A program made the translations under genes and the position numbers. 64,000 nt of DNA, from the NCBI RefSeq assembly GCF_000013345.1, contig NC_007777.1, positions 3,162,001-3,226,000 on the forward strand. Reading direction: 5' to 3'. The first letter of the stretch is position 1. The number at the start of each line of letters is the position of its first letter. Positions 1 to 64,000 of this stretch are shown one piece after another. The notes below the pieces were generated by a model that was given only the letters and a program-made list of their open reading frames with translations, made no database searches and was not told where the DNA came from. The stretch is from Frankia casuarinae. Lineage in GTDB: Bacteria; Actinomycetota; Actinomycetes; Frankiales; Frankiaceae.

Positions 1-3000
1 CTGGAGCATCGAAGTCGCGAGCACCACGTCGACCGGGATCCGGTCCTGGTTGCTCCGGGCGCGGGTGCGCTCGGCGAGGGGGTGCGGTGCCCGCCGGTCC
101 CGCTCCCTGCTCCGGAACGATGCGCGGACGTTCTCGGCGACGGCCTCCCGCCGCGCGGAGGTGTCGAGCTCGGGGTCGAAGGGGATCTCCAGGCGGCCCA
201 GCACCTCGCTGATGTCCGCCGACGAGACCCGGGAGGTCAGCTCCGAGATCGCGAGCATGCCGGTACCGGTGACGATGCGGTTGGCGAGCCCCTTGCGCCG
301 GCCGTGGGTACGCACCCGGGTGGTGACGTCGTCGTCGAGGTAGCGGCGCATGCCGGCGAGCTCGCGAGTGGCGTTGAAGTAGCCGACGAGGGTCAGATAG
401 GGCTCGGCGGGGGTGCCGTGCCGGTCGAACAGGGTCTGGCCGGCGAGGAGCAGGATCTCGGCGAGGCGGATCTCGGCGGACTTCATCCTCGTCCCGTGCG
501 CGCAGACGCCGAGGTAGCGCCGGCCCGGGGTGGCGGGGGTGACCGGGACCCGCCGGGAGAAGAACGTATCGGTCACGTCGATCACCTGGGGCGGGAAGAC
601 GGCGAGGCCGCGGCCGAAGACGCCGAGCACCTGGTCGCGAGCCCGCCTGGTGGTCGCCGTCGAGGCCACGATCTTCGGGCCGGTGAGCGCGCCGGCCGGG
701 ACCGGCCAGGTGCACAGCTCGTCGACCGCGCTCTCGAACAGGCCGACGGTGGTGCCGAGCGCACCGGAGATCAGATGCAGCTCGTCCTGAATGATCAGAT
801 CGGGCGGGCGCAGCCGGACGACCGGCTCGCTGGTCACGGCGGGCCGCCTGCCGCGGCTGTGGTGACGCTCGCCGCAGCCGGTGCGGGCGTCGAGGTCGTC
901 GTGGCGGTACCCGTGTCGGGGACAGCGTCGGCTCACCCGGCCGAACAGGATCCCCGCCTCGCCGCGCCAGGGCAGCTGGGCGAGTTTGTCGACGGTGGCG
1001 ATGACCAGGCTCGGGGCGTAGCGGTAGATCTCCTCGTCGACGGTGAGCACCGGCAGGCCCTCGTCGGGCGCCGCCCGCCGGGAGAACGGGCAGGCGTCGG
1101 CCCCCTCGCCGTTCGGGCAGTACAGCAGCACCCGGCGGAGGTCCTCGTCGACGTGGGCGTCGGTATGGGCCCCGAGCGCGCTGCCGCACCACGGGCAGCC
1201 CAGGGTCTGCAGGACGTTGGCCCGCTTGCCGTCGCCGGCCTCGCGCGCCTCGCCGACCTGGTCGCGGGCGTCCTCGAACCGGTTCGGGGACACCCCGCCG
1301 CCGACCCACAGACCGATGCGGAACGGCGTGGCACCCCAGGTCGCCGGGTTCGCACGGCGCTGCACCTCGGCGGCGCAGACCAGGGTGGCGGCCCGCTGGA
1401 ACTGCTGGGCGGTGAGCAGCCGCAGCGTGTACCGCATGAGGACGGCGACCCCGGCCTCGCCGGAGCGGGCCGCGGCGCCGGTGCCGACGGTCCCCTGTAG
1501 GCGGCGGATCGCGAAGGTGTAGGCGGTCAGGCCGAGGTAGGCCTCGGTCTTGCCGCCGCCGGTGGGGAAGAACAGCAGGTCGACGACGGCGGTGGCGTCC
1601 GCGGCCCGCTCCGGGTGCGCCGGGTCGGTCAGGGAGGGCAGGTTGAGCAGCACGAAGCCGAGCTGGAACGGCCGCCAGGAGGCCTCCCCCGCGCCCCGGG
1701 CCCGCACAGCAGCGGCGGCCGCAGCGTAGTCCAGCCCCTGCTCGTCGCGCAGCCGGGCGATCGCCGTGTGCCGGCGCTGGGCGGCCATCGCCTCGTTGGC
1801 GAACTGGAACGCGGCCAGCGCCTCGCGGTGGCGCGGCTGGTCCTGGTCGGTGAGCAGGGCGATACCGGCCCGGATACGGTCCGCCGCTCGGCGGGCGTCG
1901 CCGATTGCCGTGCGAGCGGCCGGGCGCAGCCGCGCCGGCAGGCCCGCGACCTCGGCCTCGCGCTCGTCGAGCCAGGATGCGTAACCGTCGGCGAGGGGCG
2001 TCAACCCGCGCCGCAGGGCGGCGGGCCCGGCCACGGCGAGAGTGTCCATGGCCAGTTCGACCCCGGCCAGCGGCGTGCCGGGCCCGGCGGGCGCGACCGT
2101 CGCCGGCACGTCGTAGGTGGGCAGCCAGGTGGTCTCCAGCCGGTGGGCGCACCGCTCACCGGGCCGGACGTGCGGATGCACCGCGACATTGCGACCGGTC
2201 GCGTAGCGACGCTCCCCCCGGTACAGCAGCTGGAGATGCAGATCCTCGTGATCCGCGTCGAGGGGCGGCGCGCCGGCGAGCGGCGCGCCGCCCCCGGGGG
2301 AGCCGGGGCCGGGGCCGAAACCGAGACCGGGGCCGGACCACTCGTCCGCGGGATCGTCGACGGGCAGGAAGACGGCGCGCGCGCCGTCCAGCGCGGTCAC
2401 CGACAGCGTCGGCTGGAACAGCCACGCCGTGTCCGCGGACGAGTGCGGCTCCGGTTGGCTGTTGACCAGCGTCAGCTCGACGACGCGACGGGCACCGCGC
2501 TCGCGGACGGCGACGACGAGGAAGACCCCGGTCTCGTCGTCGCCGACGAGCGGCATCCGCCGAGAACCGGCGCCCAGGTGATCGTCCAGGCGGATCTCCC
2601 GGTTCGCGAAGACCACCGGTTCGCGGGTCCACGCGCTGCGCTTGCGGCCCTCGTCGTCCTCCACCTCCCGCTTGGTGTAATGCCCCCAGGCCGCCGTGAC
2701 GGCGAGGACGTCGACCGGATCCGTGCCGTCGGTTCCGGCCGGCACGTCAGTTCCGGCCGGCACGGCGAAGGAGAGTCCCATCGACGACGCCCAGATCCGC
2801 CCCCGGTTCTGCGGGGTGGCGATCTCCGGCAGGTCGGCGTCCGCGTCGCCCTGCACAGCCGTCTCCGTGTCGGCGACGACGTCCGCGGCGGCGGCCTCCC
2901 GGGCACCGCGCGGAGCCGGCTTCGGCCCGAGCATGCCGACGAGGTACCGCTCGCGCGGGCCCATCGCCCTGGGGTGGAACTGCTCGCGCTCGCCGCCCCA

Positions 3001-3258
3001 CGGGCCGAGCAGATCCCGGCGGACGAGTTCGGCGAAGGCATCCCGGACCTCATAGGACGCCGCCGGCTCGAAGAGCTGTGGCGCGTCGAGGACCTCCGCG
3101 GCCGTACGGCCGTCGGCGCCCGCACCGGCCCCGTCGCCCGCACCGGTGCCGTCGCCCGCCGCGCCCCCCGGCGCGGCGGGCGACGGCGGCGCCCCCAGCG
3201 CCCCTGGGATCCCCCGCGGCACGGGGAACAGCCCACCCTCGGCCTCCGGCTCCACCAC
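1..3258 (-). CDS. drmA: DrmA, DISARM helicase (3' end beyond the window)
   Basis: This is the DISARM helicase, a core protein of a restriction-like antiphage system. The open frame runs off the left edge, so about 1086 N-terminal residues are visible and the last few hundred are missing. Seen in the translation are a GPWGGE...MGPRERYLVGMLGPK N-terminal block, a Walker A FFPTGGGKTEAY near residue 564, a Cys cluster (CPWCG then YCPNGE..C) around 687-720, a DELHLISG Walker B near 826 and a helicase-C motif VDVVLATSML at the edge. These match the DrmA family as I know it. The GTG start at 3258 is chosen because a GGGGGGAGA ribosome site lies 8 nt upstream. In class 1 DISARM, drmA normally follows drmMI directly. 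Here about 47 kb separates them, so it must be transcribed independently if it is expressed. Confidence 0.9.
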   Translation of the reverse strand, partial: MVEPEAEGGLFPVPRGIPGALGAPPSPAAPGGAAGDGTGAGDGAGAGADGRTAAEVLDAPQLFEPAASYEVRDAFAELVRRDLLGPWGGEREQFHPRAMGPRERYLVGMLGPKPAPRGAREAAAADVVADTETAVQGDADADLPEIATPQNRGRIWASSMGLSFAVPAGTDVPAGTDGTDPVDVLAVTAAWGHYTKREVEDDEGRKRSAWTREPVVFANREIRLDDHLGAGSRRMPLVGDDETGVFLVVAVRERGARRVVELTLVNSQPEPHSSADTAWLFQPTLSVTALDGARAVFLPVDDPADEWSGPGLGFGPGPGSPGGGAPLAGAPPLDADHEDLHLQLLYRGERRYATGRNVAVHPHVRPGERCAHRLETTWLPTYDVPATVAPAGPGTPLAGVELAMDTLAVAGPAALRRGLTPLADGYASWLDEREAEVAGLPARLRPAARTAIGDARRAADRIRAGIALLTDQDQPRHREALAAFQFANEAMAAQRRHTAIARLRDEQGLDYAAAAAAVRARGAGEASWRPFQLGFVLLNLPSLTDPAHPERAADATAVVDLLFFPTGGGKTEAYLGLTAYTFAIRRLQGTVGTGAAARSGEAGVAVLMRYTLRLLTAQQFQRAATLVCAAEVQRRANPATWGATPFRIGLWVGGGVSPNRFEDARDQVGEAREAGDGKRANVLQTLGCPWCGSALGAHTDAHVDEDLRRVLLYCPNGEGADACPFSRRAAPDEGLPVLTVDEEIYRYAPSLVIATVDKLAQLPWRGEAGILFGRVSRRCPRHGYRHDDLDARTGCGERHHSRGRRPAVTSEPVVRLRPPDLIIQDELHLISGALGTTVGLFESAVDELCTWPVPAGALTGPKIVASTATTRRARDQVLGVFGRGLAVFPPQVIDVTDTFFSRRVPVTPATPGRRYLGVCAHGTRMKSAEIRLAEILLLAGQTLFDRHGTPAEPYLTLVGYFNATRELAGMRRYLDDDVTTRVRTHGRRKGLANRIVTGTGMLAISELTSRVSSADISEVLGRLEIPFDPELDTSARREAVAENVRASFRSRERDRRAPHPLAERTRARSNQDRIPVDVVLATSMLQ

Positions 3259-3320
3259 GGCGCGTCTCCCCCCTCGGCATCCACCGGGCCTCGACGACCC
3301 GCCACGAATGCTGTGCCCTC

Positions 3321-3379
3321 GATTGCCGCATACTTGATCGCCGCATACTTGATTGCTGTGTACTTGATTGCTGTGTACT
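3321..3379. repeat. 15-bp tandem repeat (4 units) upstream of drmA
   Basis: Four units of the type GATTGCYGYRTACTT lie just upstream of the drmA start. The second copy of the region (8775-8818) has three. The array lies where the drmA promoter would be expected, so unit number could alter spacing. Confidence 0.85.
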
Positions 3380-3520
3380 CGGTTCACAGACTACACCACC
3401 GTCATCGGCGACGAAAGCCACCATCCCACCCGGGTCCGACACGTCGGCCGGTGAATGCGCAGGACCTGAGCACGGTCCACGGTCCCCTGGACCGTGCCTT
3501 GCCCCCCACAACGTGGCCAC

Positions 3521-3564
3521 CGCGCATGGACCACCGCGCATGGGACCACCGCGCATGGGACCAC
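3521..3564. repeat. 15-bp tandem repeat (3 units)
   Basis: There are three units of CGCGCATGGGACCAC, the first being one base shorter. The copy at 8960-9018 has four units. No coding frame uses it. Confidence 0.85.
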
Positions 3565-3613
3565 CGCGCGATCATGCGGACCCGACCTCGTGAACGCTCG
3601 CGCGGGTCAGTGC

Positions 3614-3709
3614 TCAGGGCATCCGGGCGACACCGCCGTACCAGCTGACCTGGGCATCGGTCGGGCCGTCCGGGGTCACCTCGGCCCGCCAGCGATGGAC
3701 GATCTGCAC
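3614..3709 (-). pseudogene. DUF574-type SAM methyltransferase, C-terminal scrap (copy A)
   Basis: The last 31 codons of a PF04672-type methyltransferase (VQIVHRWRAE...SWYGGVARMP) lie inside the 508-bp repeat. The upstream part is lost at the repeat boundary, where unrelated sequence begins. The fuller fragment is at 9068-9320. Family assignment comes from the FFDGLELVEPG-VHRWR ending seen in that copy. Confidence 0.7.
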
Positions 3710-3929
3710 CACCCCTTGGTTGCACACGCACTTGTAGGACGGCTCGGCAGTCTTCGTCGTCGGTGTGGCCCGGGTGCCCGCCGCGGCTCGGCCCCACGCG
3801 GCGGGCTCGGGATCTGCGCGGATGACGGCCGAGTTGCCACCCAGGGCGCCCTGGCCAGTGCGCATGGCCAGTGCGCCCTGGCCTCCGGGCCGACTGTCTC
3901 TGTGGCCGATTCGAGCCGCGAGTTCTGCC

Positions 3930-3957
3930 TTAACTTCACGCCACTTGAGCGTAGACT
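3930..3957 (+). promoter_or_regulatory. Putative promoter of the toxin-antitoxin operon
   Basis: TTAACT (3930-3935), a 16-bp spacer and TAGACT (3952-3957) precede the GTG start by 6 bp, which implies a leaderless mRNA. The hipBA promoter at 60919-60946 has the same TTAAC-N17-TAGACT layout. Confidence 0.4.
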
Positions 3958-3963
3958 GAGATC

Positions 3964-4263
3964 GTGACGACGCTGCCCTTCACGGATGCTCGGAACCGCC
4001 TCTCGGAGCTGCTCGACGACGTCGAGCGAACCCATGACCGGGTAGAGATCACACGCCATGGTCATGCCGTGGCGATCCTCGTCTCGCCTGACGACCTCGC
4101 GGCGCTGGAGGAGACCGTCGAGGTGTTGTCGAACCGCGAGACCATGCGGCAGTTGGCCGAGTCCCGCGCCGCTGTCGAGGCCGGCGACGTGCTTGACGCC
4201 GAGGACCTGGCGGCGCTCATGGCCAAGCGCGCCGCGCCGGATGCCAGGAGACGCTCGTCATGA
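3964..4263 (+). CDS. Phd/YefM-family antitoxin
   Basis: A 99-residue antitoxin of a type II toxin-antitoxin pair. The family binds DNA through its N-terminal half and neutralises its toxin through the C-terminal tail. The N-terminus (LPFTDARNRLSELLDDVERTHDRVEITRHGHAVAILVS) is the classic Phd/YefM fold signature, and the second half is acidic and helical. The GTG start sits just after a good -10 box. Its stop overlaps the toxin start in an ATGA junction, the usual arrangement for translational coupling. Such pairs autoregulate as toxin-antitoxin complexes. It is accessory DNA lying between the two 508-bp repeats and next to an IS200/IS605 element. Confidence 0.88.
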   Translation: MTTLPFTDARNRLSELLDDVERTHDRVEITRHGHAVAILVSPDDLAALEETVEVLSNRETMRQLAESRAAVEAGDVLDAEDLAALMAKRAAPDARRRSS

Positions 4264-4547
4264 CGGGCGCTGCCGGGCCGTACCGTCTTGAGATCACCGG
4301 TCCGGCGGCCCGCGCGCTTGCTGGACGTATACCGGAAAAGGTCGCCACGGCCGTACACGAGTTCATCACCACGACGCTCCTGGAGAACCCGCACAGGCTC
4401 GGTAAGCGTCTCCTCTACCCGCCCTACGCTGGAACCTGGTCGGCGCGGCGAGGCATGTACCGGGTGCTCTATGAGATTGACGAAGAGAACCGCATCGTTC
4501 TCGTGACCGCCGTAGAGCACCGCGCCGACGCATACCGCGGGCGTTGA
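4260..4547 (+). CDS. RelE/ParE-family toxin
   Basis: A 95-residue protein of the RelE superfamily, whose members typically cleave mRNA on the ribosome. Visible features are the small basic fold, the central LLYPPYAGTWSARRGMYRVLYEID segment and the ending VLVTAVEHRADAYR. The last segment contains the H-R-x-x-x-Y found at the end of RelE toxins. It overlaps the upstream antitoxin by 4 bp. Length and order (antitoxin first) fit the family. The exact subfamily (RelE or ParE) cannot be fixed by eye. Confidence 0.87.
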   Translation: MTGAAGPYRLEITGPAARALAGRIPEKVATAVHEFITTTLLENPHRLGKRLLYPPYAGTWSARRGMYRVLYEIDEENRIVLVTAVEHRADAYRGR

Positions 4548-4723
4548 GCGGCGAGACCGCAGCGTGCCGGTACGAGCACCGCCGATGTCCCCCTGCTTGC
4601 ACATATGGCGCCGGAAGCCTGACGAAGCACCGACCCCTTCCTCACGCGTCCGTTGCCTTGCTCCAGCGGGGCTGCCGCCGCGAGCAAACGCAGTCCTGTC
4701 CGCCGACGACTTCGGTCAACTCC

Positions 4724-5431
4724 TCACCTCAGTGAGCCTTTCCGCGCAACGATCGATAGCTCTGCGTGAGCATCACGGACGGTAGGCGGCTGGGTGGCTG
4801 AAGGGGGGCGGTGACAACGGAAGCTCACCAGTCGTGAGCAGGCGGTGCTCGTGCTGCGCTGGTTCGCCGACGCCACCCAGGTCACCCAGGTGCGGCGGGC
4901 GTTCACCTCAACAACCGTCCGCCCGGCGCTTTCAGCCTTGGCACGCGGCACGTTGAAGAACACCCCCCACCCGGCGTCGAGGATCGACGTGTTAAGCCCA
5001 GTCTTGGCGGCCTGCCCGTTGGGCAGGAACGCTCCCGGCCGGTCGGGGTCAGGCTTGGGCGCGGCCCGCTTGACCATACTCTTGATGTTAAGTTTTTCGA
5101 CGGCGATCAGGTCGTGGTCGCGGACGAGTTCGAGCGCGGTCTTGTTCGCGAGATCGACCCGCTGCCGGGCGACTGCGCGGGACCGCGCCGCAACCCGTGC
5201 CACGGCCTTCTTCCGTCGCTTCGAGCCCCACTTCTTGCGGGACAGGTCTCGCTGCGCGTCGGCAAGGCGTTCGGCGGACCGTTCGAGGAAACGCGGGTTG
5301 CCGTAGTGGTCGCCGTTCGAGGTAGTCACCAACGACGCGACCCCGACATCCAGGCCGACCACCGCGCCCGTGGGTTCCACCACCGCGGCGGGAACGTCGT
5401 CACACGAGAGCACGAGGTACCAGCGGGCACC
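4724..5431 (-). pseudogene. tnpB: IS605 tnpB, 3' part, disrupted
   Basis: This is the RuvC-like middle of a TnpB nuclease: ARWYLVLSCDDVP...VVGLDVGVASLVTTSNGD, then VEKLNIKSMVKRAA. The 5' part is at 7419-7914 on the other side of the nested IS607 element. Fusing the two at the shared GGCACC restores VKREGARWYLVLSCDD. After VVEVNARRT the expected four-Cys zinc ribbon is absent and unrelated residues follow, so the end is degenerate as well. It is not expected to be functional. Confidence 0.85.
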
Positions 5432-5463
5432 GTTGCATCGTGATGATCGATAGCGCTCATCAC

Positions 5464-6789
5464 CTATGCCGCCTCGCCTCTCGGCGAGGCGCCCCCGGTC
5501 TGACCGGCCGTGGCCGTGCCGGGTTCCCGCTTCCCAGCCACCTGCCCGCTTGCGCGGGTCTTCTGGTCGGCTCCACGGGCGTTTTCCGTCTCCGGTGTAC
5601 TGGCGGCGACGAGGTGGTGCAGGTTGATCGCGGCGTTGTGGTCGCGGTCGAGTACCAGCCCGCAGGACTGGCAGGTGAAGGTGCGCTCGGACAGCGTCAG
5701 GCTTGGGTTTCGCCAGCCGCAGCCGGAGCAGGTCTTCGAGCTGGGATACCAGCGGTCGGCGACGACGAGCGTCGATCCGTACCAGCGGGTCTTGTAGGCA
5801 AGCTGCCGGCGGACCTCGGCCATGCCGGCGTCGGCGACCGCGCGGGCGAGCCGCCGGTTACGGACCATCCCGGCGACGTGCAGATCTTCGACGACGACCG
5901 TGTCGTGGGACCGGGCGAGCCGGGTCGTGAGCTTGTGCAGCCCGTTGTGGCGCTGGTTCGCGACCCGGACATGGATCGTCGCGAGCTGGGCGGCGCGCTG
6001 CCGCCGCCCAGCGCTGCCCGGCTTCGACCGGGCGTGGGCCCGCGACGCCCGGCGCAGTCGCCGTTCGGCCCGCTGGTAGTGCTTCGGGTTGGGAACGGTC
6101 TGCCCGGTCGACAGAACGGCGAGGTGCTTCACGCCGAGGTCGACGCCGACGGGGCCGCCCGCGCGTTGCCGTCGCGACGGCCGCTCGGGAACGTCGCGGT
6201 CGACCTCGACGGTGAACGACACGAACCAGCGGCCTGCGGTCCGGGACACGGTCGCGCCGAGCAGCCGCGCCCGGCCGCCAGCCGGCCGGTCAGGGCGCCC
6301 ATCGGCTCGTGGACCTTCACCCGCCCGATCCGGGGCAGCTTCACGTAGGTCTCGTCAGCCGGGCCGTAGGCGCCGGTGGTGTACCGGAACGAGTCACGGG
6401 CCCTCCCGCGCTTCTTGAACCTGGGAAAGCCGACCCGCCGGCCCTTCCGCTTCCCTTGCCGGGAGTCGGTGACGTTCTTCAACCCGCGGGCAAGCTGGTC
6501 GAGCCCGGCGCGGAACGCCTCCTTCGAGCACTCGCTCCACCAGGGGGCAACGTCGTTCTTCACCTGGTTCCAGCGCAGCCGCAGCGCGGGCAGCGTCCAC
6601 GGCACCGCGGTGAGCGCGTCGCCGGTCAGGCCGTAGCTCTGCTCGGCGTCGCGCTGCGCGAGCGCCGCCTTCACCCAAGCCCAGGCCCCAGTTGTAGACG
6701 AACCGGGCCGCCCCGGCGTGGCGGGCCAGGCCGGCCAGGTGGGCGTCGTTCGGGTCGAGGGCGAACCGGTACGCCTGCAACGTCGTCAT
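5464..6789 (-). pseudogene. tnpB: IS607 tnpB, two frameshifts
   Basis: This is an RNA-guided RuvC-like nuclease gene of the TnpB family, broken by two shifts. The N-terminal frame MTTLQAYRFALDPND...FVYNWGL ends near 6676, where one extra base breaks WVKAALAQRDAEQ. The middle frame (RRVGFPRFKKRGRARDSFRYTTG) leaves register near 6270. The last frame then carries GVDLGVKHLAVLS, VVVEDLHVAGM and the zinc ribbon CSGCGW...CQSCGLVLDRDHNAAIN, which contains the catalytic D-R-D-x-N region. All three RuvC motifs are therefore present but in separate frames. The 3' end overlaps a strong hairpin (about 5469-5488) where the guide RNA of this family would lie. Confidence 0.88.
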
Positions 6790-7358
6790 TCGGCTGCCTC
6801 GGTGGCGGCGGCGACCGCACGCGTGGCACGGTTCACGGCGGCCCGGCGACCGTACAACCGGGCGCACAGCGACGTCAGGATCTCGGTGACGTCGCCCACC
6901 AGGTCGTCGTCGACCTCGCCCGGGTCGACGACCAGCAGCCGCCGGCCCTGCGCCGACAGCGCCGCTTCGACATACTCGGCGCCGAACCGGGCGAAGCGGT
7001 CGCGGTACTCGACGACGATCGTCGCCACGTCCGGGTCGCGCAGCAGCGCAAGGAACTTCCGGCGGTGGCCATTGAGTGCCGAGCCGACCTCGGTCACGAC
7101 CTTGTCGACGGGCAGGTTCTGCCCGGTCGCCCAGGCTGTCACCCGGGCGACCTGCCGGTCCAGGTCGGGACGCTGGTCCGCCGACGACACCCGGGCGTAC
7201 ACGGCGGTCAGCCCATCGCCCGTCGGCTGGTCAGGTTCGCCGACGAGGATCAGCCCGCCGACCCTGCGCGCCGGAACTGGGAGCTTGCCGGCCGCGTACC
7301 AACGGCGCGCGGTCACATACGCCACACCCTGCGACTCGGCCCACTCCTTGAGGTTCAC
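6786..7358 (-). CDS. tnpA: IS607-family serine recombinase TnpA
   Basis: A small serine-family transposase of about 190 residues. The N-terminal MerR-like helix-turn-helix is NLKEWAESQGVAYVTARRWYAAGKLPVPARRVGG. The resolvase domain follows as TAVYARVSSADQRPDLDRQVARV, with the nucleophilic Ser in ARVSS, then VVEYRDRFARFGAEYVEAAL. This order (DNA binding first, catalytic second) is typical of IS607 TnpA. The GTG start at 7358 is chosen because the helix-turn-helix begins there; the frame upstream of it belongs to the interrupted IS605 tnpB. Its stop overlaps tnpB (ATGA). The gene looks intact. Confidence 0.9.
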   Translation of the reverse strand: MNLKEWAESQGVAYVTARRWYAAGKLPVPARRVGGLILVGEPDQPTGDGLTAVYARVSSADQRPDLDRQVARVTAWATGQNLPVDKVVTEVGSALNGHRRKFLALLRDPDVATIVVEYRDRFARFGAEYVEAALSAQGRRLLVVDPGEVDDDLVGDVTEILTSLCARLYGRRAAVNRATRAVAAATEAAE

Positions 7359-7418
7359 ATGACCATCATAGCTCACTATAGAGCGCCAATGACTACTGGA
7401 CGAGCGACAGTTGGCACC

Positions 7419-7914
7419 CTCGCGTTTGACGGACAGGATCTTGACTGCGCCCTGTACCGGCCGGCGCTGGTGGACCTTCACGTGCCCGACACCCTGGAAC
7501 CGCACAAACGTCCGGGCCGGGTTGTCAGGCTGGGAGTCCCAACGGCAGCCGTCGTTGTCGACAGGCCACGTCACGGTGTCGAAGTGCCCGGCGCCCTTGA
7601 AGCGCGGGTAGCCGGGCGTCTCGCCAGCCTTCACATGGCGGAAGAACGCGGCGAACGACAGGTTGAGGCGTCGCAGGGTGGCCTACTGGGAGGAGAACGA
7701 CCATCGGGCCTGAGGTGGGTCGTACGCCCGGATGTCCTTCAGCTGGGCCGACTTGGTCCCCGTACTCGACCCTGGTCTTCGACGGGTGCGCGTAGGCGCC
7801 CCGACGCTCCCGCAACGCCGCGTTGTAGAGCGCGCGGTGGTCGTTCAGCATCACGGTCAACGACGCGACCTGATGCGCCGTCGGGCGCAGCAGGAACTTG
7901 TACGTCCGCCTCAC
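7419..7914 (-). pseudogene. tnpB: IS605 tnpB, 5' part, frameshifted
   Basis: The N-terminus RRTYKFLLRPTAHQVASLTVMLNDHRALYNAALRERRGAY is the usual TnpB helix-turn-helix opening. The frame shifts near 7740 and continues as MKAGETPGYPRFKGAGHFDTVTWPVDNDGCRWDSQ...ILSVKREGA, where the IS607 element cuts in. The continuation is at 5431-4724. Confidence 0.85.
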
Positions 7915-8332
7915 GCGCCGCCGCCTTGCGCCACGGGCGTTCGTTCTGCGTCTCGATGTACCGGGTCACCGTCCCGGCTGACACCGCGCCGACGGTCGCC
8001 ACGAAGTACGACCGGGACCACAGGGTGGGCAGCCGGGATCTGAGATGCGGGAACTCGGCGCGCAGCACGTGGGACGTGAAGCCCTTCAACTGGTTCGCAA
8101 CGTACGACGGGGAGTGCTTCGGGTGAGCCTTGACGAACAGGTGCACGTGGTCCGGCTCGACCTCCAGCGCGATGACCGGCCAGTCATGCTCGGCGCACTT
8201 CTCGCGCAGCAGCGCGTCAAGCCGCTCGCGCACCCCGCCGGTGAGCACGGGACGGCGATACTTGGGGCACCACACGACGTGGTAGCCGAGGTCGTAGACC
8301 CCGCCCGCGCCCGCCGTCACCTGCCGTCCCAT
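7739..8332 (-). CDS. tnpA: IS200/IS605 Y1 transposase TnpA
   Basis: A single-strand transposase of the HUH/Y1 family. It has YHVVWCPKYRRPVL near the start, the metal-binding HVHLFV (HUH) motif and TVTRYIETQ carrying the catalytic Tyr. These proteins are usually near 140 residues. Here the frame stays open for a further 60 residues of unrelated sequence that overlaps the start of tnpB at 7914, so the original stop has probably been lost by a small shift. Function is possible but uncertain. Confidence 0.87.
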   Translation of the reverse strand: MGRQVTAGAGGVYDLGYHVVWCPKYRRPVLTGGVRERLDALLREKCAEHDWPVIALEVEPDHVHLFVKAHPKHSPSYVANQLKGFTSHVLRAEFPHLRSRLPTLWSRSYFVATVGAVSAGTVTRYIETQNERPWRKAAAREADVQVPAAPDGASGRVVDRDAERPPRALQRGVAGASGRLRAPVEDQGRVRGPSRPS

Positions 8333-8391
8333 GCCACCGACTATACCAGCGTGGCATGTCTAGTCACTTGCGGTCCGTAGCGGATTCCCCT

Positions 8392-8407
8392 GTCGCCTGA
8401 AGGCGAC
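8392..8407. repeat. Terminal hairpin of the IS605-type element
   Basis: GTCGCC-TGAA-GGCGAC is a perfect 6-bp stem with a tetraloop. It lies about 60 bp beyond the tnpA start, the position where IS200/IS605 ends carry the hairpin recognised by TnpA. Confidence 0.5.
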
Positions 8408-8455
8408 AATCCCCTCCGGACAACTCGATGGGCGGACCCGGCGAGTCTTCGGTGG

Positions 8456-8655
8456 ATGATCTGGGCCTACATCAGGGCTGGCGGCGCGGCGGAGACGTCC
8501 CGTCCCCGCGGGGGCCTACCCGCCGAGGTGTGGGCGCTCGACTGGCACCGGCTGTGGATTATCGCCTGGTATCTCGACCAGGCGGCCGTGTGGATGCCGG
8601 AGCCGGACCGGGATGCCTTCGTGGCCTCGGTGGTGCGCCCCTGGACCCTCTGCCG
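8456..8655 (+). pseudogene. Fragment of an unrecognised protein
   Basis: An open frame reads MIWAYIRAGG...ALDWHRLWIIAWYLDQAAVWMPEPDRDAFVASVVRPW and runs straight into the 508-bp repeat, where its sense is lost. The Trp-rich helical stretch and normal composition suggest a real gene cut on both sides, by the IS605 end on the left and the repeat on the right. No family is recognised. Confidence 0.35.
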
Positions 8656-9163
8656 CCCTGGGATCCCCCGCGGCACGGGGAACAGCCCACCCTCGGCCTC
8701 CGGCTCCACCACGGCGCGTCTCCCCCCTCGGCATCCACCGGGCCTCGACGACCCGCCACGAATGCTGTGCCCTCGATCGCCGCATACTTGATTGCTGTGT
8801 ACTTGATTGCTGTGTACTCGGTTCACAGACTACACCACCGTCATCGGCGACGAAAGCCACCATCCCACCCGGGTCCGACACGTCGGCCGGTGAATGCGCA
8901 GGACCTGAGCACGGTCCACGGTCCCCTGGACCGTGCCTTGCCCCCCACAACGTGGCCACCGCGCATGGACCACCGCGCATGGGACCACCGCGCATGGGAC
9001 CACCGCGCATGGGACCACCGCGCGATCATGCGGACCCGACCTCGTGAACGCTCGCGCGGGTCAGTGCTCAGGGCATCCGGGCGACACCGCCGTACCAGCT
9101 GACCTGGGCATCGGTCGGGCCGTCCGGGGTCACCTCGGCCCGCCAGCGATGGACGATCTGCAC
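8656..9163. repeat. 508-bp direct repeat, copy B
   Basis: This copy of 3202-3709 contains a duplicate of the drmA start region (about 19 codons) and leader. Its right side runs on into more of the methyltransferase fragment, so it preserves the older context on that side, whereas copy A preserves drmA. Confidence 0.93.
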
Positions 9164-9320
9164 TCCCGGCTCGACGAGCTCCAGACCGTCGAAAAAACGT
9201 TCGACTTCGGCGCGGGTACGCGTCGTGAGGGGGATCCCCCGCTGCCGGTAGACCTCGACAAGCCGTCCGGCCTCCCCCGGCGCGGCATCGGCCGTGCAGT
9301 GAGTGAACGCCAGATAGCTC
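9068..9320 (-). pseudogene. DUF574-type SAM methyltransferase, C-terminal fragment (copy B)
   Basis: About 83 codons remain: SYLAFTHCTADAAPGEAGRLVEVYRQRG...RAEVERFFDGLELVEPGVQIVHRWRAE...GGVARMP. This is the C-terminal third of the PF04672 S-adenosylmethionine-dependent methyltransferases common in actinomycetes. The SAM-binding half is missing. At about 9320 it abuts, head to head, a truncated polyprenyl synthase, so this is a deletion or recombination joint. Confidence 0.8.
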
Positions 9321-9670
9321 ATAAGACCGGCGCCATGATCGTGGCTTCGGTCGTCTCCGGTGCAGTCCTCGCGGGCGCCGACGAATCCGCCATCACCCTG
9401 CTCTCCAGCTATGGGGAGAAGATCGGGCTGGCGTTCCAGATCATCGATGACATCCTGGATGTCACGTCGACCTCCGAGCACCTCGGGAAAACCGCCCGCA
9501 AGGACATCAAGATGCGGAAGGCGACCTTTCCGCAGCTCCTTGGCCTCGACGCCTCCCGAAAACGCGCGGCCGAACTGATCGACGCGGCAAGAGCGGACCT
9601 CGCCCCGCTCGGTGACGACGCGACCCCGCTCCTTGCCCTCGCTGAATACGTCTATTCGCGATCGAGATGA
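9320..9670 (+). pseudogene. Polyprenyl diphosphate synthase, C-terminal fragment
   Basis: The frame contains HKTGAMIVASVVSGAVLAGA, the second Asp-rich motif FQIIDDILDVT and GKTARKDIKMRKATFPQLLG, all hallmarks of trans-isoprenyl diphosphate synthases (FPP/GGPP synthase type). Only about 115 residues remain. The first DDxxD motif and the N-terminal two thirds are absent, removed at the joint near 9320, so it cannot be an active enzyme. It overlaps the first Rieske gene and was evidently the first visible gene of the biosynthetic operon. Another prenyl synthase would have to supply the substrate. Confidence 0.85.
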
Positions 9671-9674
9671 GCCG

Positions 9675-10805
9675 ATGCCTGAGATACACATCAAGAACCA
9701 GAAGCCGCGGCTCGAGCCGCCAGCGGACCCCGTCCCGAAGGAGCTGGCAGCAAGCTGGTACGTCGCGCTGGCCTCCGGCGAGCTGCGCGGGCAGCCGAAG
9801 GCGTTCCAGCTGTTCGGGCGAGACGTGGTCGCCTGGCGCGAAGCGAGCGGGCGACCGGCAGTCGCGGGCCGGTACTGCCCGCACCAGGGCGCCAGCCTGG
9901 CACTGGGGGCCGTGGTCGACGGCTGCCTCCGCTGCCCCTTTCACGGCTGGCGGTTCGACAGCTCCGGCGCGTGCGTCGAGGTTCCCCGCTCCCAGCGCAT
10001 TCCCACGACGGCGCGACTCGACTCATACCCGACCATCGAGCGCTTTGGTTACATCTGGGTGTGGTACGGGACCCGCACACCACTTTTCGAGCTTCCCGGC
10101 TTCCCGGCTCTTGAGGAGGAACAGGAACACTATCTGGGGTTCCGCTACACCGACTGGACCGCCGGTCACCCCCGCCAGCTCCTTGAGAACGCGTTCGACT
10201 ACTTCCATTTTCAGACCCTCCACAGCCTGCCCCTGGACCGTGCGGAGTTCCGGGTCCTCTCCGATCCCGAGCAGGCCGCGGACAACGGTCCCCCGATCGA
10301 CAGGGAGGCCTATCTCGGGGGCTGGATGGAAGGTGTCGTGACCCCGGGGCATCCCCTTCGTCGGCCTCGGCACTGGCTGGTCGCGGCCGGCGCCACCTTC
10401 TTCACGGGGGACGCGTTCCAGCTCCTGATCGACGGGTGGCCCGGTGGCCAGCGCTACACCGGCTATGTCGGCGGCAGGGAGATCTTCAAGTACCTGATGG
10501 GAATCACCCCGACCGCGAACGGCTCGACCATCCAGCATGCCTGGACCGGCGTCCGCCGCAGCGACCGGCGCTGGCGAACCTGGCTGAACGTGGCGATGCT
10601 CATCGGGCAGAGCAGGGCCGGGACTCTCCAGGACATGCCGATCTACGACTACACTCAGGCGCACGTCGGCACGGCCAGGATGTTCTACGACACCAACCTG
10701 ATCAGGTTTCGCCGGTACTACAGGTCATGGGTGGACCGGGTGGCAGAAGGCCAGGGGGAGCCGCAGCCGGCCATGGCCCGCATCCCGGGAGCCGGCGCGT
10801 CATGA
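9675..10805 (+). CDS. Rieske non-haem iron oxygenase 1
   Basis: A 376-residue oxygenase subunit. The [2Fe-2S] Rieske motif YCPHQGAS...LRCPFHGW lies around residues 72-97. The mononuclear iron site LENAFDYFHFQTLH (D-x2-H-x4-H) is near residue 175. Such enzymes hydroxylate or desaturate lipidic or aromatic substrates using electrons from a separate reductase, which is not in the cluster. The ATG at 9675 follows the prenyl synthase stop. The gene overlaps the next oxygenase in an ATGA junction. The three Rieske proteins here resemble each other and probably arose by duplication, so sequential oxidations of one scaffold are plausible. Confidence 0.88.
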   Translation: MPEIHIKNQKPRLEPPADPVPKELAASWYVALASGELRGQPKAFQLFGRDVVAWREASGRPAVAGRYCPHQGASLALGAVVDGCLRCPFHGWRFDSSGACVEVPRSQRIPTTARLDSYPTIERFGYIWVWYGTRTPLFELPGFPALEEEQEHYLGFRYTDWTAGHPRQLLENAFDYFHFQTLHSLPLDRAEFRVLSDPEQAADNGPPIDREAYLGGWMEGVVTPGHPLRRPRHWLVAAGATFFTGDAFQLLIDGWPGGQRYTGYVGGREIFKYLMGITPTANGSTIQHAWTGVRRSDRRWRTWLNVAMLIGQSRAGTLQDMPIYDYTQAHVGTARMFYDTNLIRFRRYYRSWVDRVAEGQGEPQPAMARIPGAGAS

Positions 10806-11872
10806 CCGGAAGCATCGTGACCGGAGATCTCGTGACCGCGGAAACCGAGCCGCCGCAGCCAGGCCTGGCCGCGGGCTGGTACATCGCGCTTCCCTCCGAG
10901 GAGCTGGGAAAGCGCCGTGGCCAGCCTCTCACCCTGTTCGGCCGTGAGCTGGTCGCCTGGCGCGACGGCACGGGGCGACCTGTGATCATGCGGCGGCACT
11001 GCCCGCATCTCGGCGCCAGTCTCGCCTTCGGCAAGGTCGTGGACGGAACGCTCCGCTGCCCTTTCCATCACTGGCATTTCGACGCGGCGGGCGCGTGCAC
11101 ACACGTGCCGGGGACGGACCGGCTTCCCCGCCGTGTGGCGCGGCGGTCCTATCCGACCGACGAGCGCTACGGCTATGTCTGGGTCTGGTACGGGAACCCG
11201 GAGCCGAGTTACCCGGTGCCCGCCGTGCCCGCGCTGGCGGAGGGCCGCGAGGCCTACCTCGGCTACCAGTTCTCGCACGTGACCACCGCCTCGCCTCGAC
11301 GAGTCCTGGAAAATGCTTTCGACTGCGCTCATTTCGGCACGCTGCACCGGGTCCGGTCAGGCGGTGGCCTGAAGATAAACATTCTCACGGAACCGTCAGC
11401 AACGGCCGAAAACGGTCCGCCGATCGGCGGTGATGCCTCGATCGCCGCGGCGATGGAGACAGATATCCTCGATCTGCCGCCGACGGTCCGGGCGCTGGGT
11501 ATTCGGGCGCGGAAGTTCACTCTCCTGATCGACGGATGGCCCGGCGGCCAGCGCCTGACCTTCCTCCTGGACGGCCATGTTCTCGCCAAGGAGTTGCTTG
11601 GCATCACTCCCACGTCCGACGGCCGCACCGTCCTTCAGGGCTGGTCGCTCATCCGCCGGACGGGCAACCGGGCGCTCGACCACCTGATTCGCCTCGCCTA
11701 TCGGGCCCAGCACGAGTGGGGAACCAGGGAGGACCTCAGGATCTACCGGCACGCGAGCGACGTCGACGGCACCGTGCCGGTCACGGCCGACCACGGTGTC
11801 CTGAAGTTTCGGAAGCATTACCAGCGCTGGGTTGATGCAGCCCTTCCGGACGATCGCGCGTGCATGTCGTGA
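10802..11872 (+). CDS. Rieske non-haem iron oxygenase 2
   Basis: A 356-residue paralogue of its neighbours. The Rieske motif HCPHLGAS...LRCPFHHW and the iron-site motif LENAFDCAHFGTLH are both intact. The C-terminal KFRKHYQRWVDAAL matches RFRRYYRSWVDRV in oxygenase 1. The start overlaps the upstream stop (ATGA) and its stop overlaps the next start (GTGA), so the three oxygenases are translationally linked. The substrate is unknown. The context (prenyl synthase remnant, membrane cyclase) suggests a terpenoid. Confidence 0.88.
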   Translation: MTGSIVTGDLVTAETEPPQPGLAAGWYIALPSEELGKRRGQPLTLFGRELVAWRDGTGRPVIMRRHCPHLGASLAFGKVVDGTLRCPFHHWHFDAAGACTHVPGTDRLPRRVARRSYPTDERYGYVWVWYGNPEPSYPVPAVPALAEGREAYLGYQFSHVTTASPRRVLENAFDCAHFGTLHRVRSGGGLKINILTEPSATAENGPPIGGDASIAAAMETDILDLPPTVRALGIRARKFTLLIDGWPGGQRLTFLLDGHVLAKELLGITPTSDGRTVLQGWSLIRRTGNRALDHLIRLAYRAQHEWGTREDLRIYRHASDVDGTVPVTADHGVLKFRKHYQRWVDAALPDDRACMS

Positions 11873-12918
11873 GCGCCCCACGACAGCTGACGGAGCCCAC
11901 CGCCCGGGAAGCCCTCAACCTCGCCGCCGGCTGGTACGTCGCCATGCCGTCACGGCAGCTCGGGTCGCGCCCTCGGGCGCTCACGCTGTTCGGGCGCCCC
12001 CTCGTCGCCTGGCGGGACGCCCGCGGCGCTGCGTCGCTGATGCGACGGCACTGTCCGCACATGGGCGCCAGCCTGGCGGACGGCAGGATTGTCGACGGCC
12101 TGCTGCAGTGCCCTTTCCACGGCTGGCGTTTCGACGCCCTGGGCACCTGTCAATCGATCCCCGGCCAGGCCAGGATCCCCGCGGCCGCCTCGCGGCCGGC
12201 CTACCCGACGGTCGAACGATACGGATACCTGTGGGCCTGGTACGGAGGTCCCCACCCCCTGTATCCGCTCCCGGAACTGCCCGCCGCCTTCGACAGGCTG
12301 GGCTGGCATCGCGGCTTCCGCCTCGCCGACAGGACCAGGGCAACGGCCCGCAGAATCCTGGAGAACACCTACGACCCCGATCACCTGGTGGACCTCCACG
12401 GGCTTGAGATCGCGGGCCCGATGACCCTCCGGCTGCTCGACAGCCCGGTGGACACGGCGACCAACGGGCCGCCCATCGTGGCCGACGCCTGGTTCGGTGC
12501 CGAGCTGACCTGGCCCCGGTACATCGGGAGGACGGGTGCCATCGCCCACGCGGTCGGCGTCAATGCCGACAGCTTCCTGCTCCGCGTGGACGGATGGCCA
12601 GCGGGCCAGCGCGTCTCCTACTACTCGGACGGCGTCCTGCGGTACCAGCTCCTGCTCGCCGTCAGTCCGGTCGGGCCCAACGAAACCATTCAACATATCG
12701 CCGTCGCGGTCACGCCCGCCGCACGCGCCTGGAAGAACATAACAAAATACCTGGTTGACAGGCTTGAGGTCACCTTTGCGTCGAACCAGGATCTACCGGT
12801 GTTCGACAGCATACGAGCGGGAGACAGGCACGGAATCTATCTTGAGAGCGAGTACGGCCTGCGGGCCTTCCGCAAATACTATCAGTCCTGGGTGGACCGG
12901 GTGAGCGTCGATGCGTGA
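11869..12918 (+). CDS. Rieske non-haem iron oxygenase 3
   Basis: The third paralogue, 349 residues from the GTG at 11869, which overlaps the upstream stop (an in-frame ATG at 11860 is the alternative). The Rieske cluster is HCPHMGAS...LQCPFHGW and the iron site LENTYDPDHLVDLH keeps D-x2-H-x4-H. It is the most divergent of the three and its iron-site surroundings differ, which may mean a different regiochemistry. It overlaps the next gene by 8 bp. Confidence 0.87.
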   Translation: MSAPRQLTEPTAREALNLAAGWYVAMPSRQLGSRPRALTLFGRPLVAWRDARGAASLMRRHCPHMGASLADGRIVDGLLQCPFHGWRFDALGTCQSIPGQARIPAAASRPAYPTVERYGYLWAWYGGPHPLYPLPELPAAFDRLGWHRGFRLADRTRATARRILENTYDPDHLVDLHGLEIAGPMTLRLLDSPVDTATNGPPIVADAWFGAELTWPRYIGRTGAIAHAVGVNADSFLLRVDGWPAGQRVSYYSDGVLRYQLLLAVSPVGPNETIQHIAVAVTPAARAWKNITKYLVDRLEVTFASNQDLPVFDSIRAGDRHGIYLESEYGLRAFRKYYQSWVDRVSVDA

Positions 12919-15526
12919 CGTACGCCCGCTGCGGGAGTTGCGTTCCGGCGACCGGGACACGGTCGGCGCCAAGGCCGCCAATCTCGGCGAGCTCATATCC
13001 GCCGGCTTTCCGGTTCCCGACGGTTTCTGCCTGCCCCAGGCGGTGTATCACCGCACGGTCGGGGACAAGGTCCGCCCACTGCTTGCGCAGCTCGACGCGG
13101 CTCTTACCGAGGACGCGACAGATGACCAGATCCGACCGATCTCGGCGGCCATGCGGGCCACGGTCGAGGCCACGGACGTTCCCGCCGGGCTCGCTGCGGA
13201 TGTCGCGCAGGCCCTTGCGGCATGGCGTATCGCTGACGTCCGGGTGTCGGTCCGTTCCTCAGCGACGTGGGAGGACACCGACGCGACGAGCTTCGCCGGC
13301 CAGTATCGCAGCGAACTGGGGGTCCCGCCGGCGGCCGTGCTCGATTCCGTACGGCGTTGTTGGGGCTCGCTGTGGGAGCTTCCGGCCATCCGCTATCGGC
13401 AACGGCATGGAATTCCGCACGGTGCGGTCGGCATGTCCGTGATCGTCCAGCTGATGGCCGAGGCCGAGGCCGCCGGCGTGCTCTTCACCGTCGACCCGCG
13501 GGACGCCGCCGCCGACCGTCTGGTGATCGAGGCCACCTGGGGCTTCGGTGAGGCGCTGGTGAGTGGGAAAGTCGATCCCGACCGTTTTGACGTCGACCGG
13601 TCCGGCGCCACGCTGCGCCACGCGCACGTCGCCGACAAACGGCAGATGGTCGCGTATCCGTCGCACAGCGGTGCGGGCGGGGTCGATTTCGTCGACGTTC
13701 CGGACCAGCGACGGCGGGCACCTTCGCTCACGGCGGAGCAGGTTGCCGAGCTGGCCAGCCTCGGCCGCGCGATCGAAACCCATTTCGGTGCCCCTCAGGA
13801 CGTCGAATGGGCCGTTTCCGGAACGACTCTCACGATTCTGCAGGCCCGTCCCATCAGGCTGCCGGCCGCCGATGAGCCACCGCCGCCCGCGGCCGACTGG
13901 ACAAGTCCGATCGAGGGCGCCTGGTGGGCGCGGATAAGCATCTGTGATTCGTGGCTGCCCGAACCGCTCTCGCCGCTTTTCGCGTCGACTCTTTTCCCGT
14001 GCCTGGTCCGGCACTGGCAGCGGAACTGGGCCGGACCGGACTCCGCCCAACGCAACAACCGGCTGCTGCCCACACCGATGACGGGCGTCATCAACGGCTT
14101 CGCCTACCTGCGCTTCGACTATCACCTGAACCGGTATCCCCGACACGCCGCAGCCATGGTGCTTCGATTCTTCCGGTTCCATCTCGGCCCGCTGCGCAGG
14201 CAGTGGCAGCGGGGCATCCTGCCGCGCCACTCCGAACGCATCGAGGCGGCCAACCGTCGGGACCTCACCCGCCTGGACAACAACGAGCTGCTCGGGCTGA
14301 TCGACGGGGTGCAAGAACTCAGCGGACGCTACTGGGGGATCATCGGCGGTCTGGCCTGGTACTGGAACGTATCGGAATGGCTCCTGGCAACCGTCTATCC
14401 CTGGGTCGCCAGGGCTGGTACGGGCGCGGGACTTCCGATCGGCCCCGGACCCCTGCTGCAGGGCTACCCGAGCCGCACTCTCGACGTCGAACTGGAGCTC
14501 GCGGAGCTCGCGCGCCATGACGCCGACGGGGCCGAGTACACGGCCGAGTTCGAGCGGTTCATCGGCCGGCAGGGCCACCAAGTGTACAGCCTCGACTTCG
14601 CCAGCCCGACCCCCGCCGAGGACCCCGAAGTCTTCAGGGCAACCATCGAAGCGTACCGGAGCGGAACGCGTCAGCAACCGCAGGAACGAATCGACGCGCT
14701 GGCCGCGCAACGGGAGGACCGGCTACGGACGATAAGAAAGGCCCTCCGGTTCGCGCCGGTGAGACGCGGCGTCCTCCACCTGCTTCTGCGGTGGAACCTC
14801 CGTCAGGGCCGGCTCCGGGACGAGGTTCTTTTTCACTTCACCCGTGGCTGGCCGGTGCTGCGCCGGGCGTACCTCGAACTCGGTCGCCGGCTGGTGGCGG
14901 CAGGCGTCCTGACTGAGCCCGACGATGTCTTCTACCTCACCGGTGACCAGGTGAAACGGCAGCTTGCCGCGCTTGACACCGGCGTGGCCGGCGACGACCT
15001 CACCAGCGTCGTCCACGAGCGGCGCCGGCTCCGCGAACAACAACGCCTGCTCAGCCCGCCGATACAGGTCCCGCAGGACGCCCGGATCTTCCTCGGCAGG
15101 AGGGACGTCACCGCCCTGGCAGTTTTCGGCCCCCGTCCGAGAGGGGCCGAGGATGACGGGCTGCGAGGCTCTCCCGTCAGCCCCGGTCGAGCCACAGCAC
15201 CGGCCCGCAGAATAAGTTCCACCGACGACTTCGGCCGGCTACGGCCCGGCGAGATCCTAGTCGCCCCTCATCTCACGCCAGCCTGGTCGCCACTGCTTTC
15301 CATCGCGGCTGGTGTGGTAACAGATACCGGCGGCGCGCTGTCGCATGGCTCGATCGTCGCGCGTGAGTACGGAGTTCCCGCGGTTATGGGAGTTCACGGC
15401 GCGACCCACATTATCCAGGATGGCCAGGTCGTTACGGTTGACGGCGATCGGGGTCTCGTACTCCTGCAAGGAGTTGAACGTGGCGGCAGACTCTCCGCTC
15501 AGCAGCTGGACGCCTCCCCTCGATAA
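12911..15526 (+). CDS. PEP-synthase/rifampin-phosphotransferase-like dikinase
   Basis: An 871-residue three-part protein. The ATP-grasp domain (about 1-320) shows GAKAANLGELISAGFPVPDGFCL and VSVRSSATWEDTDATSFAGQY. A middle region of about 450 residues follows, and a C-terminal swivelling domain carries GGALSHGSIVAREYGVPAVMG with the phosphohistidine near residue 813. Length and order match rifampin phosphotransferase (about 867 residues, His near 825) better than PEP synthase, because the TIM-barrel pyruvate domain is not seen. Known relatives transfer the ATP beta-phosphate to a small-molecule hydroxyl. Inference: it may phosphorylate an oxidised intermediate made by the adjacent Rieske enzymes. 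Confidence 0.8.
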   Translation: MRDVRPLRELRSGDRDTVGAKAANLGELISAGFPVPDGFCLPQAVYHRTVGDKVRPLLAQLDAALTEDATDDQIRPISAAMRATVEATDVPAGLAADVAQALAAWRIADVRVSVRSSATWEDTDATSFAGQYRSELGVPPAAVLDSVRRCWGSLWELPAIRYRQRHGIPHGAVGMSVIVQLMAEAEAAGVLFTVDPRDAAADRLVIEATWGFGEALVSGKVDPDRFDVDRSGATLRHAHVADKRQMVAYPSHSGAGGVDFVDVPDQRRRAPSLTAEQVAELASLGRAIETHFGAPQDVEWAVSGTTLTILQARPIRLPAADEPPPPAADWTSPIEGAWWARISICDSWLPEPLSPLFASTLFPCLVRHWQRNWAGPDSAQRNNRLLPTPMTGVINGFAYLRFDYHLNRYPRHAAAMVLRFFRFHLGPLRRQWQRGILPRHSERIEAANRRDLTRLDNNELLGLIDGVQELSGRYWGIIGGLAWYWNVSEWLLATVYPWVARAGTGAGLPIGPGPLLQGYPSRTLDVELELAELARHDADGAEYTAEFERFIGRQGHQVYSLDFASPTPAEDPEVFRATIEAYRSGTRQQPQERIDALAAQREDRLRTIRKALRFAPVRRGVLHLLLRWNLRQGRLRDEVLFHFTRGWPVLRRAYLELGRRLVAAGVLTEPDDVFYLTGDQVKRQLAALDTGVAGDDLTSVVHERRRLREQQRLLSPPIQVPQDARIFLGRRDVTALAVFGPRPRGAEDDGLRGSPVSPGRATAPARRISSTDDFGRLRPGEILVAPHLTPAWSPLLSIAAGVVTDTGGALSHGSIVAREYGVPAVMGVHGATHIIQDGQVVTVDGDRGLVLLQGVERGGRLSAQQLDASPR

Positions 15527-16028
15527 CTCGGTCACCCTCCGGGCAGCCTATGAACGGATGCCGGGCTACGAGGCCGACGCGATCCCAAGATATGTTCGGC
15601 TGCTGGAGAACCCCGCGAGCCCGATCGCTCTGGCCGGAGCCGTCGACCTGTTCGGCCACGACTGCATCCACATCCTGTTGGGCCGGGGGATGCGTCCGCG
15701 AGACGAAGCCTTCGTCATCGGGGTAACCATGGGTGCCAGCGGCGAACTCAGATCCTGGCAGTACCACGCCTACCTCTTCTGCAGCCGGTATCTGTTCCGC
15801 GGGCCCTACCGCTTCGGTCCGTTCGAACGGACAATCTTCCAGCTCGGTGTCAGATTTGCGCAGGCTACCGGAATCCGTCCGCTGCACTGCGTCGGCTGGC
15901 GACAGCAGCTAGACCGAACGCTCGGCGACCTCCGATCGGACCTGCGGATCGACCTGCGGAACCTGACGACGGTATGGGAGATGGAGCAGCTGATGGCCGA
16001 TTCCGCGGCCCTGCCCTTCGCCACGTAG
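15480..16028 (+). CDS. COQ4-like protein with HDxxHx11E motif
   Basis: 182 residues. The segment GHDCIHILLGRGMRPRDEAFVIG contains H-D-x2-H-x11-E, the zinc-ligand signature of COQ4, the ubiquinone-biosynthesis protein. The remaining helical sequence and length also fit. The GTG at 15480 is chosen because AAGGAG lies 6 nt upstream. The gene overlaps the dikinase gene by 47 bp, so it belongs to the operon. In quinone biosynthesis COQ4 acts on the head group of a prenylated aromatic ring. Here it may act on a related prenylated or terpenoid substrate, which is inference. Confidence 0.65.
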   Translation: MAADSPLSSWTPPLDNSVTLRAAYERMPGYEADAIPRYVRLLENPASPIALAGAVDLFGHDCIHILLGRGMRPRDEAFVIGVTMGASGELRSWQYHAYLFCSRYLFRGPYRFGPFERTIFQLGVRFAQATGIRPLHCVGWRQQLDRTLGDLRSDLRIDLRNLTTVWEMEQLMADSAALPFAT

Positions 16029-16083
16029 CCGGGCCGGCGTGTCACCGGCCTTCGGAGAGCCGATCTAGGCGGGGAAGGAAGAC

Positions 16084-17091
16084 ATGGTTACCTTCAGGAT
16101 CGGTGCCGGTGCCCTGCGCCGGCTCGAGCTCGCCTTCAAGATCGTCTGCTTGTCCGGCATCGCCATTGCCCTGGTCTGGTTCCTTCGTGGTCTGGACGTC
16201 ACCACGTTCCGGGAGAGCATCGAGGATGCGTCGCCGGTGCCCCTGCTGCTGGCCTTCGGTACCAACCTTCTGGTCCAGTACCTGCGGGCCGCCGGCTGGC
16301 GGGCGATGCTCGCGCCGCGGCACGGGATTTCCCTGCGTCGCCTGGTCCGTCTCGAACTGACGGCCCAGGCTGCGTCGACGATCTCGCCGGCGCAGGGCGG
16401 CGAGATCGTCCGCGCGTGGATGCTGAAGCGGGACTGTGGCGTCCCCGCCTCGACATCCGGCGCGCTCCTCGTTCTGGAGAAACTGTTCGGCTCGCTCGCC
16501 ATGGTCGTTCTGGTGGTCGGGACTCCATGGCTGATACCGGGACTGCCCTGGTGGGTGATCGTCGCACCGTTCCTGTTCGGGGCGGTCATCTGCGTGCTGC
16601 TGCTCGTCCTTGTCCTGTTCGCGCGGCATCCGCGCGATGCGCAGCAGAGCACCTTCGTCCAGCGGGTGGCCGACGGTATGTATGTGCTGAGAAACCCCCG
16701 GCGCATGCTTGTGATCTTCTCGTTCGCGGTCCTAGGTGAGCTGGTCGACCTCGTCGCCGTGATCCTGGTGATACACGCGCTCGACATACACCTCTCCCTT
16801 GCCGAGTCCGTGCTCGTCCTGTTCCTGATTGATCTCATGAACCTGATACCCGCCGGCCCCGGCCAGTTCGGCAGTTTCGAGATCGCCGCGGTTTCCGCCG
16901 TCGAGCTGTTTCCGGTACGGCCCGAGCCGGCCCTTGCGTTTGCCCTGCTCTTCCACCTACAGCAGCAGATTCCGCAGCTTGTGATCGGGCTGCCTTTTCT
17001 CGTCCGGGTTCCGTTTGGTAGGATACGACGAGAGCCGGTCGGGACGCGAGACGACGAGTTTTCGGTCGCAAGTCCAGAAGGCCAAAGCTGA
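16084..17091 (+). CDS. UPF0104/lysylphosphatidylglycerol-synthase-like membrane protein
   Basis: 335 residues with about eight hydrophobic segments. The family signature is AQAASTISPAQGGEIVRAWMLKR and, later, LIDLMNLIPAGPGQFGSFE. This membrane family (YbhN/AglD/MprF flippase region) is associated with lipid or prenyl-lipid translocation. A GGAAGGAAG ribosome site precedes the ATG. It follows the COQ4-like gene by 55 bp on the same strand. In this operon it may move or bind a lipophilic product; no substrate can be deduced. Confidence 0.8.
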   Translation: MVTFRIGAGALRRLELAFKIVCLSGIAIALVWFLRGLDVTTFRESIEDASPVPLLLAFGTNLLVQYLRAAGWRAMLAPRHGISLRRLVRLELTAQAASTISPAQGGEIVRAWMLKRDCGVPASTSGALLVLEKLFGSLAMVVLVVGTPWLIPGLPWWVIVAPFLFGAVICVLLLVLVLFARHPRDAQQSTFVQRVADGMYVLRNPRRMLVIFSFAVLGELVDLVAVILVIHALDIHLSLAESVLVLFLIDLMNLIPAGPGQFGSFEIAAVSAVELFPVRPEPALAFALLFHLQQQIPQLVIGLPFLVRVPFGRIRREPVGTRDDEFSVASPEGQS

Positions 17092-17136
17092 GCGCGAGCC
17101 CGGTCTTGTCGGCAAAGATTCGGACCGGAGGTCAGA

Positions 17137-17457
17137 GTGCGTTGGCTCCTGCTGCTCGGAGCGATCGGATCAGAGGTGATCGCCACCTCGGCGCTCAAAA
17201 TGAGCGACGGGCTCAGCCGCCTGACGCCCACCGTCATCGTCGGCGTCGGCTATCTGGCCGCTTTTATCCTGCTCGGAAAAGCGATCAAGCAGCTGGAGGT
17301 GAGTACCGCCTATGCGATCTGGTCCGGGCTGGGAACCGCGGCGATCTGTCTCATCGGTGCCTTCGCATTCGGCGAGTCGTTGACCGCGGCGAAGACAGTC
17401 GGAGTGCTGCTCGTTATCGGGGGCGTCGTAGTACTCAATCTCGCGGGTGCCAGCTGA
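17137..17457 (+). CDS. Small multidrug resistance (SMR) transporter
   Basis: 106 residues and four membrane spans, the EmrE/QacE architecture. The membrane-embedded glutamate essential for proton-coupled export is present at residue 13 (GAIGSEVIATSALK), as are the conserved AYAIWSGLGTA and GVVVLNL segments. The GTG start is 45 bp after the flippase-like gene. Inference: export of the cluster product or of a toxic intermediate. Confidence 0.88.
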   Translation: MRWLLLLGAIGSEVIATSALKMSDGLSRLTPTVIVGVGYLAAFILLGKAIKQLEVSTAYAIWSGLGTAAICLIGAFAFGESLTAAKTVGVLLVIGGVVVLNLAGAS

Positions 17458-17585
17458 GGCCGTCCCGTCCAGCGCCCTCGGTCACGTCTGGCAACCTCGT
17501 CGTGGCTGGCCCGCACGAAGACAACAACTGCCACCTTCCAGGCGGCGCGATGCCGTGAGTGCCACGAGGAGAGTGTTCTCACGCG

Positions 17586-18383
17586 ATGAGCAGAAAGCTC
17601 TTCTGGATGCGATCGCTGAACGAGATCGGCGTCCTGGTCAGAGCAGTGGGAATCTATCGGGATTTTGTCGCGCAGGTGTATTTTCCGGCGCAGGGTCTTT
17701 CGCGGTGGCAGCGACTGCGGTGCGCTCCCGTCCTGCTGCTCGTCGAGTACCTCGTTTACCGGGTGGACGCGGTCGCGGAGCTAACGCGGCACGCGAGTTT
17801 CGACGATGCCGACAATCGGCGGCTGGCCATTCTGGAGGCCTACAAGGAACGGTTCCGGGCCCTGCTGCGCCGCCTGCACGCGTACAACGACGCCATCGCC
17901 GCCCAGCTTGACCTCGGCGAGGAGTTCGTCCGCCTGGAGAACAAGGCGACCTCCGGCCTGGCTACCGGCCGGGAGGACGTGCTGCGCCTCGCCGAGCTGA
18001 GATCAACCGATGTCCGCCTTCTGCACCTGATGATTTTCGCGCTTACCCGGCAGTCTGTCGACGAGCAGCTGGTCGGATTGCTCTGGCCGGTGGAGGTGCT
18101 GGCCGACATCGCGAACGATCTTTCTCACTACCAGCGAGATGTCGAGAGCTCGACCTTCAACGTCCTGGATTCGTTTACCCGACTGTACGGCGCAGCGGCG
18201 CCGGCCGAACTTCGCGCCGTGATGGATCACTACGAAGCGCAGTTCCAGACGCTGCTGGCCGGGTTCCCGGCGGATCGCCGAGCGGACCTGGCGCGGCTGT
18301 GCACGCGAAGATTCAGGCCTGGAATCGATGTGATTCCGGTGCCCCGGTTGGCGGAGAAGTCCGTCGCGCCCGGGTCCGGGTGA
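17586..18383 (+). CDS. All-helical protein, possible class I isoprenoid synthase fold
   Basis: 265 residues, predicted all helical, with no signal peptide. Two acidic motifs sit where class I terpene enzymes keep their metal ligands: DDADN at 73-77 and NDLSHYQRD at 177-185, the latter resembling the NSE triad (N-D-x2-S/T-x3-E) with imperfect positions. The spacing of about 100 residues and the preceding LLWPVEVLADIANDLSHY helix support this fold, but I do not recognise a named family. Gene context (prenyl synthase remnant, membrane cyclase next door) strengthens the idea. It could be a terpene synthase, a prenyltransferase or a non-catalytic relative. Confidence 0.5.
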   Translation: MSRKLFWMRSLNEIGVLVRAVGIYRDFVAQVYFPAQGLSRWQRLRCAPVLLLVEYLVYRVDAVAELTRHASFDDADNRRLAILEAYKERFRALLRRLHAYNDAIAAQLDLGEEFVRLENKATSGLATGREDVLRLAELRSTDVRLLHLMIFALTRQSVDEQLVGLLWPVEVLADIANDLSHYQRDVESSTFNVLDSFTRLYGAAAPAELRAVMDHYEAQFQTLLAGFPADRRADLARLCTRRFRPGIDVIPVPRLAEKSVAPGSG

Positions 18384-18387
18384 CGGG

Positions 18388-19107
18388 ATGAGATCCGACA
18401 TCACCTACATCACCGGCCTGGTCTGCGTCTCGTTCTGGGTTGTGGCCTACGCGGGTATCATCTATCGCGGCGCCCAAGAGAAGACATTCGGCATGCCGGT
18501 CGCCGCGCTCGCCGCGAACCTCTCCTGGGAGGCTGCCTACTCCTTTTTCATCGATCCGTTTGCCGATGAGATTCACCTCCTGAGCATCGTCTGGTTTGTG
18601 ATCGATCTCGTTATCCTTTGGCAGGTCTGGCGGTTCGGGCCGCGGGAGTTCGAGGACAAGCTCTCCCGTCGTGGCTTCAACATGATGCTTCTCGGTGGGG
18701 TAGCGATTGCGTTCCCGGTCGTCTACCTGGGCTTCTCGGAGTTCCACGATCCGGACGGCGAGTACACCGGCTTCGGCGTCAACTTTATGATGTCGATACT
18801 GTTTGTGGCGATGCTCCTGGAGCGCGAGAGCCCGCGAGGCCAGTCGATGTACATCGCGGTGTCGAAGTTCTTCGGAACCTTCTTCGCGTGGCTGGCGACG
18901 GCCTTCACGGTCACGACTAACAAGGCCGAGCCGTGGCCGGACAGCTTCGGCTCCTTCGTCATTGACAGCGTCACACATGACACCTACCCGCTGACGAGGC
19001 TCATCAATGTTCTTTATCTAGTGACATTTCTGGTGGACATTGGGTACATCGTGACGTTGCGGCGCCATCTCATCGCGGCCAAGATGAGCCCGTGGCGACA
19101 TTTCTAA
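18388..19107 (+). CDS. Pyr4/PaxB/DmtA-like integral membrane terpene cyclase
   Basis: 239 residues with about seven transmembrane segments. Family features seen are ANLSWEAAYSFF with Glu48 and, near the C-terminus, YLVTFLVDIGYI with Asp217. In fungal Pyr4 the catalytic acids are E63 and D218, so both residues and the overall length correspond. The family includes fungal meroterpenoid and indole-diterpene cyclases and the bacterial drimentine cyclases; these protonate an alkene or epoxide of a prenyl chain. It starts 4 bp after the preceding stop. This gene is the main reason to read the operon as a terpenoid or meroterpenoid pathway. Confidence 0.75.
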   Translation: MRSDITYITGLVCVSFWVVAYAGIIYRGAQEKTFGMPVAALAANLSWEAAYSFFIDPFADEIHLLSIVWFVIDLVILWQVWRFGPREFEDKLSRRGFNMMLLGGVAIAFPVVYLGFSEFHDPDGEYTGFGVNFMMSILFVAMLLERESPRGQSMYIAVSKFFGTFFAWLATAFTVTTNKAEPWPDSFGSFVIDSVTHDTYPLTRLINVLYLVTFLVDIGYIVTLRRHLIAAKMSPWRHF

Positions 19108-19206
19108 GGGCGGGAGAATCCCGGCGCGCCTCGCACCGGCGGAGCCCGGCCGTGCGCTGATACGCGCCACCGGGCCTCGCCGGCTACGGCCGCCGAGCCC
19201 TGCGGC

Positions 19207-19632
19207 CTACTGGAAGCGGCGAACGTAGCGATGCTGCCAAGGCGTCTCCACCGCATGGCGAGCATAGTTCGTCCGTATATAGTCAACTGCCTCGCCCGGG
19301 GCGATTCCGTCGAGCACGGCGATACAGGCGAGTGCCGTTCCAGTCCGCCCTTTTCCTCCGGAACACGCAATTTCGACGCGTTCCGAGTCCGCACGCGTCC
19401 AGGCTTCGTGAATGCTGCGTGCCGCGGCCTCTCGATCGGATGGCAGCCGGAAGTCGGGCCATCGTATCCACCGACTCTCCCAGGGGACCGCAGGTGGTTG
19501 ACGTCCCACGAGGTACAGTCCGAACGATGGTTCACTTCCGTCCGGAAGCGGCTGTCGCAGCCCCCTGCCGCGGATAAGCCGGCCCGACGGGAGTGCCAAC
19601 ACTCCCGGCGCCCCAGGTTCCCATGTCGTCAT
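19207..19632 (-). CDS. Protein tyrosine/dual-specificity phosphatase
   Basis: 141 residues. The P-loop CSGGKGRTG has the catalytic Cys and Arg of the C-x5-R signature, inside VEIACSGGKGRTGTALACIAVL. The upstream WPDFRLPSDREAAARSI supplies the usual general-acid loop region. The ATG at 19632 is chosen because the sequence becomes protein-like there; a longer frame upstream is unconvincing. It converges on the terpenoid operon, so it is not part of that transcript, but phosphatases of this size can act on small phosphorylated molecules as well as proteins. Confidence 0.82.
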   Translation of the reverse strand: MTTWEPGAPGVLALPSGRLIRGRGLRQPLPDGSEPSFGLYLVGRQPPAVPWESRWIRWPDFRLPSDREAAARSIHEAWTRADSERVEIACSGGKGRTGTALACIAVLDGIAPGEAVDYIRTNYARHAVETPWQHRYVRRFQ

Positions 19633-19891
19633 TGTTCTGATGCTAACACCACGTCCGTCGCGACAGCGGACCGGGAAGTGGCGGGCAGCGGCTCGGCCGC
19701 GACACACCGGTTGATGAAGAGCATTTCTCCCGGTCGGGTCGAGGCTCACGACCGCCACGTGGATGCACTTCAGCGCGGCGGTCTCGTTCGGGAAGTGTCC
19801 GCGGGCCCGGACCCTGCGGGGTGCCAGAAGTCGGCTTGGACCCGTGAGCTGGGGTGATGCGACGGTGCGGCAGCCGGCATAATGGTCAGTC

Positions 19892-20333
19892 ATGTTCGTA
19901 CGCCTGCTCTATCTGATCTTCGTGCGGGTGTGTGGCTGGTTGGTTATCCTCGGTCGTTCGTCGGCGTCAAAGGATATCGAGCTGCTGGTGCTGCGGCATG
20001 AGGTCGCGGTGCTGCGCCGTACCCAGCCCAAGCCCCGGTGGGACTGGGCGGACCGGGCGGTGCTCGCCGCACTGATCCGACTCCTGCCCAGAGCGCTGCG
20101 AGCGCACCGGCTGGTCACGCCCGGCACCGTCCTGCGGTGGCACCGCCGTCTGATCGTACGGACATGGACCCATCCACAGCGGATGGGTCGGCCACCGGTC
20201 GGCACGGAGATCGTGACCTTCATCGAGCGGCTCGCGACCGAGAACACGACGTGGGGCTACCAGCGGATCCAGGGCGAGCTGCTCAAACTCGGTCACCGGG
20301 TGAGTGCCTCCACGATCCGACGGGTCCTTCAGA
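19892..20333 (+). pseudogene. Integrase-core transposase, N-terminal fragment
   Basis: The beginning MFVRLLYLIFVRVCGWLVILG...DIELLVLRHEVAVLRRTQPKPRWDWADRAV and ENTTWGYQRIQGELLKLGHRVSASTIRRVL is the N-terminal half of an IS481/IS3-like transposase common in Frankia and Streptomyces. The catalytic rve domain is missing. The sequence stops at about 20333, where a lipoprotein gene on the other strand is cut at the same point. Confidence 0.78.
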
Positions 20334-20786
20334 GCAGTCGAACACCATCACCGTCTTCGGCGCCTCCGGCGGGTTGACCGAGGTGACCTCCGGATGCAGC
20401 ACAGGTGCCCCCCGTGCTACCAGCCCGTTGTAATGATCGGCGTACAGGATGCCGGAGGCGACCTGCAACGCCGACCCGGAGGCGTAGCGGACCAGCTCGG
20501 GTGACTGCCAGTTCGAGGTGTGGCTGGCCTCGGCCATCGCCTGCCACAACCCGACGTACGCGGCCACGGCCCGCTGCCCGGCGATCTCGGCGGGCGAGAT
20601 CGGCGACGGCGACACCGAGGGCGATGCGGTGGCGCGCGGCACGGAGGGGGCCGAGGTCGCGGCTGGCCCCGGTTCGGAGGTGTGATCCGAACTGCACGCA
20701 CCCATCACAGTGACGGCCAGCAATACACCGGCCGTGGCCCACCGCGCCGGCCTGCGGCCCGTGGGGAGTTCCGAACGAGGAGCCAC
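20334..20786 (-). pseudogene. Lipoprotein, 3' end lost at an IS joint
   Basis: The start GTG at 20786 has GAGGTGG 5 nt upstream. The N-terminus PARWATAGVLLAVTVMGACSSD is a signal peptide with lipobox VMGAC, followed by a Ser/Pro/Thr linker and a globular part ISPAEIAGQRAVAAYVGLWQAMAEAS...ASGILYADHYNGLVA...KTVMVFDC. Actinomycete homologues I know end with a further 40-50 residues after this DC. Here the transposase fragment replaces them. The family role is unknown. Confidence 0.7.
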
Positions 20787-21090
20787 TGCATCCACCTCGC
20801 AACGTCCGGCGGCGGTCCGTCCCCCCTGTGCTGCGGACCGTTTCCCTCCATGCGTACCTCGCCGGAACGCCAGCGGGCCGTTCCAACTCGGAAGTGGGAA
20901 CGGCAACCCAGCGCAAAATGACCCGTTATGACCACATCGTGTCTAGTCCATACGGGTGCGGGATGTGGCATAACGGGACCATTCACCGCTGGGAAATGGG
21001 GGAATGCTGGCACCGCGCCCGCCCGGCGACACCACAGAAACCGAGGGAGGCAGCCTTCTGGGCCCCCGTTTCACCGTCGACCGGCGGCGC
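20787..21090. other. Intergenic, nothing recognised
   Basis: 304 bp between the lipoprotein start and the end of the TPR regulator. It must hold the lipoprotein promoter, but no clear box, repeat or RNA is visible. Confidence 0.4.
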
Positions 21091-22626
21091 CTACCCGTCG
21101 TCCCGGCCGAGCCGAAGGGCCTCACCCAGATCAGCTGTGGTGGGGCTTGTCGGCCAGCGTGCGGCCAGGTCGGCGTGCAACCGCCGCAGCCGTGGCAGAA
21201 GCCGGACGGACCCCGTCGCGGCGATGATCGTCGCCGCCTCGATACCGGCTGTGCCGGCGAGGTCGGGGCTGTCGGCCTGGAGGTAGGCGGCGGCTAGGTG
21301 GCAGAGGAACTCCGCCGCCCAGCCGGAGGTGCGGGCGTCGCCGAGGCCGGCGAGTCCGCGGGTGAGGCAGGCGATCGCCTCCTCGTTGGAGGCCGGGTCG
21401 TCGCGGCCGAGGTAGCGGCAGACCCAGCCGCGTTCCAACGCGTAGAACTCCGGCGTGTAGTAGTAGATCCACGCCGGGGCCGCCTCGCCGTCCGCCGCTG
21501 CGGCGGCAGCGAGATCGGCGCCCCGAGCCAGCGCCTCGACCGCCGGCCGGCGGCGGCCCGCGAGCGCGTGGGCGCGGGCTTCCTGGTGGGCGTCGTAGGC
21601 CCGCTGGCCCACCCACACCCGCTCGTCCCGCGACGCCGCCCGCGACAGGCCCACCGCGGCGTCGAGCTGGCCGAGGTGGAACGCCAGATGACCCTTGAAG
21701 CTGATTGTGGTCGCGTGCAGGGTGGTCGCGTCCACCTCGAACGCCCACTCCGCGGCCCGGTCCAGCCAGCCACGGGCCGCCGCCCACCGGCCGGTGGAGA
21801 TGTGCAGCCAGCCGGCGAACTCCGCCCACTGCGCCCCGATCTCCACCAGCGGCCCCCGCACCTGCCCCGACGCCTCGCCGATCAGCCGCTCCACCTCACC
21901 CAACTGCGCCATGACCGGGACCAGTAGCCGGGCCGAACCGATCAGGTCCTCGGTCGCCCGCTGCTCGGCCAGGATCGCCGCCAACGACGCCACCACCCGA
22001 CCATCCACACGGCTCGGCCGCGACACCGCACGGCGTAGCCGCTCCTGCTCGTCACCGTCGAGAAACCCGGTCTCTCCGGCGGAGGCCATGGGCTGTGGCG
22101 CGCCGCGGTTGCCCTGCTCGTGGCGGAAAAGGTCGTAGGCCATCGGCCGGGTCCGAACCGCCCCCACAGTCCCGGCAGACTGCGTGCTCCTGCGCCCCCG
22201 AGGCGCGGAATCCACCGTGTTCCGCTGCATGCGATGGAGGAGGAGCCGGTCCTGCGGGCTCAGCCGCTCCCGATCCTCAAGATCGAGGAGGCGATGAACA
22301 TCGGTGCCGTACACAACGGCGAGTAGCGCGAGCACCTGCGGAGTTAGCCGTCGCCGGTCGGGGCGCGGCCAGTTCTCCACCTCGCTCAACCGCGGAGCGG
22401 TCATCACCGGTATGCCATCTGGATCGAAGCCGGTACGGGTGGCATGAGTGTTGATCTGGTTGGCGGCTTCCTGCAACGTCCATCCGAACGCATGCCGGAA
22501 CGCCGCCCGAGGGCGGAGCCGGTAGCGGCGGGCGAACTCGACCGCGGCTTCCTCGTGCGTCATCCCGGCCGCCCGCATCCGCGCACGCAACTCGTTCTGC
22601 TCCACCCGCAGACTCACCCGCGCCAC
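21091..22626 (-). CDS. XRE-type regulator with a TPR-like C-terminal domain
   Basis: 511 residues from the GTG at 22626, which has GGAGG 8 nt upstream and aligns with the start of the paralogue at 23465. The N-terminal region (ELRARMRAAGMTHEEAAVEFARRYRLRPRAAFRHAFGWTLQEAANQIN...LSEVENWPRPDRRRLTPQVLALLAVVYGTDVHRLLDL) is the helix-turn-helix part found in many Streptomyces and Frankia regulators. The remaining 330 residues are Ala-rich helical repeats like tetratricopeptide motifs. The ligand and target are unknown. Such genes often sit beside accessory or differentiation loci. Confidence 0.78.
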   Translation of the reverse strand: MARVSLRVEQNELRARMRAAGMTHEEAAVEFARRYRLRPRAAFRHAFGWTLQEAANQINTHATRTGFDPDGIPVMTAPRLSEVENWPRPDRRRLTPQVLALLAVVYGTDVHRLLDLEDRERLSPQDRLLLHRMQRNTVDSAPRGRRSTQSAGTVGAVRTRPMAYDLFRHEQGNRGAPQPMASAGETGFLDGDEQERLRRAVSRPSRVDGRVVASLAAILAEQRATEDLIGSARLLVPVMAQLGEVERLIGEASGQVRGPLVEIGAQWAEFAGWLHISTGRWAAARGWLDRAAEWAFEVDATTLHATTISFKGHLAFHLGQLDAAVGLSRAASRDERVWVGQRAYDAHQEARAHALAGRRRPAVEALARGADLAAAAAADGEAAPAWIYYYTPEFYALERGWVCRYLGRDDPASNEEAIACLTRGLAGLGDARTSGWAAEFLCHLAAAYLQADSPDLAGTAGIEAATIIAATGSVRLLPRLRRLHADLAARWPTSPTTADLGEALRLGRDDG

Positions 22627-22937
22627 CCGCCCCACCTCCATCCCTCGCGGTGACCGCGCTGGAAAGTCGAACCGCACCGCTATGGATCTCTTCCACCGTA
22701 GCGGGGACAATCACCAGCCCACCGCTCCGCCGAAGCGCGCTCGGCAGCGACACCTTCTCGTCGTCGGACTGGCACAGCAGCCGTTCTCCTCGCGACCTGA
22801 CAGCGCCAGGGTTCGCTTCGATCACAAGATCAGGAAAGATCGAGTTTTCGCGAAGCCTTGACACCTGCGCCAGCGGCACCCTGCCGGGGGTAGCCGCTCA
22901 AAACGGAGAGGACCGGTACGGCTACCCGGGGCAGGGG
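22627..22937. other. Intergenic between two regulator genes
   Basis: 311 bp with the promoter of the 511-residue regulator by position. AGATC occurs several times around 22826-22850 (GATCACAAGATC...AAGATC), which could be operator-like, but there is no firm assignment. Confidence 0.35.
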
Positions 22938-23465
22938 CTATGCCGGCACAGTGAGGCTCCCGGACCACGCCAGCGCGTCCGGTCGTGCCCTCGGCACCCG
23001 GGGCACGACCGCCGTGGGTTCCCGGCGGCAGTGGGGGCAGCGGGCCGGTTGGTGCGCGCACGCGATGGCGTCGATCACCAGCCGGTCCGCCGGGCGCATC
23101 CGTGCGCGGTCGTGGACGTCCACAAGGCTGTGGACGTCGGTCCCGTACACCGAGGCCAGCAGCACCAGAGCGTGCGGCGTGGGCCTGCGCCGCGCGGACG
23201 GGTACGGCCAGTTCTCCACCTCACTGAGGTGGGGAGAGGTCATCGCAGCCCGGCCCAGCGGATCGAGATTGAGATCGGCGGCGTGGGCGTTGATGTGCCC
23301 CGCGGCCTGCGTCAAACTCCACCCGTGCGCGTACCGGAACGCCGCACGGGGCCGGTACCCGTACCGCGCCATGAACTCCTCGGCGATCTCCCCGTGTGTC
23401 CTGCCCGCATCCACCAGGGCGACCCGCAGAGCGTCACGCTCCGCTCGTACGCTGATCGCGCGCAT
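22938..23465 (-). CDS. Short XRE-type regulator, paralogue without TPR domain
   Basis: 175 residues. VRAERDALRVALVDAGRTHGEIAEEFMARYGYRPRAAFRYAHGWSLTQAAGHIN...SEVENWPYPSARRRPTPHALVLLASVYGTDVHSLVD aligns closely with the first 120 residues of the 511-residue regulator. It then ends after a short CxxC-bearing tail (PARCPHCRRE). It lacks the TPR-like part, so it may act as a simple DNA binder or as a partner of the long form. It lies 17 bp downstream of the ATPase-like gene on the same strand. Confidence 0.75.
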   Translation of the reverse strand: MRAISVRAERDALRVALVDAGRTHGEIAEEFMARYGYRPRAAFRYAHGWSLTQAAGHINAHAADLNLDPLGRAAMTSPHLSEVENWPYPSARRRPTPHALVLLASVYGTDVHSLVDVHDRARMRPADRLVIDAIACAHQPARCPHCRREPTAVVPRVPRARPDALAWSGSLTVPA

Positions 23466-23482
23466 GATCGTCCCCTCTCGGG

Positions 23483-24106
23483 TCACGTCGCCGGGCGGCG
23501 GGCCACGCCGGTCACGGCCTCGGGCGCGCGCTGGCTGGGCGGGGGCCAGTGCCACGGGTCCAGTCCACGCAGCGCGTCCGCGACCCGCCGCAACGTCTGC
23601 GGATCGGTGCGGTAGACGACCGGGGCCGCAGGCTCCGGCACCGCCAACGGCGCCCGCGCCGGCAGCGCCACGCCAGCACCTGCTGTCTCCGGCCGCAACC
23701 CGCCCGGAACCTCCCCCCATACGACCTTTCCACCCGATTTGACCCGGTACCAGGACCATGAGCTGCACAGCGCATCCACCAGAACCAGGCCACGCCCGTC
23801 CTCGCTGAACACGTCCGGACTCTTCATCTCGGGGCCGACGTTGCTGCTGTCCCACACCTCCACCACGACCTGCCCGCGCGTGGCCGTGAGCCGCACGGCC
23901 AGCACGTCCTGCGGACGGCTCACCTTCACCGCGTTGGACGTGATCTCCCCCACAACGAGTTCGACGGTGCCCACAGTGTCGGTGTCCACTGACCAGCCCA
24001 GCAGCGTGGCAGTGGTCCTCGCGCGCACCTCGGGCACAGCGGCGGCTGTCGGAGGGAAATGCGCCACCGCCACCCGGATCACCGCCGGCTGGTCGGCCGC
24101 TGTCAT
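23483..24106 (-). CDS. RsbW-like ATP-binding (HATPase_c_2) regulator
   Basis: 207 residues. A GHKL ATPase domain has the N-box ELVVGEITSNAVKV, the G1 box VVEVWDSSNV and the G2 region EDGRGLVLVDALCSSW. This family includes anti-sigma factors and the ATPases encoded beside WhiJ-type regulators in actinomycetes. A C-terminal extension of about 70 residues ends in a Pro-rich segment. It overlaps the upstream small gene (ATGA) and is divergent from the HTH-DUF5753/DUF397 pair, the standard arrangement of such loci. Confidence 0.82.
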   Translation of the reverse strand: MTAADQPAVIRVAVAHFPPTAAAVPEVRARTTATLLGWSVDTDTVGTVELVVGEITSNAVKVSRPQDVLAVRLTATRGQVVVEVWDSSNVGPEMKSPDVFSEDGRGLVLVDALCSSWSWYRVKSGGKVVWGEVPGGLRPETAGAGVALPARAPLAVPEPAAPVVYRTDPQTLRRVADALRGLDPWHWPPPSQRAPEAVTGVARRPAT

Positions 24107-24447
24107 GCCGAGCCCCTCGGGCTGCGGACGGCGCGCGACGGGTGTGGATGCCGGTGATCGTGATGCTCATGTGCGGGTGTACTGTCCGCTGTCGCCGTCG
24201 ATGGCCTGTGGAGTGACGGCAGGTCGCAGCCCGGCAGGACGGCGAACTCAGCCCATGCCACCAGCTCACAGCGCGCGTGTGACAGACGGCGGCTGACCTT
24301 CGCGACACGATCGTCAACGGTCAGGGGAAGACGGGTAAGCGCCTGCCGCATCCGCCCGTGCGCCCACTCGTGGGCGGTATCGAAGTCAGCGAACGCCCCG
24401 AGCGGCTGCCCGTCCGCGTCCCACACCACGAAGCGGTGTCCGTCCAT
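24103..24447 (-). CDS. Small unrecognised protein upstream of the ATPase
   Basis: 114 residues from the ATG at 24447: MDGHRFVVWDADGQPLGAFADFDTAHEWAHGRMRQAL..., ending in a His-rich stretch (HEHHDHRHPHPSR). The first half looks like a small beta-alpha domain; the His-rich tail could bind metal. Its stop overlaps the ATPase start by 4 bp, so the two are probably co-translated. No family is recognised. Confidence 0.55.
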   Translation of the reverse strand: MDGHRFVVWDADGQPLGAFADFDTAHEWAHGRMRQALTRLPLTVDDRVAKVSRRLSHARCELVAWAEFAVLPGCDLPSLHRPSTATADSTPAHEHHDHRHPHPSRAVRSPRGSA

Positions 24448-24593
24448 GGCACCTCCCGGTCTAGCATGGCTTGATGCAACGATCCACGTTGCTGCAACAG
24501 CATGCAAGAGTCTCAGGGAAACTTTGGTTGCCGTGGTGCGTGTAGCGTCCGACCTGGACGATCACCTGTGATCCGGAGTGGAGGGGCCTGCTG

Positions 24594-25442
24594 ATGCCTC
24601 GGCGTCCACCGTCGGCGCGTGCCCGTGGGCTCGGCGCTGAACTTCGCGACCTGCGTCTCGGCCTCGGGAAGACCAGCCGCGCTGTAGCCGAAGGCTTGGG
24701 GTGGTCTCCCAGCACACTTAGCCGGCTGGAGAACGGCCTACGCGGCATCACGGTCGAAGACGTCGCGGCGCTGCTGGTCGTCTACCAGGTCACCGGTCCG
24801 GAGCGAGATCGCCTCCTCGCGCTGGCGCGGGAAGTCGACAGGCCCGGCTGGTGGGAGACCGGCCTGCCGGGACTGCCCAACCAGCTCACGGCGCTCATCG
24901 GCTTCGAGTCGCAGGCCGAGAGGATCACCGAGGTGGGCATGCTGCTTGTGCCCGGCCTGCTCCAGACCACGGAGTACGCCCGCGCCGTCATGGTCGGCGG
25001 AGACGTCCCCGCCCACGAGATCGAAGCGCGGGTGGTTACCCGACTCGGCCGGCAAGCGCTCCTGAGTCGCGCAGACCCGCCCGAGCTGCATGTGATCATT
25101 GACGAGTCCGTTCTACGCCGCCCGGTCGGCGGCCCCGCCGTGATGGCCGCGCAGCTACAGCACATCCTCACCGCGGCATCCCGGCCCACGATCACCGTGC
25201 AGGTTCTCCTCAGCGCACTCGGGGCGCATCTCGGCACCGCCGGGTCGTTCGTGCTACTGGAGTTCCTCAAGGCGCACGCCATCGTCCACCTCGAACACCT
25301 ACGCTCCAGCCTGTTCGTCGACGAACCCGGCGACGTCGCCCCGTTCATGCAGGCCCGGGATACGCTGGCACAACAGGCTCTTGACCCCACCGCATCAGCG
25401 GACCTGCTGGCATCCGTCGCAGACGAGTACCAAGGGAGGTGA
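24594..25442 (+). CDS. HTH-DUF5753 regulator (WhiJ type)
   Basis: 282 residues. The helix-turn-helix LGAELRDLRLGLGKTSRAVAEGLGWSPSTLSRLENGLRGITVEDVAALL is followed by the DUF5753 region beginning GWWE and containing VPGLLQTTEYARAVM...RLGRQALLSRADPPELHVIIDESVLRRPVGG...ITVQVLL. This is the large Streptomyces/Frankia WhiJ-like family of developmental regulators. GGAGGGG lies upstream of the ATG. The stop overlaps the DUF397 gene, its usual partner. Confidence 0.9.
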   Translation: MPRRPPSARARGLGAELRDLRLGLGKTSRAVAEGLGWSPSTLSRLENGLRGITVEDVAALLVVYQVTGPERDRLLALAREVDRPGWWETGLPGLPNQLTALIGFESQAERITEVGMLLVPGLLQTTEYARAVMVGGDVPAHEIEARVVTRLGRQALLSRADPPELHVIIDESVLRRPVGGPAVMAAQLQHILTAASRPTITVQVLLSALGAHLGTAGSFVLLEFLKAHAIVHLEHLRSSLFVDEPGDVAPFMQARDTLAQQALDPTASADLLASVADEYQGR

Positions 25443-25642
25443 GCACGACGGATCTGACCAACGCTGAATGGCGCAAATCGAGTTACAGCGCGACGCAGAC
25501 CACCTGCGTAGAGGTAGCACAGGTTGATGAAGTCGTTGCCGTCCGTGACAGCAAAGACCCCACGGGCCCGGTTCTCGTCTTCACCCCCGACGAATGGGCG
25601 GCGTTTCTAGCCGGCGTACGAGACGGCGAATTCAACCATTAG
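25439..25642 (+). CDS. DUF397 protein
   Basis: 67 residues: NAEWRKSSYSATQTTCVEVA...VAVRDSKDPTGPVLVFTPDEWAAFLAGVRDGEF. This is a textbook DUF397 protein, small partners of WhiJ-type regulators that modulate their DNA binding. The GTG start overlaps the regulator stop. Confidence 0.92.
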   Translation: MSTTDLTNAEWRKSSYSATQTTCVEVAQVDEVVAVRDSKDPTGPVLVFTPDEWAAFLAGVRDGEFNH

Positions 25643-25672
25643 TGGCGCGACATGGTGATGCAACCAGCGAGA

Positions 25673-27355
25673 CGATACAGGCCCACCCGATCTCAGGTGC
25701 AGGGTGACCCGCAAAGTCTGTTTGTGCAGGTAGACGGTGTGAGACGGGGTGCGGGGGGCTGGGGCCGGTGGTGGTGTGAGGATCCGGGCCCGGCTGCTGT
25801 TTCGTCGCTGTGAGTAGCGCGTGTGAGGGTGGGTTCCGGCGCCGGCGGAAACGCCACCGATGACGTTCTGTGACAGCCGGTGGGGTGGGTGGGGCGGTGG
25901 GGCCGTGGGGTCCGGGGGAACAACGGCGGGCCACCACGGTGAGGGTGGCTGCGGTGAGGCAACGGGGTCCCGGTAGGACGGGGATTGCCTAGATCACCAG
26001 CCGTAGGGAGCCCCGTTGCCGGTCCAGTCTCGCATGCCCGTCACTCCCACCGATCTCGGACAGGCCGGGTCGGGGCAGCTGGTCCGGATGCGGCGGTCGC
26101 TGCGGGTCCTGGGGGCGCACGGCGGTGAGGTGCAGGGGCTCGCCGACGTACTCGCCGGGGTGCCTGACCCGCGGGACCCGCGAGGGATACGTCACCGGCT
26201 CCCGGTGATCCTGGGACTGTCCGCCGCAGCGGTCGCCGCGGGGGAGAAGTCGGTGGAGGAGATCGCGGCCTGGGCTGCGCACGCCCCGACGCAGGTCCTG
26301 ACCGCTCTCGGGGCGCGGGTCCATCCGGTGACCGGGCAGCCGCAGGCACCGTCGGTGGACACGATGATCCGGGTCCTGTCCGCGGTGGACAGCTCGGCGC
26401 TGGCGAGGGCGGTCGGGATGTTCGCCGCGGCCCGCGCCCGCCAGGCCCGTGGTGGTGGGCGGCGGGTGGTCGCGGTCGACGGGAAGACCCTGCGTGGCGC
26501 GGCTGGGCCTGAGGGGCGGGCACCGCACCTGCTCGCGGTCGCCGAACACGGCACGGGTGTGGTGCTCGCCGAGCATGAGGTCGGCGCGAAGACGAACGAG
26601 GTCACCGCGTTCGCACCGCTGCTCCGCGAACTGCATTCCCATGATCCGCTGGATGGGGTGGTGGTGACCGCTGATGCGTTGCACACGACCCGCGCCCACG
26701 CCGACCTGATCGTCACCGAGCTGGGAGCGCACTTCGTGTTCACGGTGAAGGCGAACACCCCGGCGTTGTCGGTCGACTGCCACCAGGCGACCGACTGGAC
26801 GAAGATCCCGATCGGGCACAGCGCCGAGGGCAGGGCCCATGGACGGTTCGAACGACGCACCATCCAGCTGGCCCAGGCCAGCGAGGCGATCCGTGCCCGC
26901 TATCCCCATGCCCGCACCGTGGCGCGGATCCGCCGTCATGTCCGGCGGACCGTGACCACCGGCACGGGCCGGGCCCGGGTCACCCGGACGATCCCGAGCA
27001 CTGTCACGGTCCACGTCCTGACGAGCCTCACCCTCGACGCGGTCACACCCGCTGATCTCGCGGGCTACGCCCGAGGGCATTGGACGATCGAGAACAAGGT
27101 CCACTGGGTGCGCGATGTGACGTTCCGTGAGGATGCCTCGCGGGTTCGGACCGGCCCACTGCCCCGCATCATGACCACACTCCGTAACCTGATCATCGGG
27201 CTGATTCGCCTCGCTGGCCATAACCGCATCGCCCCGACCATCCGCAGAATCCGACACGACAACGCCCTGCTCCTGGCCATCCTCACTCTCGACAACCCCG
27301 CTGACCTGCATCAATGACTTTGCGGGTCACCCTGATCTCAGGTGGGCCTGTATCG
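25673..27355. mobile_element. ISAs1-family element
   Basis: Terminal inverted repeats read CGATACAGGCCCACC...AGGGTGACCCGCAAAGTC at 25673-25718 and, inverted, at 27316-27355. The left one has 6 extra bases in its middle. They enclose one ISAs1-type transposase. No clear target duplication was found, so the flanks may have rearranged. Confidence 0.85.
26016..27317 (+). CDS. ISAs1-family transposase
   Basis: 433 residues from a TTG at 26016 (AGGGAG 5 nt upstream; an ATG at 26034 is the alternative). Family marks are LADVLAGVPDPRDPRGIRHRLPVILGLSAAAV, RRVVAVDGKTLRGA with the first catalytic Asp, VVVTADALHTTRAHADLI with the second and YARGHWTIENKVHWVRDVTFREDASRVR with the Glu. The gene appears intact. 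It differs clearly from the transposase of the two 1562-bp elements further right, so it is a separate ISAs1 lineage. Confidence 0.92.
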   Translation: MPVQSRMPVTPTDLGQAGSGQLVRMRRSLRVLGAHGGEVQGLADVLAGVPDPRDPRGIRHRLPVILGLSAAAVAAGEKSVEEIAAWAAHAPTQVLTALGARVHPVTGQPQAPSVDTMIRVLSAVDSSALARAVGMFAAARARQARGGGRRVVAVDGKTLRGAAGPEGRAPHLLAVAEHGTGVVLAEHEVGAKTNEVTAFAPLLRELHSHDPLDGVVVTADALHTTRAHADLIVTELGAHFVFTVKANTPALSVDCHQATDWTKIPIGHSAEGRAHGRFERRTIQLAQASEAIRARYPHARTVARIRRHVRRTVTTGTGRARVTRTIPSTVTVHVLTSLTLDAVTPADLAGYARGHWTIENKVHWVRDVTFREDASRVRTGPLPRIMTTLRNLIIGLIRLAGHNRIAPTIRRIRHDNALLLAILTLDNPADLHQ

Positions 27356-27401
27356 TTCGCGTAACGATCAAGGATCGCGCGATGTCGCTCGTGAATAACG
27401 A

Positions 27402-29168
27402 CTACATCCGTTCCGGTGCCGCGATCCCCAGCAAATCGAGTCCTTGCCTCAAGGTCCGGGCCGTGAGGTGGCACAGAGCGAGACGGTTGGCACGGGTTGA
27501 GGGGTCGGCTTGCAAGACGGGGCAGGCTTCGTAGAAGTCGGTGAAGGCGCGGGCGAGTTCGTAGAGGTAGTTGCACAGCCGGTGGGGTTCGAGCAGGCGG
27601 GCGACTTCGGTGAGGGCGCCGCCGAAGGCATCGAGTTGGAGTGCGAGAGCGCGTTCCGCTGGGTGCAGAGCCAGGGCCACGTCGACGGTGGCCGTCATGT
27701 CGCCGGCCTTGCGGAGAATCGACTGGATACGGGTGTGGGCGTATTGGAGGTAGACGCCGGTGTTGCCGTCGAAGGAGACCATCCGGTCGACGTCGAAGAC
27801 GTAGTCCTTGGTGCGGCTGGTCGACAGGTCCGCGTATTTGACCGCGCCGATACCGGCGGCCTCGGCGATGTGGTCGAGGTCGTCGTCGGTGAGGGCGTGA
27901 TCTTTCTCGGCGACGGTGGCTCGCGCCTTGCCGGTCGCGGCGTCGAGAAGATCCATGAGTTTGACGGTGTCGCCGGCCCTGGTCTTGAAGGGTCGGCCGT
28001 CGGGGCCGAGGACCGTACCGAACGCGACGTGCGCGACGTCGACTGCATCGGTGAGCCAGCCGGCGCGGCGCGCGGTCTCGAACACCAGCCGGAAATGGAG
28101 GGCTTGGCGGGCGTCGACAACGTAGAGGAGCCGGTCGGCGTGCAGGTCGCGGATGCGGTAGCGGATGGTGGCCAGGTCGGTGGTGTCATAGCCGTAGCCG
28201 CCGTCGGTCTTGCGGACCATCAATGTGGCCGGGTCGCCGTCGGGGCCGGTGACTTCCTGGGAGAGGACGACCAGCGCGCCTTCGCTGTCCTGCGCGATCC
28301 CGGCCGCGGTCAGCTCGTCAACGATGTCGAGTAGGCGGTCGTTGTAGAAGGACTCGCCCGCGGAGTCCGATGGTTCGAGGAGGACGCCAAGCCGGTCGTA
28401 GATCTGCCGGAAGGCGACCTCGGACTCGGCCACGATCTCCCGCCACCGGGCGACGGTGTCCTCATCGCCAGCCTGCAACGCGACGACACGGGCCCGTGCA
28501 CGGTCAGCGAACCCGGGGTCGGCGTCGAACTCCTTGCGCGCGGCCCGGTACAGGCTGTCAAGCGCGGAGACCGTCGACGTTCCAGGCGCGAGGTCGTCGC
28601 TGTGCCAGGTGGCGTCTGGATGCTCGTCAAGGTATTGGATGAGCATGCCGAACTGGGTGCCCCAGTCACCGAGATGGTTCTGTCGGATGACCTCGGCGCC
28701 GAGGAAGCCGAGCACCCGGGCGAGCGCGTCACCGATGATCGTCGTGCGCAGGTGGCCGACGTGCATCTCCTTGGCGATGTTCGGCCCGGAATAGTCGATC
28801 ACGGTGCGGCGGCTCTGTTCCGGCAGGTCGATACCGAGCCGTGGGTCGGCTAGCCGCGCCGCGACCTGTGTCCAGACCGTGGCATCGGCGAGGGCCAGGT
28901 TGAGGAAGCCGGGGCCGGAAACGGTCACGTCCGCGACGGCCGTCGAGCCGTCGGCACGAAGCGCGTCCGCAACCGCGGTGGCCAGGTCGGCAGGCTTGGT
29001 GCGGGCTCGCTTCGCCAGGGCCAACGCGGCGTTGGACTGGAAGTCCGCGTGTTCCGAGGGACGCACCACCGGGTCGGCGCCGGCCGCCTCGGGCAGCACA
29101 CGGTCGATCGCGGCGGATACGGCGATCTCGACCTGGTTGATGAGCGAGCGTACGGTCTGCGCGGTCAC
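27402..29168 (-). CDS. argS: Arginyl-tRNA synthetase (accessory-context copy)
   Basis: 588 residues. Class I aminoacyl-tRNA synthetase attaching arginine to tRNA-Arg. Seen: the ArgRS N-terminal domain (SEHADFQSNAALALAKRA), the HIGH-like HVGH at 136-139 within DYSGPNIAKEMHVGHLRTTIIGD, FKTRAGDTVKL in the KMSKS region and a DALR anticodon-binding domain at the end. The GTG at 29168 is chosen for AGGGAGGA 7 nt upstream. It is the last gene of an operon with a nucleotidyltransferase, a methyltransferase and a PLP decarboxylase, and sits between two IS elements. That setting suggests a specialised second copy rather than the housekeeping enzyme, which is inference. Confidence 0.92.
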   Translation of the reverse strand: MTAQTVRSLINQVEIAVSAAIDRVLPEAAGADPVVRPSEHADFQSNAALALAKRARTKPADLATAVADALRADGSTAVADVTVSGPGFLNLALADATVWTQVAARLADPRLGIDLPEQSRRTVIDYSGPNIAKEMHVGHLRTTIIGDALARVLGFLGAEVIRQNHLGDWGTQFGMLIQYLDEHPDATWHSDDLAPGTSTVSALDSLYRAARKEFDADPGFADRARARVVALQAGDEDTVARWREIVAESEVAFRQIYDRLGVLLEPSDSAGESFYNDRLLDIVDELTAAGIAQDSEGALVVLSQEVTGPDGDPATLMVRKTDGGYGYDTTDLATIRYRIRDLHADRLLYVVDARQALHFRLVFETARRAGWLTDAVDVAHVAFGTVLGPDGRPFKTRAGDTVKLMDLLDAATGKARATVAEKDHALTDDDLDHIAEAAGIGAVKYADLSTSRTKDYVFDVDRMVSFDGNTGVYLQYAHTRIQSILRKAGDMTATVDVALALHPAERALALQLDAFGGALTEVARLLEPHRLCNYLYELARAFTDFYEACPVLQADPSTRANRLALCHLTARTLRQGLDLLGIAAPERM

Positions 29169-29310
29169 GCTGAAGTCCTCCCTGGTTCGCGTGTCCATCC
29201 TCCCAGGCGCGGGCTGTTCTCCCGCGGCGGGACGCCACAGGCGAGCCAGCAGGGCCTGACGGCGGTCAGGGTGCGCTCTGAGTGGGCGTTCTGCACGCTT
29301 TCGTCGGGCC

Positions 29311-29763
29311 TCAGCTTGAGTTGATCTCTGGGGTGGCCGGTGGGTCGGGCTGGGGCAGGACGAACAGGCCGGGATCGGGCTCGGTGAGAACACCCCGCTC
29401 TACCAGCCGTTTCAGCCGGGCCCGCATGCTCTCGACATGCCGGGGCTCGGTGCCGCCACCCAGCGCCCGGCACACGTCCTTGGCGTGCAGCCCGTTCCCG
29501 CCCCGGGTGAACACGGCCAGCACCTCCCGATACCCCGGCGGCAGCGGCTCGGCCGGTGCGGCGTCGTTCTCGGCGGCCAGGTCCAGCACCGTCTCCCGGG
29601 TGATCTCCAACCGTTCCAGGGCACGTTCAGCGGCGGCGAGCTGCCCGGTGAGCCGGGCGATCTCCTCCCGCAGCTTTTCGACGGCCCGCCCGGCGCGGGC
29701 CCGCCGAGCCTCGATCTGTTCCAGCACCTCCCGCACCGGCACTCCGCTCGTCATTCCCGACAC
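29311..29763 (-). CDS. IS5 passenger protein (coiled coil plus winged-helix-like)
   Basis: 150 residues inside the IS5 element, downstream of its transposase and ending within the inverted repeat. The first 60 residues (LEQIEARRARAGRAVEKLREEIARLTGQLAAAERALERLEI) form a clear coiled coil. The second half (HAKDVCRALGGGTEPRHVESMRARLKRLVERGVLTEPDPGLFVL) looks like a winged-helix DNA-binding unit. The function is unknown; regulation of transposition or of the transposase complex is possible. Confidence 0.7.
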   Translation of the reverse strand: MSGMTSGVPVREVLEQIEARRARAGRAVEKLREEIARLTGQLAAAERALERLEITRETVLDLAAENDAAPAEPLPPGYREVLAVFTRGGNGLHAKDVCRALGGGTEPRHVESMRARLKRLVERGVLTEPDPGLFVLPQPDPPATPEINSS

Positions 29764-29772
29764 TCCCGCCGG

Positions 29773-30609
29773 TCAGACCGGCGGGTCACGCCAGGTCGGG
29801 GTGGCCGCCCCGGTCAGCCGGCGGGCCATCACCTCCACCATCGACCAGTGGATCATCGCTACCGCGCTGGCCGGTTTCGCCTCGTAGTCCCGGGCCAGCC
29901 GCCGGTGCAGCATCAACGTGCCCAGGGTCTGCTCAACCCGCCACCGCTTCGGGAGCGGGGTGAACCCCCGCGCTCCCGGCTCGCGTCCGACGACCTCGAC
30001 ATCGATGCCCAGACCGGCGCCGTGCTCGACGACGGTGGTCTTGAACCCGGCGTCCACCCACGCCTTGCGCACCGGCGGGGCGGCGGCGGCGACCCGGTCC
30101 AGCAGGGCGGTGCCGATGGTGTTGTCGTGCACGCTGGCCGCGACCACGACCACGGCGATGAGCAGTCCCAACGTGTCGACGGCGATCCCGCGTTTACGGC
30201 CCGGGCTTTTCTTTCCCGGGTCCAGGCCGGTCGTGCCCTTCGGGGCGTTGGTGGAGGACCGGACGGTCTGGGAGTCCAGCACGACCGCGCTCGGGTCGGC
30301 TTTCCTGCGGTGGTGCTCACGGACCAGCCAGCGCAGCAGGTCGTGGATCGTCTCGGTGGTGCCGTCGTCGCGCCACTGGCCGAAGTAGTAGTACACCGCG
30401 GACGTCGGGGGCAGGTCGTGGGGCAGGTAGCGCCACTGGCAGCCGGTCCGGGCCTGGTAGAGGACCGCGTTCACGATCTCCCGCATGTCGTAGCCACCCT
30501 CGTGCCCGCTAGCCGAGGGATGCCGGGCCTTCCACGCGGTGAGGACCGGGCGGATCAGGTCCCACGCCTCATCGGACAGGTCACTGGGGTACGGCTTGCG
30601 TTCTGCCAT
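29773..30609 (-). CDS. IS5-family transposase
   Basis: 278 residues. The DUF4096-type N-terminus is YPSDLSDEAWDLIRPVL...CQWRYLPHDLPPTSAVYYYFGQW. DDE motifs follow: SAVVLDSQTVRSS with the first Asp, KAWVDAGFKTTVVEHG with the second and PKRWRVEQTLGTLMLHRRLARDYE with the Glu. It looks intact and sits between long inverted repeats. Confidence 0.92.
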   Translation of the reverse strand: MAERKPYPSDLSDEAWDLIRPVLTAWKARHPSASGHEGGYDMREIVNAVLYQARTGCQWRYLPHDLPPTSAVYYYFGQWRDDGTTETIHDLLRWLVREHHRRKADPSAVVLDSQTVRSSTNAPKGTTGLDPGKKSPGRKRGIAVDTLGLLIAVVVVAASVHDNTIGTALLDRVAAAAPPVRKAWVDAGFKTTVVEHGAGLGIDVEVVGREPGARGFTPLPKRWRVEQTLGTLMLHRRLARDYEAKPASAVAMIHWSMVEVMARRLTGAATPTWRDPPV

Positions 30610-30712
30610 GTCTTCCAGCAGAACGCGCCAGCCGGCGAACGCAAGACGATCAACTCCGCACCCCAGAGATCAACTCAAGCTGAGACCCGGCGAAAGCGTG
30701 CAGAACGCCCAC

Positions 30713-31173
30713 TGAAGCGCCTGCCGTCGAGGCTGGTCACGACACGGGCGGAGGTCAGACGGACCAGGCCACGATGCACCGTGGAGTACAGCGCCGGGTT
30801 GTCGACGTAGCCGAGGAAGTCCTCACCTGTTATGCCGCAGGGCGATGTCAGCAGCGCGTCGATCAGGTTGGCGATGGTGAACGGGGCGGGTGAGTCGAGC
30901 AGGCAGAGGGCGGCCAGGGTGATGGCACGTTCGGCTTGGGCACAGTGCCGCTGGTAGGGGCCGATCTGACCGCCGAGGAAGATGTGCTGCGTTGTCATCG
31001 CGTTGAGGATCAGGCGGAGCTTGAACACCTGCGAGTTCAGGAACCATGGCTCCACAACGACCGGGGCGATGTTCAGTCTGCCGGCGGCGTCCAGGATGAA
31101 GCCGCCGAGGGCCACGGCGATATCGACCTCCGTCGCCGTGGCATGCAGCTTCACCTCATAGGCGACCTCGGTG
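30713..31173 (-). pseudogene. Nucleotidyltransferase, 3' part (split by a 1562-bp IS)
   Basis: The frame EVAYEVKLHATATEVDIAVALGGFILDAAGRLNIAPVVVEPWFLNSQ...FTIANLIDALLTSPCGITGEDFLGYVDN...SLDGRRF is the C-terminal part of the nucleotidyltransferase whose start is at 32969-32736. The 10-bp duplication GACCTCGGTG (31164-31173 and 32736-32745) marks the insertion. Removing IS plus one duplication (1572 bp) restores the frame as LLRLDTEVAYEVKLHATATEVDIAV. It is cut again at its 3' end by the IS5 element at 30712. Confidence 0.82.
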
Positions 31174-32735
31174 CAGGGCTCCGGCACGTTCGCGTTATGA
31201 CCGGCTCGTCCGCGCGCCGACGGGACGGCCTGGATGTCCGTATCGTCAGGGAAAGCCGTGCAGGTCGAGCGCGGCGGTGGCGGTCTTGCAGGCCCGGCGC
31301 CCGGCCGGAACGTAGCGGTGGCCCGCGGCGCGGACCGCGTGCGCGACAGTGGCGCGGAAGATCGCGAGGTTGGCCGGGCCGCGGCGGGTCCGGCTCCGGC
31401 TCGCGTCCTCACCGAAAGTGACGTCACGGACGTGGTGCTGACGGTTCTCGATGATCCACTGGCCGCGGGCGGCGTCGGCGAGGAACCCGGCCGAGGCCTG
31501 CTCGAAGGCCAGATCCGTGATGCCGTAGACCGTCTCCCGGCTGGGTTTCCTGCCCTTCTCCCGGCGCCAGCGCTGGATCCGGACGGCCTGGCGGGCGTGC
31601 GGGAACTCGGCGTGCTCGACGGTCGCGGCCTTCAGCGTGCGGGTCTCGTCACGGCCGTGGCCATGGTCGTGGGTGGTGTCGGCGACCGGGACGTCCGCCC
31701 ACGGCAACGCGGCCAGGAACGCGCGCAGCGTTGGCTGGTTGCCCTTCACGACCGCAAGGTAATGGGCCTTCTTGTCGGTGACCAGCCAGTCGAGATGGTC
31801 GCGCACGGTATGCAGAGCGTCGAAGGTCAACAGGTCGCAGGCAAGGTCGAGGGGCTCGAGGACAGGGCGGAACGCCTTCGTCTCATTGCTCTTCGAGTCC
31901 ACCTCGTGCTGGTTGACCAGCCGGCCGGTCGCCTGGTCGGCGACCCCGACCAGTTGGACCTGCCGCCCGTCGGCGCGCTTCGCGCCGCGGCTGGTCTTCC
32001 CATCCAGTGCGTAGACCGCCCGCACCGCTTCTCCCGCCGCCTCGGGTGACGCCGGCTTCGGCGGGGCCGGGTCGGCCAGCGGCGGATCGAGCAGTGCGCG
32101 GGCGAGCCGCGCGTCGTCGGTGTCGTTGAGGAACCGGCGGATCGTCGACTCGCTCGGCAGCCGGTAGCCGTCAAACGGGTCGTACGGCAGCCGCAGCCGG
32201 CGCCGTTCCTCCTCCGTGGTGCCGGCGAGCCATTCGATCACGGCGGTGACCCGGTCATGGCCCGCCGCGGTCAGCGCGCACAGCCACACCGCCGCCAGCA
32301 CCGCCAGCGGGTAGACCCGCCCACGTCGGCCCCGGTGCTCGCCCATCGCGTGCAGCCGCTGCCAGATTCCCTCACGCGACACCGCGCCGGCTCCCACCAC
32401 ACCGGCCGCGTCACGCGACAATGCCCCCACAGGCACGTGCGCTCCCGGACCACGAAGACGTTAGACACCTCCGTGATCTACAGGCGCCGTGCCTGTCTTC
32501 TTCTCAGCGACGCGTGACCTGGCCGTGTCCGCCCGCCGACCCCCGCGCCCGCCCGATCAGGGCATACCGGGACCCCACCAGCCAACTCCGGGCGGACCGG
32601 GACCTCAGCTGACAGAACCGGCCAGGGCACCGCCCAGCAGGCCAGAACAACGAACACCTGGATCGATCACGCGATCAGCGCCACCCAGGACGCACGGCCA
32701 CGATCACACCAAAGCGCGAACGTGCCGGAGCCCTG
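31174..32735. mobile_element. 1562-bp ISAs1-type element, copy 1
   Basis: Inverted repeats CAGGGCTCCGGCACGTTCGC... bound the element and GACCTCGGTG is directly duplicated on its two sides. It is nearly identical to 35231-36792 but in the opposite orientation. Confidence 0.93.
31246..32436 (-). CDS. ISAs1-type transposase, copy 1
   Basis: 396 residues with VYPLAVLAAVWLCALTAAGHDRVTAVIEWLAG, the first Asp in YALDGKTSRGAKRADGRQV, the second in DLLTFDALHTVRDHLDWLV and the Glu in ARGQWIIENRQHHVRDVTFGEDASRSR. Same length and sequence as copy 2 at 35530-36720. It appears intact. Confidence 0.93.
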   Translation of the reverse strand: MPVGALSRDAAGVVGAGAVSREGIWQRLHAMGEHRGRRGRVYPLAVLAAVWLCALTAAGHDRVTAVIEWLAGTTEEERRRLRLPYDPFDGYRLPSESTIRRFLNDTDDARLARALLDPPLADPAPPKPASPEAAGEAVRAVYALDGKTSRGAKRADGRQVQLVGVADQATGRLVNQHEVDSKSNETKAFRPVLEPLDLACDLLTFDALHTVRDHLDWLVTDKKAHYLAVVKGNQPTLRAFLAALPWADVPVADTTHDHGHGRDETRTLKAATVEHAEFPHARQAVRIQRWRREKGRKPSRETVYGITDLAFEQASAGFLADAARGQWIIENRQHHVRDVTFGEDASRSRTRRGPANLAIFRATVAHAVRAAGHRYVPAGRRACKTATAALDLHGFP

Positions 32736-32969
32736 GACCTCGGTGTCGAGCCGGAGCAGATGGGTCGCGTGGAGGGCGATCACGGCGTCTGCCAGTCGGG
32801 CACGCACGCTCTCGGACAGCGGCGGGCCGACAAACAGCAAGTCGAGATCCGCGTCGTGCGCGGCGGAACCGGCTGCGTGGGAGCCGTAGGCGATCGCGTA
32901 TCCGCGCGGGCCGAGGAACTCTGCGCGCAGTCGGCCCGCGTCCGCCAGCGCCTGCGCGATGCCAGTCAC
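32736..32969 (-). pseudogene. Nucleotidyltransferase, 5' part
   Basis: The GTG at 32969 overlaps the methyltransferase stop (GTGA). The segment YAIAYGSHAAGSAAHDADLDLLFVGPPLSESV contains G-S-x3-G followed by D-x-D, the nucleotidyltransferase signature that binds metal and NTP. The frame is interrupted at LRLDTEV by the IS at 32735 and resumes at 31173. Whole, the protein would be about 232 residues, or longer if fused to ArgRS. Confidence 0.82.
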
Positions 32970-33916
32970 CGCTGTGACGGAAGGTGATGGTGGGGATCAC
33001 CGGTGACCTGAAAGTCAATCAGGTGGATGCCGCTGGGCAGCACGACCTGACCCGACGGGCGGGTGTGTGCGTCCACGAAGGCAGTGACCTCGGCCTGAAC
33101 TTCAGGATCACGGACAAGGGCTGGCATGTCCTTGAAATGCAGCCGGTTGAACCATGCCATCGCCGCATCGCGGCTGTCCGCGAGGGCGACACCGGCCGCG
33201 CGGATGTGAGTGAGATGGCCGATGGCGCGGTCCTCAGCCAGTCGCAGTTCCTCCAACAGCAGAAGGCGGGTGTACTCGCGTCCGCCATCGGGGAACGGGG
33301 CGATCCTTTCCCATGCCCAGGTCACCAGCCGCTGTTCCGGGGTCTGCGAATCGAAGAACAGAACGAGGAGATGACCGCCATCAGCGACAAGTGACAGCAT
33401 GTCGCGCACCAGGCTGCCCGCCTCCCGGCGCGCCGCTCCTTGATCAGCCACCGGCTGGATCCCGTCCCCTGTCATCTCCTCGAAGAACTCACCCAGCGGG
33501 TAGCTCAGCGACCAGAACGCCCCGACCAGGTCAAACCCGCCGGCTCGGCCGTCGTCGAGCAGCCGTGACACGGCGAGCGGGATGTCGGCCTCGTGAGCCT
33601 CCGCTTCCGGGAAACGACTACGGAAGGTGTCGAGCATGGCGGCGCTGGAGTCGATCGCCACGAGCCTGCGTGCGTACGGGGCGAGCCGGGCGGTCAACCG
33701 TCCGGTGCCGCACCCGAGTTCCAGCACGTCGAGCGCTTGGCGCGGCGCACCGAAACGCGCCTCGATGATCTGCGCGATCATGTCCCCGTCGTCTCGACCG
33801 CTGTAGTAATGCGCGGGTAGTACCGCCTCGTAGATTCCTTCGGTGCGGTAGACGGCTTTGAATCCCGGCGTGGCCGGTACGTCAATGCTCCGGCTGTCGC
33901 CTGCTGCGCCGTTCAT
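32966..33916 (-). CDS. Class I SAM-dependent methyltransferase
   Basis: 316 residues. Motif I is ALDVLELGCGTGRLTARLAP, motif II ends LVAIDSS and the later FDLVGAFWSLSYPLGEFFEEM and VADGGHLLVLFFDS segments fit the Rossmann-fold methyltransferases. The N-terminal YEAVLPAHYYSGRDDGDMIAQII resembles small-molecule methyltransferases. It overlaps the PLP decarboxylase stop (ATGA) and the nucleotidyltransferase start (GTGA), so it is the only intact gene of the interrupted three-gene stretch. The substrate is unknown. Confidence 0.87.
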   Translation of the reverse strand: MNGAAGDSRSIDVPATPGFKAVYRTEGIYEAVLPAHYYSGRDDGDMIAQIIEARFGAPRQALDVLELGCGTGRLTARLAPYARRLVAIDSSAAMLDTFRSRFPEAEAHEADIPLAVSRLLDDGRAGGFDLVGAFWSLSYPLGEFFEEMTGDGIQPVADQGAARREAGSLVRDMLSLVADGGHLLVLFFDSQTPEQRLVTWAWERIAPFPDGGREYTRLLLLEELRLAEDRAIGHLTHIRAAGVALADSRDAAMAWFNRLHFKDMPALVRDPEVQAEVTAFVDAHTRPSGQVVLPSGIHLIDFQVTGDPHHHLPSQR

Positions 33917-35230
33917 GCCCGGTCCTCAGCGTGCTCGCTGGCTTCCCACGCCTGTCCCAGCGCGACGGCGTGGTCAAGGACACCGGTCATATGCTCGGCC
34001 TCGATATGGGGGTTGGCTGCCATGAATCGCAGCGGATAGACGGTGGCGCCCTTGCGTAGGATCCCCGCGTCGTCGCGGATGCTGAACTGATGCAGATGCC
34101 AGATACCTTCGGCCAGCATCCGCTCGTGGATCCATCGGTTGGCATGGTTGACCAGCTCGATGGCGGAGACATGATCGGTAGCGTTGGCATAGCTGACCGG
34201 TAGGTAGAGGAACGCGACCGCGAGCAGGTCCGGCTCATGCAGTCGAATCGTCCGCGGACAGGCATCGACCAGCGCGGCGAACCGCTGCGCGTTCGCAACC
34301 CGCTTCTCAGCCATCGCCGCGAGCCCTGTTCTGCCGTGCGTGCGCATCAGCATCCACAACTTCAACGACAGCCAACCCTTGGTACCGACAAACGGCGTCA
34401 CCTGCCCGAACGCGAAATCCTCCTGCATGATCAGATCCGAGTAGCTGGCGATCGTTCGCAGGCTTGCTGGCGTGCGCACCAGCAACGCGGACAGCGCATG
34501 GGGCACGGCCATGACCTTGTGCGGGTCCACCGTCACGCTGTCAAACCCGGAAATTCCAGCAATCTTGTGACGGAGGTGATCGCTGAATGCGCAGAGCAGC
34601 CCCCAGCAGGCATCTGCGTGCAGCCAGATCCGTTCGTCGGCCGCGCGGGTGACATCGTGCACGCCTTGGAGGTTCTCGATCGTCTGAGTGCGACTGTCGC
34701 CGGCGTAGGCCACCACAGCCATCACTCGGCCCTGGTTCTCCGCAAGAGCCCGTTCCAATTTCGCCAGGTCGTAGCGGAAACCCGCAGTGTCGACCTCGAT
34801 CAACTGGCTACCAGCGCCAATCCACGCCAGCGCGCTCTTCACACTGTAATGACCGATACCACGGGGAACGACGATCGCGAATCTGCCGGGGTCGGTCACA
34901 CCACATTCCATCGTGCCAGGCGCCGCGTGCTCTCGGGCCAGCATCATCGCGACCGTGTTGCTCATCGTCCCGCCATGGGCGATGACACCACCGACATCCC
35001 ACACCGTCATCACATCCTGCACGGGAGGGTTGGTGAAGCCGAGCAACTCGCGCAGCCACCGCAAGACGGTGATCTCGATGAAGGTGGCGCTCGGCGAGTC
35101 GAAGCTCTGGTTGATCAGGTTCTGCTGGGTGAACAGCGCGAGCACGCCGCCCGCGAGCGCGGCAACGTCGTCGCCTGTATCCCCGAAGCCCAGGAAGCGT
35201 GGACTCGCCTCGTTCTTGCACAGAGGCAGC
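33913..35230 (-). pseudogene. PLP-dependent decarboxylase, 3' part (split by a 1562-bp IS)
   Basis: About 439 codons: LPLCKNEASPRFLGFGDTGDD...VIAHGGTMSNTVAMML...RIWLHADACWGLL...FDSVTVDPHKVMAVPHALSALLVR, with the PLP-binding lysine in DPHK and the HADACWG block of group II decarboxylases (aromatic amino acid, glutamate and diaminobutyrate types). The 5' part lies at 37104-36793. A 10-bp duplication CAGAGGCAGC (35221-35230 and 36793-36802) brackets the IS. Its precise removal gives one frame of about 539 codons reading DTVLPLCKNEASPRFLG. Confidence 0.85.
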
Positions 35231-36792
35231 CAGGGCTCCGGCACGTTCGCGCTTTGGTGTGATCGTGGCCGTGCGTCCTGGGTGGCGCTGATCGCGTGAT
35301 CGATCCAGGTGTTCGTTGTTCTGGCCTGCTGGGCGGTGCCCTGGCCGGTTCTGTCAGCTGAGGTCCCGGTCCGCCCGGAGTTGGCTGGTGGGGTCCCGGT
35401 ATGCCCTGATCGGGCGGGCGCGGGGGTCGGCGGGCGGACACGGCCAGGTCACGCGTCGCTGAGAAGAAGACAGGCACGGCGCCTGTAGATCACGGAGGTG
35501 TCTAACGTCTTCGTGGTCCGGGAGCGCACGTGCCTGTGGGGGCATTGTCGCGTGACGCGGCCGGTGTGGTGGGAGCCGGCGCGGTGTCGCGTGAGGGAAT
35601 CTGGCAGCGGCTGCACGCGATGGGCGAGCACCGGGGCCGACGTGGGCGGGTCTACCCGCTGGCGGTGCTGGCGGCGGTGTGGCTGTGCGCGCTGACCGCG
35701 GCGGGCCATGACCGGGTCACCGCCGTGATCGAATGGCTCGCCGGCACCACGGAGGAGGAACGGCGCCGGCTGCGGCTGCCGTACGACCCGTTTGACGGCT
35801 ACCGGCTGCCGAGCGAGTCGACGATCCGCCGGTTCCTCAACGACACCGACGACGCGCGGCTCGCCCGCGCACTGCTCGATCCGCCGCTGGCCGACCCGGC
35901 CCCGCCGAAGCCGGCGTCACCCGAGGCGGCGGGAGAAGCGGTGCGGGCGGTCTACGCACTGGATGGGAAGACCAGCCGCGGCGCGAAGCGCGCCGACGGG
36001 CGGCAGGTCCAACTGGTCGGGGTCGCCGACCAGGCGACCGGCCGGCTGGTCAACCAGCACGAGGTGGACTCGAAGAGCAATGAGACGAAGGCGTTCCGCC
36101 CTGTCCTCGAGCCCCTCGACCTTGCCTGCGACCTGTTGACCTTCGACGCTCTGCATACCGTGCGCGACCATCTCGACTGGCTGGTCACCGACAAGAAGGC
36201 CCATTACCTTGCGGTCGTGAAGGGCAACCAGCCAACGCTGCGCGCGTTCCTGGCCGCGTTGCCGTGGGCGGACGTCCCGGTCGCCGACACCACCCACGAC
36301 CATGGCCACGGCCGTGACGAGACCCGCACGCTGAAGGCCGCGACCGTCGAGCACGCCGAGTTCCCGCACGCCCGCCAGGCCGTCCGGATCCAGCGCTGGC
36401 GCCGGGAGAAGGGCAGGAAACCCAGCCGGGAGACGGTCTACGGCATCACGGATCTGGCCTTCGAGCAGGCCTCGGCCGGGTTCCTCGCCGACGCCGCCCG
36501 CGGCCAGTGGATCATCGAGAACCGTCAGCACCACGTCCGTGACGTCACTTTCGGTGAGGACGCGAGCCGGAGCCGGACCCGCCGCGGCCCGGCCAACCTC
36601 GCGATCTTCCGCGCCACTGTCGCGCACGCGGTCCGCGCCGCGGGCCACCGCTACGTTCCGGCCGGGCGCCGGGCCTGCAAGACCGCCACCGCCGCGCTCG
36701 ACCTGCACGGCTTTCCCTGACGATACGGACATCCAGGCCGTCCCGTCGGCGCGCGGACGAGCCGGTCATAACGCGAACGTGCCGGAGCCCTG
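35231..36792. mobile_element. 1562-bp ISAs1-type element, copy 2
   Basis: Same length and terminal sequences as copy 1, opposite orientation. Its own 10-bp duplication CAGAGGCAGC differs from that of copy 1, so the two copies inserted independently. Confidence 0.93.
35530..36720 (+). CDS. ISAs1-type transposase, copy 2
   Basis: 396 residues, identical at protein level to the copy on the opposite strand at 31246-32436. Complete catalytic motifs are present. Such recent identity means the two copies can recombine and invert the 2.5 kb between them. Confidence 0.93.
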   Translation: MPVGALSRDAAGVVGAGAVSREGIWQRLHAMGEHRGRRGRVYPLAVLAAVWLCALTAAGHDRVTAVIEWLAGTTEEERRRLRLPYDPFDGYRLPSESTIRRFLNDTDDARLARALLDPPLADPAPPKPASPEAAGEAVRAVYALDGKTSRGAKRADGRQVQLVGVADQATGRLVNQHEVDSKSNETKAFRPVLEPLDLACDLLTFDALHTVRDHLDWLVTDKKAHYLAVVKGNQPTLRAFLAALPWADVPVADTTHDHGHGRDETRTLKAATVEHAEFPHARQAVRIQRWRREKGRKPSRETVYGITDLAFEQASAGFLADAARGQWIIENRQHHVRDVTFGEDASRSRTRRGPANLAIFRATVAHAVRAAGHRYVPAGRRACKTATAALDLHGFP

Positions 36793-37104
36793 CAGAGGCA
36801 GCACGGTGTCCGTGAACTCAGCCAGGACCTCCTCAATGCTGCTGGTGTAGTCCGGAAGCTCCGACAACAGCAGGTCGCGGATCTGGGTGGGAGGCAGCCG
36901 GGCGCGGTAGATCTCTGGCTGGAGCTTGAAGTCAAACCCCAGCTCCAGCGCGTCTGCCAGCACGCGGCGGGCTCTGCTCTCATTGGGTGACGTAGCCGGA
37001 CTTCCCGCCGAGAAGATCGCCGAGGGAGCTTCCACCGTCCTCCTCACCAAGCCAGCACCTAGAAGACACAGACCATCACTATCAGTGATGATGATGGTCG
37101 TCAT
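36793..37104 (-). pseudogene. PLP-dependent decarboxylase, 5' part
   Basis: Up to 104 codons ending LPDYTSSIEEVLAEFTDTVLPL, directly continued at 35230 after removal of the IS. The start is uncertain: the ATG at 37104 lies beyond a 17-bp palindrome (37074-37090) that looks like an operator, so a GTG nearer 37047 or 37035 may be real. The segment RVLADALELGFDFKLQPEIYRARLPPTQIRDLLLSELP is typical decarboxylase N-terminal helix sequence. Confidence 0.75.
37074..37090. promoter_or_regulatory. Palindromic operator-like site between divergent genes
   Basis: CATCACT-ATC-AGTGATG has perfect 7-bp arms around a 3-bp spacer. It lies between the decarboxylase operon (minus) and the TadA-like gene (plus, start 37190). 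It could coordinate both directions. No regulator gene is adjacent. Confidence 0.45.
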
Positions 37105-37189
37105 ACTAATCGAGACTTCCCACAGCTTCCAGGCATTTCCCGCACGTCACCCGCACCCCTCCGAGGCCGGAACTGCGCCGACAGGCACA

Positions 37190-37684
37190 ATGGGTGCCGT
37201 GCCGATCCCCACCGCCCAGTACGAACCGTGGATGCGTCGTGCTCTCAAGCTGGCCACGACCCTCCCTGACCCCGGAGCCGACGACCCGCCGGTCGGGGCA
37301 GTCATCTACGGACCGGACGGGACCGAGATCGCGGCAGCACATCACGACCGCGAACGCACCGCGGATCCCACCGCCTACGCCGAGATCCTCGCGCTCCGCC
37401 AGGCAGCCCAGGCGCTCGGAACCTGGCGCCTCACCGACTGCACCCTCGTAACCACCCTCGAACCAGGCACCATGTCTGCCGGCGCGATCGTCCTCGCCCG
37501 CATACCACGCCTCATCATCGGCACCTGGGACAAATACAACGGCGCGGTCTGCTCCCTCTGGGACGTCGTGCGCGACCGTCGTCTCAACCACTTCGTTGAA
37601 GTCATCCCCGACGTGCTCAAGGACGAGTGCGACGCCTTGCTCGACTCCTACCTCGACTCGCCGAGCAACCTCGCCCGAGGCTGA
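37190..37684 (+). CDS. TadA-like deaminase-fold protein lacking the zinc ligands
   Basis: 164 residues, clearly homologous to TadA, the enzyme that converts A34 to inosine in tRNA-Arg(ACG). Conserved parts are DPPVGAVIYGPDGTEIAAAHHDRERTADPTA, AEILALRQAAQALGTWRLTDCTLV and SLWDVVRDRRLNHFVEV. The zinc-binding HAE and PCxxC motifs are altered: Tyr63 replaces His, Gly93 and Ser96 replace the two Cys (YAE, EPGTMSAGA), while the proton-shuttle Glu65 stays. Each change is consistent with a single base. It should therefore not deaminate by the usual mechanism. It is divergent from the operon that ends in an arginyl-tRNA synthetase, which makes a tRNA-Arg-related role plausible. Confidence 0.85.
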   Translation: MGAVPIPTAQYEPWMRRALKLATTLPDPGADDPPVGAVIYGPDGTEIAAAHHDRERTADPTAYAEILALRQAAQALGTWRLTDCTLVTTLEPGTMSAGAIVLARIPRLIIGTWDKYNGAVCSLWDVVRDRRLNHFVEVIPDVLKDECDALLDSYLDSPSNLARG

Positions 37685-37744
37685 TCGACTGAGCCGACAA
37701 CTCTCGCCGTCCCGGCGCGCCGATCAGACACCCCTTGGTCGTCG

Positions 37745-37860
37745 CGCAAGATCGCTGTGCAATTTGCGTGCCAGCGCGTGTAGTCACAATGGACCAGTCG
37801 GTTGGGGTCATTGATCGCTGGCATGCCGCCCAGTGGCACAGCGTCGCAGGTCAGCCCTTG
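37745..37860. repeat. Diverged intergenic repeat, copy 1
   Basis: Shares ordered blocks with 44519-44635: AGATCGCTGTGCA, GCGYGTGTAGTCAC, ATGGAC, ATGATCGCTGGCA or its near match, and CACAGCGTCGCAGGTCAGCC. Roughly three quarters of positions agree by eye. Same orientation. It lies 60 bp after the TadA-like stop. Confidence 0.7.
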
Positions 37861-38755
37861 GTAGGCCAGCGGGGCTTGACCTCGGCCGCGATCGTGATCA
37901 GCCGGCTCCCCACCCGGAACCCGCCGTTCACTACGCCCACAAAGCAGCGTGATCTCAGGCACAAACTCTTCGGGCTATTTGTCTTGAATGCCGTGAATGT
38001 CGACTTGCGGTTCTGTGTGTCGTCGGACCCCCCGCTCGTCTGCCAGGGGGAATGCGGGTGGGCGGCGCGGATTTTGGGCGTTGGTACAGGTCAAGCGTGT
38101 CTGACGCCCACCCGAGGTGTTCTGGATTGGCGTCGTGGGTGGGGTTCTCCCGAGGTCGTGTGCGGGGTATCGGAGGGTGGCCTGTTGGTGGTTTGGTCTC
38201 GGTCACGATCGGGGTAGCTTTCTGGGATCGTGTCGATTGCTGCCGGTATGAGGTCTTGTTGGTGCAGTTGTACCCGCGGTGCCGTCCCGTGTCCGCCACG
38301 CCTGCTGCTGAGCGTTCACGGGACGCCGGCTCACCGCCGCCGCGGGTGGCCCGTCCAATCGGGCGTTTCCTGTCGTACGGGTCTACCGGGATTGCGGTCT
38401 CGGTCAGCGCCTGGTCAGCCGGGCGGTTGCCGGCCTCGCCCGCCGACGAGGACGTGTGCCCTCGCGCGGCGGCCTGAGCGGGGCGCCGCGGGTCCCGATG
38501 TCCCGGCCGGCGTAGCCGCCTGGCGCGGACGTGCCTGTTGCGGTCGGAGGCCGGTAGTCGTCGCGTCGGTCGCGGCATCCCTCGCGCCCGGTCGGGCGGT
38601 CTGGCGTGGTGGGGACGGGCCTGCGCGCGCACCTCCGGCACCGACGGGCCCGTAGTGGCGCCTGCGCCTCCTGGTAGCCCCGCCTGTACCGCCGTGCTCC
38701 CGTCGTCCGCTCCGCCCGTCTGCAAGCCCGTCCTGCTCTTGGGAGACGCCTCCGC
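37861..38755. other. Long non-coding stretch upstream of the replication-relaxation gene
   Basis: About 0.9 kb in which the open frames on either strand have no protein character (Arg/Pro/Ala shadows). Given the neighbouring plasmid-type gene, it may contain regulatory or replication sites, but none is identified. Confidence 0.4.
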
Positions 38756-39793
38756 GTGATCACGAATCCTCCGCAGCAACGCCATCTCGGCCGCCGTACC
38801 TACGCCCGACCTGCCACCCGCACCGCCACCGGATACGACCACCTGCTCGGGTTGGCCCGCCACCTCACTGCCCGGGACCGGTGGATCACCCGCATGATCC
38901 ATGAGCATCGGGTCCTGACCACCCACCAGATCGCCCAGCTCGGCTGGACGTCGCGCCGCGCGGCGAACATTCGGCTGCTGGAGCTGTACCGCTGGCGCGT
39001 CCTGGACCGTTTCCAGCCACTGGCCGTGAGTGGCCTGGCGCCCATGCACTACGTCCTCGACGTCGCCGGCGCGGCCGTGCTCGCCTACGAGGATGGCGTG
39101 GACCCGAAGAAGACCGGCTACCAGCACGACCGGGCGAAAGGCATCGCCCATTCCCTGCACCTGGCCCACCGGGTCGCGGTCAACGAGGTGTTCACCAGCC
39201 TCGTGTACCACGCCCGCCAACCCGACACCGCCGGCACACTGACCGCCTGGTGGTCGCAGGAACGCTGCGCCGAGCACTTCGGCGACATCGTCCGTCCCGA
39301 CGCCTACGGCCGCTGGACCGAACGCGGCGCCGAGGTCGAATGGTTCCTCGAACTCGACTACGGCACCGAAGCGATGCGCCGCCTCGCGGCGAAGCTCCTC
39401 GACTACCAGCAGCTCGCGACCGCAACACGGATCACGACCCCGGTCCTGTTCTGGTTTCCCACCAGCCGCCGTGAGACCGCGGCCCGCCAGGCTCTGACCC
39501 GCGCCCTGGGTGACCTTGACCGGCCCGCGCTGGTGCCTGTCGCGACGACCGCGGCCGACCTCACCGCACCGGACGACCACCTGGACCCCACCCTCGTCCG
39601 CTGGCTTCCCCTGACCCCGGCCCCGGCCGGTCCCGGCCGTTTCGCGCTGCACCAGCTCGACCAGCTCTGGCCCGACCGTTCCGCCCCCGCCCCCAAGACT
39701 GAGGACGCCGATGTCCCGGACAAGCCGGGACGGCTGCGCCCACCCCAGCCCATGCCCCCGACCGGCCTGCACGGGCAGCACACCGCCGCCTGA
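38756..39793 (+). CDS. Replication-relaxation family protein
   Basis: 345 residues. The N-terminal winged-helix segment DRWITRMIHEHRVLTTHQIAQLGWTSRRAANIRLLELYRWRVLDRF is followed by the globular part HYVLDVAGAAVLAYEDG...AHRVAVNEVFTSLVYHAR...RPDAYGRW...VEWFLELDYGTEAMRRLAAKLLDYQQL. This is the replication-relaxation family of actinomycete plasmids and integrative elements. The GTG at 38756 is the first good start; the C-terminal 40 residues are Pro-rich. It marks the surrounding block as plasmid or ICE derived. Confidence 0.83.
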   Translation: MITNPPQQRHLGRRTYARPATRTATGYDHLLGLARHLTARDRWITRMIHEHRVLTTHQIAQLGWTSRRAANIRLLELYRWRVLDRFQPLAVSGLAPMHYVLDVAGAAVLAYEDGVDPKKTGYQHDRAKGIAHSLHLAHRVAVNEVFTSLVYHARQPDTAGTLTAWWSQERCAEHFGDIVRPDAYGRWTERGAEVEWFLELDYGTEAMRRLAAKLLDYQQLATATRITTPVLFWFPTSRRETAARQALTRALGDLDRPALVPVATTAADLTAPDDHLDPTLVRWLPLTPAPAGPGRFALHQLDQLWPDRSAPAPKTEDADVPDKPGRLRPPQPMPPTGLHGQHTAA

Positions 39794-39807
39794 TTCCTGC
39801 TGTCACG

Positions 39808-39990
39808 ACGGTCCCGTCGCGCGTCCCCCCGTGACCGGGCGCGCGGCGGGACCGTTGCCGTTTCCGGGGCCATCGGGTCCGGGCCGCAGCCCGACCTCGC
39901 GGTCTGCGGCCTGGACGGTCGGGGTCTCACCCGCCCCGCATGGGGGATGAAGGGGCGGGTCCGACCCGCCCCCGGCCTGCGGCCGGGGTG
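39808..39990. other. Cluster of strong stem-loops
   Basis: Three inverted repeats follow the replication-relaxation stop: ACGGTCCCGTCGCGCG paired with CGCGCGGCGGGACCGT (one mismatch, 39808-39855), ACCCGCCCC with GGGGCGGGT (39929-39960) and CCCCGGCC-TGC-GGCCGGGG (about 39970-39988). They could terminate transcription or form part of a replication or transfer origin. Confidence 0.5.
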
Positions 39991-40097
39991 CCAGGCAGGT
40001 TCGCGTCGCGCGGACGGTCGGGCCGTACCCCACCCGTATTTCGAGTGTGAGGCCGACGCAGACCTCGCCACATCCGACGGACGAGAGGACCTGGGCC

Positions 40098-40613
40098 GTG
40101 AACACCGACACCTGGACGCTGGTCGAGGACATCACCAGCCGTGTGCAACACGCCGTCCGCGGCGGCGACTACCCCGCGATCCTGGGCTTGCACGGCACCC
40201 AGAATCTGGTCCTCACCGACCGGCCCTATCTGATCAGTTGGGCGACGGCGCTCGCGTTCGAGATCCGCGCCGCCGCGCACGCCCAGAGCAACGCCACCCA
40301 CCGGTGGGTCTTCGCCGTCCCCCAGGTCTGGTACGAGGACGGCGACCTCATCGAGGCCAGGCCCCTGTTCACCGCACCCGTGCAACCGGACGAGCAGGAA
40401 GCGATCACCTGGATGAGCTGCGACGACACCGACGGCATCGACTACGGCCGCGTCCCGTTCACCCGCCGCCCAGGCGGTGAACCCGTCTTCGACGATCCCG
40501 AGTACTTCACCAGCCCCGTCCGGCCTCTCCAGCGCACCCCGGGCGCCGCGCTGCACCGCCTGCTCACCGCGGGCATCCCCGACCTCGCCTCACACCTACC
40601 CGCCCACCCCTGA
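40098..40613 (+). CDS. Unrecognised plasmid-type protein
   Basis: 171 residues from the GTG at 40098: NTDTWTLVEDITSRVQHAVRGGDYPAILGLHGTQNLVLTDRPYLISWATALAFEIRAAAHAQ...RWVFAVPQVWYEDGDLIEARPLF. A normally composed alpha/beta protein without a known motif. It follows the replication-relaxation gene and is probably part of the same mobile element. No function is proposed. Confidence 0.65.
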   Translation: MNTDTWTLVEDITSRVQHAVRGGDYPAILGLHGTQNLVLTDRPYLISWATALAFEIRAAAHAQSNATHRWVFAVPQVWYEDGDLIEARPLFTAPVQPDEQEAITWMSCDDTDGIDYGRVPFTRRPGGEPVFDDPEYFTSPVRPLQRTPGAALHRLLTAGIPDLASHLPAHP

Positions 40614-40691
40614 CCCCCACCATGGCCCGCCGTACCAGCACCGCCGCTCGCCCCGGGCAAGGTCCGAGTCCGGGCCTTGCGGCGGGTTCGG

Positions 40692-40717
40692 TCCGGTCCG
40701 GGTCGGGACCCGGACCG
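40692..40717. terminator. Perfect hairpin downstream of the 171-residue gene
   Basis: CCGGTCCGGGTC-GG-GACCCGGACCGG is a 12-bp perfect stem, 79 bp after the stop. There is no T tract, as usual in high-GC actinomycetes. The rest of 40614-41106 shows no gene. Confidence 0.55.
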
Positions 40718-41106
40718 GCGGCAGCCGACGACCGGTCCGGACCCGGCGCGGGATGTGACAGCGACCATGAGCAGCAGAACCGACCGGGACGAACGCAGGT
40801 CCGCCCGCCCGCTGGGGACCACGTCCCAGGACATGCGTCCACGCCGCCGTTCCCGTGACCGGGTCAGCGGCAGTAGCTGCGGGCAGCAAGGCATGCGCGT
40901 GGACACGGCCTCACTCCCGAGTGGCTATGTCATCGACTCTGGGCACCTTTTGTCGGTGAGTGCCGACCGCGACCGATGCGGGCGTCGGAGGGTGTCGGCG
41001 AGTTCGGGCACGAGTGGTCCGGTGACTCGCTGGACGTTCGCGAAGCTGCGTGGGCCGCTCTCAGTTCATGATGTTCTGAGTTCAGGTTGAGCTGTACTCT
41101 CGGGTC

Positions 41107-41442
41107 GTGGCGACGATCGCTTCGGACATTGAGGTACTGGCGCGGGTCGGCCGGGCGTTGGCTGATCCGATCAGGGCCCGGCTGCTGCTGGCTCTGCGAG
41201 ACAGCCCGGCGCATCCGGCTGATCTGGCGGAGGCGATGGGGATCTCCCGGAGCCGGCTGTCGAACCATCTGGCCTGTTTGCGCGGCTGCGGTCTGGTGGT
41301 CGCGGTTCCGGTCGGTCGGCGGACCCGCTATGAGCTCGCGGATGCCCGTCTCGGTCGTGCGATCGACGAGTTGCGGGCGGCGGTCATCGCCCTGAGGCAG
41401 GACACTGGCTGCCCGGACGCGGCGGAGAAGGGCTGCTGCTGA
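41107..41442 (+). CDS. cmtR: CmtR-like Cd/Pb-sensing ArsR-family repressor
   Basis: 111 residues. The winged-helix ArsR core ADPIRARLLLALRDSPAHPADLAEAMGISRSRLSNHLACLRGCGLV contains Cys57 and Cys61, and the tail has Cys102 (DTGCPDAAEKGCC). These are the same positions as the C57, C61 and C102 metal ligands of mycobacterial CmtR, which senses Cd(II) and Pb(II). Two more Cys at 110-111 are extra. The GTG start is directly behind a TGTACT-like -10. It sits 1 bp ahead of the CDF exporter, which it presumably represses until metal binds. Confidence 0.88.
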   Translation: MATIASDIEVLARVGRALADPIRARLLLALRDSPAHPADLAEAMGISRSRLSNHLACLRGCGLVVAVPVGRRTRYELADARLGRAIDELRAAVIALRQDTGCPDAAEKGCC

Positions 41443-41443
41443 G

Positions 41444-42160
41444 ATGGCCGTCTCGCTGCCGTGGGGTCCGTCGCCGGGCCGGCGTGACCTGCTCGCCCGG
41501 CGGATCCGGCTTCTGGTCGGGGTCACGATCGCCTATAACGTCGTCGAGGCCGTCGTCGCGTTGACGCTCGGCGCGGCGGCGTCGTCCACCGCGCTGATCG
41601 GTTTCGGTTTGGACTCGGTCATCGAGGTTTCCTCCGCGGCGGCGGTGGTCTGGCAGTTCTCCGCCTCCGATCACGCTGTGCGGGAGGCGCGGGAACGCCG
41701 CGCGCTGCGGATCATCGCGGTGTCGTTCGTGGCGCTCGCGGTCTATGTCACGGTCAACGTGGTGCGGTCCCTGACCGGCAGGCAGGACGCGGACGGTTCG
41801 GTGCCGGGGATCGTCCTGGCCGCGGTGTCGCTGGCGGTGATGCCGTTCCTGTCCGCCGCGCAGCGCCGGACTGGCCGGGAACTCGGTTCCGCCTCCGCGG
41901 TGGCGGACTCGAAGCAGACCCTGCTGTGTACCTATCTGTCCGCGGTCCTGCTCGCGGGTCTCCTCCTCAACGCCACCCTCGGCTGGTCCTGGGCGGACCC
42001 TCTCGCAGCTTTGGTGATCGCGGTGATCGCGGTGAAGGAAGGCCGTGACGCGTGGCGCGGCGACGTCTGCTGTCCCACCCCGCCGCCGTCATCCGTCCCC
42101 GGGGCCGGTGGGCAGCCGGCCAGGTGCGGATGCGCACCGGGCTGCGTCTGTTGCGGCTGA
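41444..42160 (+). CDS. Cation diffusion facilitator with Cys-rich tail
   Basis: 238 residues with about five or six membrane spans. RRIRLLVGVTIAYNVVEAVVAL, then FGLDSVIEVSSAAAVVW with acidic residues Asp57 and Glu61, and SASAVADSKQTLLCTYLSAVLL match the CDF metal-proton antiporter family. Instead of the usual large cytosolic domain it ends in about 33 residues rich in Cys (DVCCP...RCGCAPGCVCCG, seven Cys), a likely soft-metal trap. Together with the CmtR-like repressor it forms a Cd/Pb-type efflux cassette. Confidence 0.85.
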   Translation: MAVSLPWGPSPGRRDLLARRIRLLVGVTIAYNVVEAVVALTLGAAASSTALIGFGLDSVIEVSSAAAVVWQFSASDHAVREARERRALRIIAVSFVALAVYVTVNVVRSLTGRQDADGSVPGIVLAAVSLAVMPFLSAAQRRTGRELGSASAVADSKQTLLCTYLSAVLLAGLLLNATLGWSWADPLAALVIAVIAVKEGRDAWRGDVCCPTPPPSSVPGAGGQPARCGCAPGCVCCG

Positions 42161-42191
42161 CGCTGCTCCTGGCACTCAGGGGCCGGGTCGT

Positions 42192-42455
42192 TCAGTGAGT
42201 GTCGGCGGTGCGGGCGCGGGTCTGCGCGAGGCGGTAGGAGTCGGTGCCGGTTTCGAGGATGGTGCCGCAGAAGGTGAGGCGGTCGACGATGGCGGCGCAG
42301 AGGCGGGGGTCGGTGAACGTCTTGGTCCAGCCTCCGAAGCTTTCGTCGAAGGCGATCGCGACGCTGGCTTTCTCCTCGCGTTCAGTCAGACCTGGAAGAG
42401 GAGTTCGGAGCCACGCCGGTCGAGCGGGAAAAGAGCGGAAACGCCTGGCGGGCGT
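42192..42455 (-). pseudogene. istB: IS21-type IstB ATPase, 3' remnant with frameshift
   Basis: LFPLDRRGSELLFQV in one frame continues, after loss of one base near 42398, as LTEREEKASVAIAFDESFGGWTKTFTDPRLCAAIVDRLTFCGTILETGTDSYRLAQTR. This is the end of IstB, the AAA+ helper of IS21 transposition. The P-loop half is gone. Confidence 0.75.
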
Positions 42456-43290
42456 GAAAGAATGACCGGCGACGCATCGACCTCCCCACCGCTGGACCGG
42501 CCGGCCGGCTGTGATGCCCAGCGGCCTTCAGGCACGCGGTTGTAGGAATCGGCTAAATAAGAACGAGCAGTCATATCGGCGCGCTTCGGGCGGGTAAGCA
42601 GTCCGCGAGCGCCTCCAGGCAGCCCAGCCGCGCGGCGGCGTACGGACAGCGAGTTGCCAGCGATCTAGCCAGCGAGGCGTTCGTGCTGGTCAGACGTCGT
42701 GCTCAAAGAGATCTACCGTTACGTCTCGCGCCGTGCCCATGCCGGCGCCGGAGATCATCCTCCACCAATCCCCCCAACGGCAAACCCCCTTCCCATCCGC
42801 TGGCGACACCGGTAGCCACAGTGGTCACCTATTTGAGCCGCTACCCCCCAGAAGCACAGCGGCGCAGGTCAGCGCCTATACTGCACGACCCAAGCACCGC
42901 CCGACTTGGCTCCCCAGGAGCCTGGATGATAGTCGGATGGCCGCTGCTGGCGTGCGTGCTGTGCCGCGGTCTGCGGGGACCTGCGAACAGACTCTTCTCC
43001 CCACTATTCCATTTCCTGGTCGTATTTCATTGCATTTCCCCGGGTTGCATTCCTCTGCTTTCGCCTTTCGCTGCCCCGTCTTTCTATCTCTTGGGGTCGT
43101 CGTCTCGTTTCGATTTTTCCGGCAACAATCCACAGAAAGGTCTCTGACCTGCGAAAACGCGATCCAAGAAATCCCCAGAAAAAGCGGCCGGAGGTATTGA
43201 TTTCACCGCCCGGGAGAGGGATTATTAGATATCGGCAGTTGCGCGCGGCGCGCGACGCCAAATCCCCCCTCTTTCCGTGTGGAGACTTTC
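42456..43290. other. Non-coding stretch with an AT-richer end
   Basis: 0.8 kb without a convincing gene. From about 43000 to 43280 the GC content drops noticeably, with pyrimidine-rich runs, unlike the rest of the window. A TATACT box lies near 42880. It is probably the leader of the next gene or foreign DNA. Confidence 0.45.
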
Positions 43291-44085
43291 ATGTCGCATG
43301 CGTTCTTTTCCCGCGAGATTCCGTCGACCGTTCCCGCTGAAGCCGCCACCCGCGAGGACATGGCGCGCGTCACCGAAGCCGACTGGGCGGCGATCGTCAC
43401 CCACGCGCACCGGTACTGCTGGAAGGTCGACGGCTCACGGTCCCGCAAGCGGGCCGACCGCAGCGCCACCATCACCCGCGACGGCCACGCCGCTTACGGC
43501 ACCGATGACGTGTCCGACGACATCGCCCACGACGCGGTCCTGATCTACGCACGCAGGCTCGGGATGATCATCCGGGGCTGTGTCGTTGCCTCCATCGACG
43601 TCACCACCCGCGAAGCCGACCGGTGGCAGTACCAGCCCCACGACGCGGACATGTTCCTTGTCGACCGTGCCACGATCCGCAGCTGGGCGGTCACGGACGC
43701 CGCGCAGCGCAACGGCTACCGTCCCACGCGCCGTGACACCAGCCCCGAAGAGCTGGAGACGCAAGCGGAGCATCTGGCCGCCGTGACCTACCTGTCCGGA
43801 GTCAGCCACGTGGTGTTCGCGGCAGCATGGGGAGACGGACGGGACTTCCCGATCCTGCGGCGGGTCATCGCCGTTGCCGGCGCCGCCGAGGATCTGGGAC
43901 GTACCGGCGTGTTCGCCATCGTCGCCCAGCAGATCTACGGCGGAAAGTACGGATCACGCCGCTCCGTGATCAAAGTCCGTGACGCCGCACTCGCGGAAGC
44001 ACGCGAACTCACCGCCCGCTGCGACAGCATCCGCGACGCTCTCACCCACCACGACCGGCACCGACGCACCACCACCACCGACTGA
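43291..44085 (+). CDS. Unrecognised 264-residue protein
   Basis: MSHAFFSREIPSTVPAEAATREDMARVTEADWAAIVTHAHRYCWKVDG...DDVSDDIAHDAVLIYARRLGMIIRGCVVASIDVTTREADRWQYQ...FDVD-free C-terminal half ending in YGGKYGSRRSVIKVRDAALAEARELTARCDSIRDAL. The middle DDIAHDAVLIYARRL faintly recalls sigma-factor region 2, but not enough to assign it. The ATG at 43291 is preferred over an in-frame GTG at 43279. It lies in the plasmid/ICE-like block and may be an element-specific regulator. Confidence 0.6.
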   Translation: MSHAFFSREIPSTVPAEAATREDMARVTEADWAAIVTHAHRYCWKVDGSRSRKRADRSATITRDGHAAYGTDDVSDDIAHDAVLIYARRLGMIIRGCVVASIDVTTREADRWQYQPHDADMFLVDRATIRSWAVTDAAQRNGYRPTRRDTSPEELETQAEHLAAVTYLSGVSHVVFAAAWGDGRDFPILRRVIAVAGAAEDLGRTGVFAIVAQQIYGGKYGSRRSVIKVRDAALAEARELTARCDSIRDALTHHDRHRRTTTTD

Positions 44086-44960
44086 CACCACCCCAACCCC
44101 CGGAGCCTCCGAGCACACCGCTCGGAGGCTCCACCCATATCCGCAGAACGCCACCACCCCCGCCCGCCGTAACGACGGTCCGGCCCGTCCACCGCTACCA
44201 CCGGTCCCGCACTGGCTCCGCCGGTCCCGCCGGAGCCGATCTCGGTTCGTCTGTCCCGCCGGCCGTGCCGGTGCCGCTGACTCCGCTGGTCCCACCGGCC
44301 AGTCTGGCCGCGCGTCCAGCTCCGGCCGTACCGGACGCGCAGGTGGCGCCGGTCCTGCCGGTGGTGTCGGTTCCTCGGTTCCCGCCGATCCTGACCGGTC
44401 ATGCCGCTCAGCCTCCGACCCCGCGCCGGTCCGCCTGGCGGCGCGCTTCAGCTCCGGCCGCGCCGGTCCCGCTGGTGCTTGGGTCCGGGTTCCTGACCCG
44501 TAGGGCATGGCGGCCGACGAAGATCGCTGTGCAGGTCGGATGCCCCCGCGCGTGTAGTCACGATGGACTGGCCCATGTGGACCAATGATCGCTGGCACTG
44601 GCCGCGTTGGTCACAGCGTCGCAGGTCAGCCCCCTGATACCACTGGACACACCGGAGGCGCTGATTGCACGTGTCCGCTGTGACGTCGCATCCTGTCCAG
44701 AGGGGCCGCGCTACCGGCACGGTGCCGGCGCGCCGCCCAGGCCGCTGGCCGTTCACCGCGTGCCACCGTCACGGCGCGGGCAACGGCGCCCCCGTGACGG
44801 TGGCACTCTCGTGGATGACTCTTCCCCTGCCACGCTCGGCCCGCGCAAAAGAGACGCCGGGGAAGGCGGTTCCACACGCCAACATGGCTCTTGGTGGCCA
44901 TAGCGGGCAGATACGCCGAACCCCCGGCGTCGTCTGCGGGGGCTTCGCCGGTGGTGTGGG
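44086..44960. other. Non-coding stretch containing the second diverged repeat
   Basis: 0.9 kb. Positions 44150-44480 are a GC-rich quasi-repetitive CCGGTCC/GGTGCCGG region that translates into Gly/Ala/Pro-rich strings on either strand without a start or family. The diverged repeat follows at 44519-44635. Confidence 0.4.
44519..44635. repeat. Diverged intergenic repeat, copy 2
   Basis: Partner of 37745-37860, same orientation. Together they bracket the replication-relaxation and CmtR-CDF block (about 6.8 kb) as imperfect direct repeats. Confidence 0.7.
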
Positions 44961-46463
44961 CTACCGGGGATCGTTCAGGTCACGCCACACGATCCGCACC
45001 CGCTGAACATCATCACCCTCCACGGTGCCGTTGCCCCCGACGATCACACCGTCGATCAGTTGCGTGAGGATCACCCGCTTCGCCGCGATGTCCTCGCCCA
45101 ACGCGTCCCAGCCCGCGGCCCCGTCCACGGGCAGCGTGGCGCGCCGCCGCGCGCTGGTGTACATCCGGGTCTGCGCCTCACGGATCTGCCGGCCGATGGC
45201 CCTGTGAGCGTCGTCGTAGGCGTCGTCCTCCATCTTCCCGGACGCCCACCGGTCCGCAAGCGCGCTCTTGCGGGCCTCCAACGTCGCCAGCTCAGCGGCC
45301 ACCGGGTCCGCCGTCGCGGCAGGCTGGAGAACCAGCACGTCAAGGCGCTCCCGCACGGCCAGGCCCACCAGGCCGACCAGGAAGCTCTCCCCGATCCGGA
45401 CCTTGGCCGCACACCGGCCGTCGCGGCGCTGGCAGTACAGCCGCGTGCCGGTCGCGCCGTTCCCGGTCAGCTTGTGCCCGCACGACGCGCAGTAGACGAA
45501 CCCGGCCAGCACCCGCCGGACCCTCTCCGCGTCGGTGTTGGTCCGCCGCGCCGCGTCGGTCAGGATCGCCCGGACCTGCTCCCACGTCTCGACATCCAGG
45601 ATCGCCGGCCACTGCGCCTCACCCATGACCGCGATGGCGCCCGTGCTGCGCCGCGACCTCCTCGTCTGATAGCCACGCATCCCGATCAGACGCGGATTGA
45701 CCATCAACTCCTTGAGAGTGGTGGCATCCCACGCCCGGTACGGACACGGACAGTCCACCCACGCCCGACGGCCCTTGACGTTGTTCACGCAGGCCGCCCG
45801 GTGGGCCTTCGTCACGGTCGGGACCCCGGCCGCGTTGAGGGCGCGCGCGATGCTCCCCAACGGCACGCCCGCGAGGATGTCAGCGGCGATCCGGCGAATC
45901 GTTGCCGTCTCTTCCGGAATGACAGCGTGAAAATCCCGCACGGGCCTGCCCAGATGGTCGGTAGCCACCACCGGCCCATAGCCGAACGCCCTACGCCCGC
46001 CATGGTGGCGGCCCTGCTCTGCCCGCTGCTTGGCCGCGCGGGATACCCGTTCCGCCGTGCGCTTGGCCTCCGCCCGGTCGATCGCTCCCATGAGATCGAC
46101 CATGAGATAGCCGTCCGCCGTGGTCGGGTCAGCCTCCGAACCCCGCACCGGGATGATCCGAATTCCCTTGGCCTCGAACAGGTCAAGGACACGAACCCGG
46201 TCCTTCGCCGATCGAAAGAACCGGTTCGACGTCCACGAGATCACCGCGTCGATCTCACCAGCGGCAGCCATGACCAGGATGCGCTCGAACTCCGGCCGGT
46301 AGTCCTTCGTGGCCGACAGATCGTTGTCGGTCAGCACGTCGATCAGGTCGATGTCGTCCCGCCGGGCGGCATGCTCCCGGATGTCCTCATCCTGGCGAGT
46401 GACCCCGGCTTCCAGCCCTTCGCGGTCATCGGAGATCCGCCGATACCCGATCGTGCGCAACAT
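44961..46463 (-). CDS. Large serine recombinase (integrase type)
   Basis: 500 residues from the ATG at 46463. The catalytic domain starts LRTIGYRRISDDREGLEAGVTRQDEDIREHA with the nucleophilic Ser in RRISDD, followed by DLSATKDYRPEFERIL and ISWTSNRFFRSAKDRVRV. A recombinase domain and zinc ribbon (FVYCASCGHKLTGNG...RLYCQRRDGRCAAK) and a coiled-coil segment come next. This is the phiC31-like layout of integrases in phages and actinomycete integrative elements. It lies at the right edge of the plasmid-like block next to a truncated methyltransferase gene, so it may have driven integration there. Confidence 0.9.
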   Translation of the reverse strand: MLRTIGYRRISDDREGLEAGVTRQDEDIREHAARRDDIDLIDVLTDNDLSATKDYRPEFERILVMAAAGEIDAVISWTSNRFFRSAKDRVRVLDLFEAKGIRIIPVRGSEADPTTADGYLMVDLMGAIDRAEAKRTAERVSRAAKQRAEQGRHHGGRRAFGYGPVVATDHLGRPVRDFHAVIPEETATIRRIAADILAGVPLGSIARALNAAGVPTVTKAHRAACVNNVKGRRAWVDCPCPYRAWDATTLKELMVNPRLIGMRGYQTRRSRRSTGAIAVMGEAQWPAILDVETWEQVRAILTDAARRTNTDAERVRRVLAGFVYCASCGHKLTGNGATGTRLYCQRRDGRCAAKVRIGESFLVGLVGLAVRERLDVLVLQPAATADPVAAELATLEARKSALADRWASGKMEDDAYDDAHRAIGRQIREAQTRMYTSARRRATLPVDGAAGWDALGEDIAAKRVILTQLIDGVIVGGNGTVEGDDVQRVRIVWRDLNDPR

Positions 46464-46525
46464 GCGAACCACCCCAGAACCGTACGCGGCGTCCTGAGCG
46501 TCCGACCAGAGCGTGACATTGGGTA

Positions 46526-47110
46526 TCACGCGGCCACGCCCCCCAGCCCCTGACCGCACTTCGCGCAGCGGGACTGATCGAAGATGGTGGGCAGGTGGGG
46601 GCAGGGAACAAGCGGCAGCCGCTGGCCGGGCGGCCACGCCCGGCACGTGAGCGCAGACCGATCAAACGGCCGGTAGTAGACGATGGCCCCGCCCTCATCC
46701 AGACGGGAGACGTAGTCCACCCAGCCCAGCGGCATAGCCATCCCGACCCGGACGTCGGCAACATCAACCGTGACCGGCCCATCGTCATCTGGGGCCATCG
46801 CCCGGTCGAGGGCCTCGCCAGGCTCGACACCGAGCACCGTCCGGCCCGCCTCGGTCAGGACGTATGCCAAGATGGTCACGGTGCCGCCGTGCAGGCTCAG
46901 GTCTCCCGCCGGCTCCCGGACCACCCAACCGCGACGCTCGATCGCCTCGAACGTGTTCCCAGCGACACGGACAGGGCCGCTATCCCGCTCTCCGTAGTAG
47001 CCGTGACCGAAGCTGTCGGCCCGGTAGTACAGAACACCCGCGTGGGCGAAGGTCAGCGCGCGGCGCTGAGGGTCCGACAGCCGCGGGGCCTTACTCGCAT
47101 GTGCGTCCAT
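46526..47110 (-). CDS. Unrecognised protein beside the serine recombinase
   Basis: 194 residues: SDPQRRALTFAHAGVLYYRADSFGHGYYGERDSGPVRVAGNTFEAIERRGWVVREP...TILAYVLTEAGRTVLGV is winged-helix-like. The C-terminus holds a CPHLP...CAKCGQG zinc ribbon. A small DNA-binding accessory factor such as an excisionase-like protein is possible but unproven. It is 62 bp upstream of the recombinase on the same strand, so probably co-transcribed. Confidence 0.65.
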   Translation of the reverse strand: MDAHASKAPRLSDPQRRALTFAHAGVLYYRADSFGHGYYGERDSGPVRVAGNTFEAIERRGWVVREPAGDLSLHGGTVTILAYVLTEAGRTVLGVEPGEALDRAMAPDDDGPVTVDVADVRVGMAMPLGWVDYVSRLDEGGAIVYYRPFDRSALTCRAWPPGQRLPLVPCPHLPTIFDQSRCAKCGQGLGGVAA

Positions 47111-47115
47111 AGGAT

Positions 47116-47487
47116 GGACGGGTCGTTGTCCACGTAGATCACCCGCGTGTCGGGAGCGATACCCTGGGCGACCTCATGCAGGTTCGGCGAGGTCGGGATG
47201 CCGGTGCCGATGTCAAGAAACTGGCGGATACCCGCCTCCTTGGCAAGGAACAGGGTGGCGCGGTGGACGAACGCCCGGTTCTGCTGGGCGGCGATGCGCA
47301 GGGCCGGGAATACCTCCAGCGCCCGCTCGGCGGCTTCCCTGTCAGCGGGGAAGTTGTCCTTGCCAGCCAGAAAGTAGTCGTACATCCGCGCGGAATGCGG
47401 CACGTCCGTCCGCAGCTCCACCCGCTCCACCGTCTCCACCCGCTCCACTGGCGTGTTCCAGCGGTCATCCGTCGGGTTGTCGCTCAC
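47116..47487 (-). pseudogene. DUF574-type SAM methyltransferase, N-terminal fragment
   Basis: About 124 codons: TDVPHSARMYDYFLAGKDNFPADREAAERALEVFPALRIAAQQNRAFVHRATLFLAKEAGIRQFLDIGTGIPTSPNLHEVAQGIAPDTRVIYVDNDPSIL, the SAM-binding half of a PF04672 methyltransferase. It breaks off at the boundary with the recombinase-associated gene. The C-terminal fragments at 3614 and 9068 are of the same family and strand, but the middle 75 or so residues are found nowhere in the window. Confidence 0.85.
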
Positions 47488-47731
47488 GTCCCGGCCCCTC
47501 AATCGCGTCTAGGTATGCTCGGCGTTCCCCGCCACCTCCATCGGACGGCCGGCTGACCTGCGGCGCTGCCGGTGCCGAGGGAGAACGGATGTGTTGTCAC
47601 TGAATTATGGTGGTTCGCCTGCGGATGGTGGCAGGCGGCTTTAGGGGCTCTCCGCGGTACACCATGATCCACATTTTCCCGCCTACCATTCAGTAACGGC
47701 CGGTGGTGACGTGATGTAGTCACGGGCCGGG

Positions 47732-48001
47732 GTGGAAGAGGGGCGCACCCGCCACATCGACCAGGACCTGCCCCGGTCGTACACCGGGACGAACTCCCGC
47801 CGACGCATCGCCGCCGACAACCCCGTCCGCAGGCCGGTCCGCTCGGCGAGCAGCCGCACCGGCGGCGGACGGCTCGGCGGACGGGCAACACCTCTGCGAA
47901 CCGGCCGGCTGTCGACCGGGCGCGGCCAGCCCGATAGCTACGCCGAGAAGTCGGGTAGACCCTCGACAGTCACCACCGAAAACCCCACAATCGGCGCGTG
48001 A
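47732..48001 (+). CDS. Possible small protein, unrecognised
   Basis: 89 codons (EEGRTRHIDQDLPRSYTGTNSRRRIAADNPVRRPVR...). Composition is Arg/Gly/Ser-rich with no known motif. Six bases separate it from the next frame, which slightly favours a real pair. The surrounding 47488-48653 has no other candidate. Confidence 0.3.
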   Translation: MEEGRTRHIDQDLPRSYTGTNSRRRIAADNPVRRPVRSASSRTGGGRLGGRATPLRTGRLSTGRGQPDSYAEKSGRPSTVTTENPTIGA

Positions 48002-48007
48002 GCGCCC

Positions 48008-48325
48008 ATGCCCCGTGACGCTACCGCTCCACCCGACACCCCGGCATCCACCCGGACGAGCCAGACCGGCCCCGAGCCCGCCGCCCTCCAACGCAAACTC
48101 GATCTTCTCGACGCACCCATCGGATCGTCACCCGACTCCCAGGAACCCCCGCGGCCCCGACCCGACGGTGGCATCCCGGCCGCCACCGCAGCCGAACGAA
48201 AGGCAGCCCTCCTCGATGGGCCGACGCCCACTCCACGCGAGGTCTCCATCGCACGCGCGGAACAGATCCGGCTTCACCGTTCGCAAACCCGGAGAATGGA
48301 TTGTCTTCACACCGGAAGGAAATGA
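48008..48325 (+). CDS. Possible small protein, unrecognised
   Basis: 105 codons with two related segments, ALQRKLDLLDAPIGSS and AAERKAALLDGPTPT. The end of the frame may be shifted, since a neighbouring frame ends in GEWIVFTPEGNE, which looks more protein-like. Weak call. Confidence 0.35.
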   Translation: MPRDATAPPDTPASTRTSQTGPEPAALQRKLDLLDAPIGSSPDSQEPPRPRPDGGIPAATAAERKAALLDGPTPTPREVSIARAEQIRLHRSQTRRMDCLHTGRK

Positions 48326-48522
48326 GTAGCAATCAGCACGCATTCCCTCTACCGCCGTCGGAGGCCACCTCGACGCCGCCTATCCCGACACAACTGGTTC
48401 ATAGATCTCGTGACGCCAGGCGGGCAGCACATGGTGAGATTAGTCAACGGCCCGGTCCCCAGCTATGAAGCCCGGACTTTTGAGCGGTTCGACATCCAGT
48501 TCCGGAAGATTCCCCGCAGCAG

Positions 48523-48559
48523 ACCCCTCCCCGCCCGTTCTCCCGTGACTGGGAGGGGT
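48523..48559. terminator. Hairpin terminator-like element
   Basis: ACCCCTCCC and GGGAGGGGT form a 9-bp stem with a 19-nt loop, followed by TT on the plus strand. It lies downstream of the small plus-strand frames and about 95 bp beyond the end of the convergent MABP-like gene. Confidence 0.45.
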
Positions 48560-48653
48560 TTCGCGTTCATGGCCGCCTGAGCTGCGCGCGCCAGGGGCCG
48601 TATGTACGCCTTGCTACGTCTACAGACTCGTCAGCGACCTAAAACCTAGATTT

Positions 48654-49067
48654 TTAAGCGGTTCTGTACACAAGGTAAATGTACTTACCACCAGCGCCCT
48701 TGTTGAGATCAACGTCGATACGCCGCCACGGTGCCTGCGGCTGAATCCCACTGTTGTCACCGAGTATGACATCCAGATCCTCTATCGGACTGCCCAGGGC
48801 GGGCTCCCGAGTGAAGGCAGCATAAATGTAAGCGCCGCCAGCACCTTTGTTGAGATCGACGTCGATACGGTGATAGCTCGGTGGAGCAGACTCGTCCTTG
48901 TTGAGCAGGAAGATTATGTTGGTGATGGGATCTCCGGCACCTTTCTCATAGGCGAAATACAGATAAGCGCCGCCCGCGCCAGCATTGAGATCCTTGTCGA
49001 TCTTTATCCAGCCGCTCGGCGCGGGCTCGCTGTCGATCAGAACGGTCAGATTCGTGACATTACTCAT
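48654..49067 (-). CDS. Three-repeat MABP-like beta-prism protein
   Basis: 137 residues made of three repeats of about 45 residues. Each ends in a version of RIDVDLNKGAGGAYIYAAF: IKIDKDLNAGAGGAYLYFAY, HRIDVDLNKGAGGAYIYAAF and RRIDVDLNKGAGGKYIYLVY. The D-L-N-x-G-A-G-G-x-Y-I/L-Y pattern is that of the MABP domain (MVB12-associated beta-prism), known for binding acidic membranes; three units can close a beta-prism. GGAGAA precedes the ATG. There is no signal peptide, so it is probably cytoplasmic or released by lysis. A membrane-targeting or effector role is inference. Confidence 0.72.
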   Translation of the reverse strand: MSNVTNLTVLIDSEPAPSGWIKIDKDLNAGAGGAYLYFAYEKGAGDPITNIIFLLNKDESAPPSYHRIDVDLNKGAGGAYIYAAFTREPALGSPIEDLDVILGDNSGIQPQAPWRRIDVDLNKGAGGKYIYLVYRTA

Positions 49068-49357
49068 GCGGTTCTCCCCTTCTTGCCAGCCGAAAGGCTC
49101 ATGATCGTATTGTTACATGGAGAAGTAGGTCGTGTCTGGAGAACGCCAGAAGTGCCAGGAGAGCGGCCCGACTGGGGCCCGGAGGCCCTGGCCTCGCCCT
49201 TTCCTTGCTGAATGTCAAAAATTCCGTGACCTGGGATGACGGTCTCCGAGCCGGGCCAGAAAAGTGCATCCACAAAAATGGACATCTTGCTCGTCAATGC
49301 AGGTCAGGTCGCGGCGTGGGCCGCAGCGGTGCCCCAGCCGCTGCTCACCGCGGCGGA

Positions 49358-49585
49358 TCATGCCCGCCGCCCCGGACGGACGACGCGAATGATGCGGCGG
49401 AGGACGCCGTGCGCCTTCTTCGCCCGGCGCGGGCGACCCGCCAACCGGGCGTTCAGCTCCTCGTACCGCTCATCACCCGGTCGAACGGTTATCAGTTCGC
49501 ATCGAAGGTGACTGCCGTCCGCACCGCCGTGGGTCGTCGCGATGCTCTCGATGGAACCGTCGGGGAGCCGCATGATGATGGCCAT
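49358..49585 (-). CDS. Small unrecognised basic protein
   Basis: 75 residues: MAIIMRLPDGSIESIATTHGGADGSHLRCELITVRPGDERYEELNARLAGRPRRAKKAHGVLRRIIRVVRPGRRA. The first 50 residues look like a small beta-rich fold and the tail is strongly basic. It lies 62 bp downstream of the lipoprotein on the same strand. No family is recognised. Confidence 0.5.
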   Translation of the reverse strand: MAIIMRLPDGSIESIATTHGGADGSHLRCELITVRPGDERYEELNARLAGRPRRAKKAHGVLRRIIRVVRPGRRA

Positions 49586-49647
49586 TCCGGATCTCTCTTC
49601 TCCTCGGTGTGTGTCGTACGGGGTGGCTCGCCGCCGCCGGTCGACGG

Positions 49648-50193
49648 TCAGAAGCCTGGCCACTCGACGAGGCCGGTCGCGCCGAACAGGCCGGAGGCGT
49701 AGACGAGGACGCCGTGGGCCGCGTCGATGGTCAGGCAGCCCTGGTACTTCTCCCCCTGGCCGAGGGTCGCCGCGTTGAACGCCGGCTCGCAGCCGATCGT
49801 TGGCTGGACCCGCGCACCGTCCGGAGTGCGGACGAAGAAGTCGAACGGGTTGACGGCGAAGCCGGCCTTCGCCGAGGTGAACGACACCATGAAGGTCGCG
49901 AACGCCGGGCCGCTGGTGGGCTTGCTGAAACCCGAGAAGAAGGACGGGACCGCCTTCGGCGCGGCGACGCTCACCGTCGCGGCGACCTCGCCGCCCTTGC
50001 TGACCTGGAGTACCTCGCCGTACTGGGCCTGCTTCGCCCCCTGGGAGGCCCCGCCGGCCGCCGCGGCACCGCCGGGCGCGGCCGTCGCGCCGGTCGAGGA
50101 GACGGAGGTGTCGTCCAGGTTGCAGCCGGTGAGCCCGGTGAGGCCGATCAGGCCAGTGAGAACCGCGGCGACGGCGAAACGTGCAGTACTCAT
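49648..50193 (-). CDS. Secreted lipoprotein, DUF4352-like
   Basis: 181 residues. FAVAAVLTGLIGLTGLTGC is a lipoprotein signal ending in LTGC. After a Ser/Ala/Gly linker comes a beta-sandwich-like domain: ATVSVAAPKAVPSF...AFATFMVSFTSAKAGFAVNPFDFFVRTPDGARVQPTIGCEPAFNAATLGQGEKYQGCLTID. This is the pattern of DUF4352-type extracellular domains. GGGGGAT precedes the ATG. It is anchored to the outer face of the membrane; the role is unknown. Confidence 0.72.
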   Translation of the reverse strand: MSTARFAVAAVLTGLIGLTGLTGCNLDDTSVSSTGATAAPGGAAAAGGASQGAKQAQYGEVLQVSKGGEVAATVSVAAPKAVPSFFSGFSKPTSGPAFATFMVSFTSAKAGFAVNPFDFFVRTPDGARVQPTIGCEPAFNAATLGQGEKYQGCLTIDAAHGVLVYASGLFGATGLVEWPGF

Positions 50194-50636
50194 GAGATCC
50201 CCCGTGAAAAGGCGCGCGCCATAGCACGCCGATGAGAGTGATGAACGAGACGTCGAATATCAGGCTGCGGGTCGATGCCGGCTGCCTGGGCAGACGGGCG
50301 AGGTCGCAAGAATGTACCGACAGGACGGCCGTGAAACCCGTCGGTATCCGAGAAAGGCGGCGAGGTCCCGCTATCGCCAGCCGATCAGATCAATCCCGGA
50401 CAACAACGATTCTGAATCGCTTCGAGCTTTCTGTCAACAGCTTCGGAAAAGTCGGAAAAGGTGGATGGAGGATGGCCGTGCCCGGATCCCCCCGAGAATC
50501 CGGGCACGGCAGAATGTCGACCGCGCGCGTGGCTCGGCCGGTGGACAAGGCGAATGGAGAACTCTCGCGGACCGGTCACCCGGAAATCGGGCGGGCGGCC
50601 CGGCGTCAAACGTAGGGTGTCGTTCGCTGTCTCCGG
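50194..50636. other. Intergenic between the lipoprotein and the drmMI 3' end
   Basis: 443 bp. It must hold the lipoprotein promoter and the drmMI transcript end. No gene, clear repeat or RNA is visible. Confidence 0.4.
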
Positions 50637-53600
50637 CTACAGGTCAAGCAGCGACCCCTGGTCCGGCGATGCGGCCGCCCTGGCGCGGGCGCCTTTCTTC
50701 TTCGCGCCCTTCTCGTGCAGGCCGGCGGCGACCTCCTCGGCGTACCGGGCGTGGTTCAGTTCGAGGAGGCGGTCGAGCACCTCGCGCTGCGCCCACGGCC
50801 CGATCGTGTACCGAGTGTACTTCCCGGCCGGATGAAAGCCGTGGTCCAGGCCCCGGTCGATCATATCGACCCACCCGTACGCCCGAAAGGTCGCCTCGTC
50901 GATGAGCCGGTGGATCTCCCGCAGCTCGGCGATATCGGCATCGTTGCAGCCCGGATCGAAAACCAGATTGTACGTCTTGGTGAGCCCTGACTGCCGCGCC
51001 AGCATCGCCTCCCGCCGGAACCCGTCCAACCCCTCCCCCAATTCCCGCATCTCCCCCGTCAGTTCAGGCAACGGCAAGGTCTCGAACACGTCCGACGGCG
51101 AGTAGTTGAGATCCGCCTTCATCGTCGAACTACGACTCATCGCCCACCAAAAATGGGGCGCGCTCGACAATAGTGACAGCATTGCCCCGTCGTCAGTGAC
51201 AAACACACCAAGCTTGTGCGCGAACACCTGCCCGGTCGGCACCATCACCGGCATCACCGTGCGGCTCACAAGAGTGATGACGACAAGCCGTTCGAGATCC
51301 CCCATCGCGTCGAGCATGGCGGGACGCTTCTCAGCGTACTGCCACCAGTAGTCGCGATATACTTTTCGATTATTTCGGTCACGTTCTGGCTTGACGAGGA
51401 GGCGGACCTGGTCGTAACAGTCGCGGTACCGCTTTGCGCGGTCCTCAGGCCAGTCGTGGAAATTGACGACCCAACGACTGCCCGAGCAGTCGGGGCGCGA
51501 GTTGAGATCCTGACCGTTCAGATAGGGGAACAGCACGTCGGTATGACGCGGATCCTTCGCGATCAACGCGCGGGCCTCGGCGGGTTCCATCGTGAAGCCA
51601 AGACCCAGGACATAACTTCCAATAAAGGAGATTCCTGCGCTTTTTTCCAGTCGGTGAGGATTTCCGGACACCCGTGCCTCGGGCTCCAGGGAGGGCGCGA
51701 TCACGGGGGTCTGGACGCCGTCGGCGAACCGGGCGGCGGCCGGCCCGATCTGCCCTGTGGTCCAGACGGCGCTGAATTCCAGGACCGCGGACTTCGACGG
51801 CCAGGGCCGGCTCTTGATCGACCGGCGGATGACGTTCCCGTCAGCGACAATCTGGTCAAGGCCGACCTCACGGGTATCGCCCTGGGCCAGGGTGTTCGTC
51901 GCGATCAGCCCCGTCTGACCGCCACCGTTGAGCAGAGAGTGCGCACGCAGCGCGAAGTAGGCGACCAGATCGGCGCTCCCCCGTGCTCCCCCGCCGATCT
52001 CCTCGACGAGGTACTCGCGATACGCCACGCCCAGTGCACCGGTCAGCTTCTGGCCACCGAGGAACGGGGGGTTGCCGAGGACGGCGTCGAAACCGCCCTC
52101 CTCGAAGACCTCGGGGAAGACCAGCGGCCAGTGCAGGGGTTTCCGCCGGAAACCGCCGGGAACGTAATCGGTGGCCAACCAGGACTGTGCCGTTTTCCGG
52201 GCCTCGGTCTCATCCCGCTTGCCGGTGACCTCATCAGCGAGGCGGGCCGCGGTCAGGGAGAAGCTTTCCCGGCTGGCCTTCTTCTCCTCGTCGATCTCGG
52301 CGCGGGCATGCGGGTTACTCGTCCCCGACCATTTCTGATAGCCGACGAGCGCGGCGCCGGCAGTCAGGTCGGCGAAGAGCCGCAGCCGCTCGGTGTCGTG
52401 TTCCACCCCCGACAGGAGCCTGCGCTTCCTCGCAAGTCCCGCCAGAGACGAGCCGTCGGTCTCGACAAGGTCCCGGCGCCGCCCGGCGGCGTCGCGGACC
52501 AGTTCACGGACGCCGGCGGTCCAGCCGAAGATGTCGGAGTGGATCTTCCGGCCCTTGGCCGGGTCGAGGTGCATGTACTCCAGCTGCTCGACCGAGGTGA
52601 TACCGAGCAGGGAGTCGCCGGAGACGAGCCGGTCGTCCAGGAAGGTGAACGGCCGGCGCGGGTCCATCGACACCAGCCAGAGCGACAGCTTCGCCATCTC
52701 CACGGCCATCGGGTTGATGTCCGCCCCGTACAGGCAGTGCTCGATGACCAGCCGGCGGGCCTCGACGGTGACGTCGTCCGCGTCGGCGTCACCGGCGTAC
52801 CCGGCGTACCCGGCGTGCCCGGCGGCCCGCGGGTCACCCTCACGGATCCACGCCTCCACCAGCCGGTCGCCGAGGTAGCGGGCGGCGGCGACGAGGAACG
52901 CGGCCGAGCCCATCGCGATGTCGGCGACCTTCAGCGACAGGATGTCGGCGCTGGACCGCAGCCGCCAGGCGCCCCGGTCGGCGGTCTGCAACGGCCCGGG
53001 GGCGTAGACCAGGGGCTCCAGGGTGTTGTCCGCGACCTCCTCGGCCAGGAACCTGGGGGTGTAGTGGGTGCCGGTGTTCTTCCGCAGCGGCGACTCGGTG
53101 ACGTACAGCCCGTCCTCCAGGACCACGACGGGCTGGCCGCGCAGGTCCGTGCGCAGCAGGCCGTGGAACGGCAGCAGCCGCTCGGCGGTCGGGTAGTCGC
53201 CGCGGGTCACGGCGAGCAGGGCCTTGCGGGCCTCCTCCCGCTCGCCGGCCTCCAACGGAACGAGCCGGCGCTCGACCGCCTTCGGCGCGCCGATCCCGCT
53301 GGCGGCGAACCTCTCGGCGAGCGCGGCGGCGAGCAGCGGGCGGCCCCGGTGACGCGAGGCGAGCTCCTCCAGCTCGGACAGCTTCGCCTCGGCCTCCAGC
53401 CCCTCCCGGCCGGCCAGGCCGACGACCACCTCCGCGGCCGGGGCGCGTTCGGCATCGTAGGAGAGCAGACCCTCGTAGACGTAACCGATCTGCTCGACGT
53501 CCAGCGAGCGGAAGCTCAGCGTCCGCCGCTCCCGGGACTTCCCGCTGCCGACCTGGATGTACTGGACGGCACGCAGCATGTGCAGCACCGTGCGGTCGTC

Positions 53601-54959
53601 CACGCCGAGTGGCAGCCACGGATGGGCGGCCGGGTCGAACAGCGAACCGGCGTAGGCGTGCATGCGCAGCCGGGGATGATCGACCCCCGCGTACACGGCG
53701 GTGAACAGGGCGCGCAGCCGGTGCCAGGCCGCCGTCGACTGCTCCAGGTCGTCCTCGGTCGCGCCGTCGTAAAGCTGCTGTTCCAGCTCGGCGCACAGCC
53801 GGCCGGCGGAGTAGGTACTCGCGTACAGGTCGTTGCCGGCGGGCAGCAGGCCGCGTTCCTCGGCGTAGAGCAGGAAGACGATGCGCATCATCACCGCGAC
53901 CGCGCCCCGGTAGACGTCGTGCGCGCCGACGTCGCGCAGCCCGGCGCCACCCCGGTCCCGCTCGGCGACGTGCCAGCGGCCGAAGGCGGCGACGAGCAGC
54001 TCCACGGCCTGGCGAACCTGGACGCCGAGCGCCTCGGTGATCTCCTCCTGGCTGCCGAGGCTCGCCTTCAGCAACGGGACCAGCGTCTCGTCGTCGGGTA
54101 CGCCGAAGAAGCGCCGCCGGCACAGCAACGACACGAACGCCCGCACGACGTCGCGCTCGGCCGCCTCCGGCCAGGACACCGCGTCGAACACCGCCGTCGC
54201 CGTCACCCCGCCGCGCGGCGCCCAAACCAACGCCCACTGCCGGCCGTTCGTCACCAGCGCGAGCTCGATCCCGTGATGCCGGCAGGCGATCGCCGCCCGG
54301 TCCACCGGCGTCGCAGCCCAGGCCTGCCCGGCGATCCGCGCCGTCGGGGACTGTGACGGCGCGACGACCAGACCGAGCACGCGGACCGCGTCCGGTTTCA
54401 CCTCGGACGACCCCCCGGCCACTGTGTCCCCCGCGGCCACTGTGTCCCCCGCGGCCACTGTGTCCCCCGCGGCCACTGTGTCCGCTGTGTCCGGATCGAC
54501 GAGGATGAAGGACGGCACGAGGTGCGCGTCGTGCTCGCCGACGTCGACGGTGAACGAGCGCAGCGCGCCGTTCGCGCCGTTCGCGCCGTCCGCGCCACCC
54601 GCGCCGTTCGTGCCATCGGGCAGGACGAGCGTGTTCCCCCAGCCGAGTAGCTCGCCGAGAACGAAACGCACCCAGGCCGCCTGGCCGCCGACGGGATCGT
54701 CCAGCCAGGCGGTGTGCTCCCGGCGCAGGCGTTCCCGGGTCTTCTTCTCCAGCGGGTCGAGCGTCGGCCAGACCCGCCGGAGCACGGGCAGGCTGAGGAA
54801 CGGCCCGCTGACCTCGATGAGGCTCAGCCATTCGCGGTGCTGCGCGGAGCCGTCCGGCGCGGGCGGCCGGCGCCGACCGCCACCGCTGCCGCTGCCGCCA
54901 CCGCTGCCGCGACCTCCGGGGATGCCCCGGCCCCGCGTGGTGGCACCCACGGTACTCAT
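50637..54959 (-). CDS. drmMI: DrmMI, DISARM class 1 adenine-specific DNA methyltransferase
   Basis: 1440 residues. The SAM-binding motif I is VADIAMGSAAFLVAAARYLGDRL near residue 680 and the N6-adenine catalytic motif is VLGNPPFLGGQK near 962, as in PglX-like and DISARM methylases. The first 550 residues are a long N-terminal region, and the end LNHARYAEEVAAGLHEKGAKKKG...GSLLDL is basic. The Gly/Arg-rich opening and repeats of DTVAAG (coded by 18-bp repeats around 54418-54482) are unusual. The start overlaps the drmD stop (ATGA), so the two are co-translated. In class 1 DISARM this enzyme marks host DNA; drmA should follow but lies 47 kb away. Confidence 0.88.
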   Translation of the reverse strand: MSTVGATTRGRGIPGGRGSGGGSGSGGGRRRPPAPDGSAQHREWLSLIEVSGPFLSLPVLRRVWPTLDPLEKKTRERLRREHTAWLDDPVGGQAAWVRFVLGELLGWGNTLVLPDGTNGAGGADGANGANGALRSFTVDVGEHDAHLVPSFILVDPDTADTVAAGDTVAAGDTVAAGDTVAGGSSEVKPDAVRVLGLVVAPSQSPTARIAGQAWAATPVDRAAIACRHHGIELALVTNGRQWALVWAPRGGVTATAVFDAVSWPEAAERDVVRAFVSLLCRRRFFGVPDDETLVPLLKASLGSQEEITEALGVQVRQAVELLVAAFGRWHVAERDRGGAGLRDVGAHDVYRGAVAVMMRIVFLLYAEERGLLPAGNDLYASTYSAGRLCAELEQQLYDGATEDDLEQSTAAWHRLRALFTAVYAGVDHPRLRMHAYAGSLFDPAAHPWLPLGVDDRTVLHMLRAVQYIQVGSGKSRERRTLSFRSLDVEQIGYVYEGLLSYDAERAPAAEVVVGLAGREGLEAEAKLSELEELASRHRGRPLLAAALAERFAASGIGAPKAVERRLVPLEAGEREEARKALLAVTRGDYPTAERLLPFHGLLRTDLRGQPVVVLEDGLYVTESPLRKNTGTHYTPRFLAEEVADNTLEPLVYAPGPLQTADRGAWRLRSSADILSLKVADIAMGSAAFLVAAARYLGDRLVEAWIREGDPRAAGHAGYAGYAGDADADDVTVEARRLVIEHCLYGADINPMAVEMAKLSLWLVSMDPRRPFTFLDDRLVSGDSLLGITSVEQLEYMHLDPAKGRKIHSDIFGWTAGVRELVRDAAGRRRDLVETDGSSLAGLARKRRLLSGVEHDTERLRLFADLTAGAALVGYQKWSGTSNPHARAEIDEEKKASRESFSLTAARLADEVTGKRDETEARKTAQSWLATDYVPGGFRRKPLHWPLVFPEVFEEGGFDAVLGNPPFLGGQKLTGALGVAYREYLVEEIGGGARGSADLVAYFALRAHSLLNGGGQTGLIATNTLAQGDTREVGLDQIVADGNVIRRSIKSRPWPSKSAVLEFSAVWTTGQIGPAAARFADGVQTPVIAPSLEPEARVSGNPHRLEKSAGISFIGSYVLGLGFTMEPAEARALIAKDPRHTDVLFPYLNGQDLNSRPDCSGSRWVVNFHDWPEDRAKRYRDCYDQVRLLVKPERDRNNRKVYRDYWWQYAEKRPAMLDAMGDLERLVVITLVSRTVMPVMVPTGQVFAHKLGVFVTDDGAMLSLLSSAPHFWWAMSRSSTMKADLNYSPSDVFETLPLPELTGEMRELGEGLDGFRREAMLARQSGLTKTYNLVFDPGCNDADIAELREIHRLIDEATFRAYGWVDMIDRGLDHGFHPAGKYTRYTIGPWAQREVLDRLLELNHARYAEEVAAGLHEKGAKKKGARARAAASPDQGSLLDL
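54418..54482. repeat. 18-bp in-frame tandem repeat within drmMI
   Basis: About 3.6 units of ACTGTGTCCCCCGCGGCC encode DTVAAG repeats near residues 160-180. A 9-bp GCG/NGA-coding array lies at about 54565-54610. Changes in unit number keep the reading frame. Confidence 0.8.
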
Positions 54960-57900
54960 CGCGCCTCCTCCGCTGCCGGCACGACCAGGACGACCGCGAC
55001 GGGGAACTGGTGCTGCCTCGGGTCACGGTATCGCTGCGCGATCACGTCGAGCTCCCGTCGCCGTTCCTGGTCGAGCCGGTCGAGCCGGTCCTGCCACGCC
55101 TGCCGGTCCTTGCGGTACTGGGCCAGCTCCTCGCGGCTCCTGGCGATCTCGAACCGGCTGAACAGGGCGTCCTCGTCGTTCTCCGGATCCTCGATCGCAC
55201 CGCGCAGCGTCGCGGCGAACTGATCGAGGATAGTGGTGATCCGATTCTCCTCGGCGGCCCGGCGCTGGCCGAGAAGGCGGGTCAGCGACTCCTGGCGGGT
55301 CCTCGTCCGCCACTCCAGGGCGGAGAGCACCCCGGGCCGCACCGCCGGCCAGCGCTCGGCGAGCCGCTCCCGCGTCTCCCCGGAGACGGGCCGGCCGGCG
55401 GCGAGCGCGGTACCGACGAGATCGCCGAGGACCGTCAGGTTCTCCAGGCGGCGGAACCGCCCGGTCGCCGGCGCCCAGCCGCCCGCGTACAGGACCTCCT
55501 CGTGCAGCCGGACGCCGTCCGCGCCCACCAGCACGAACCGGGAGAACGCGCCGATCAGCACCTCCTCGCAGCGCGGATCGTCCGAGCGCACGGCGGTGAC
55601 GCGGTGCAGCCCGACGTCGGCGTTGGAGACGGCGCCCCGCAGCAGCCTTGTCGACATGTCGACGAGGCGGTGGCCGAGGTGCGCGAGCACGACGTCGTCG
55701 CGGTCCTTCGCCATGGCCGAGTCGAAGGTGATCGGCCGCTGGCGCGGCGGCGTGCCCGGGGGAAGGTCCTCACGGCGCAGCTTCTCGGTGAGTCCCGCGG
55801 AGGCGCGCTGCCACGAGCCGGTGAGCGTCGGCACCGTGAACAGTCCCTCGGCGTGCTCCTTCTCGTCGACGTACGGGGTGAGTGCCTGTTGGCGGGCGAG
55901 GCTCAGTGCCGTGCCGACGACGCGGCGCACCGCCGCCGGGGTGATGCCGAGCTCGCGGACCGTGTCGTCGAGGTTCGCCCGCAGCCGGCGCACCTGCTCG
56001 CGCACGTTCTCCGCGACCGGGACGGTGCCTCCGGCGGCCACGGAGCCGCCCGGACCGACGTCGAGGTCGTCGGGACCGAGGTCGATCCGCTCCCCCAGCA
56101 TCCGACGCTGCACCCGATCGGAGAGCACCGCGTTGACCGACCCGAGGTCGGCCTTCATCTGCGCGACCTTCTTCACCACCCGCGACAGGAACTCCAGGTC
56201 GGCCTCAAAGGAATCGACGCTGCCCGACCAGCCGGAGCCGACGAAGTGCCGGATCTCCGGGGAACGGCGCTGCCCGTACCGGTCGATGCGGCCGATCCGC
56301 TGCTCCAGCTTGTTCGGGTTGAACGGGATGTCGTAGTTGACCAGCCGATGGCAGTGATTCTGCAGGTCGATGCCCTCACTCGCCGCATCGGTGGCGAGCA
56401 GGACCCGCATCGGATGTTCGCTCGGTTCGGCCTGGAAGGCGAGCCGCAGCTGCTCGCGCTCGTCAACGGACAGCCCGCCGTGCAACAGGCCGAGCCGCTC
56501 CCCGGCGAGCCCCTCCTGGCGCAGCAGTCCGGCGAGCCAGATCTGCGTGTCGCGGTACTCGGTGAACACGACGACCCGCTCATCGAACCAGTGCCGCCCG
56601 TCCGGCCGGCACACCGCGTTCAGATAATCGAGCAGCGCGCGGGCCTTGGCGTCCGGCTCGGCCTCGTGGGCGTCCGCCCAGCGCCGCATCCGGTCCAGCA
56701 GCTCGATCTCGCCGTCGGTGGGATCGAGCTGCATCGGCCCGATCCGGCCGAGGGCGTCGTCCTCGGCGTCGGCGAGCTGCTCGTCGTCCAGGGTCGCGAC
56801 GTCGTCGAAGTAGTCCTCCATCCACGGCTCGGGCATCCCCGGCCCAGGCATCCCCGGCTCGGCCTCATCCGCGAGGCGGGACGCGTGGACCGGGCGCCCG
56901 TGCCGGGACACGAGGGTCTCCCGGTAGACGCCCACGGTGTGGCCGAACGCCGCCGGGGAGGAGAACAACCGCTTCTTCAACAGCAGGGTCACCAGGTCGG
57001 TCGCCTTGCGGCCGCGCGGCGAATCCAGCCGGGCCCGGCGCAGTGCGGCAAACTCCTTGAGCAGGCCGTGGATCTCCCGTTCGCCGTCCGGATAGACCAC
57101 CGGCATGTCGATCGAGCGGCGCCGGGGGAACCGCGGGGTGCCGTCCGCGTTCTCGATGCTGCTTTTCAACCGGCGGACCACGACCTCGTCCACGGCCATC
57201 CGGTCCGGCTCGACGCCACGGGCGAACCGCTGGTCGTCGAGGATCTCCAGCAGCGCGGTGAACGAGGCGAGGTAGCCGTTGTGCGGGGTGGCGGACAGGA
57301 ACAGCCGGTGGGTGAAGTGCGGCGCGAGCCGGCGGATCAGCTTGGTCTGCTGGGAGTCGACGGCGTAGACCTGCCTGGGCGCGGCCGGGGCGATGTGATG
57401 GGCCTCGTCGAGAATGAGCAGGTCGAAGGTCCGCGGGTAGGTCGGCTGACCATCGCCGGGCAGCACCTCGTCGAGCAGCCGCTGCGCCTTCGGGCCACGC
57501 AGCCAGGGCAGGCTGACGATCGTCAGCGGGTAGACCTCGAACGGGTTCGCCGCGCTGCCGTGCGAGCGACGGACCGCCGCGCAGCGCTCCGCGTCAATAA
57601 TCGTGAAATCGCGGCCAAACTTCTCGGCCATCTCGTCGCGCCATTTCAGGGTGAGCCCGGCCGGACAGACGATCATGATGCGGCGCGCCCGGTGCCGCAG
57701 CAGCAGCTCCTCGGCGACCAGCCCGGCCTCGATGGTCTTACCGAGGCCGACATCGTCGGCGAGCAGGAGGTTCACCCGGGGCGCCGCAAGGGCGCGCGCC
57801 ACCGGCTCGAGCTGGTAGTCCTCGACGGCCACCCCCGAGCGGAACGGGGCCTGCAGCCGCCGGGCGTCCGCGGAGGTCACCGCCGACCAGCGCACCGCGT

Positions 57901-58336
57901 CGAGGAAGGCGGCCAGCCGGCCCGGTGGGTCGAAGCCGCCCCGGGTGACGTCGGGCAGCGAACCGCTGGGCAGGACCCGCCGGCCCGGCTCGACCTCCCA
58001 GATCACCTCGACGGTGTGGCCGTAGCGACCGTCCTCCACACTCTGGAGGGTGACCAACGTGCTCGTGCTCGGCGCCGCTCCGTCCCCGACGGCGTCAGGC
58101 CCCGCCGCGTCCGCCTTATCCGCCGCGCCCACGTCCGCCGCGATCCACCTCGCCCCGCCGGCGGCCGGTCCGTCGATGTCCGCGACCACCCACTTCTGAC
58201 CACGGACCTCCACCAGCGCGCCGATGTCGGGACGCTCGTCAGATGCCGGCGCCCCCGGGCCCGGCCCCGTCCCGCCCATGGCCTGCTGGCGGACGCGGCG
58301 TGCTGACGGAGCACGTTCGGTCGTCGAACTCGGCAC
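54956..58336 (-). CDS. drmD: DrmD, DISARM class 1 SNF2-family helicase
   Basis: 1126 residues from the GTG at 58336, chosen for AAGGGGGTA 4-7 nt upstream. SNF2 motifs are LLADDVGLGKTIEAGLVAEELLLRHRARRIMIVCPAGL near 195, LLILDEAHHIAP near 312, FLSATPHNGY, ATDAASEGIDLQNHCHRLVNYDIPFNP near 655 and ERIGRIDRYGQ-type motif VI near 683 (here EQRIGRIDRYGQRR). The N-terminal VEVRGQKWVVADID is typical of DrmD. It is the first gene of class 1 DISARM operons and overlaps drmMI by 4 bp. The exact biochemical role of DrmD in defence is not settled. Confidence 0.9.
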   Translation of the reverse strand: MPSSTTERAPSARRVRQQAMGGTGPGPGAPASDERPDIGALVEVRGQKWVVADIDGPAAGGARWIAADVGAADKADAAGPDAVGDGAAPSTSTLVTLQSVEDGRYGHTVEVIWEVEPGRRVLPSGSLPDVTRGGFDPPGRLAAFLDAVRWSAVTSADARRLQAPFRSGVAVEDYQLEPVARALAAPRVNLLLADDVGLGKTIEAGLVAEELLLRHRARRIMIVCPAGLTLKWRDEMAEKFGRDFTIIDAERCAAVRRSHGSAANPFEVYPLTIVSLPWLRGPKAQRLLDEVLPGDGQPTYPRTFDLLILDEAHHIAPAAPRQVYAVDSQQTKLIRRLAPHFTHRLFLSATPHNGYLASFTALLEILDDQRFARGVEPDRMAVDEVVVRRLKSSIENADGTPRFPRRRSIDMPVVYPDGEREIHGLLKEFAALRRARLDSPRGRKATDLVTLLLKKRLFSSPAAFGHTVGVYRETLVSRHGRPVHASRLADEAEPGMPGPGMPEPWMEDYFDDVATLDDEQLADAEDDALGRIGPMQLDPTDGEIELLDRMRRWADAHEAEPDAKARALLDYLNAVCRPDGRHWFDERVVVFTEYRDTQIWLAGLLRQEGLAGERLGLLHGGLSVDEREQLRLAFQAEPSEHPMRVLLATDAASEGIDLQNHCHRLVNYDIPFNPNKLEQRIGRIDRYGQRRSPEIRHFVGSGWSGSVDSFEADLEFLSRVVKKVAQMKADLGSVNAVLSDRVQRRMLGERIDLGPDDLDVGPGGSVAAGGTVPVAENVREQVRRLRANLDDTVRELGITPAAVRRVVGTALSLARQQALTPYVDEKEHAEGLFTVPTLTGSWQRASAGLTEKLRREDLPPGTPPRQRPITFDSAMAKDRDDVVLAHLGHRLVDMSTRLLRGAVSNADVGLHRVTAVRSDDPRCEEVLIGAFSRFVLVGADGVRLHEEVLYAGGWAPATGRFRRLENLTVLGDLVGTALAAGRPVSGETRERLAERWPAVRPGVLSALEWRTRTRQESLTRLLGQRRAAEENRITTILDQFAATLRGAIEDPENDEDALFSRFEIARSREELAQYRKDRQAWQDRLDRLDQERRRELDVIAQRYRDPRQHQFPVAVVLVVPAAEEAR

Positions 58337-58550
58337 CTGATACCCCCCTTGGTGAACAGCCCGACCAGTCTGGCAGGACGCCGGGCGACCGATTCCCGGC
58401 CCGGTGGCACCGTGCCGGCCCTCTTCGGTCCCCATCTCAGACCTAACGGACATCCAGGGGGCAGATTAGCATCTGTGAACTCAATTCACCAACATGACCC
58501 ATGGCGGACCGGGTCTCGACATCGTGGTGCCGCGGGAGCCCCGGCCGCCG

Positions 58551-58641
58551 GCCGCGACCCGTCCGCACCAGACGCCGCGACCCGTCCGCACCAGACGCCG
58601 CGACCCGTCCGCACCAGACGCCGCGACCCGTCCGCGCCAGA
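58551..58641. repeat. 23-bp tandem repeat upstream of drmD
   Basis: Nearly four units of GCCGCGACCCGTCCGCACCA+GAC. They lie about 215 bp upstream of the drmD start, between it and the PglY-like remnant. There are no spacers, so this is not CRISPR. Confidence 0.88.
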
Positions 58642-58696
58642 AAGTTGTGGAGGTTGGGCACGGTCTCAAGGCCCGAGAGCGCGCCCAACCCTCGTT

Positions 58697-58846
58697 GACC
58701 ACCAAGGCATCCGTGATCACATAGTCACGAAGTGCCGCCTCAAGGTCGCTGACACCCCCGGTCAGGCTGAGGACGAGGTCACTCGTGTTCGTCCGTTCCG
58801 GGATGTGGATGAACTCGCGCGGAAGCGGCTGGTTCGTCGGCGGCAC
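58697..58846 (-). pseudogene. PglY/BrxC-like ATPase, N-terminal scrap
   Basis: About 50 codons, LPREFIHIPERTNTSDLVLSLTGGVSDLEAALRDYVITDALVVN, match the N-terminal signature of the large PglY/BrxC-type P-loop ATPases (BREX and related defence systems), where FD...LHGSFGSGKSH normally follows. Here it runs into the 23-bp repeats. It is probably the remainder of a neighbouring defence gene fused upstream of DISARM by deletion. Confidence 0.55.
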
Positions 58847-59029
58847 CGACCCACGCTGACGCCCCCACGAACGGTGCGTACACGCTGTGCCACAAACCCT
58901 TGCCCGCCGATCCCGTCCTCCACCTCACACCGCCTCGCAGACGAATGCGGACCAATCGACCCCTCGCCTGGCCACACGGCTGACGCTGATCCATGAGGAG
59001 GGCAGGACCGGTCGCTGTCCCCGAAGTCC

Positions 59030-59947
59030 TCACGGACGAAGGTTGATGATCGTCTTTCCCTTACGTCGCTCGGTCGGATTGAGGGCGGCGACGGCATTGT
59101 CGATGGTCGCGACGTTGCCGATGTTCGTTCGCAGCCGTCCGTCGCGCACCCGCTGTACGATCTCACCCAGTTGAACGCGATCGGACTCGACAACGAAGTC
59201 GACTGCCAGGCCGTCGGCGGGCCGCGCCCCGACCGGTCCGACGACGGACACCAGCGTTCCCCCGGCTCGAACCAGACCCGCGGACCACTTCTGGATGTCG
59301 CCGCCGATGACATCGAAGACCAGATCGACCCCGCCTACGTCCTCCAGCGCGTCGTTCTCAAGGTCGACGAACTCCTGCGCGCCGAAGTCGAGCGCCTTCT
59401 GCCGGTCGGCAGCGCGTCCGGTGCCGATGACGTACGCACCGAACTCGCGCGCGAGCTGCGTCACCATCGTCCCGACTGCGCCGGCCGCGCCATGCACGAG
59501 CACGCTCTGCCCCGCCTGAAGGCGGCCGTGCTCGAACAGCCCCTGCCACGCGGTCAGCCCCGAAATCGGCAGGCTCGCGCCCACCGTGAAGTCGACGTCG
59601 CCCGGGAGCGGTGCGAGATTGCGTGCCTCGACGGCCACATACTGCGCCAGGGTGCCGTCGCGATGCCAGTCCGAGAGGCCGAACACCCGCTGTCCCACCG
59701 ACAGCCCCGTCGTGCCATAGCCGAGGACCGTGACCACTCCGGCCAGCTCATGCCCGGGGATCGACGGTGTTCGGTCACGGTCGAGACGATCGGTCCAGGT
59801 CGAGGGCCACGCCATCTCAGTCGGGACGAAACCCGACGCATGAACCTCAACGACGACGTCGTTGATCGCCGCCGACGGCTCGGGCCGCTCCACCAGGCTC
59901 ATCCCGGCCGTTCCCGCAGCCTGGTCCGTCACGACGATCGCCTTCAT
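59030..59947 (-). CDS. Zinc-independent quinone oxidoreductase-like MDR protein
   Basis: 305 residues. The MDR superfamily pattern is clear: KAIVVTDQAAGTAGMSLVERPEP, TPSIPGHELAGVVTVLG, the nucleotide-binding VLVHGAAGAVGTMVTQLAREFGAYVIGTGRA and VVGPVGARP. There are no zinc-ligand Cys clusters, so it belongs to the quinone oxidoreductase/enoyl reductase branch using NADPH. It probably reduces quinones or enones in the cytoplasm. It stands alone; a C-terminal paralogue fragment lies just upstream. Confidence 0.87.
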   Translation of the reverse strand: MKAIVVTDQAAGTAGMSLVERPEPSAAINDVVVEVHASGFVPTEMAWPSTWTDRLDRDRTPSIPGHELAGVVTVLGYGTTGLSVGQRVFGLSDWHRDGTLAQYVAVEARNLAPLPGDVDFTVGASLPISGLTAWQGLFEHGRLQAGQSVLVHGAAGAVGTMVTQLAREFGAYVIGTGRAADRQKALDFGAQEFVDLENDALEDVGGVDLVFDVIGGDIQKWSAGLVRAGGTLVSVVGPVGARPADGLAVDFVVESDRVQLGEIVQRVRDGRLRTNIGNVATIDNAVAALNPTERRKGKTIINLRP

Positions 59948-60001
59948 GGGTAACTGCCTCCCCGGCCATTTGTCTTGGGCACAGTGGTGGGCACGTGTCG
60001 C

Positions 60002-60244
60002 TCACGGACGAACGCGGACGATCGTCTGCCCGCCGATCCGCCCGGTCGGGCCGAAGGCCGCGACGGCATCGTCGAGAGTTGCGATGCTGCCGATGTTCGT
60101 CCACAGCCGTCCATTCCGCCGCCCATTCCGCGCCCGCCGGACGATCTCACCCAGTTGGGCACGATCGGACATGACAACAAAGCCGATGGCCAAGCCACCC
60201 ATCCGCAGGGTCAGCAGGAAGCGCCGGACAGATCGCGGTGCCAT
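60002..60244 (-). pseudogene. C-terminal fragment of an MDR oxidoreductase paralogue
   Basis: MGGLAIGFVVMSDRAQLGEIVRRARNGRRNGRLWTNIGSIATLDDAVAAFGPTGRIGGQTIVRVRP parallels the last 65 residues of the neighbour (LAVDFVVESDRVQLGEIVQRVRDGRLRTNIGNVATIDNAVAAL). The nucleotide-binding part is missing. A 5-residue insertion (NGRRNGRL) is present. Probable remnant of a tandem duplication. Confidence 0.75.
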
Positions 60245-60649
60245 CCGCCGACACCGATGAAGTCCGGGTCAGACGGCACGGTGCGGCCCCGAATCTCCAG
60301 CCTGCGGGCGAACGGCCGGGTGCGCAACTCCGCCGGCGCGGCCGATCAGACGCAGCGTGGTGTCAGGATCGAGACCCGGTCCACAGCCGCTCCGCCCTGG
60401 CCAGCTGGTGTGGAATCAGGAAGATGGTCACGCCGCGCCCGCGACAGCTCGCTTCGGACCGGCGGGCTCCAGGAGACGAGACCCGATGCCGGCGTCACAC
60501 AACACCAAGATCGTCGAATATCGCAGGGTTCGGATATCAGCGCCCTGCCAGTCAACTGAGCTTTTGTAGGGTCTTGCGACTGATGCCTGGATCGTACCCG
60601 CTTCGGTGGATACCTGAGGTAGCTGCCCGATCTGCCGGGAGAGCGAGCT
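60245..60649. other. Intergenic, probably IS3 left end
   Basis: 405 bp with no gene. The last 90 bp before 60650 (from TTTTGTAGGGTCTTGCGACT) look like the left terminal region of the IS3-type remnant that follows. Confidence 0.4.
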
Positions 60650-60835
60650 ATGGGCGCGACACGTCGCGGATTCACCGAGGAGTACAAGGAGCAAGCGGTA
60701 GCCTTCGTCATCGACGGCAGCCGTCCGGTCGCCGAGGTCGCCCGGAACATCGGCGTCCATGAGATGACGCTGGGAAAATGGGTGAAGAAAGCCAAGGACG
60801 TGGAATCCGGAGACCGCCACTGGCTCAGACGGCTC
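60650..60835 (+). pseudogene. IS3-family OrfA, truncated
   Basis: MGATRRGFTEEYKEQAVAFVIDGSRPVAEVARNIGVHEMTLGKWVKKAKD is the helix-turn-helix OrfA of IS3 elements. After about 55 residues the similarity ends, and no OrfB integrase follows. Confidence 0.75.
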
Positions 60836-60918
60836 GGGTGGGCACGCGATCTACCCGTCATGACCGTCTTCGCCCCGGCCTGCCCCACCTGGTCGGCCAC
60901 CACACGGAGGAGCCGCAC

Positions 60919-60946
60919 TTAACGGCGAACTTAACCGCCGTAGACT
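60919..60946 (+). promoter_or_regulatory. hipBA promoter and operator
   Basis: TTAACG (60919-60924), a 16-bp spacer and TAGACT (60941-60946) lie 3 bp before the first ATG. Within it ACGGCG and CGCCGT form a dyad (60922-60941) that overlaps the spacer, a plausible HipB operator for autoregulation. Confidence 0.45.
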
Positions 60947-60949
60947 CGT

Positions 60950-61276
60950 ATGATGTTGGCTATGGTCGGCGACAGGGCCTCGCATGCCACGCCGTTGTCG
61001 GTGGCGCGGTCGCTGCGTCTGCTCGGCGAGCATGTGTCGACCTGGCGGAAGCTGAACCGGCTGACCGCGGCCCAGGTCGCCCAGCGAGCCGGGATCTCCC
61101 GGGACACGCTGCGCGCCATCGAGCAGGGTAAGGGCACCGCGAGCACCGAGAACCTGTTCAGGGTGCTACGCACCATCGGGATCATGGATGCCGTCGTCAG
61201 GGCCACCGACCCGTACGAGACCGACGTCGGCCGGCTGCGCATGGACGAGATCCTCCCCAAGCGAGTACGGCGCTGA
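60950..61276 (+). CDS. hipB: HipB-like XRE antitoxin
   Basis: 108 residues. The XRE helix-turn-helix is LGEHVSTWRKLNRLTAAQVAQRAGISRDTLRAIEQGKGTASTENLFRVLRTIGIMDAVV, followed by a short tail ending DEILPKRVRR. It immediately precedes hipA with stop and start overlapping by one base. HipB proteins bind DNA and their kinase toxin. Two in-frame ATGs (60950, 60953) are both possible. Confidence 0.88.
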   Translation: MMLAMVGDRASHATPLSVARSLRLLGEHVSTWRKLNRLTAAQVAQRAGISRDTLRAIEQGKGTASTENLFRVLRTIGIMDAVVRATDPYETDVGRLRMDEILPKRVRR

Positions 61277-62532
61277 TGGCCGGACGGGATCCTGTCGAGG
61301 TCACCGTCGAGATCGACGGGCAGGAGACCGCCGCAGGGACGTTGTGGCTTCACAACCGCGGCGGACAGAGCGCCACGTTCCGATATGCCGACGCCTACCT
61401 GACCAACCCGGCCGGATACGACCTCGACCCGGCGCTGGCCAGAGCCGCCGGCGTCTTCCACACGCCGGCGGGGTCGGCCATCTTCAACGCGTTCGCCGAC
61501 AGCGCCCCCGACCGATGGGGTGAGAACCTCATGAGGCGTGAGGAGCGCGAGCGCGCCCGCGCCGCCGAGACCACACCTCGCACTCTCGGTAAGGCCGACT
61601 TCCTTCTCGGCGTCCGCGACGACACCCGCCAGGGAGGTGTCAGGTTCCGCCAGCCGGCGACCGCCACCTACTATTCGACGCACCGGCACGCGGTCCCACG
61701 GCTGATCGACCTGGCCCGGCTCATGCGAGCAGCCGACCGCGTCCGCGCGGAGGGCGACTTCGACCGCGACCTCGCGGACCTCATCGACGCAGGTAGCTCG
61801 CTCGGCGGCGCGCGCCCCAAGGCGGCGGTGCGGGACGTGTCCGGGCGGCTCTCGATCGCCAAGTTCCCGCGTTCGGACAGTGACGAATGGGACGTGGCCG
61901 GTTGGGAGGAGGTACAATTGAGGCTCGCTCGCAGAGCGGGGCTCACCGTGGCGGAGTCGGAACTGCTGACCGTTACCGGCCGGCACGTACTGCTCCTGAG
62001 CCGCTTCGACCGCATCGGCGCGCGGCGTCTGGGGTTCGCAAGCGCCCTGACAATGCTCGAGGCCTCCGACGGGGACCTTCGCAGCTACCTCGAGATCGCC
62101 GAGGTGATCGAACGCTACTCGCCGAGAGCTGACGCCGACCTGCGTGAGCTCTACCGGCGGATCCTGTTCTCCATCCTGACCGGGAACACCGACGACCACC
62201 TGCGCAATCACGCGTTCCTGCGCGAGCGAGACGGCTGGGCGCTCTCTCCTGCCTACGACCTCAACCCCAATCCGGACAACCCGGCCCGGCTGAGCACGGC
62301 CGTCGATCTCGACAACACCGACGCAAGCATCGACCTCGCGCTGTCGGTGGGCAACTACTTCCGCTTGTCGCCGCCGAGGGCCCGCGACCTCGTCAGGGAG
62401 GTGGAGACCGCCACGGCGGGCTGGCGGCAGGCCGCAGCCGGGCTCGGCATCCCGAAAAGCCAGGCCGACCGGATGGCAGCGGCCTACGAGAGCGAACAAC
62501 GACGGATCGCCCGTGCTCTCAGGGTGCCTTGA
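61276..62532 (+). CDS. hipA: HipA-family serine/threonine kinase toxin
   Basis: 418 residues. The family order is present: an N-terminal subdomain with FADSAPDRWGENLM, the SLGGARPKAAVRD glycine-rich loop, SIAKFP with the ATP-binding Lys, SELLTVTGRHVLLLSRFDR, the catalytic loop LTGNTDDHLRNHAFL and the metal-binding Asp in PAYDLNPNPDN. Known HipA toxins phosphorylate aminoacyl-tRNA synthetases such as GltX and cause dormancy. All catalytic residues that can be recognised are intact. Confidence 0.92.
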   Translation: MAGRDPVEVTVEIDGQETAAGTLWLHNRGGQSATFRYADAYLTNPAGYDLDPALARAAGVFHTPAGSAIFNAFADSAPDRWGENLMRREERERARAAETTPRTLGKADFLLGVRDDTRQGGVRFRQPATATYYSTHRHAVPRLIDLARLMRAADRVRAEGDFDRDLADLIDAGSSLGGARPKAAVRDVSGRLSIAKFPRSDSDEWDVAGWEEVQLRLARRAGLTVAESELLTVTGRHVLLLSRFDRIGARRLGFASALTMLEASDGDLRSYLEIAEVIERYSPRADADLRELYRRILFSILTGNTDDHLRNHAFLRERDGWALSPAYDLNPNPDNPARLSTAVDLDNTDASIDLALSVGNYFRLSPPRARDLVREVETATAGWRQAAAGLGIPKSQADRMAAAYESEQRRIARALRVP

Positions 62533-62736
62533 GATTGGCTCCGGTATCGGGCGTCACCCGGCCCCGTCCGGCCTATCGGTCAATCCTCGGACATGCCGGC
62601 GGCCCCGCCACCAGACACGATCAGCTCATCGCCTTGCTCACCGTCGTCCGTGACACACTCAACGATGTCATAGACGCTGGAGGGGAGCCGGAGCGCCGCC
62701 TTCCCGCTACCCGCGCGTGGCGGCCACGGGACGCGA

Positions 62737-62770
62737 GCGCCGGACACCGTAGAGCTACGGTGTCCGGCGC
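62737..62770. terminator. Perfect 15-bp hairpin, bidirectional terminator candidate
   Basis: GCGCCGGACACCGTA-GAGC-TACGGTGTCCGGCGC is a flawless 15-bp stem with a 4-nt loop. It lies between the convergent hipA (ends 62532) and the repeat-protein gene (ends 62904). The rest of 62533-62903 shows no gene. Confidence 0.7.
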
Positions 62771-62903
62771 CGCGGCGGCCGGAAAACCCGGGCGGTCATT
62801 GCCGATTGGAACCCGTGCCGGACGCCCTCGCCAACCCCGCTACATGTTTCTCCTAGCGGTTCGCCGTATTTCAGTGGCGTTCCGTCCAGGTCCTCTCGTC
62901 AGC

Positions 62904-63332
62904 TCAGTCCCAATCCCAATCCCAATCCCAGTCGTCCTTGTGGCGCCGGTCCTTACCGTCCTTGCCGTCCCACCGGTCCTTACCGTCCTTGCCGTCCCAC
63001 CGGTCCTTACCGTCCTTGCCGTCCCACCGATCCTTACCGTCCTTGCCGTCCCACCGATCCTTACCGTCCCACCCGTCCTTACCGTTCCAGCCGTCCCACC
63101 CGTCCTTACCGTTCCAGCCGTCCCACCCGTCCTTACCGTCCCACCGGTCCTTGCCGTCCCAGCCGTCCCAGCCGTCCTTACCCCAATGATCCTTGGCGAT
63201 CTTTTCATCCACCGGGCCACCGAGATAGCTCGACGCCAGCGCGCTCGTAGCCGCCGGCCCCACGGTGACGAACACTGCCGCCGCCGTAGACACCGCGACA
63301 ACCGCGGCTTTCCGCCTCACGGACTTGTCCAC
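62904..63332 (-). CDS. Secreted Trp/Asp/Lys/Gly repeat protein
   Basis: 142 residues from the GTG at 63332, which has GGAGGAAGC directly upstream. A signal peptide (DKSVRRKAAVVAVSTAAAVFVTVGPAATSALASS) is followed by SYLGGPVDEKIAKDHWG and then about 75 residues of five-residue repeats of the KDGWDG/KDRWDG type, ending in DWDWDWDWD. The repeats arise from a 15-bp DNA array. There are no Cys and no known domain. A surface or extracellular low-complexity protein with Trp every 5 to 6 residues could bind metal, polysaccharide or membranes; none of this is shown. It is unlike anything else in the window. Confidence 0.7.
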   Translation of the reverse strand: MDKSVRRKAAVVAVSTAAAVFVTVGPAATSALASSYLGGPVDEKIAKDHWGKDGWDGWDGKDRWDGKDGWDGWNGKDGWDGWNGKDGWDGKDRWDGKDGKDRWDGKDGKDRWDGKDGKDRWDGKDGKDRRHKDDWDWDWDWD

Positions 63333-63484
63333 GCTTCCTCCAGAACCGAGAGAGAGTGAATCGCTACTATCGGTAACAGAGACTAGCGTGCTCGACGAGG
63401 TCCGCAAACGGATCATCGACCGACTTCGACGATCAGCTAGCCACGGAGCGTGGCCTTAGCGGGATGAAGAGGAGATTCCAACTC

Positions 63485-63796
63485 CTATACACCCGCTGGA
63501 AAGGGAGATGCGGAATGTTGAGGTTCGCGGTTCACGGACTCCCACCACGCATGGTAATTGTCGGGTGGGTAGTAGGCGGTCATGCCCTTCGGCATGAATC
63601 GGTCCAATTCTGACAACGGCGCCTCGTCCGGAGTGATATACGTCAGCTGCCGGGTCGCAGGAGGAGATGGCGCGGTCCGCCTCCTGACGGATCCACCCGG
63701 CCCAGGCGAGCGCTGCTGCGTGTTCGGATTCCTCCGGCGTGTCGCCGGCATCCGTCGAGGGCAGGCCACGCTTCCGCCGCAGCCAGAAGTGATCAA
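63485..63796 (-). pseudogene. Probable frameshifted unrecognised gene
   Basis: The end LTYITPDEAPLSELDRFMPKGMTAYYPPDNYHAWWESVNREP looks like real protein. Upstream the protein-like frame is a different one (STDAGDTPEESEHAAALAWAGWIRQEADRAISS). One shift near 63665 would join them. No family is recognised. Confidence 0.4.
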
Positions 63797-63809
63797 GGTG
63801 GTCTATCGA

Positions 63810-63998
63810 CTACAAAATGGCCTGGGAGGCGGGATACAGCTGCTTCAGTAGTTTGCCGAACTCCCCCGATGTGTTCCATCTGTCGAGCACGATTCCGAGC
63901 TGCGCGGCAAGGTCGCCTCGCCTGCCGTCCGCTGGATCTGGGAGGACTGCCTGTATGATCGCCTCGGCATGCTTTTCGAAGGTCATGTCGTCGTCCAC
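63810..63998 (-). CDS. Small unrecognised helical protein at the window edge
   Basis: 62 residues (MTFEKHAEAIIQAVLPDPADGRRGDLAAQLGIVLDRWNTSGEFGKLLKQLYPASQAIL from an internal ATG). The protein-like frame resumes right after its TAG, so it may be the first part of the broken gene at 63485-63796. The upstream context is outside the window. Confidence 0.4.
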   Translation of the reverse strand: MDDDMTFEKHAEAIIQAVLPDPADGRRGDLAAQLGIVLDRWNTSGEFGKLLKQLYPASQAIL

Positions 63999-64000
63999 AG

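Follow-up and report, generated by a model that had tools for sequence, protein, structure and literature searches.

In Frankia casuarinae, a bacterium of tree nodules, a compact series of genes within a 64,000-nucleotide stretch of contig NC_007777.1 (hereafter the window) is identified as a gromomycin-type biosynthetic gene cluster (BGC) that has been rearranged and is probably damaged, a reading that is given a probability of about 0.92. Gromomycins are cyclic, oxidised terpenes that bear a guanidine group (PMC12105684, PMC13010261); they are recently described membrane-active triterpene antibiotics, and their squalene-independent route went unrecognised by the cluster-finding tool of their discoverers. 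The identity as a gromomycin-type cluster settles a striking operon, and the pathway type is already known, being guanidino-triterpenoid rather than quinone meroterpenoid. The initial annotation, which knew of no described cluster combining these genes, is corrected on this point, as the gromomycin clusters have the combination and F. casuarinae is listed in both papers among the strains with gromomycin-like clusters (PMC12105684, PMC13010261).

Several features are new for the Frankia locus, including the truncation of groD, which is now without its first Asp-rich motif and borders, near 9319/9320, on a methyltransferase gene that is itself truncated, the position of groH-groF at the cluster end opposite to that in relatives, the predicted class I isoprenoid synthase fold of GroH, the membership in the cluster of a Cx5R phosphatase gene (19207-19632, - strand), the enzyme-like character of gro7 and gro8, two conserved genes that are both called likely regulatory in print, and a pair of cyclase acids, E48 and D217, better conserved than the printed DLADPD motif.

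Gene content and organisation

The core trio that defines a gromomycin-type BGC consists of groD, groH and groF in proximity (PMC13010261), and F. casuarinae and Actinoplanes xinjiangensis are both named as having these genes close together (PMC12105684; PMC13010261). By comparison with the A. xinjiangensis proteins, homologues of all three lie within 9320-19107 of the window, together with three adjacent Rieske genes, groA-C. The genes are as follows.

9071..9319, - strand: truncated Methyltransf_19 gene, 3' end only, outside the pathway (PF04672, profile positions 185-267 of 268, 5e-19)
9320..9670, + strand: groD homologue (polyprenyl synthase), C-terminal third only (PF00348, positions 141-232 of 251)
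9675..10805, + strand: Rieske oxygenase R1, groC by position (PF00355, 3.1e-21; CxH/CxxH and iron-ligand motif)
10802..11872, + strand: Rieske oxygenase R2, groB by position (PF00355, 1.2e-18; CxH/CxxH and iron-ligand motifs)
11860..12918, + strand: Rieske oxygenase R3, groA by position (PF00355, 5.6e-19; CxH/CxxH and iron-ligand motifs)
12911..15526, + strand: rifampin-phosphotransferase/PEP-synthase-like enzyme, gro8 by position (PPDK_N, 2e-76; PEP-utilizers, 1.3e-25)
15480..16028, + strand: COQ4-motif protein, gro7 by position (HDxxH-(x)11-E at residue 60)
16084..17091, + strand: flippase-like LPG-synthase TM protein, gro6, named after PMC13010261 (gro4 of Je 1-332; PF03706, LPG_synthase_TM, 2.6e-57)
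17137..17457, + strand: SMR efflux protein (PF00893, Multi_Drug_Res, 1.3e-26; 61% identical to the A. xinjiangensis counterpart)
17586..18383, + strand: groH homologue, 265 aa, predicted class I isoprenoid synthase fold (structure model)
18388..19107, + strand: groF homologue, Pyr4-like transmembrane terpene cyclase (PF25129, Pyr4-TMTC, 1.1e-25; gro-like clade, 100/100)
19207..19632, - strand: Cx5R (tyrosine-phosphatase-like) protein, 141 aa, gro15 of A. xinjiangensis and gro3 of Je 1-332 (PF22784, 1.4e-6, and PF00102, 7.4e-6, both above cut-off; CSGGKGR)

From the groD fragment to groF, all genes follow one another on the + strand, and open reading frames and Pfam matches confirmed, at about the same coordinates, the one-strand operon proposed in the initial annotation. 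Its description as a terpenoid biosynthetic operon was likewise borne out. The recurrence of the gene set in other actinomycetes is more than chance. With the start codons chosen here, successive overlaps from R1 through R2, R3 and the dikinase-type gene to the COQ4-like gene amount to 4, 13, 8 and 47 bases, and a spacing of 4 bp separates the groD fragment from R1 and also the 265-aa gene from the cyclase gene. The phosphatase-like protein is 66-67% identical to its counterparts in A. xinjiangensis (locus L034) and two Streptomyces loci (L035 and L036). Near the window cluster, groE, the PAP2 gene groG and groI are absent. A promoter scan of the locus stayed at chance level (1 site against 0.8 expected); terminator-like sites numbered 10 against 5.3 expected (sd 2.2), a count on which no weight is placed.

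Cyclase, GroH and the gro7 and gro8 products

The call of a Pyr4-type membrane cyclase with acids at E48 and D217 held in both respects, with family and acid pair present by sequence: GroF matches Pyr4-TMTC (PF25129) at 91.1 bits, where the cut-off is 27. Position 48 is E in all 126 aligned rows, a conservation that the search pattern itself partly imposed on 80 of them, and position 217 is D in 124 of the 126. In Pyr4, the conserved acidic pair is E63 and D218. The cyclases of the six loci sharing the gene set form one clade (100/100) in the tree of 126 sequences, a grouping found in 100% of bootstrap trees, in a tree containing long branches whose joins may be false. Cyclases on Nostoc plasmids (41-43% identity over about 150 residues) fall outside this gro-like clade. 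GroF and TylF have been placed in one similarity cluster (PMC13307353).

GroH (265 aa) has nothing in Pfam above cut-off (best E 0.095), nothing in NCBIfam, and nothing credible when its sequence profile is compared with the PDB. Its structure model, of middling quality (pLDDT 74.8), bears out the earlier suggestion of a class I isoprenoid protein, as the best 50 matches from each of two aligners are all class I enzymes by title. The top-ranked match, 4xlx, has a Z score of 16.0 (rmsd 3.9, 226 aligned) and Z is still 13.5 at rank 50, values to be read in the knowledge that unrelated helical bundles may score close to Z 14; the best Foldseek E value, 0.011, is marginal. The residues D61, E65, N177, D178 and D185 are invariant in the six loci, forming D61-x3-E65 and N177-D178-x6-D185, which are conserved and not the canonical DDxxD/NSE motifs. 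An alpha-helical class I isoprenoid synthase fold is predicted from the model, and GroH is a candidate prenyltransferase to arginine or guanidine. A relative of this gene in another genome (G257, locus L010; 23-25% identity) is only a distant cousin; its neighbours, judged by eye, are isopentenyl diphosphate isomerase-like and TPP enzyme-like, and no other window gene occurs there.

The gro7 product contains the printed COQ4 motif, HDxxH-(x)11-E, exactly, and its Pfam Coq4 score lies below the gathering threshold (11.6 against 22.9 bits, E 0.17), so the protein is classed as COQ4-like rather than COQ4. Its predicted structure has a pLDDT of 42, and its sequence profile retrieved nothing credible from the PDB. 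Relatives are carried on plasmids of Streptomycetaceae NBC_01309 (53%) and Nostoc HK-01 (31%), with no terpene cluster visible in the annotation around either, and the COQ4-like gene alone is therefore no marker of such clusters. A possible second COQ4-like copy (L025:15904-16509) was excluded, being 21% identical over the alignment and having no motif. The gro8 product combines an ATP-binding domain with a mobile phosphohistidine domain, the phosphohistidine being H812, and GGxLSHGS[IV]VARE is present in 6/6 loci; the closest solved structure is 5fbs. Its scores are below the equivalog-level cut-offs for rifamycin phosphotransferase (365.6 of 999 bits), RedH (366.9 of 1350) and PigC (322 of 1300).

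Proposed pathway and effect of the groD truncation

In characterised relatives, groD, groF, groH and groA-C are required, as established by gene deletion and expression. GroD is the proposed maker of hexaprenyl diphosphate, GroH would attach the chain to the guanidine of arginine to give hexaprenylguanidine, and the three Rieske oxygenases GroA-C together with GroF would carry out the oxidation and cyclisation that lead to a tetracycle plus a guanidine ring. Production in those relatives is raised by a flippase-like protein and by the phosphatase. By analogy, the reaction order in Frankia is probably the same. The end product would be gromomycin C/I-like if another synthase supplies the prenyl diphosphate, a prediction drawn from the absence of groE and groI, as in A. 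xinjiangensis; otherwise little or none would be formed. The expectation of a cyclised, multiply oxidised prenyl product is in this way upheld by analogy with the gromomycins.

The alternative first proposed, a meroterpenoid quinone, is not supported, since characterised relatives draw their nitrogen partner from arginine. A cluster dedicated to prenylated quinones or aromatic meroterpenoids, in which the COQ4-like protein handles a ubiquinone-like ring, draws on the COQ4 motif and on the many Pyr4-like cyclases that serve meroterpenoids (PMC13307353). However, a UbiA-type prenyltransferase gene or aromatic-ring pathway is absent from the window cluster and was not recognised by eye in the L034-L036 gene calls, and the A. 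xinjiangensis cluster makes guanidino triterpenes, which leaves the quinone reading highly improbable.

Within the gromomycin-type assignment, the state of groD bears on function and not on descent. The gene called a prenyl synthase remnant is truly truncated: about two thirds are missing from the N-terminus, the polyprenyl_synt match (3.5e-23) covers only the end of the profile, and what remains matches A. xinjiangensis GroD (349 residues) over its residues 234-347, with 70% identity. DDILD is kept, and the first Asp-rich motif, of the DDLPAMD type in 5/5 GroD homologues, is gone. The junction with the methyltransferase gene near 9319/9320 is a recombination breakpoint. The F. casuarinae copy listed in print thus carries a truncated groD; the pathway may be unable to run unaided, and strain CcI3 may be a poor producer. 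The literature consulted reports no metabolite for Frankia. A gene with a GGPP-synthase domain (CCI6_RS02885) is reported to be common to the Casuarina strains CcI6 and Allo2 and missing from CcI3 and CeD (PMC5563000); if it were an intact groD of this cluster, the break would be recent.

There is roughly an even chance that the cluster is a decaying relic making no gromomycin, with groD decapitated and its divergent promoter region lost in one rearrangement. This agrees with groD being cut where the truncated methyltransferase gene begins, with the lack of an orphan N-terminal groD half elsewhere in the genome, with the nearby mobile-element genes (transposase and resolvase at 4.7-8.3 kb of the window, a transposase-like HTH gene at 19.9 kb), and with the absence of the cyclase from all 12 other genomes of the genus searched (one genome per species), whereas open frames persist in nine other genes of the cluster and in that for the phosphatase, the catalytic motifs checked are intact, and three complete polyprenyl synthase genes elsewhere in the genome could supply the chain. 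These three synthases, 29-40% identical to intact GroD proteins, also underlie the unlikely proposal that the cluster uses a prenyl diphosphate of another length and yields a new guanidino terpenoid, for which the cybastacines, guanidine sesterterpenes of cyanobacteria, offer a parallel (PMC12105684). More doubtful still is a scheme in which gro7 and gro8 encode an unrecognised step, with a rifampin-phosphotransferase/PigC-type phosphotransferase and a prenyl-binding, COQ4-like protein acting on a prenylguanidine intermediate (or shielding the producer by phosphorylation of the intermediate, which the Cx5R phosphatase would reverse). In Frankia, a plant symbiont that fixes nitrogen, the module would then take its chain from a different prenyl synthase and produce a guanidino terpenoid of a size not seen before.

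Comparison with known clusters

Among the genomes compared, one per species, the window gene set, phosphatase included and SMR gene apart, occurs in three named actinomycetes, so that co-occurrence extends beyond Frankia. Most of the set is found in two more genomes (L172 and L173), where the COQ4-like, phosphatase and SMR genes are absent within 19.9 kb, and further matches occur in five Streptomyces genomes (G732, G734, G743, G754 and G758), whose neighbourhoods are left out of the locus comparison. Bacterial clusters with Pyr4-like cyclases, among them the zigralone BGC, have the cyclase family in common with the Frankia locus; zig contains a UbiA-like prenyltransferase, a TPP enzyme and five P450s, and Rieske genes are not mentioned for it (PMC13307353).

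Streptomyces sp. MspMP-M5 (L035) and S. diastatochromogenes NRRL B-1698 (L036) possess groA-D and the phosphotransferase, COQ4-like, flippase, groH, groF and phosphatase genes. Behind groF, L035 has an extra gene, a P450 by Pfam, and L036 a gene of the same size and place, whereas Frankia has neither; in both loci the 0.4 kb available past the flippase gene shows no SMR gene. According to its published description, the BGC of Streptomyces sp. Je 1-332 (PMC12105684) shares three Rieske genes, a polyprenyl synthase, GroF and GroH homologues, the LPG-synthase TM protein (gro4) and the phosphatase (gro3), homology to its gro proteins being taken from the papers and the A. xinjiangensis proteins; it also has groE, the PAP2 protein GroG and the P450 gene groI, unlike Frankia.

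The BGC of A. xinjiangensis DSM 45184 (PMC13010261), whose published gene order 6-15 matches L034, contains all 11 genes of the window cluster (46-70% identity), those for the phosphatase and the SMR protein among them. Introduced on a cosmid into S. albus Del14, it directs the formation of gromomycins C, I and J (PMC13010261). Like the Frankia cluster, it is without groE and groI, and its SMR gene adjoins the flippase gene; however, its groD is intact, and its groH-groF pair is transcribed away from groD, whereas in Frankia groD is truncated and groH-groF follows the SMR gene on the same strand.

Gene content and recurrence of the Frankia cluster

The genome carrying the window is a single contig of 5,433,628 bases, and gene calling confirmed the genes listed by the initial annotation at 9320-19107 on the + strand. 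Pfam and NCBIfam searches gave each of them Pfam backing except the 265-aa protein, the COQ4-like match being sub-threshold. The genes overlap from the first Rieske oxygenase gene through the COQ4-like gene, and 4 bp separate the 265-aa gene from the cyclase gene.

Features of the locus, in window positions
4.7-6.2 kb, OrfB_IS605
6.8-7.6 kb, resolvase
7.7-8.3 kb, IS200-type transposase
9320-9670, + strand, groD (polyprenyl synthase) fragment
12911-15526, + strand, phosphotransferase
15480-16028, + strand, COQ4-like protein
16084-17091, + strand, flippase (LPG-synthase TM)
17137-17457, + strand, SMR gene
17586-18383, + strand, 265-aa protein (GroH homologue)
18388-19107, + strand, cyclase (GroF homologue)
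19207-19632, - strand, Cx5R phosphatase
19.9 kb, transposase-like HTH gene

With the own genome counted, the cyclase occurs in 4 of 97 genomes of relatives, the 265-aa protein in 2 of 296 genomes of the class, and the COQ4-like protein in 3 of these 296, the other two copies being weak and containing internal stops. The cyclase was found in none of the 12 other genomes of the genus. A scan with a cyclase alignment, covering one genome per species (84,980 species), yielded 117 relatives, and the best 80 loci were queried with the nine other window proteins (phosphatase excluded) at E 1e-5. Polyprenyl synthase, three Rieske, phosphotransferase, COQ4-like, flippase, and 265-aa genes occur together in three of these 80, namely Actinoplanes xinjiangensis DSM 45184 (L034), Streptomyces sp. 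MspMP-M5 (L035), and S. diastatochromogenes NRRL B-1698 (L036), with 45-70% identity to the window proteins. Three more (L081, L088, L111) gave a polyprenyl synthase match alone, and 74, many with short flanks, gave no match to the nine proteins.

The SMR gene is seen in L034 only, L035 and L036 showing just ~0.4 kb past the flippase gene. All three carry, behind the cyclase gene, a Cx5R phosphatase gene of 141-143 aa, the counterpart of that in the window; in L035 and L036 a P450-sized gene intervenes. A further set comprised 40 regions around Pyr4-like genes (39 places from one search and 1 from another), several cut by contig ends. Two of these, L172 and L173, contain three Rieske, polyprenyl synthase, phosphotransferase, flippase, and 265-aa-type genes together with a TauD-family gene; inside these stretches, genes for a COQ4-like protein, a phosphatase, or an SMR protein are absent. 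In a tree of 126 cyclases, those of the window, L034-L036, L172, and L173 form one clade (support 100/100).

Truncated groD and rearrangement

Aligned to the 349-residue GroD of A. xinjiangensis, the groD fragment covers positions 234-347 (70%); aligned to the 311-residue GroD of L035, it covers 197-310 (54%). It lacks the first Asp-rich motif, which reads DDLPAMD or DDLPSMD in 5/5 homologues. Below 9320, a methyltransferase gene on the opposite strand is left with its 3' end (PF04672, profile 185-267 of 268); two truncated genes therefore meet at ~9319/9320. Compared with GroD in its three forward frames, 8300-9330 gave a best E of 0.056 over 22 residues. The genome holds three further polyprenyl synthase matches, all complete, and no lone N-terminal half. 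A GGPP-synthase-domain gene is described in strains CcI6 and Allo2 and as absent from CcI3 in the available part of PMC5563000; it may be an intact groD.

In L034-L036, groH-groF is transcribed away from groD, whereas in the window it shares a strand with the SMR gene and comes after it, so the one-strand operon is probably derived. The rearrangement behind this order may also have removed the groD start and the divergent promoter region. The locus is flanked by mobile-element genes.

Elsewhere in the window, transposase genes at 31246-32436 (-) and 35530-36720 (+), in opposite orientation and identical at 1191/1191 bases, bound methyltransferase and PLP-dependent decarboxylase genes at 32966-35244 (-), a segment that appears composite-transposon-like. 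Two adjoining large genes at 50637-58453 (-) match DrmMI (1699 bits) and DrmD (1372 bits) nearly full length, a predicted DISARM-type anti-phage defence pair. At 60950-62532 (+), a small HTH gene, recognized by eye, precedes a HipA-family kinase gene (PF07804, 4.3e-47), forming a putative HipBA-type toxin-antitoxin pair.

GroH and the catalytic acids of GroF

In the available text of PMC12105684, groH is termed a terpene-synthase-like prenyltransferase; deletion of groD or groH abolishes production, and deletion of groF or groA-C causes hexaprenylguanidine to build up. By analogy with these deletions, GroD would build the chain, GroH would move it to arginine with release of a prenylguanidine, and Rieske oxidation and cyclisation by GroF would follow.

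For the predicted GroH structure (pLDDT 74.8, pTM 0.71), the 50 PDB entries listed per aligner are all class I isoprenoid enzymes by title. The best VIA match was 4xlx (Z 16.0, rmsd 3.9, 226 aligned). Two points count against the class I reading: the best Foldseek E is only 0.011, and chance can give helical models a Z near 14. D61, E65, N177, D178, and D185 are invariant across six GroH rows. At L172:9542-11083 (-) and L173:8825-10366 (+), a second GroH-like domain precedes the cyclase in one fused protein; most of its acidic residues are gone, it keeps only D178 of these five positions, and it is perhaps a dead partner domain.

The DLADPD motif was proposed as the GroF proton donor (PMC12105684, available part), but the equivalent stretch varies within the gro-like clade: EFHDPD in the window, EFEDPD in L034, EFHDPL in L035 and L036, and DLADPD in L172 and L173. 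The acid pair E48/D217 named by the initial annotation is favoured by comparison, being conserved in 126/126 and 124/126 aligned cyclases, although the E48 figure is partly built in, as 80 rows came from a search pattern containing WE. Judged from the alignment, the pair is the better candidate.

Seventeen Pyr4-like loci are archaeal (L038, L046, L047, L052, L055-L059, L062, L065, L067, L071, L104, L105, L108, L113), with titles including Nitrosopumilus, Nitrosocosmicus, Methanoperedens, and Heimdallarchaeota. The counterparts of E48 and D217 are both kept in 17/17, the E partly through the choice of search pattern. The neighbourhoods of L052, L058, and L059, inspected by eye, showed no plain terpene cluster. 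On a plasmid of the hornwort isolate Nostoc sp. C057 (L028:14983-16803), a Pyr4-like cyclase gene precedes an annotated isopentenyl phosphate kinase gene.

Relation to described gromomycin clusters

Genes 6-8 and 15 of the A. xinjiangensis cluster are termed likely regulatory in the available part of PMC13010261, where the order is 6 (LPG-synthase TM), 7, 8, 9-11 (groA-C), 12 (groD), 13 (groH), 14 (groF), and 15 (protein-tyrosine phosphatase). This order equals L034 gene by gene, so that, by position, gro7 corresponds to the COQ4-like protein and gro8 to the phosphotransferase. The Gro8 counterpart, 871 aa long, is a phosphotransferase of two domains, and its phosphohistidine motif occurs in 6/6 loci. 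Its closest solved structures are 5fbs and 5hv1, of Listeria rifampin phosphotransferase. The Gro7 counterpart has the exact COQ4 motif HDxxH-(x)11-E, and the COQ4-family structure 3KB4 contains bound geranylgeranyl monophosphate, as cited in part of PMC8826242. Both products look like enzymes or lipid binders, not regulators. In Streptomyces Je 1-332, gene 5, between gro4 (LPG-synthase TM) and groA, was deleted without discernible effect (PMC12105684, available part); its location would suit the phosphotransferase gene, and that gene would in this case be dispensable. On a Streptomycetaceae plasmid (L025:15001-18000), a COQ4-like gene (53% to that of the window) lies near an AarF/ABC1/UbiB kinase gene without a terpene cluster, a pairing that recalls ubiquinone genes.

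Library searches on gromomycin, guanidine terpenes, and gromomycin with Frankia casuarinae found only PMC12105684, PMC13010261, and PMC13307353, of which the last, in its available part, places GroF among bacterial Pyr4-like cyclases. The cluster of PMC12105684 comprises groA-C (three Rieske), groD (polyprenyl synthase), groE, groF (cyclase), groG (PAP2), groH (prenyltransferase), and groI (P450); the A. xinjiangensis cluster, expressed in S. albus Del14, gave gromomycins I, C, and J (PMC13010261). The initial annotation observed the genes correctly and interpreted them partly rightly. It knew of no described cluster with this combination, but gromomycin clusters carry the set (PMC12105684, PMC13010261). 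What is new is local: the cut groD, the rearrangement, the GroH fold, the acid pair, and the likeness of gro7/gro8 to enzymes. The gene set itself is explained by the gromomycin papers, a kind of system already known and with the species listed in print, F. casuarinae being named in PMC12105684 and again in PMC13010261.
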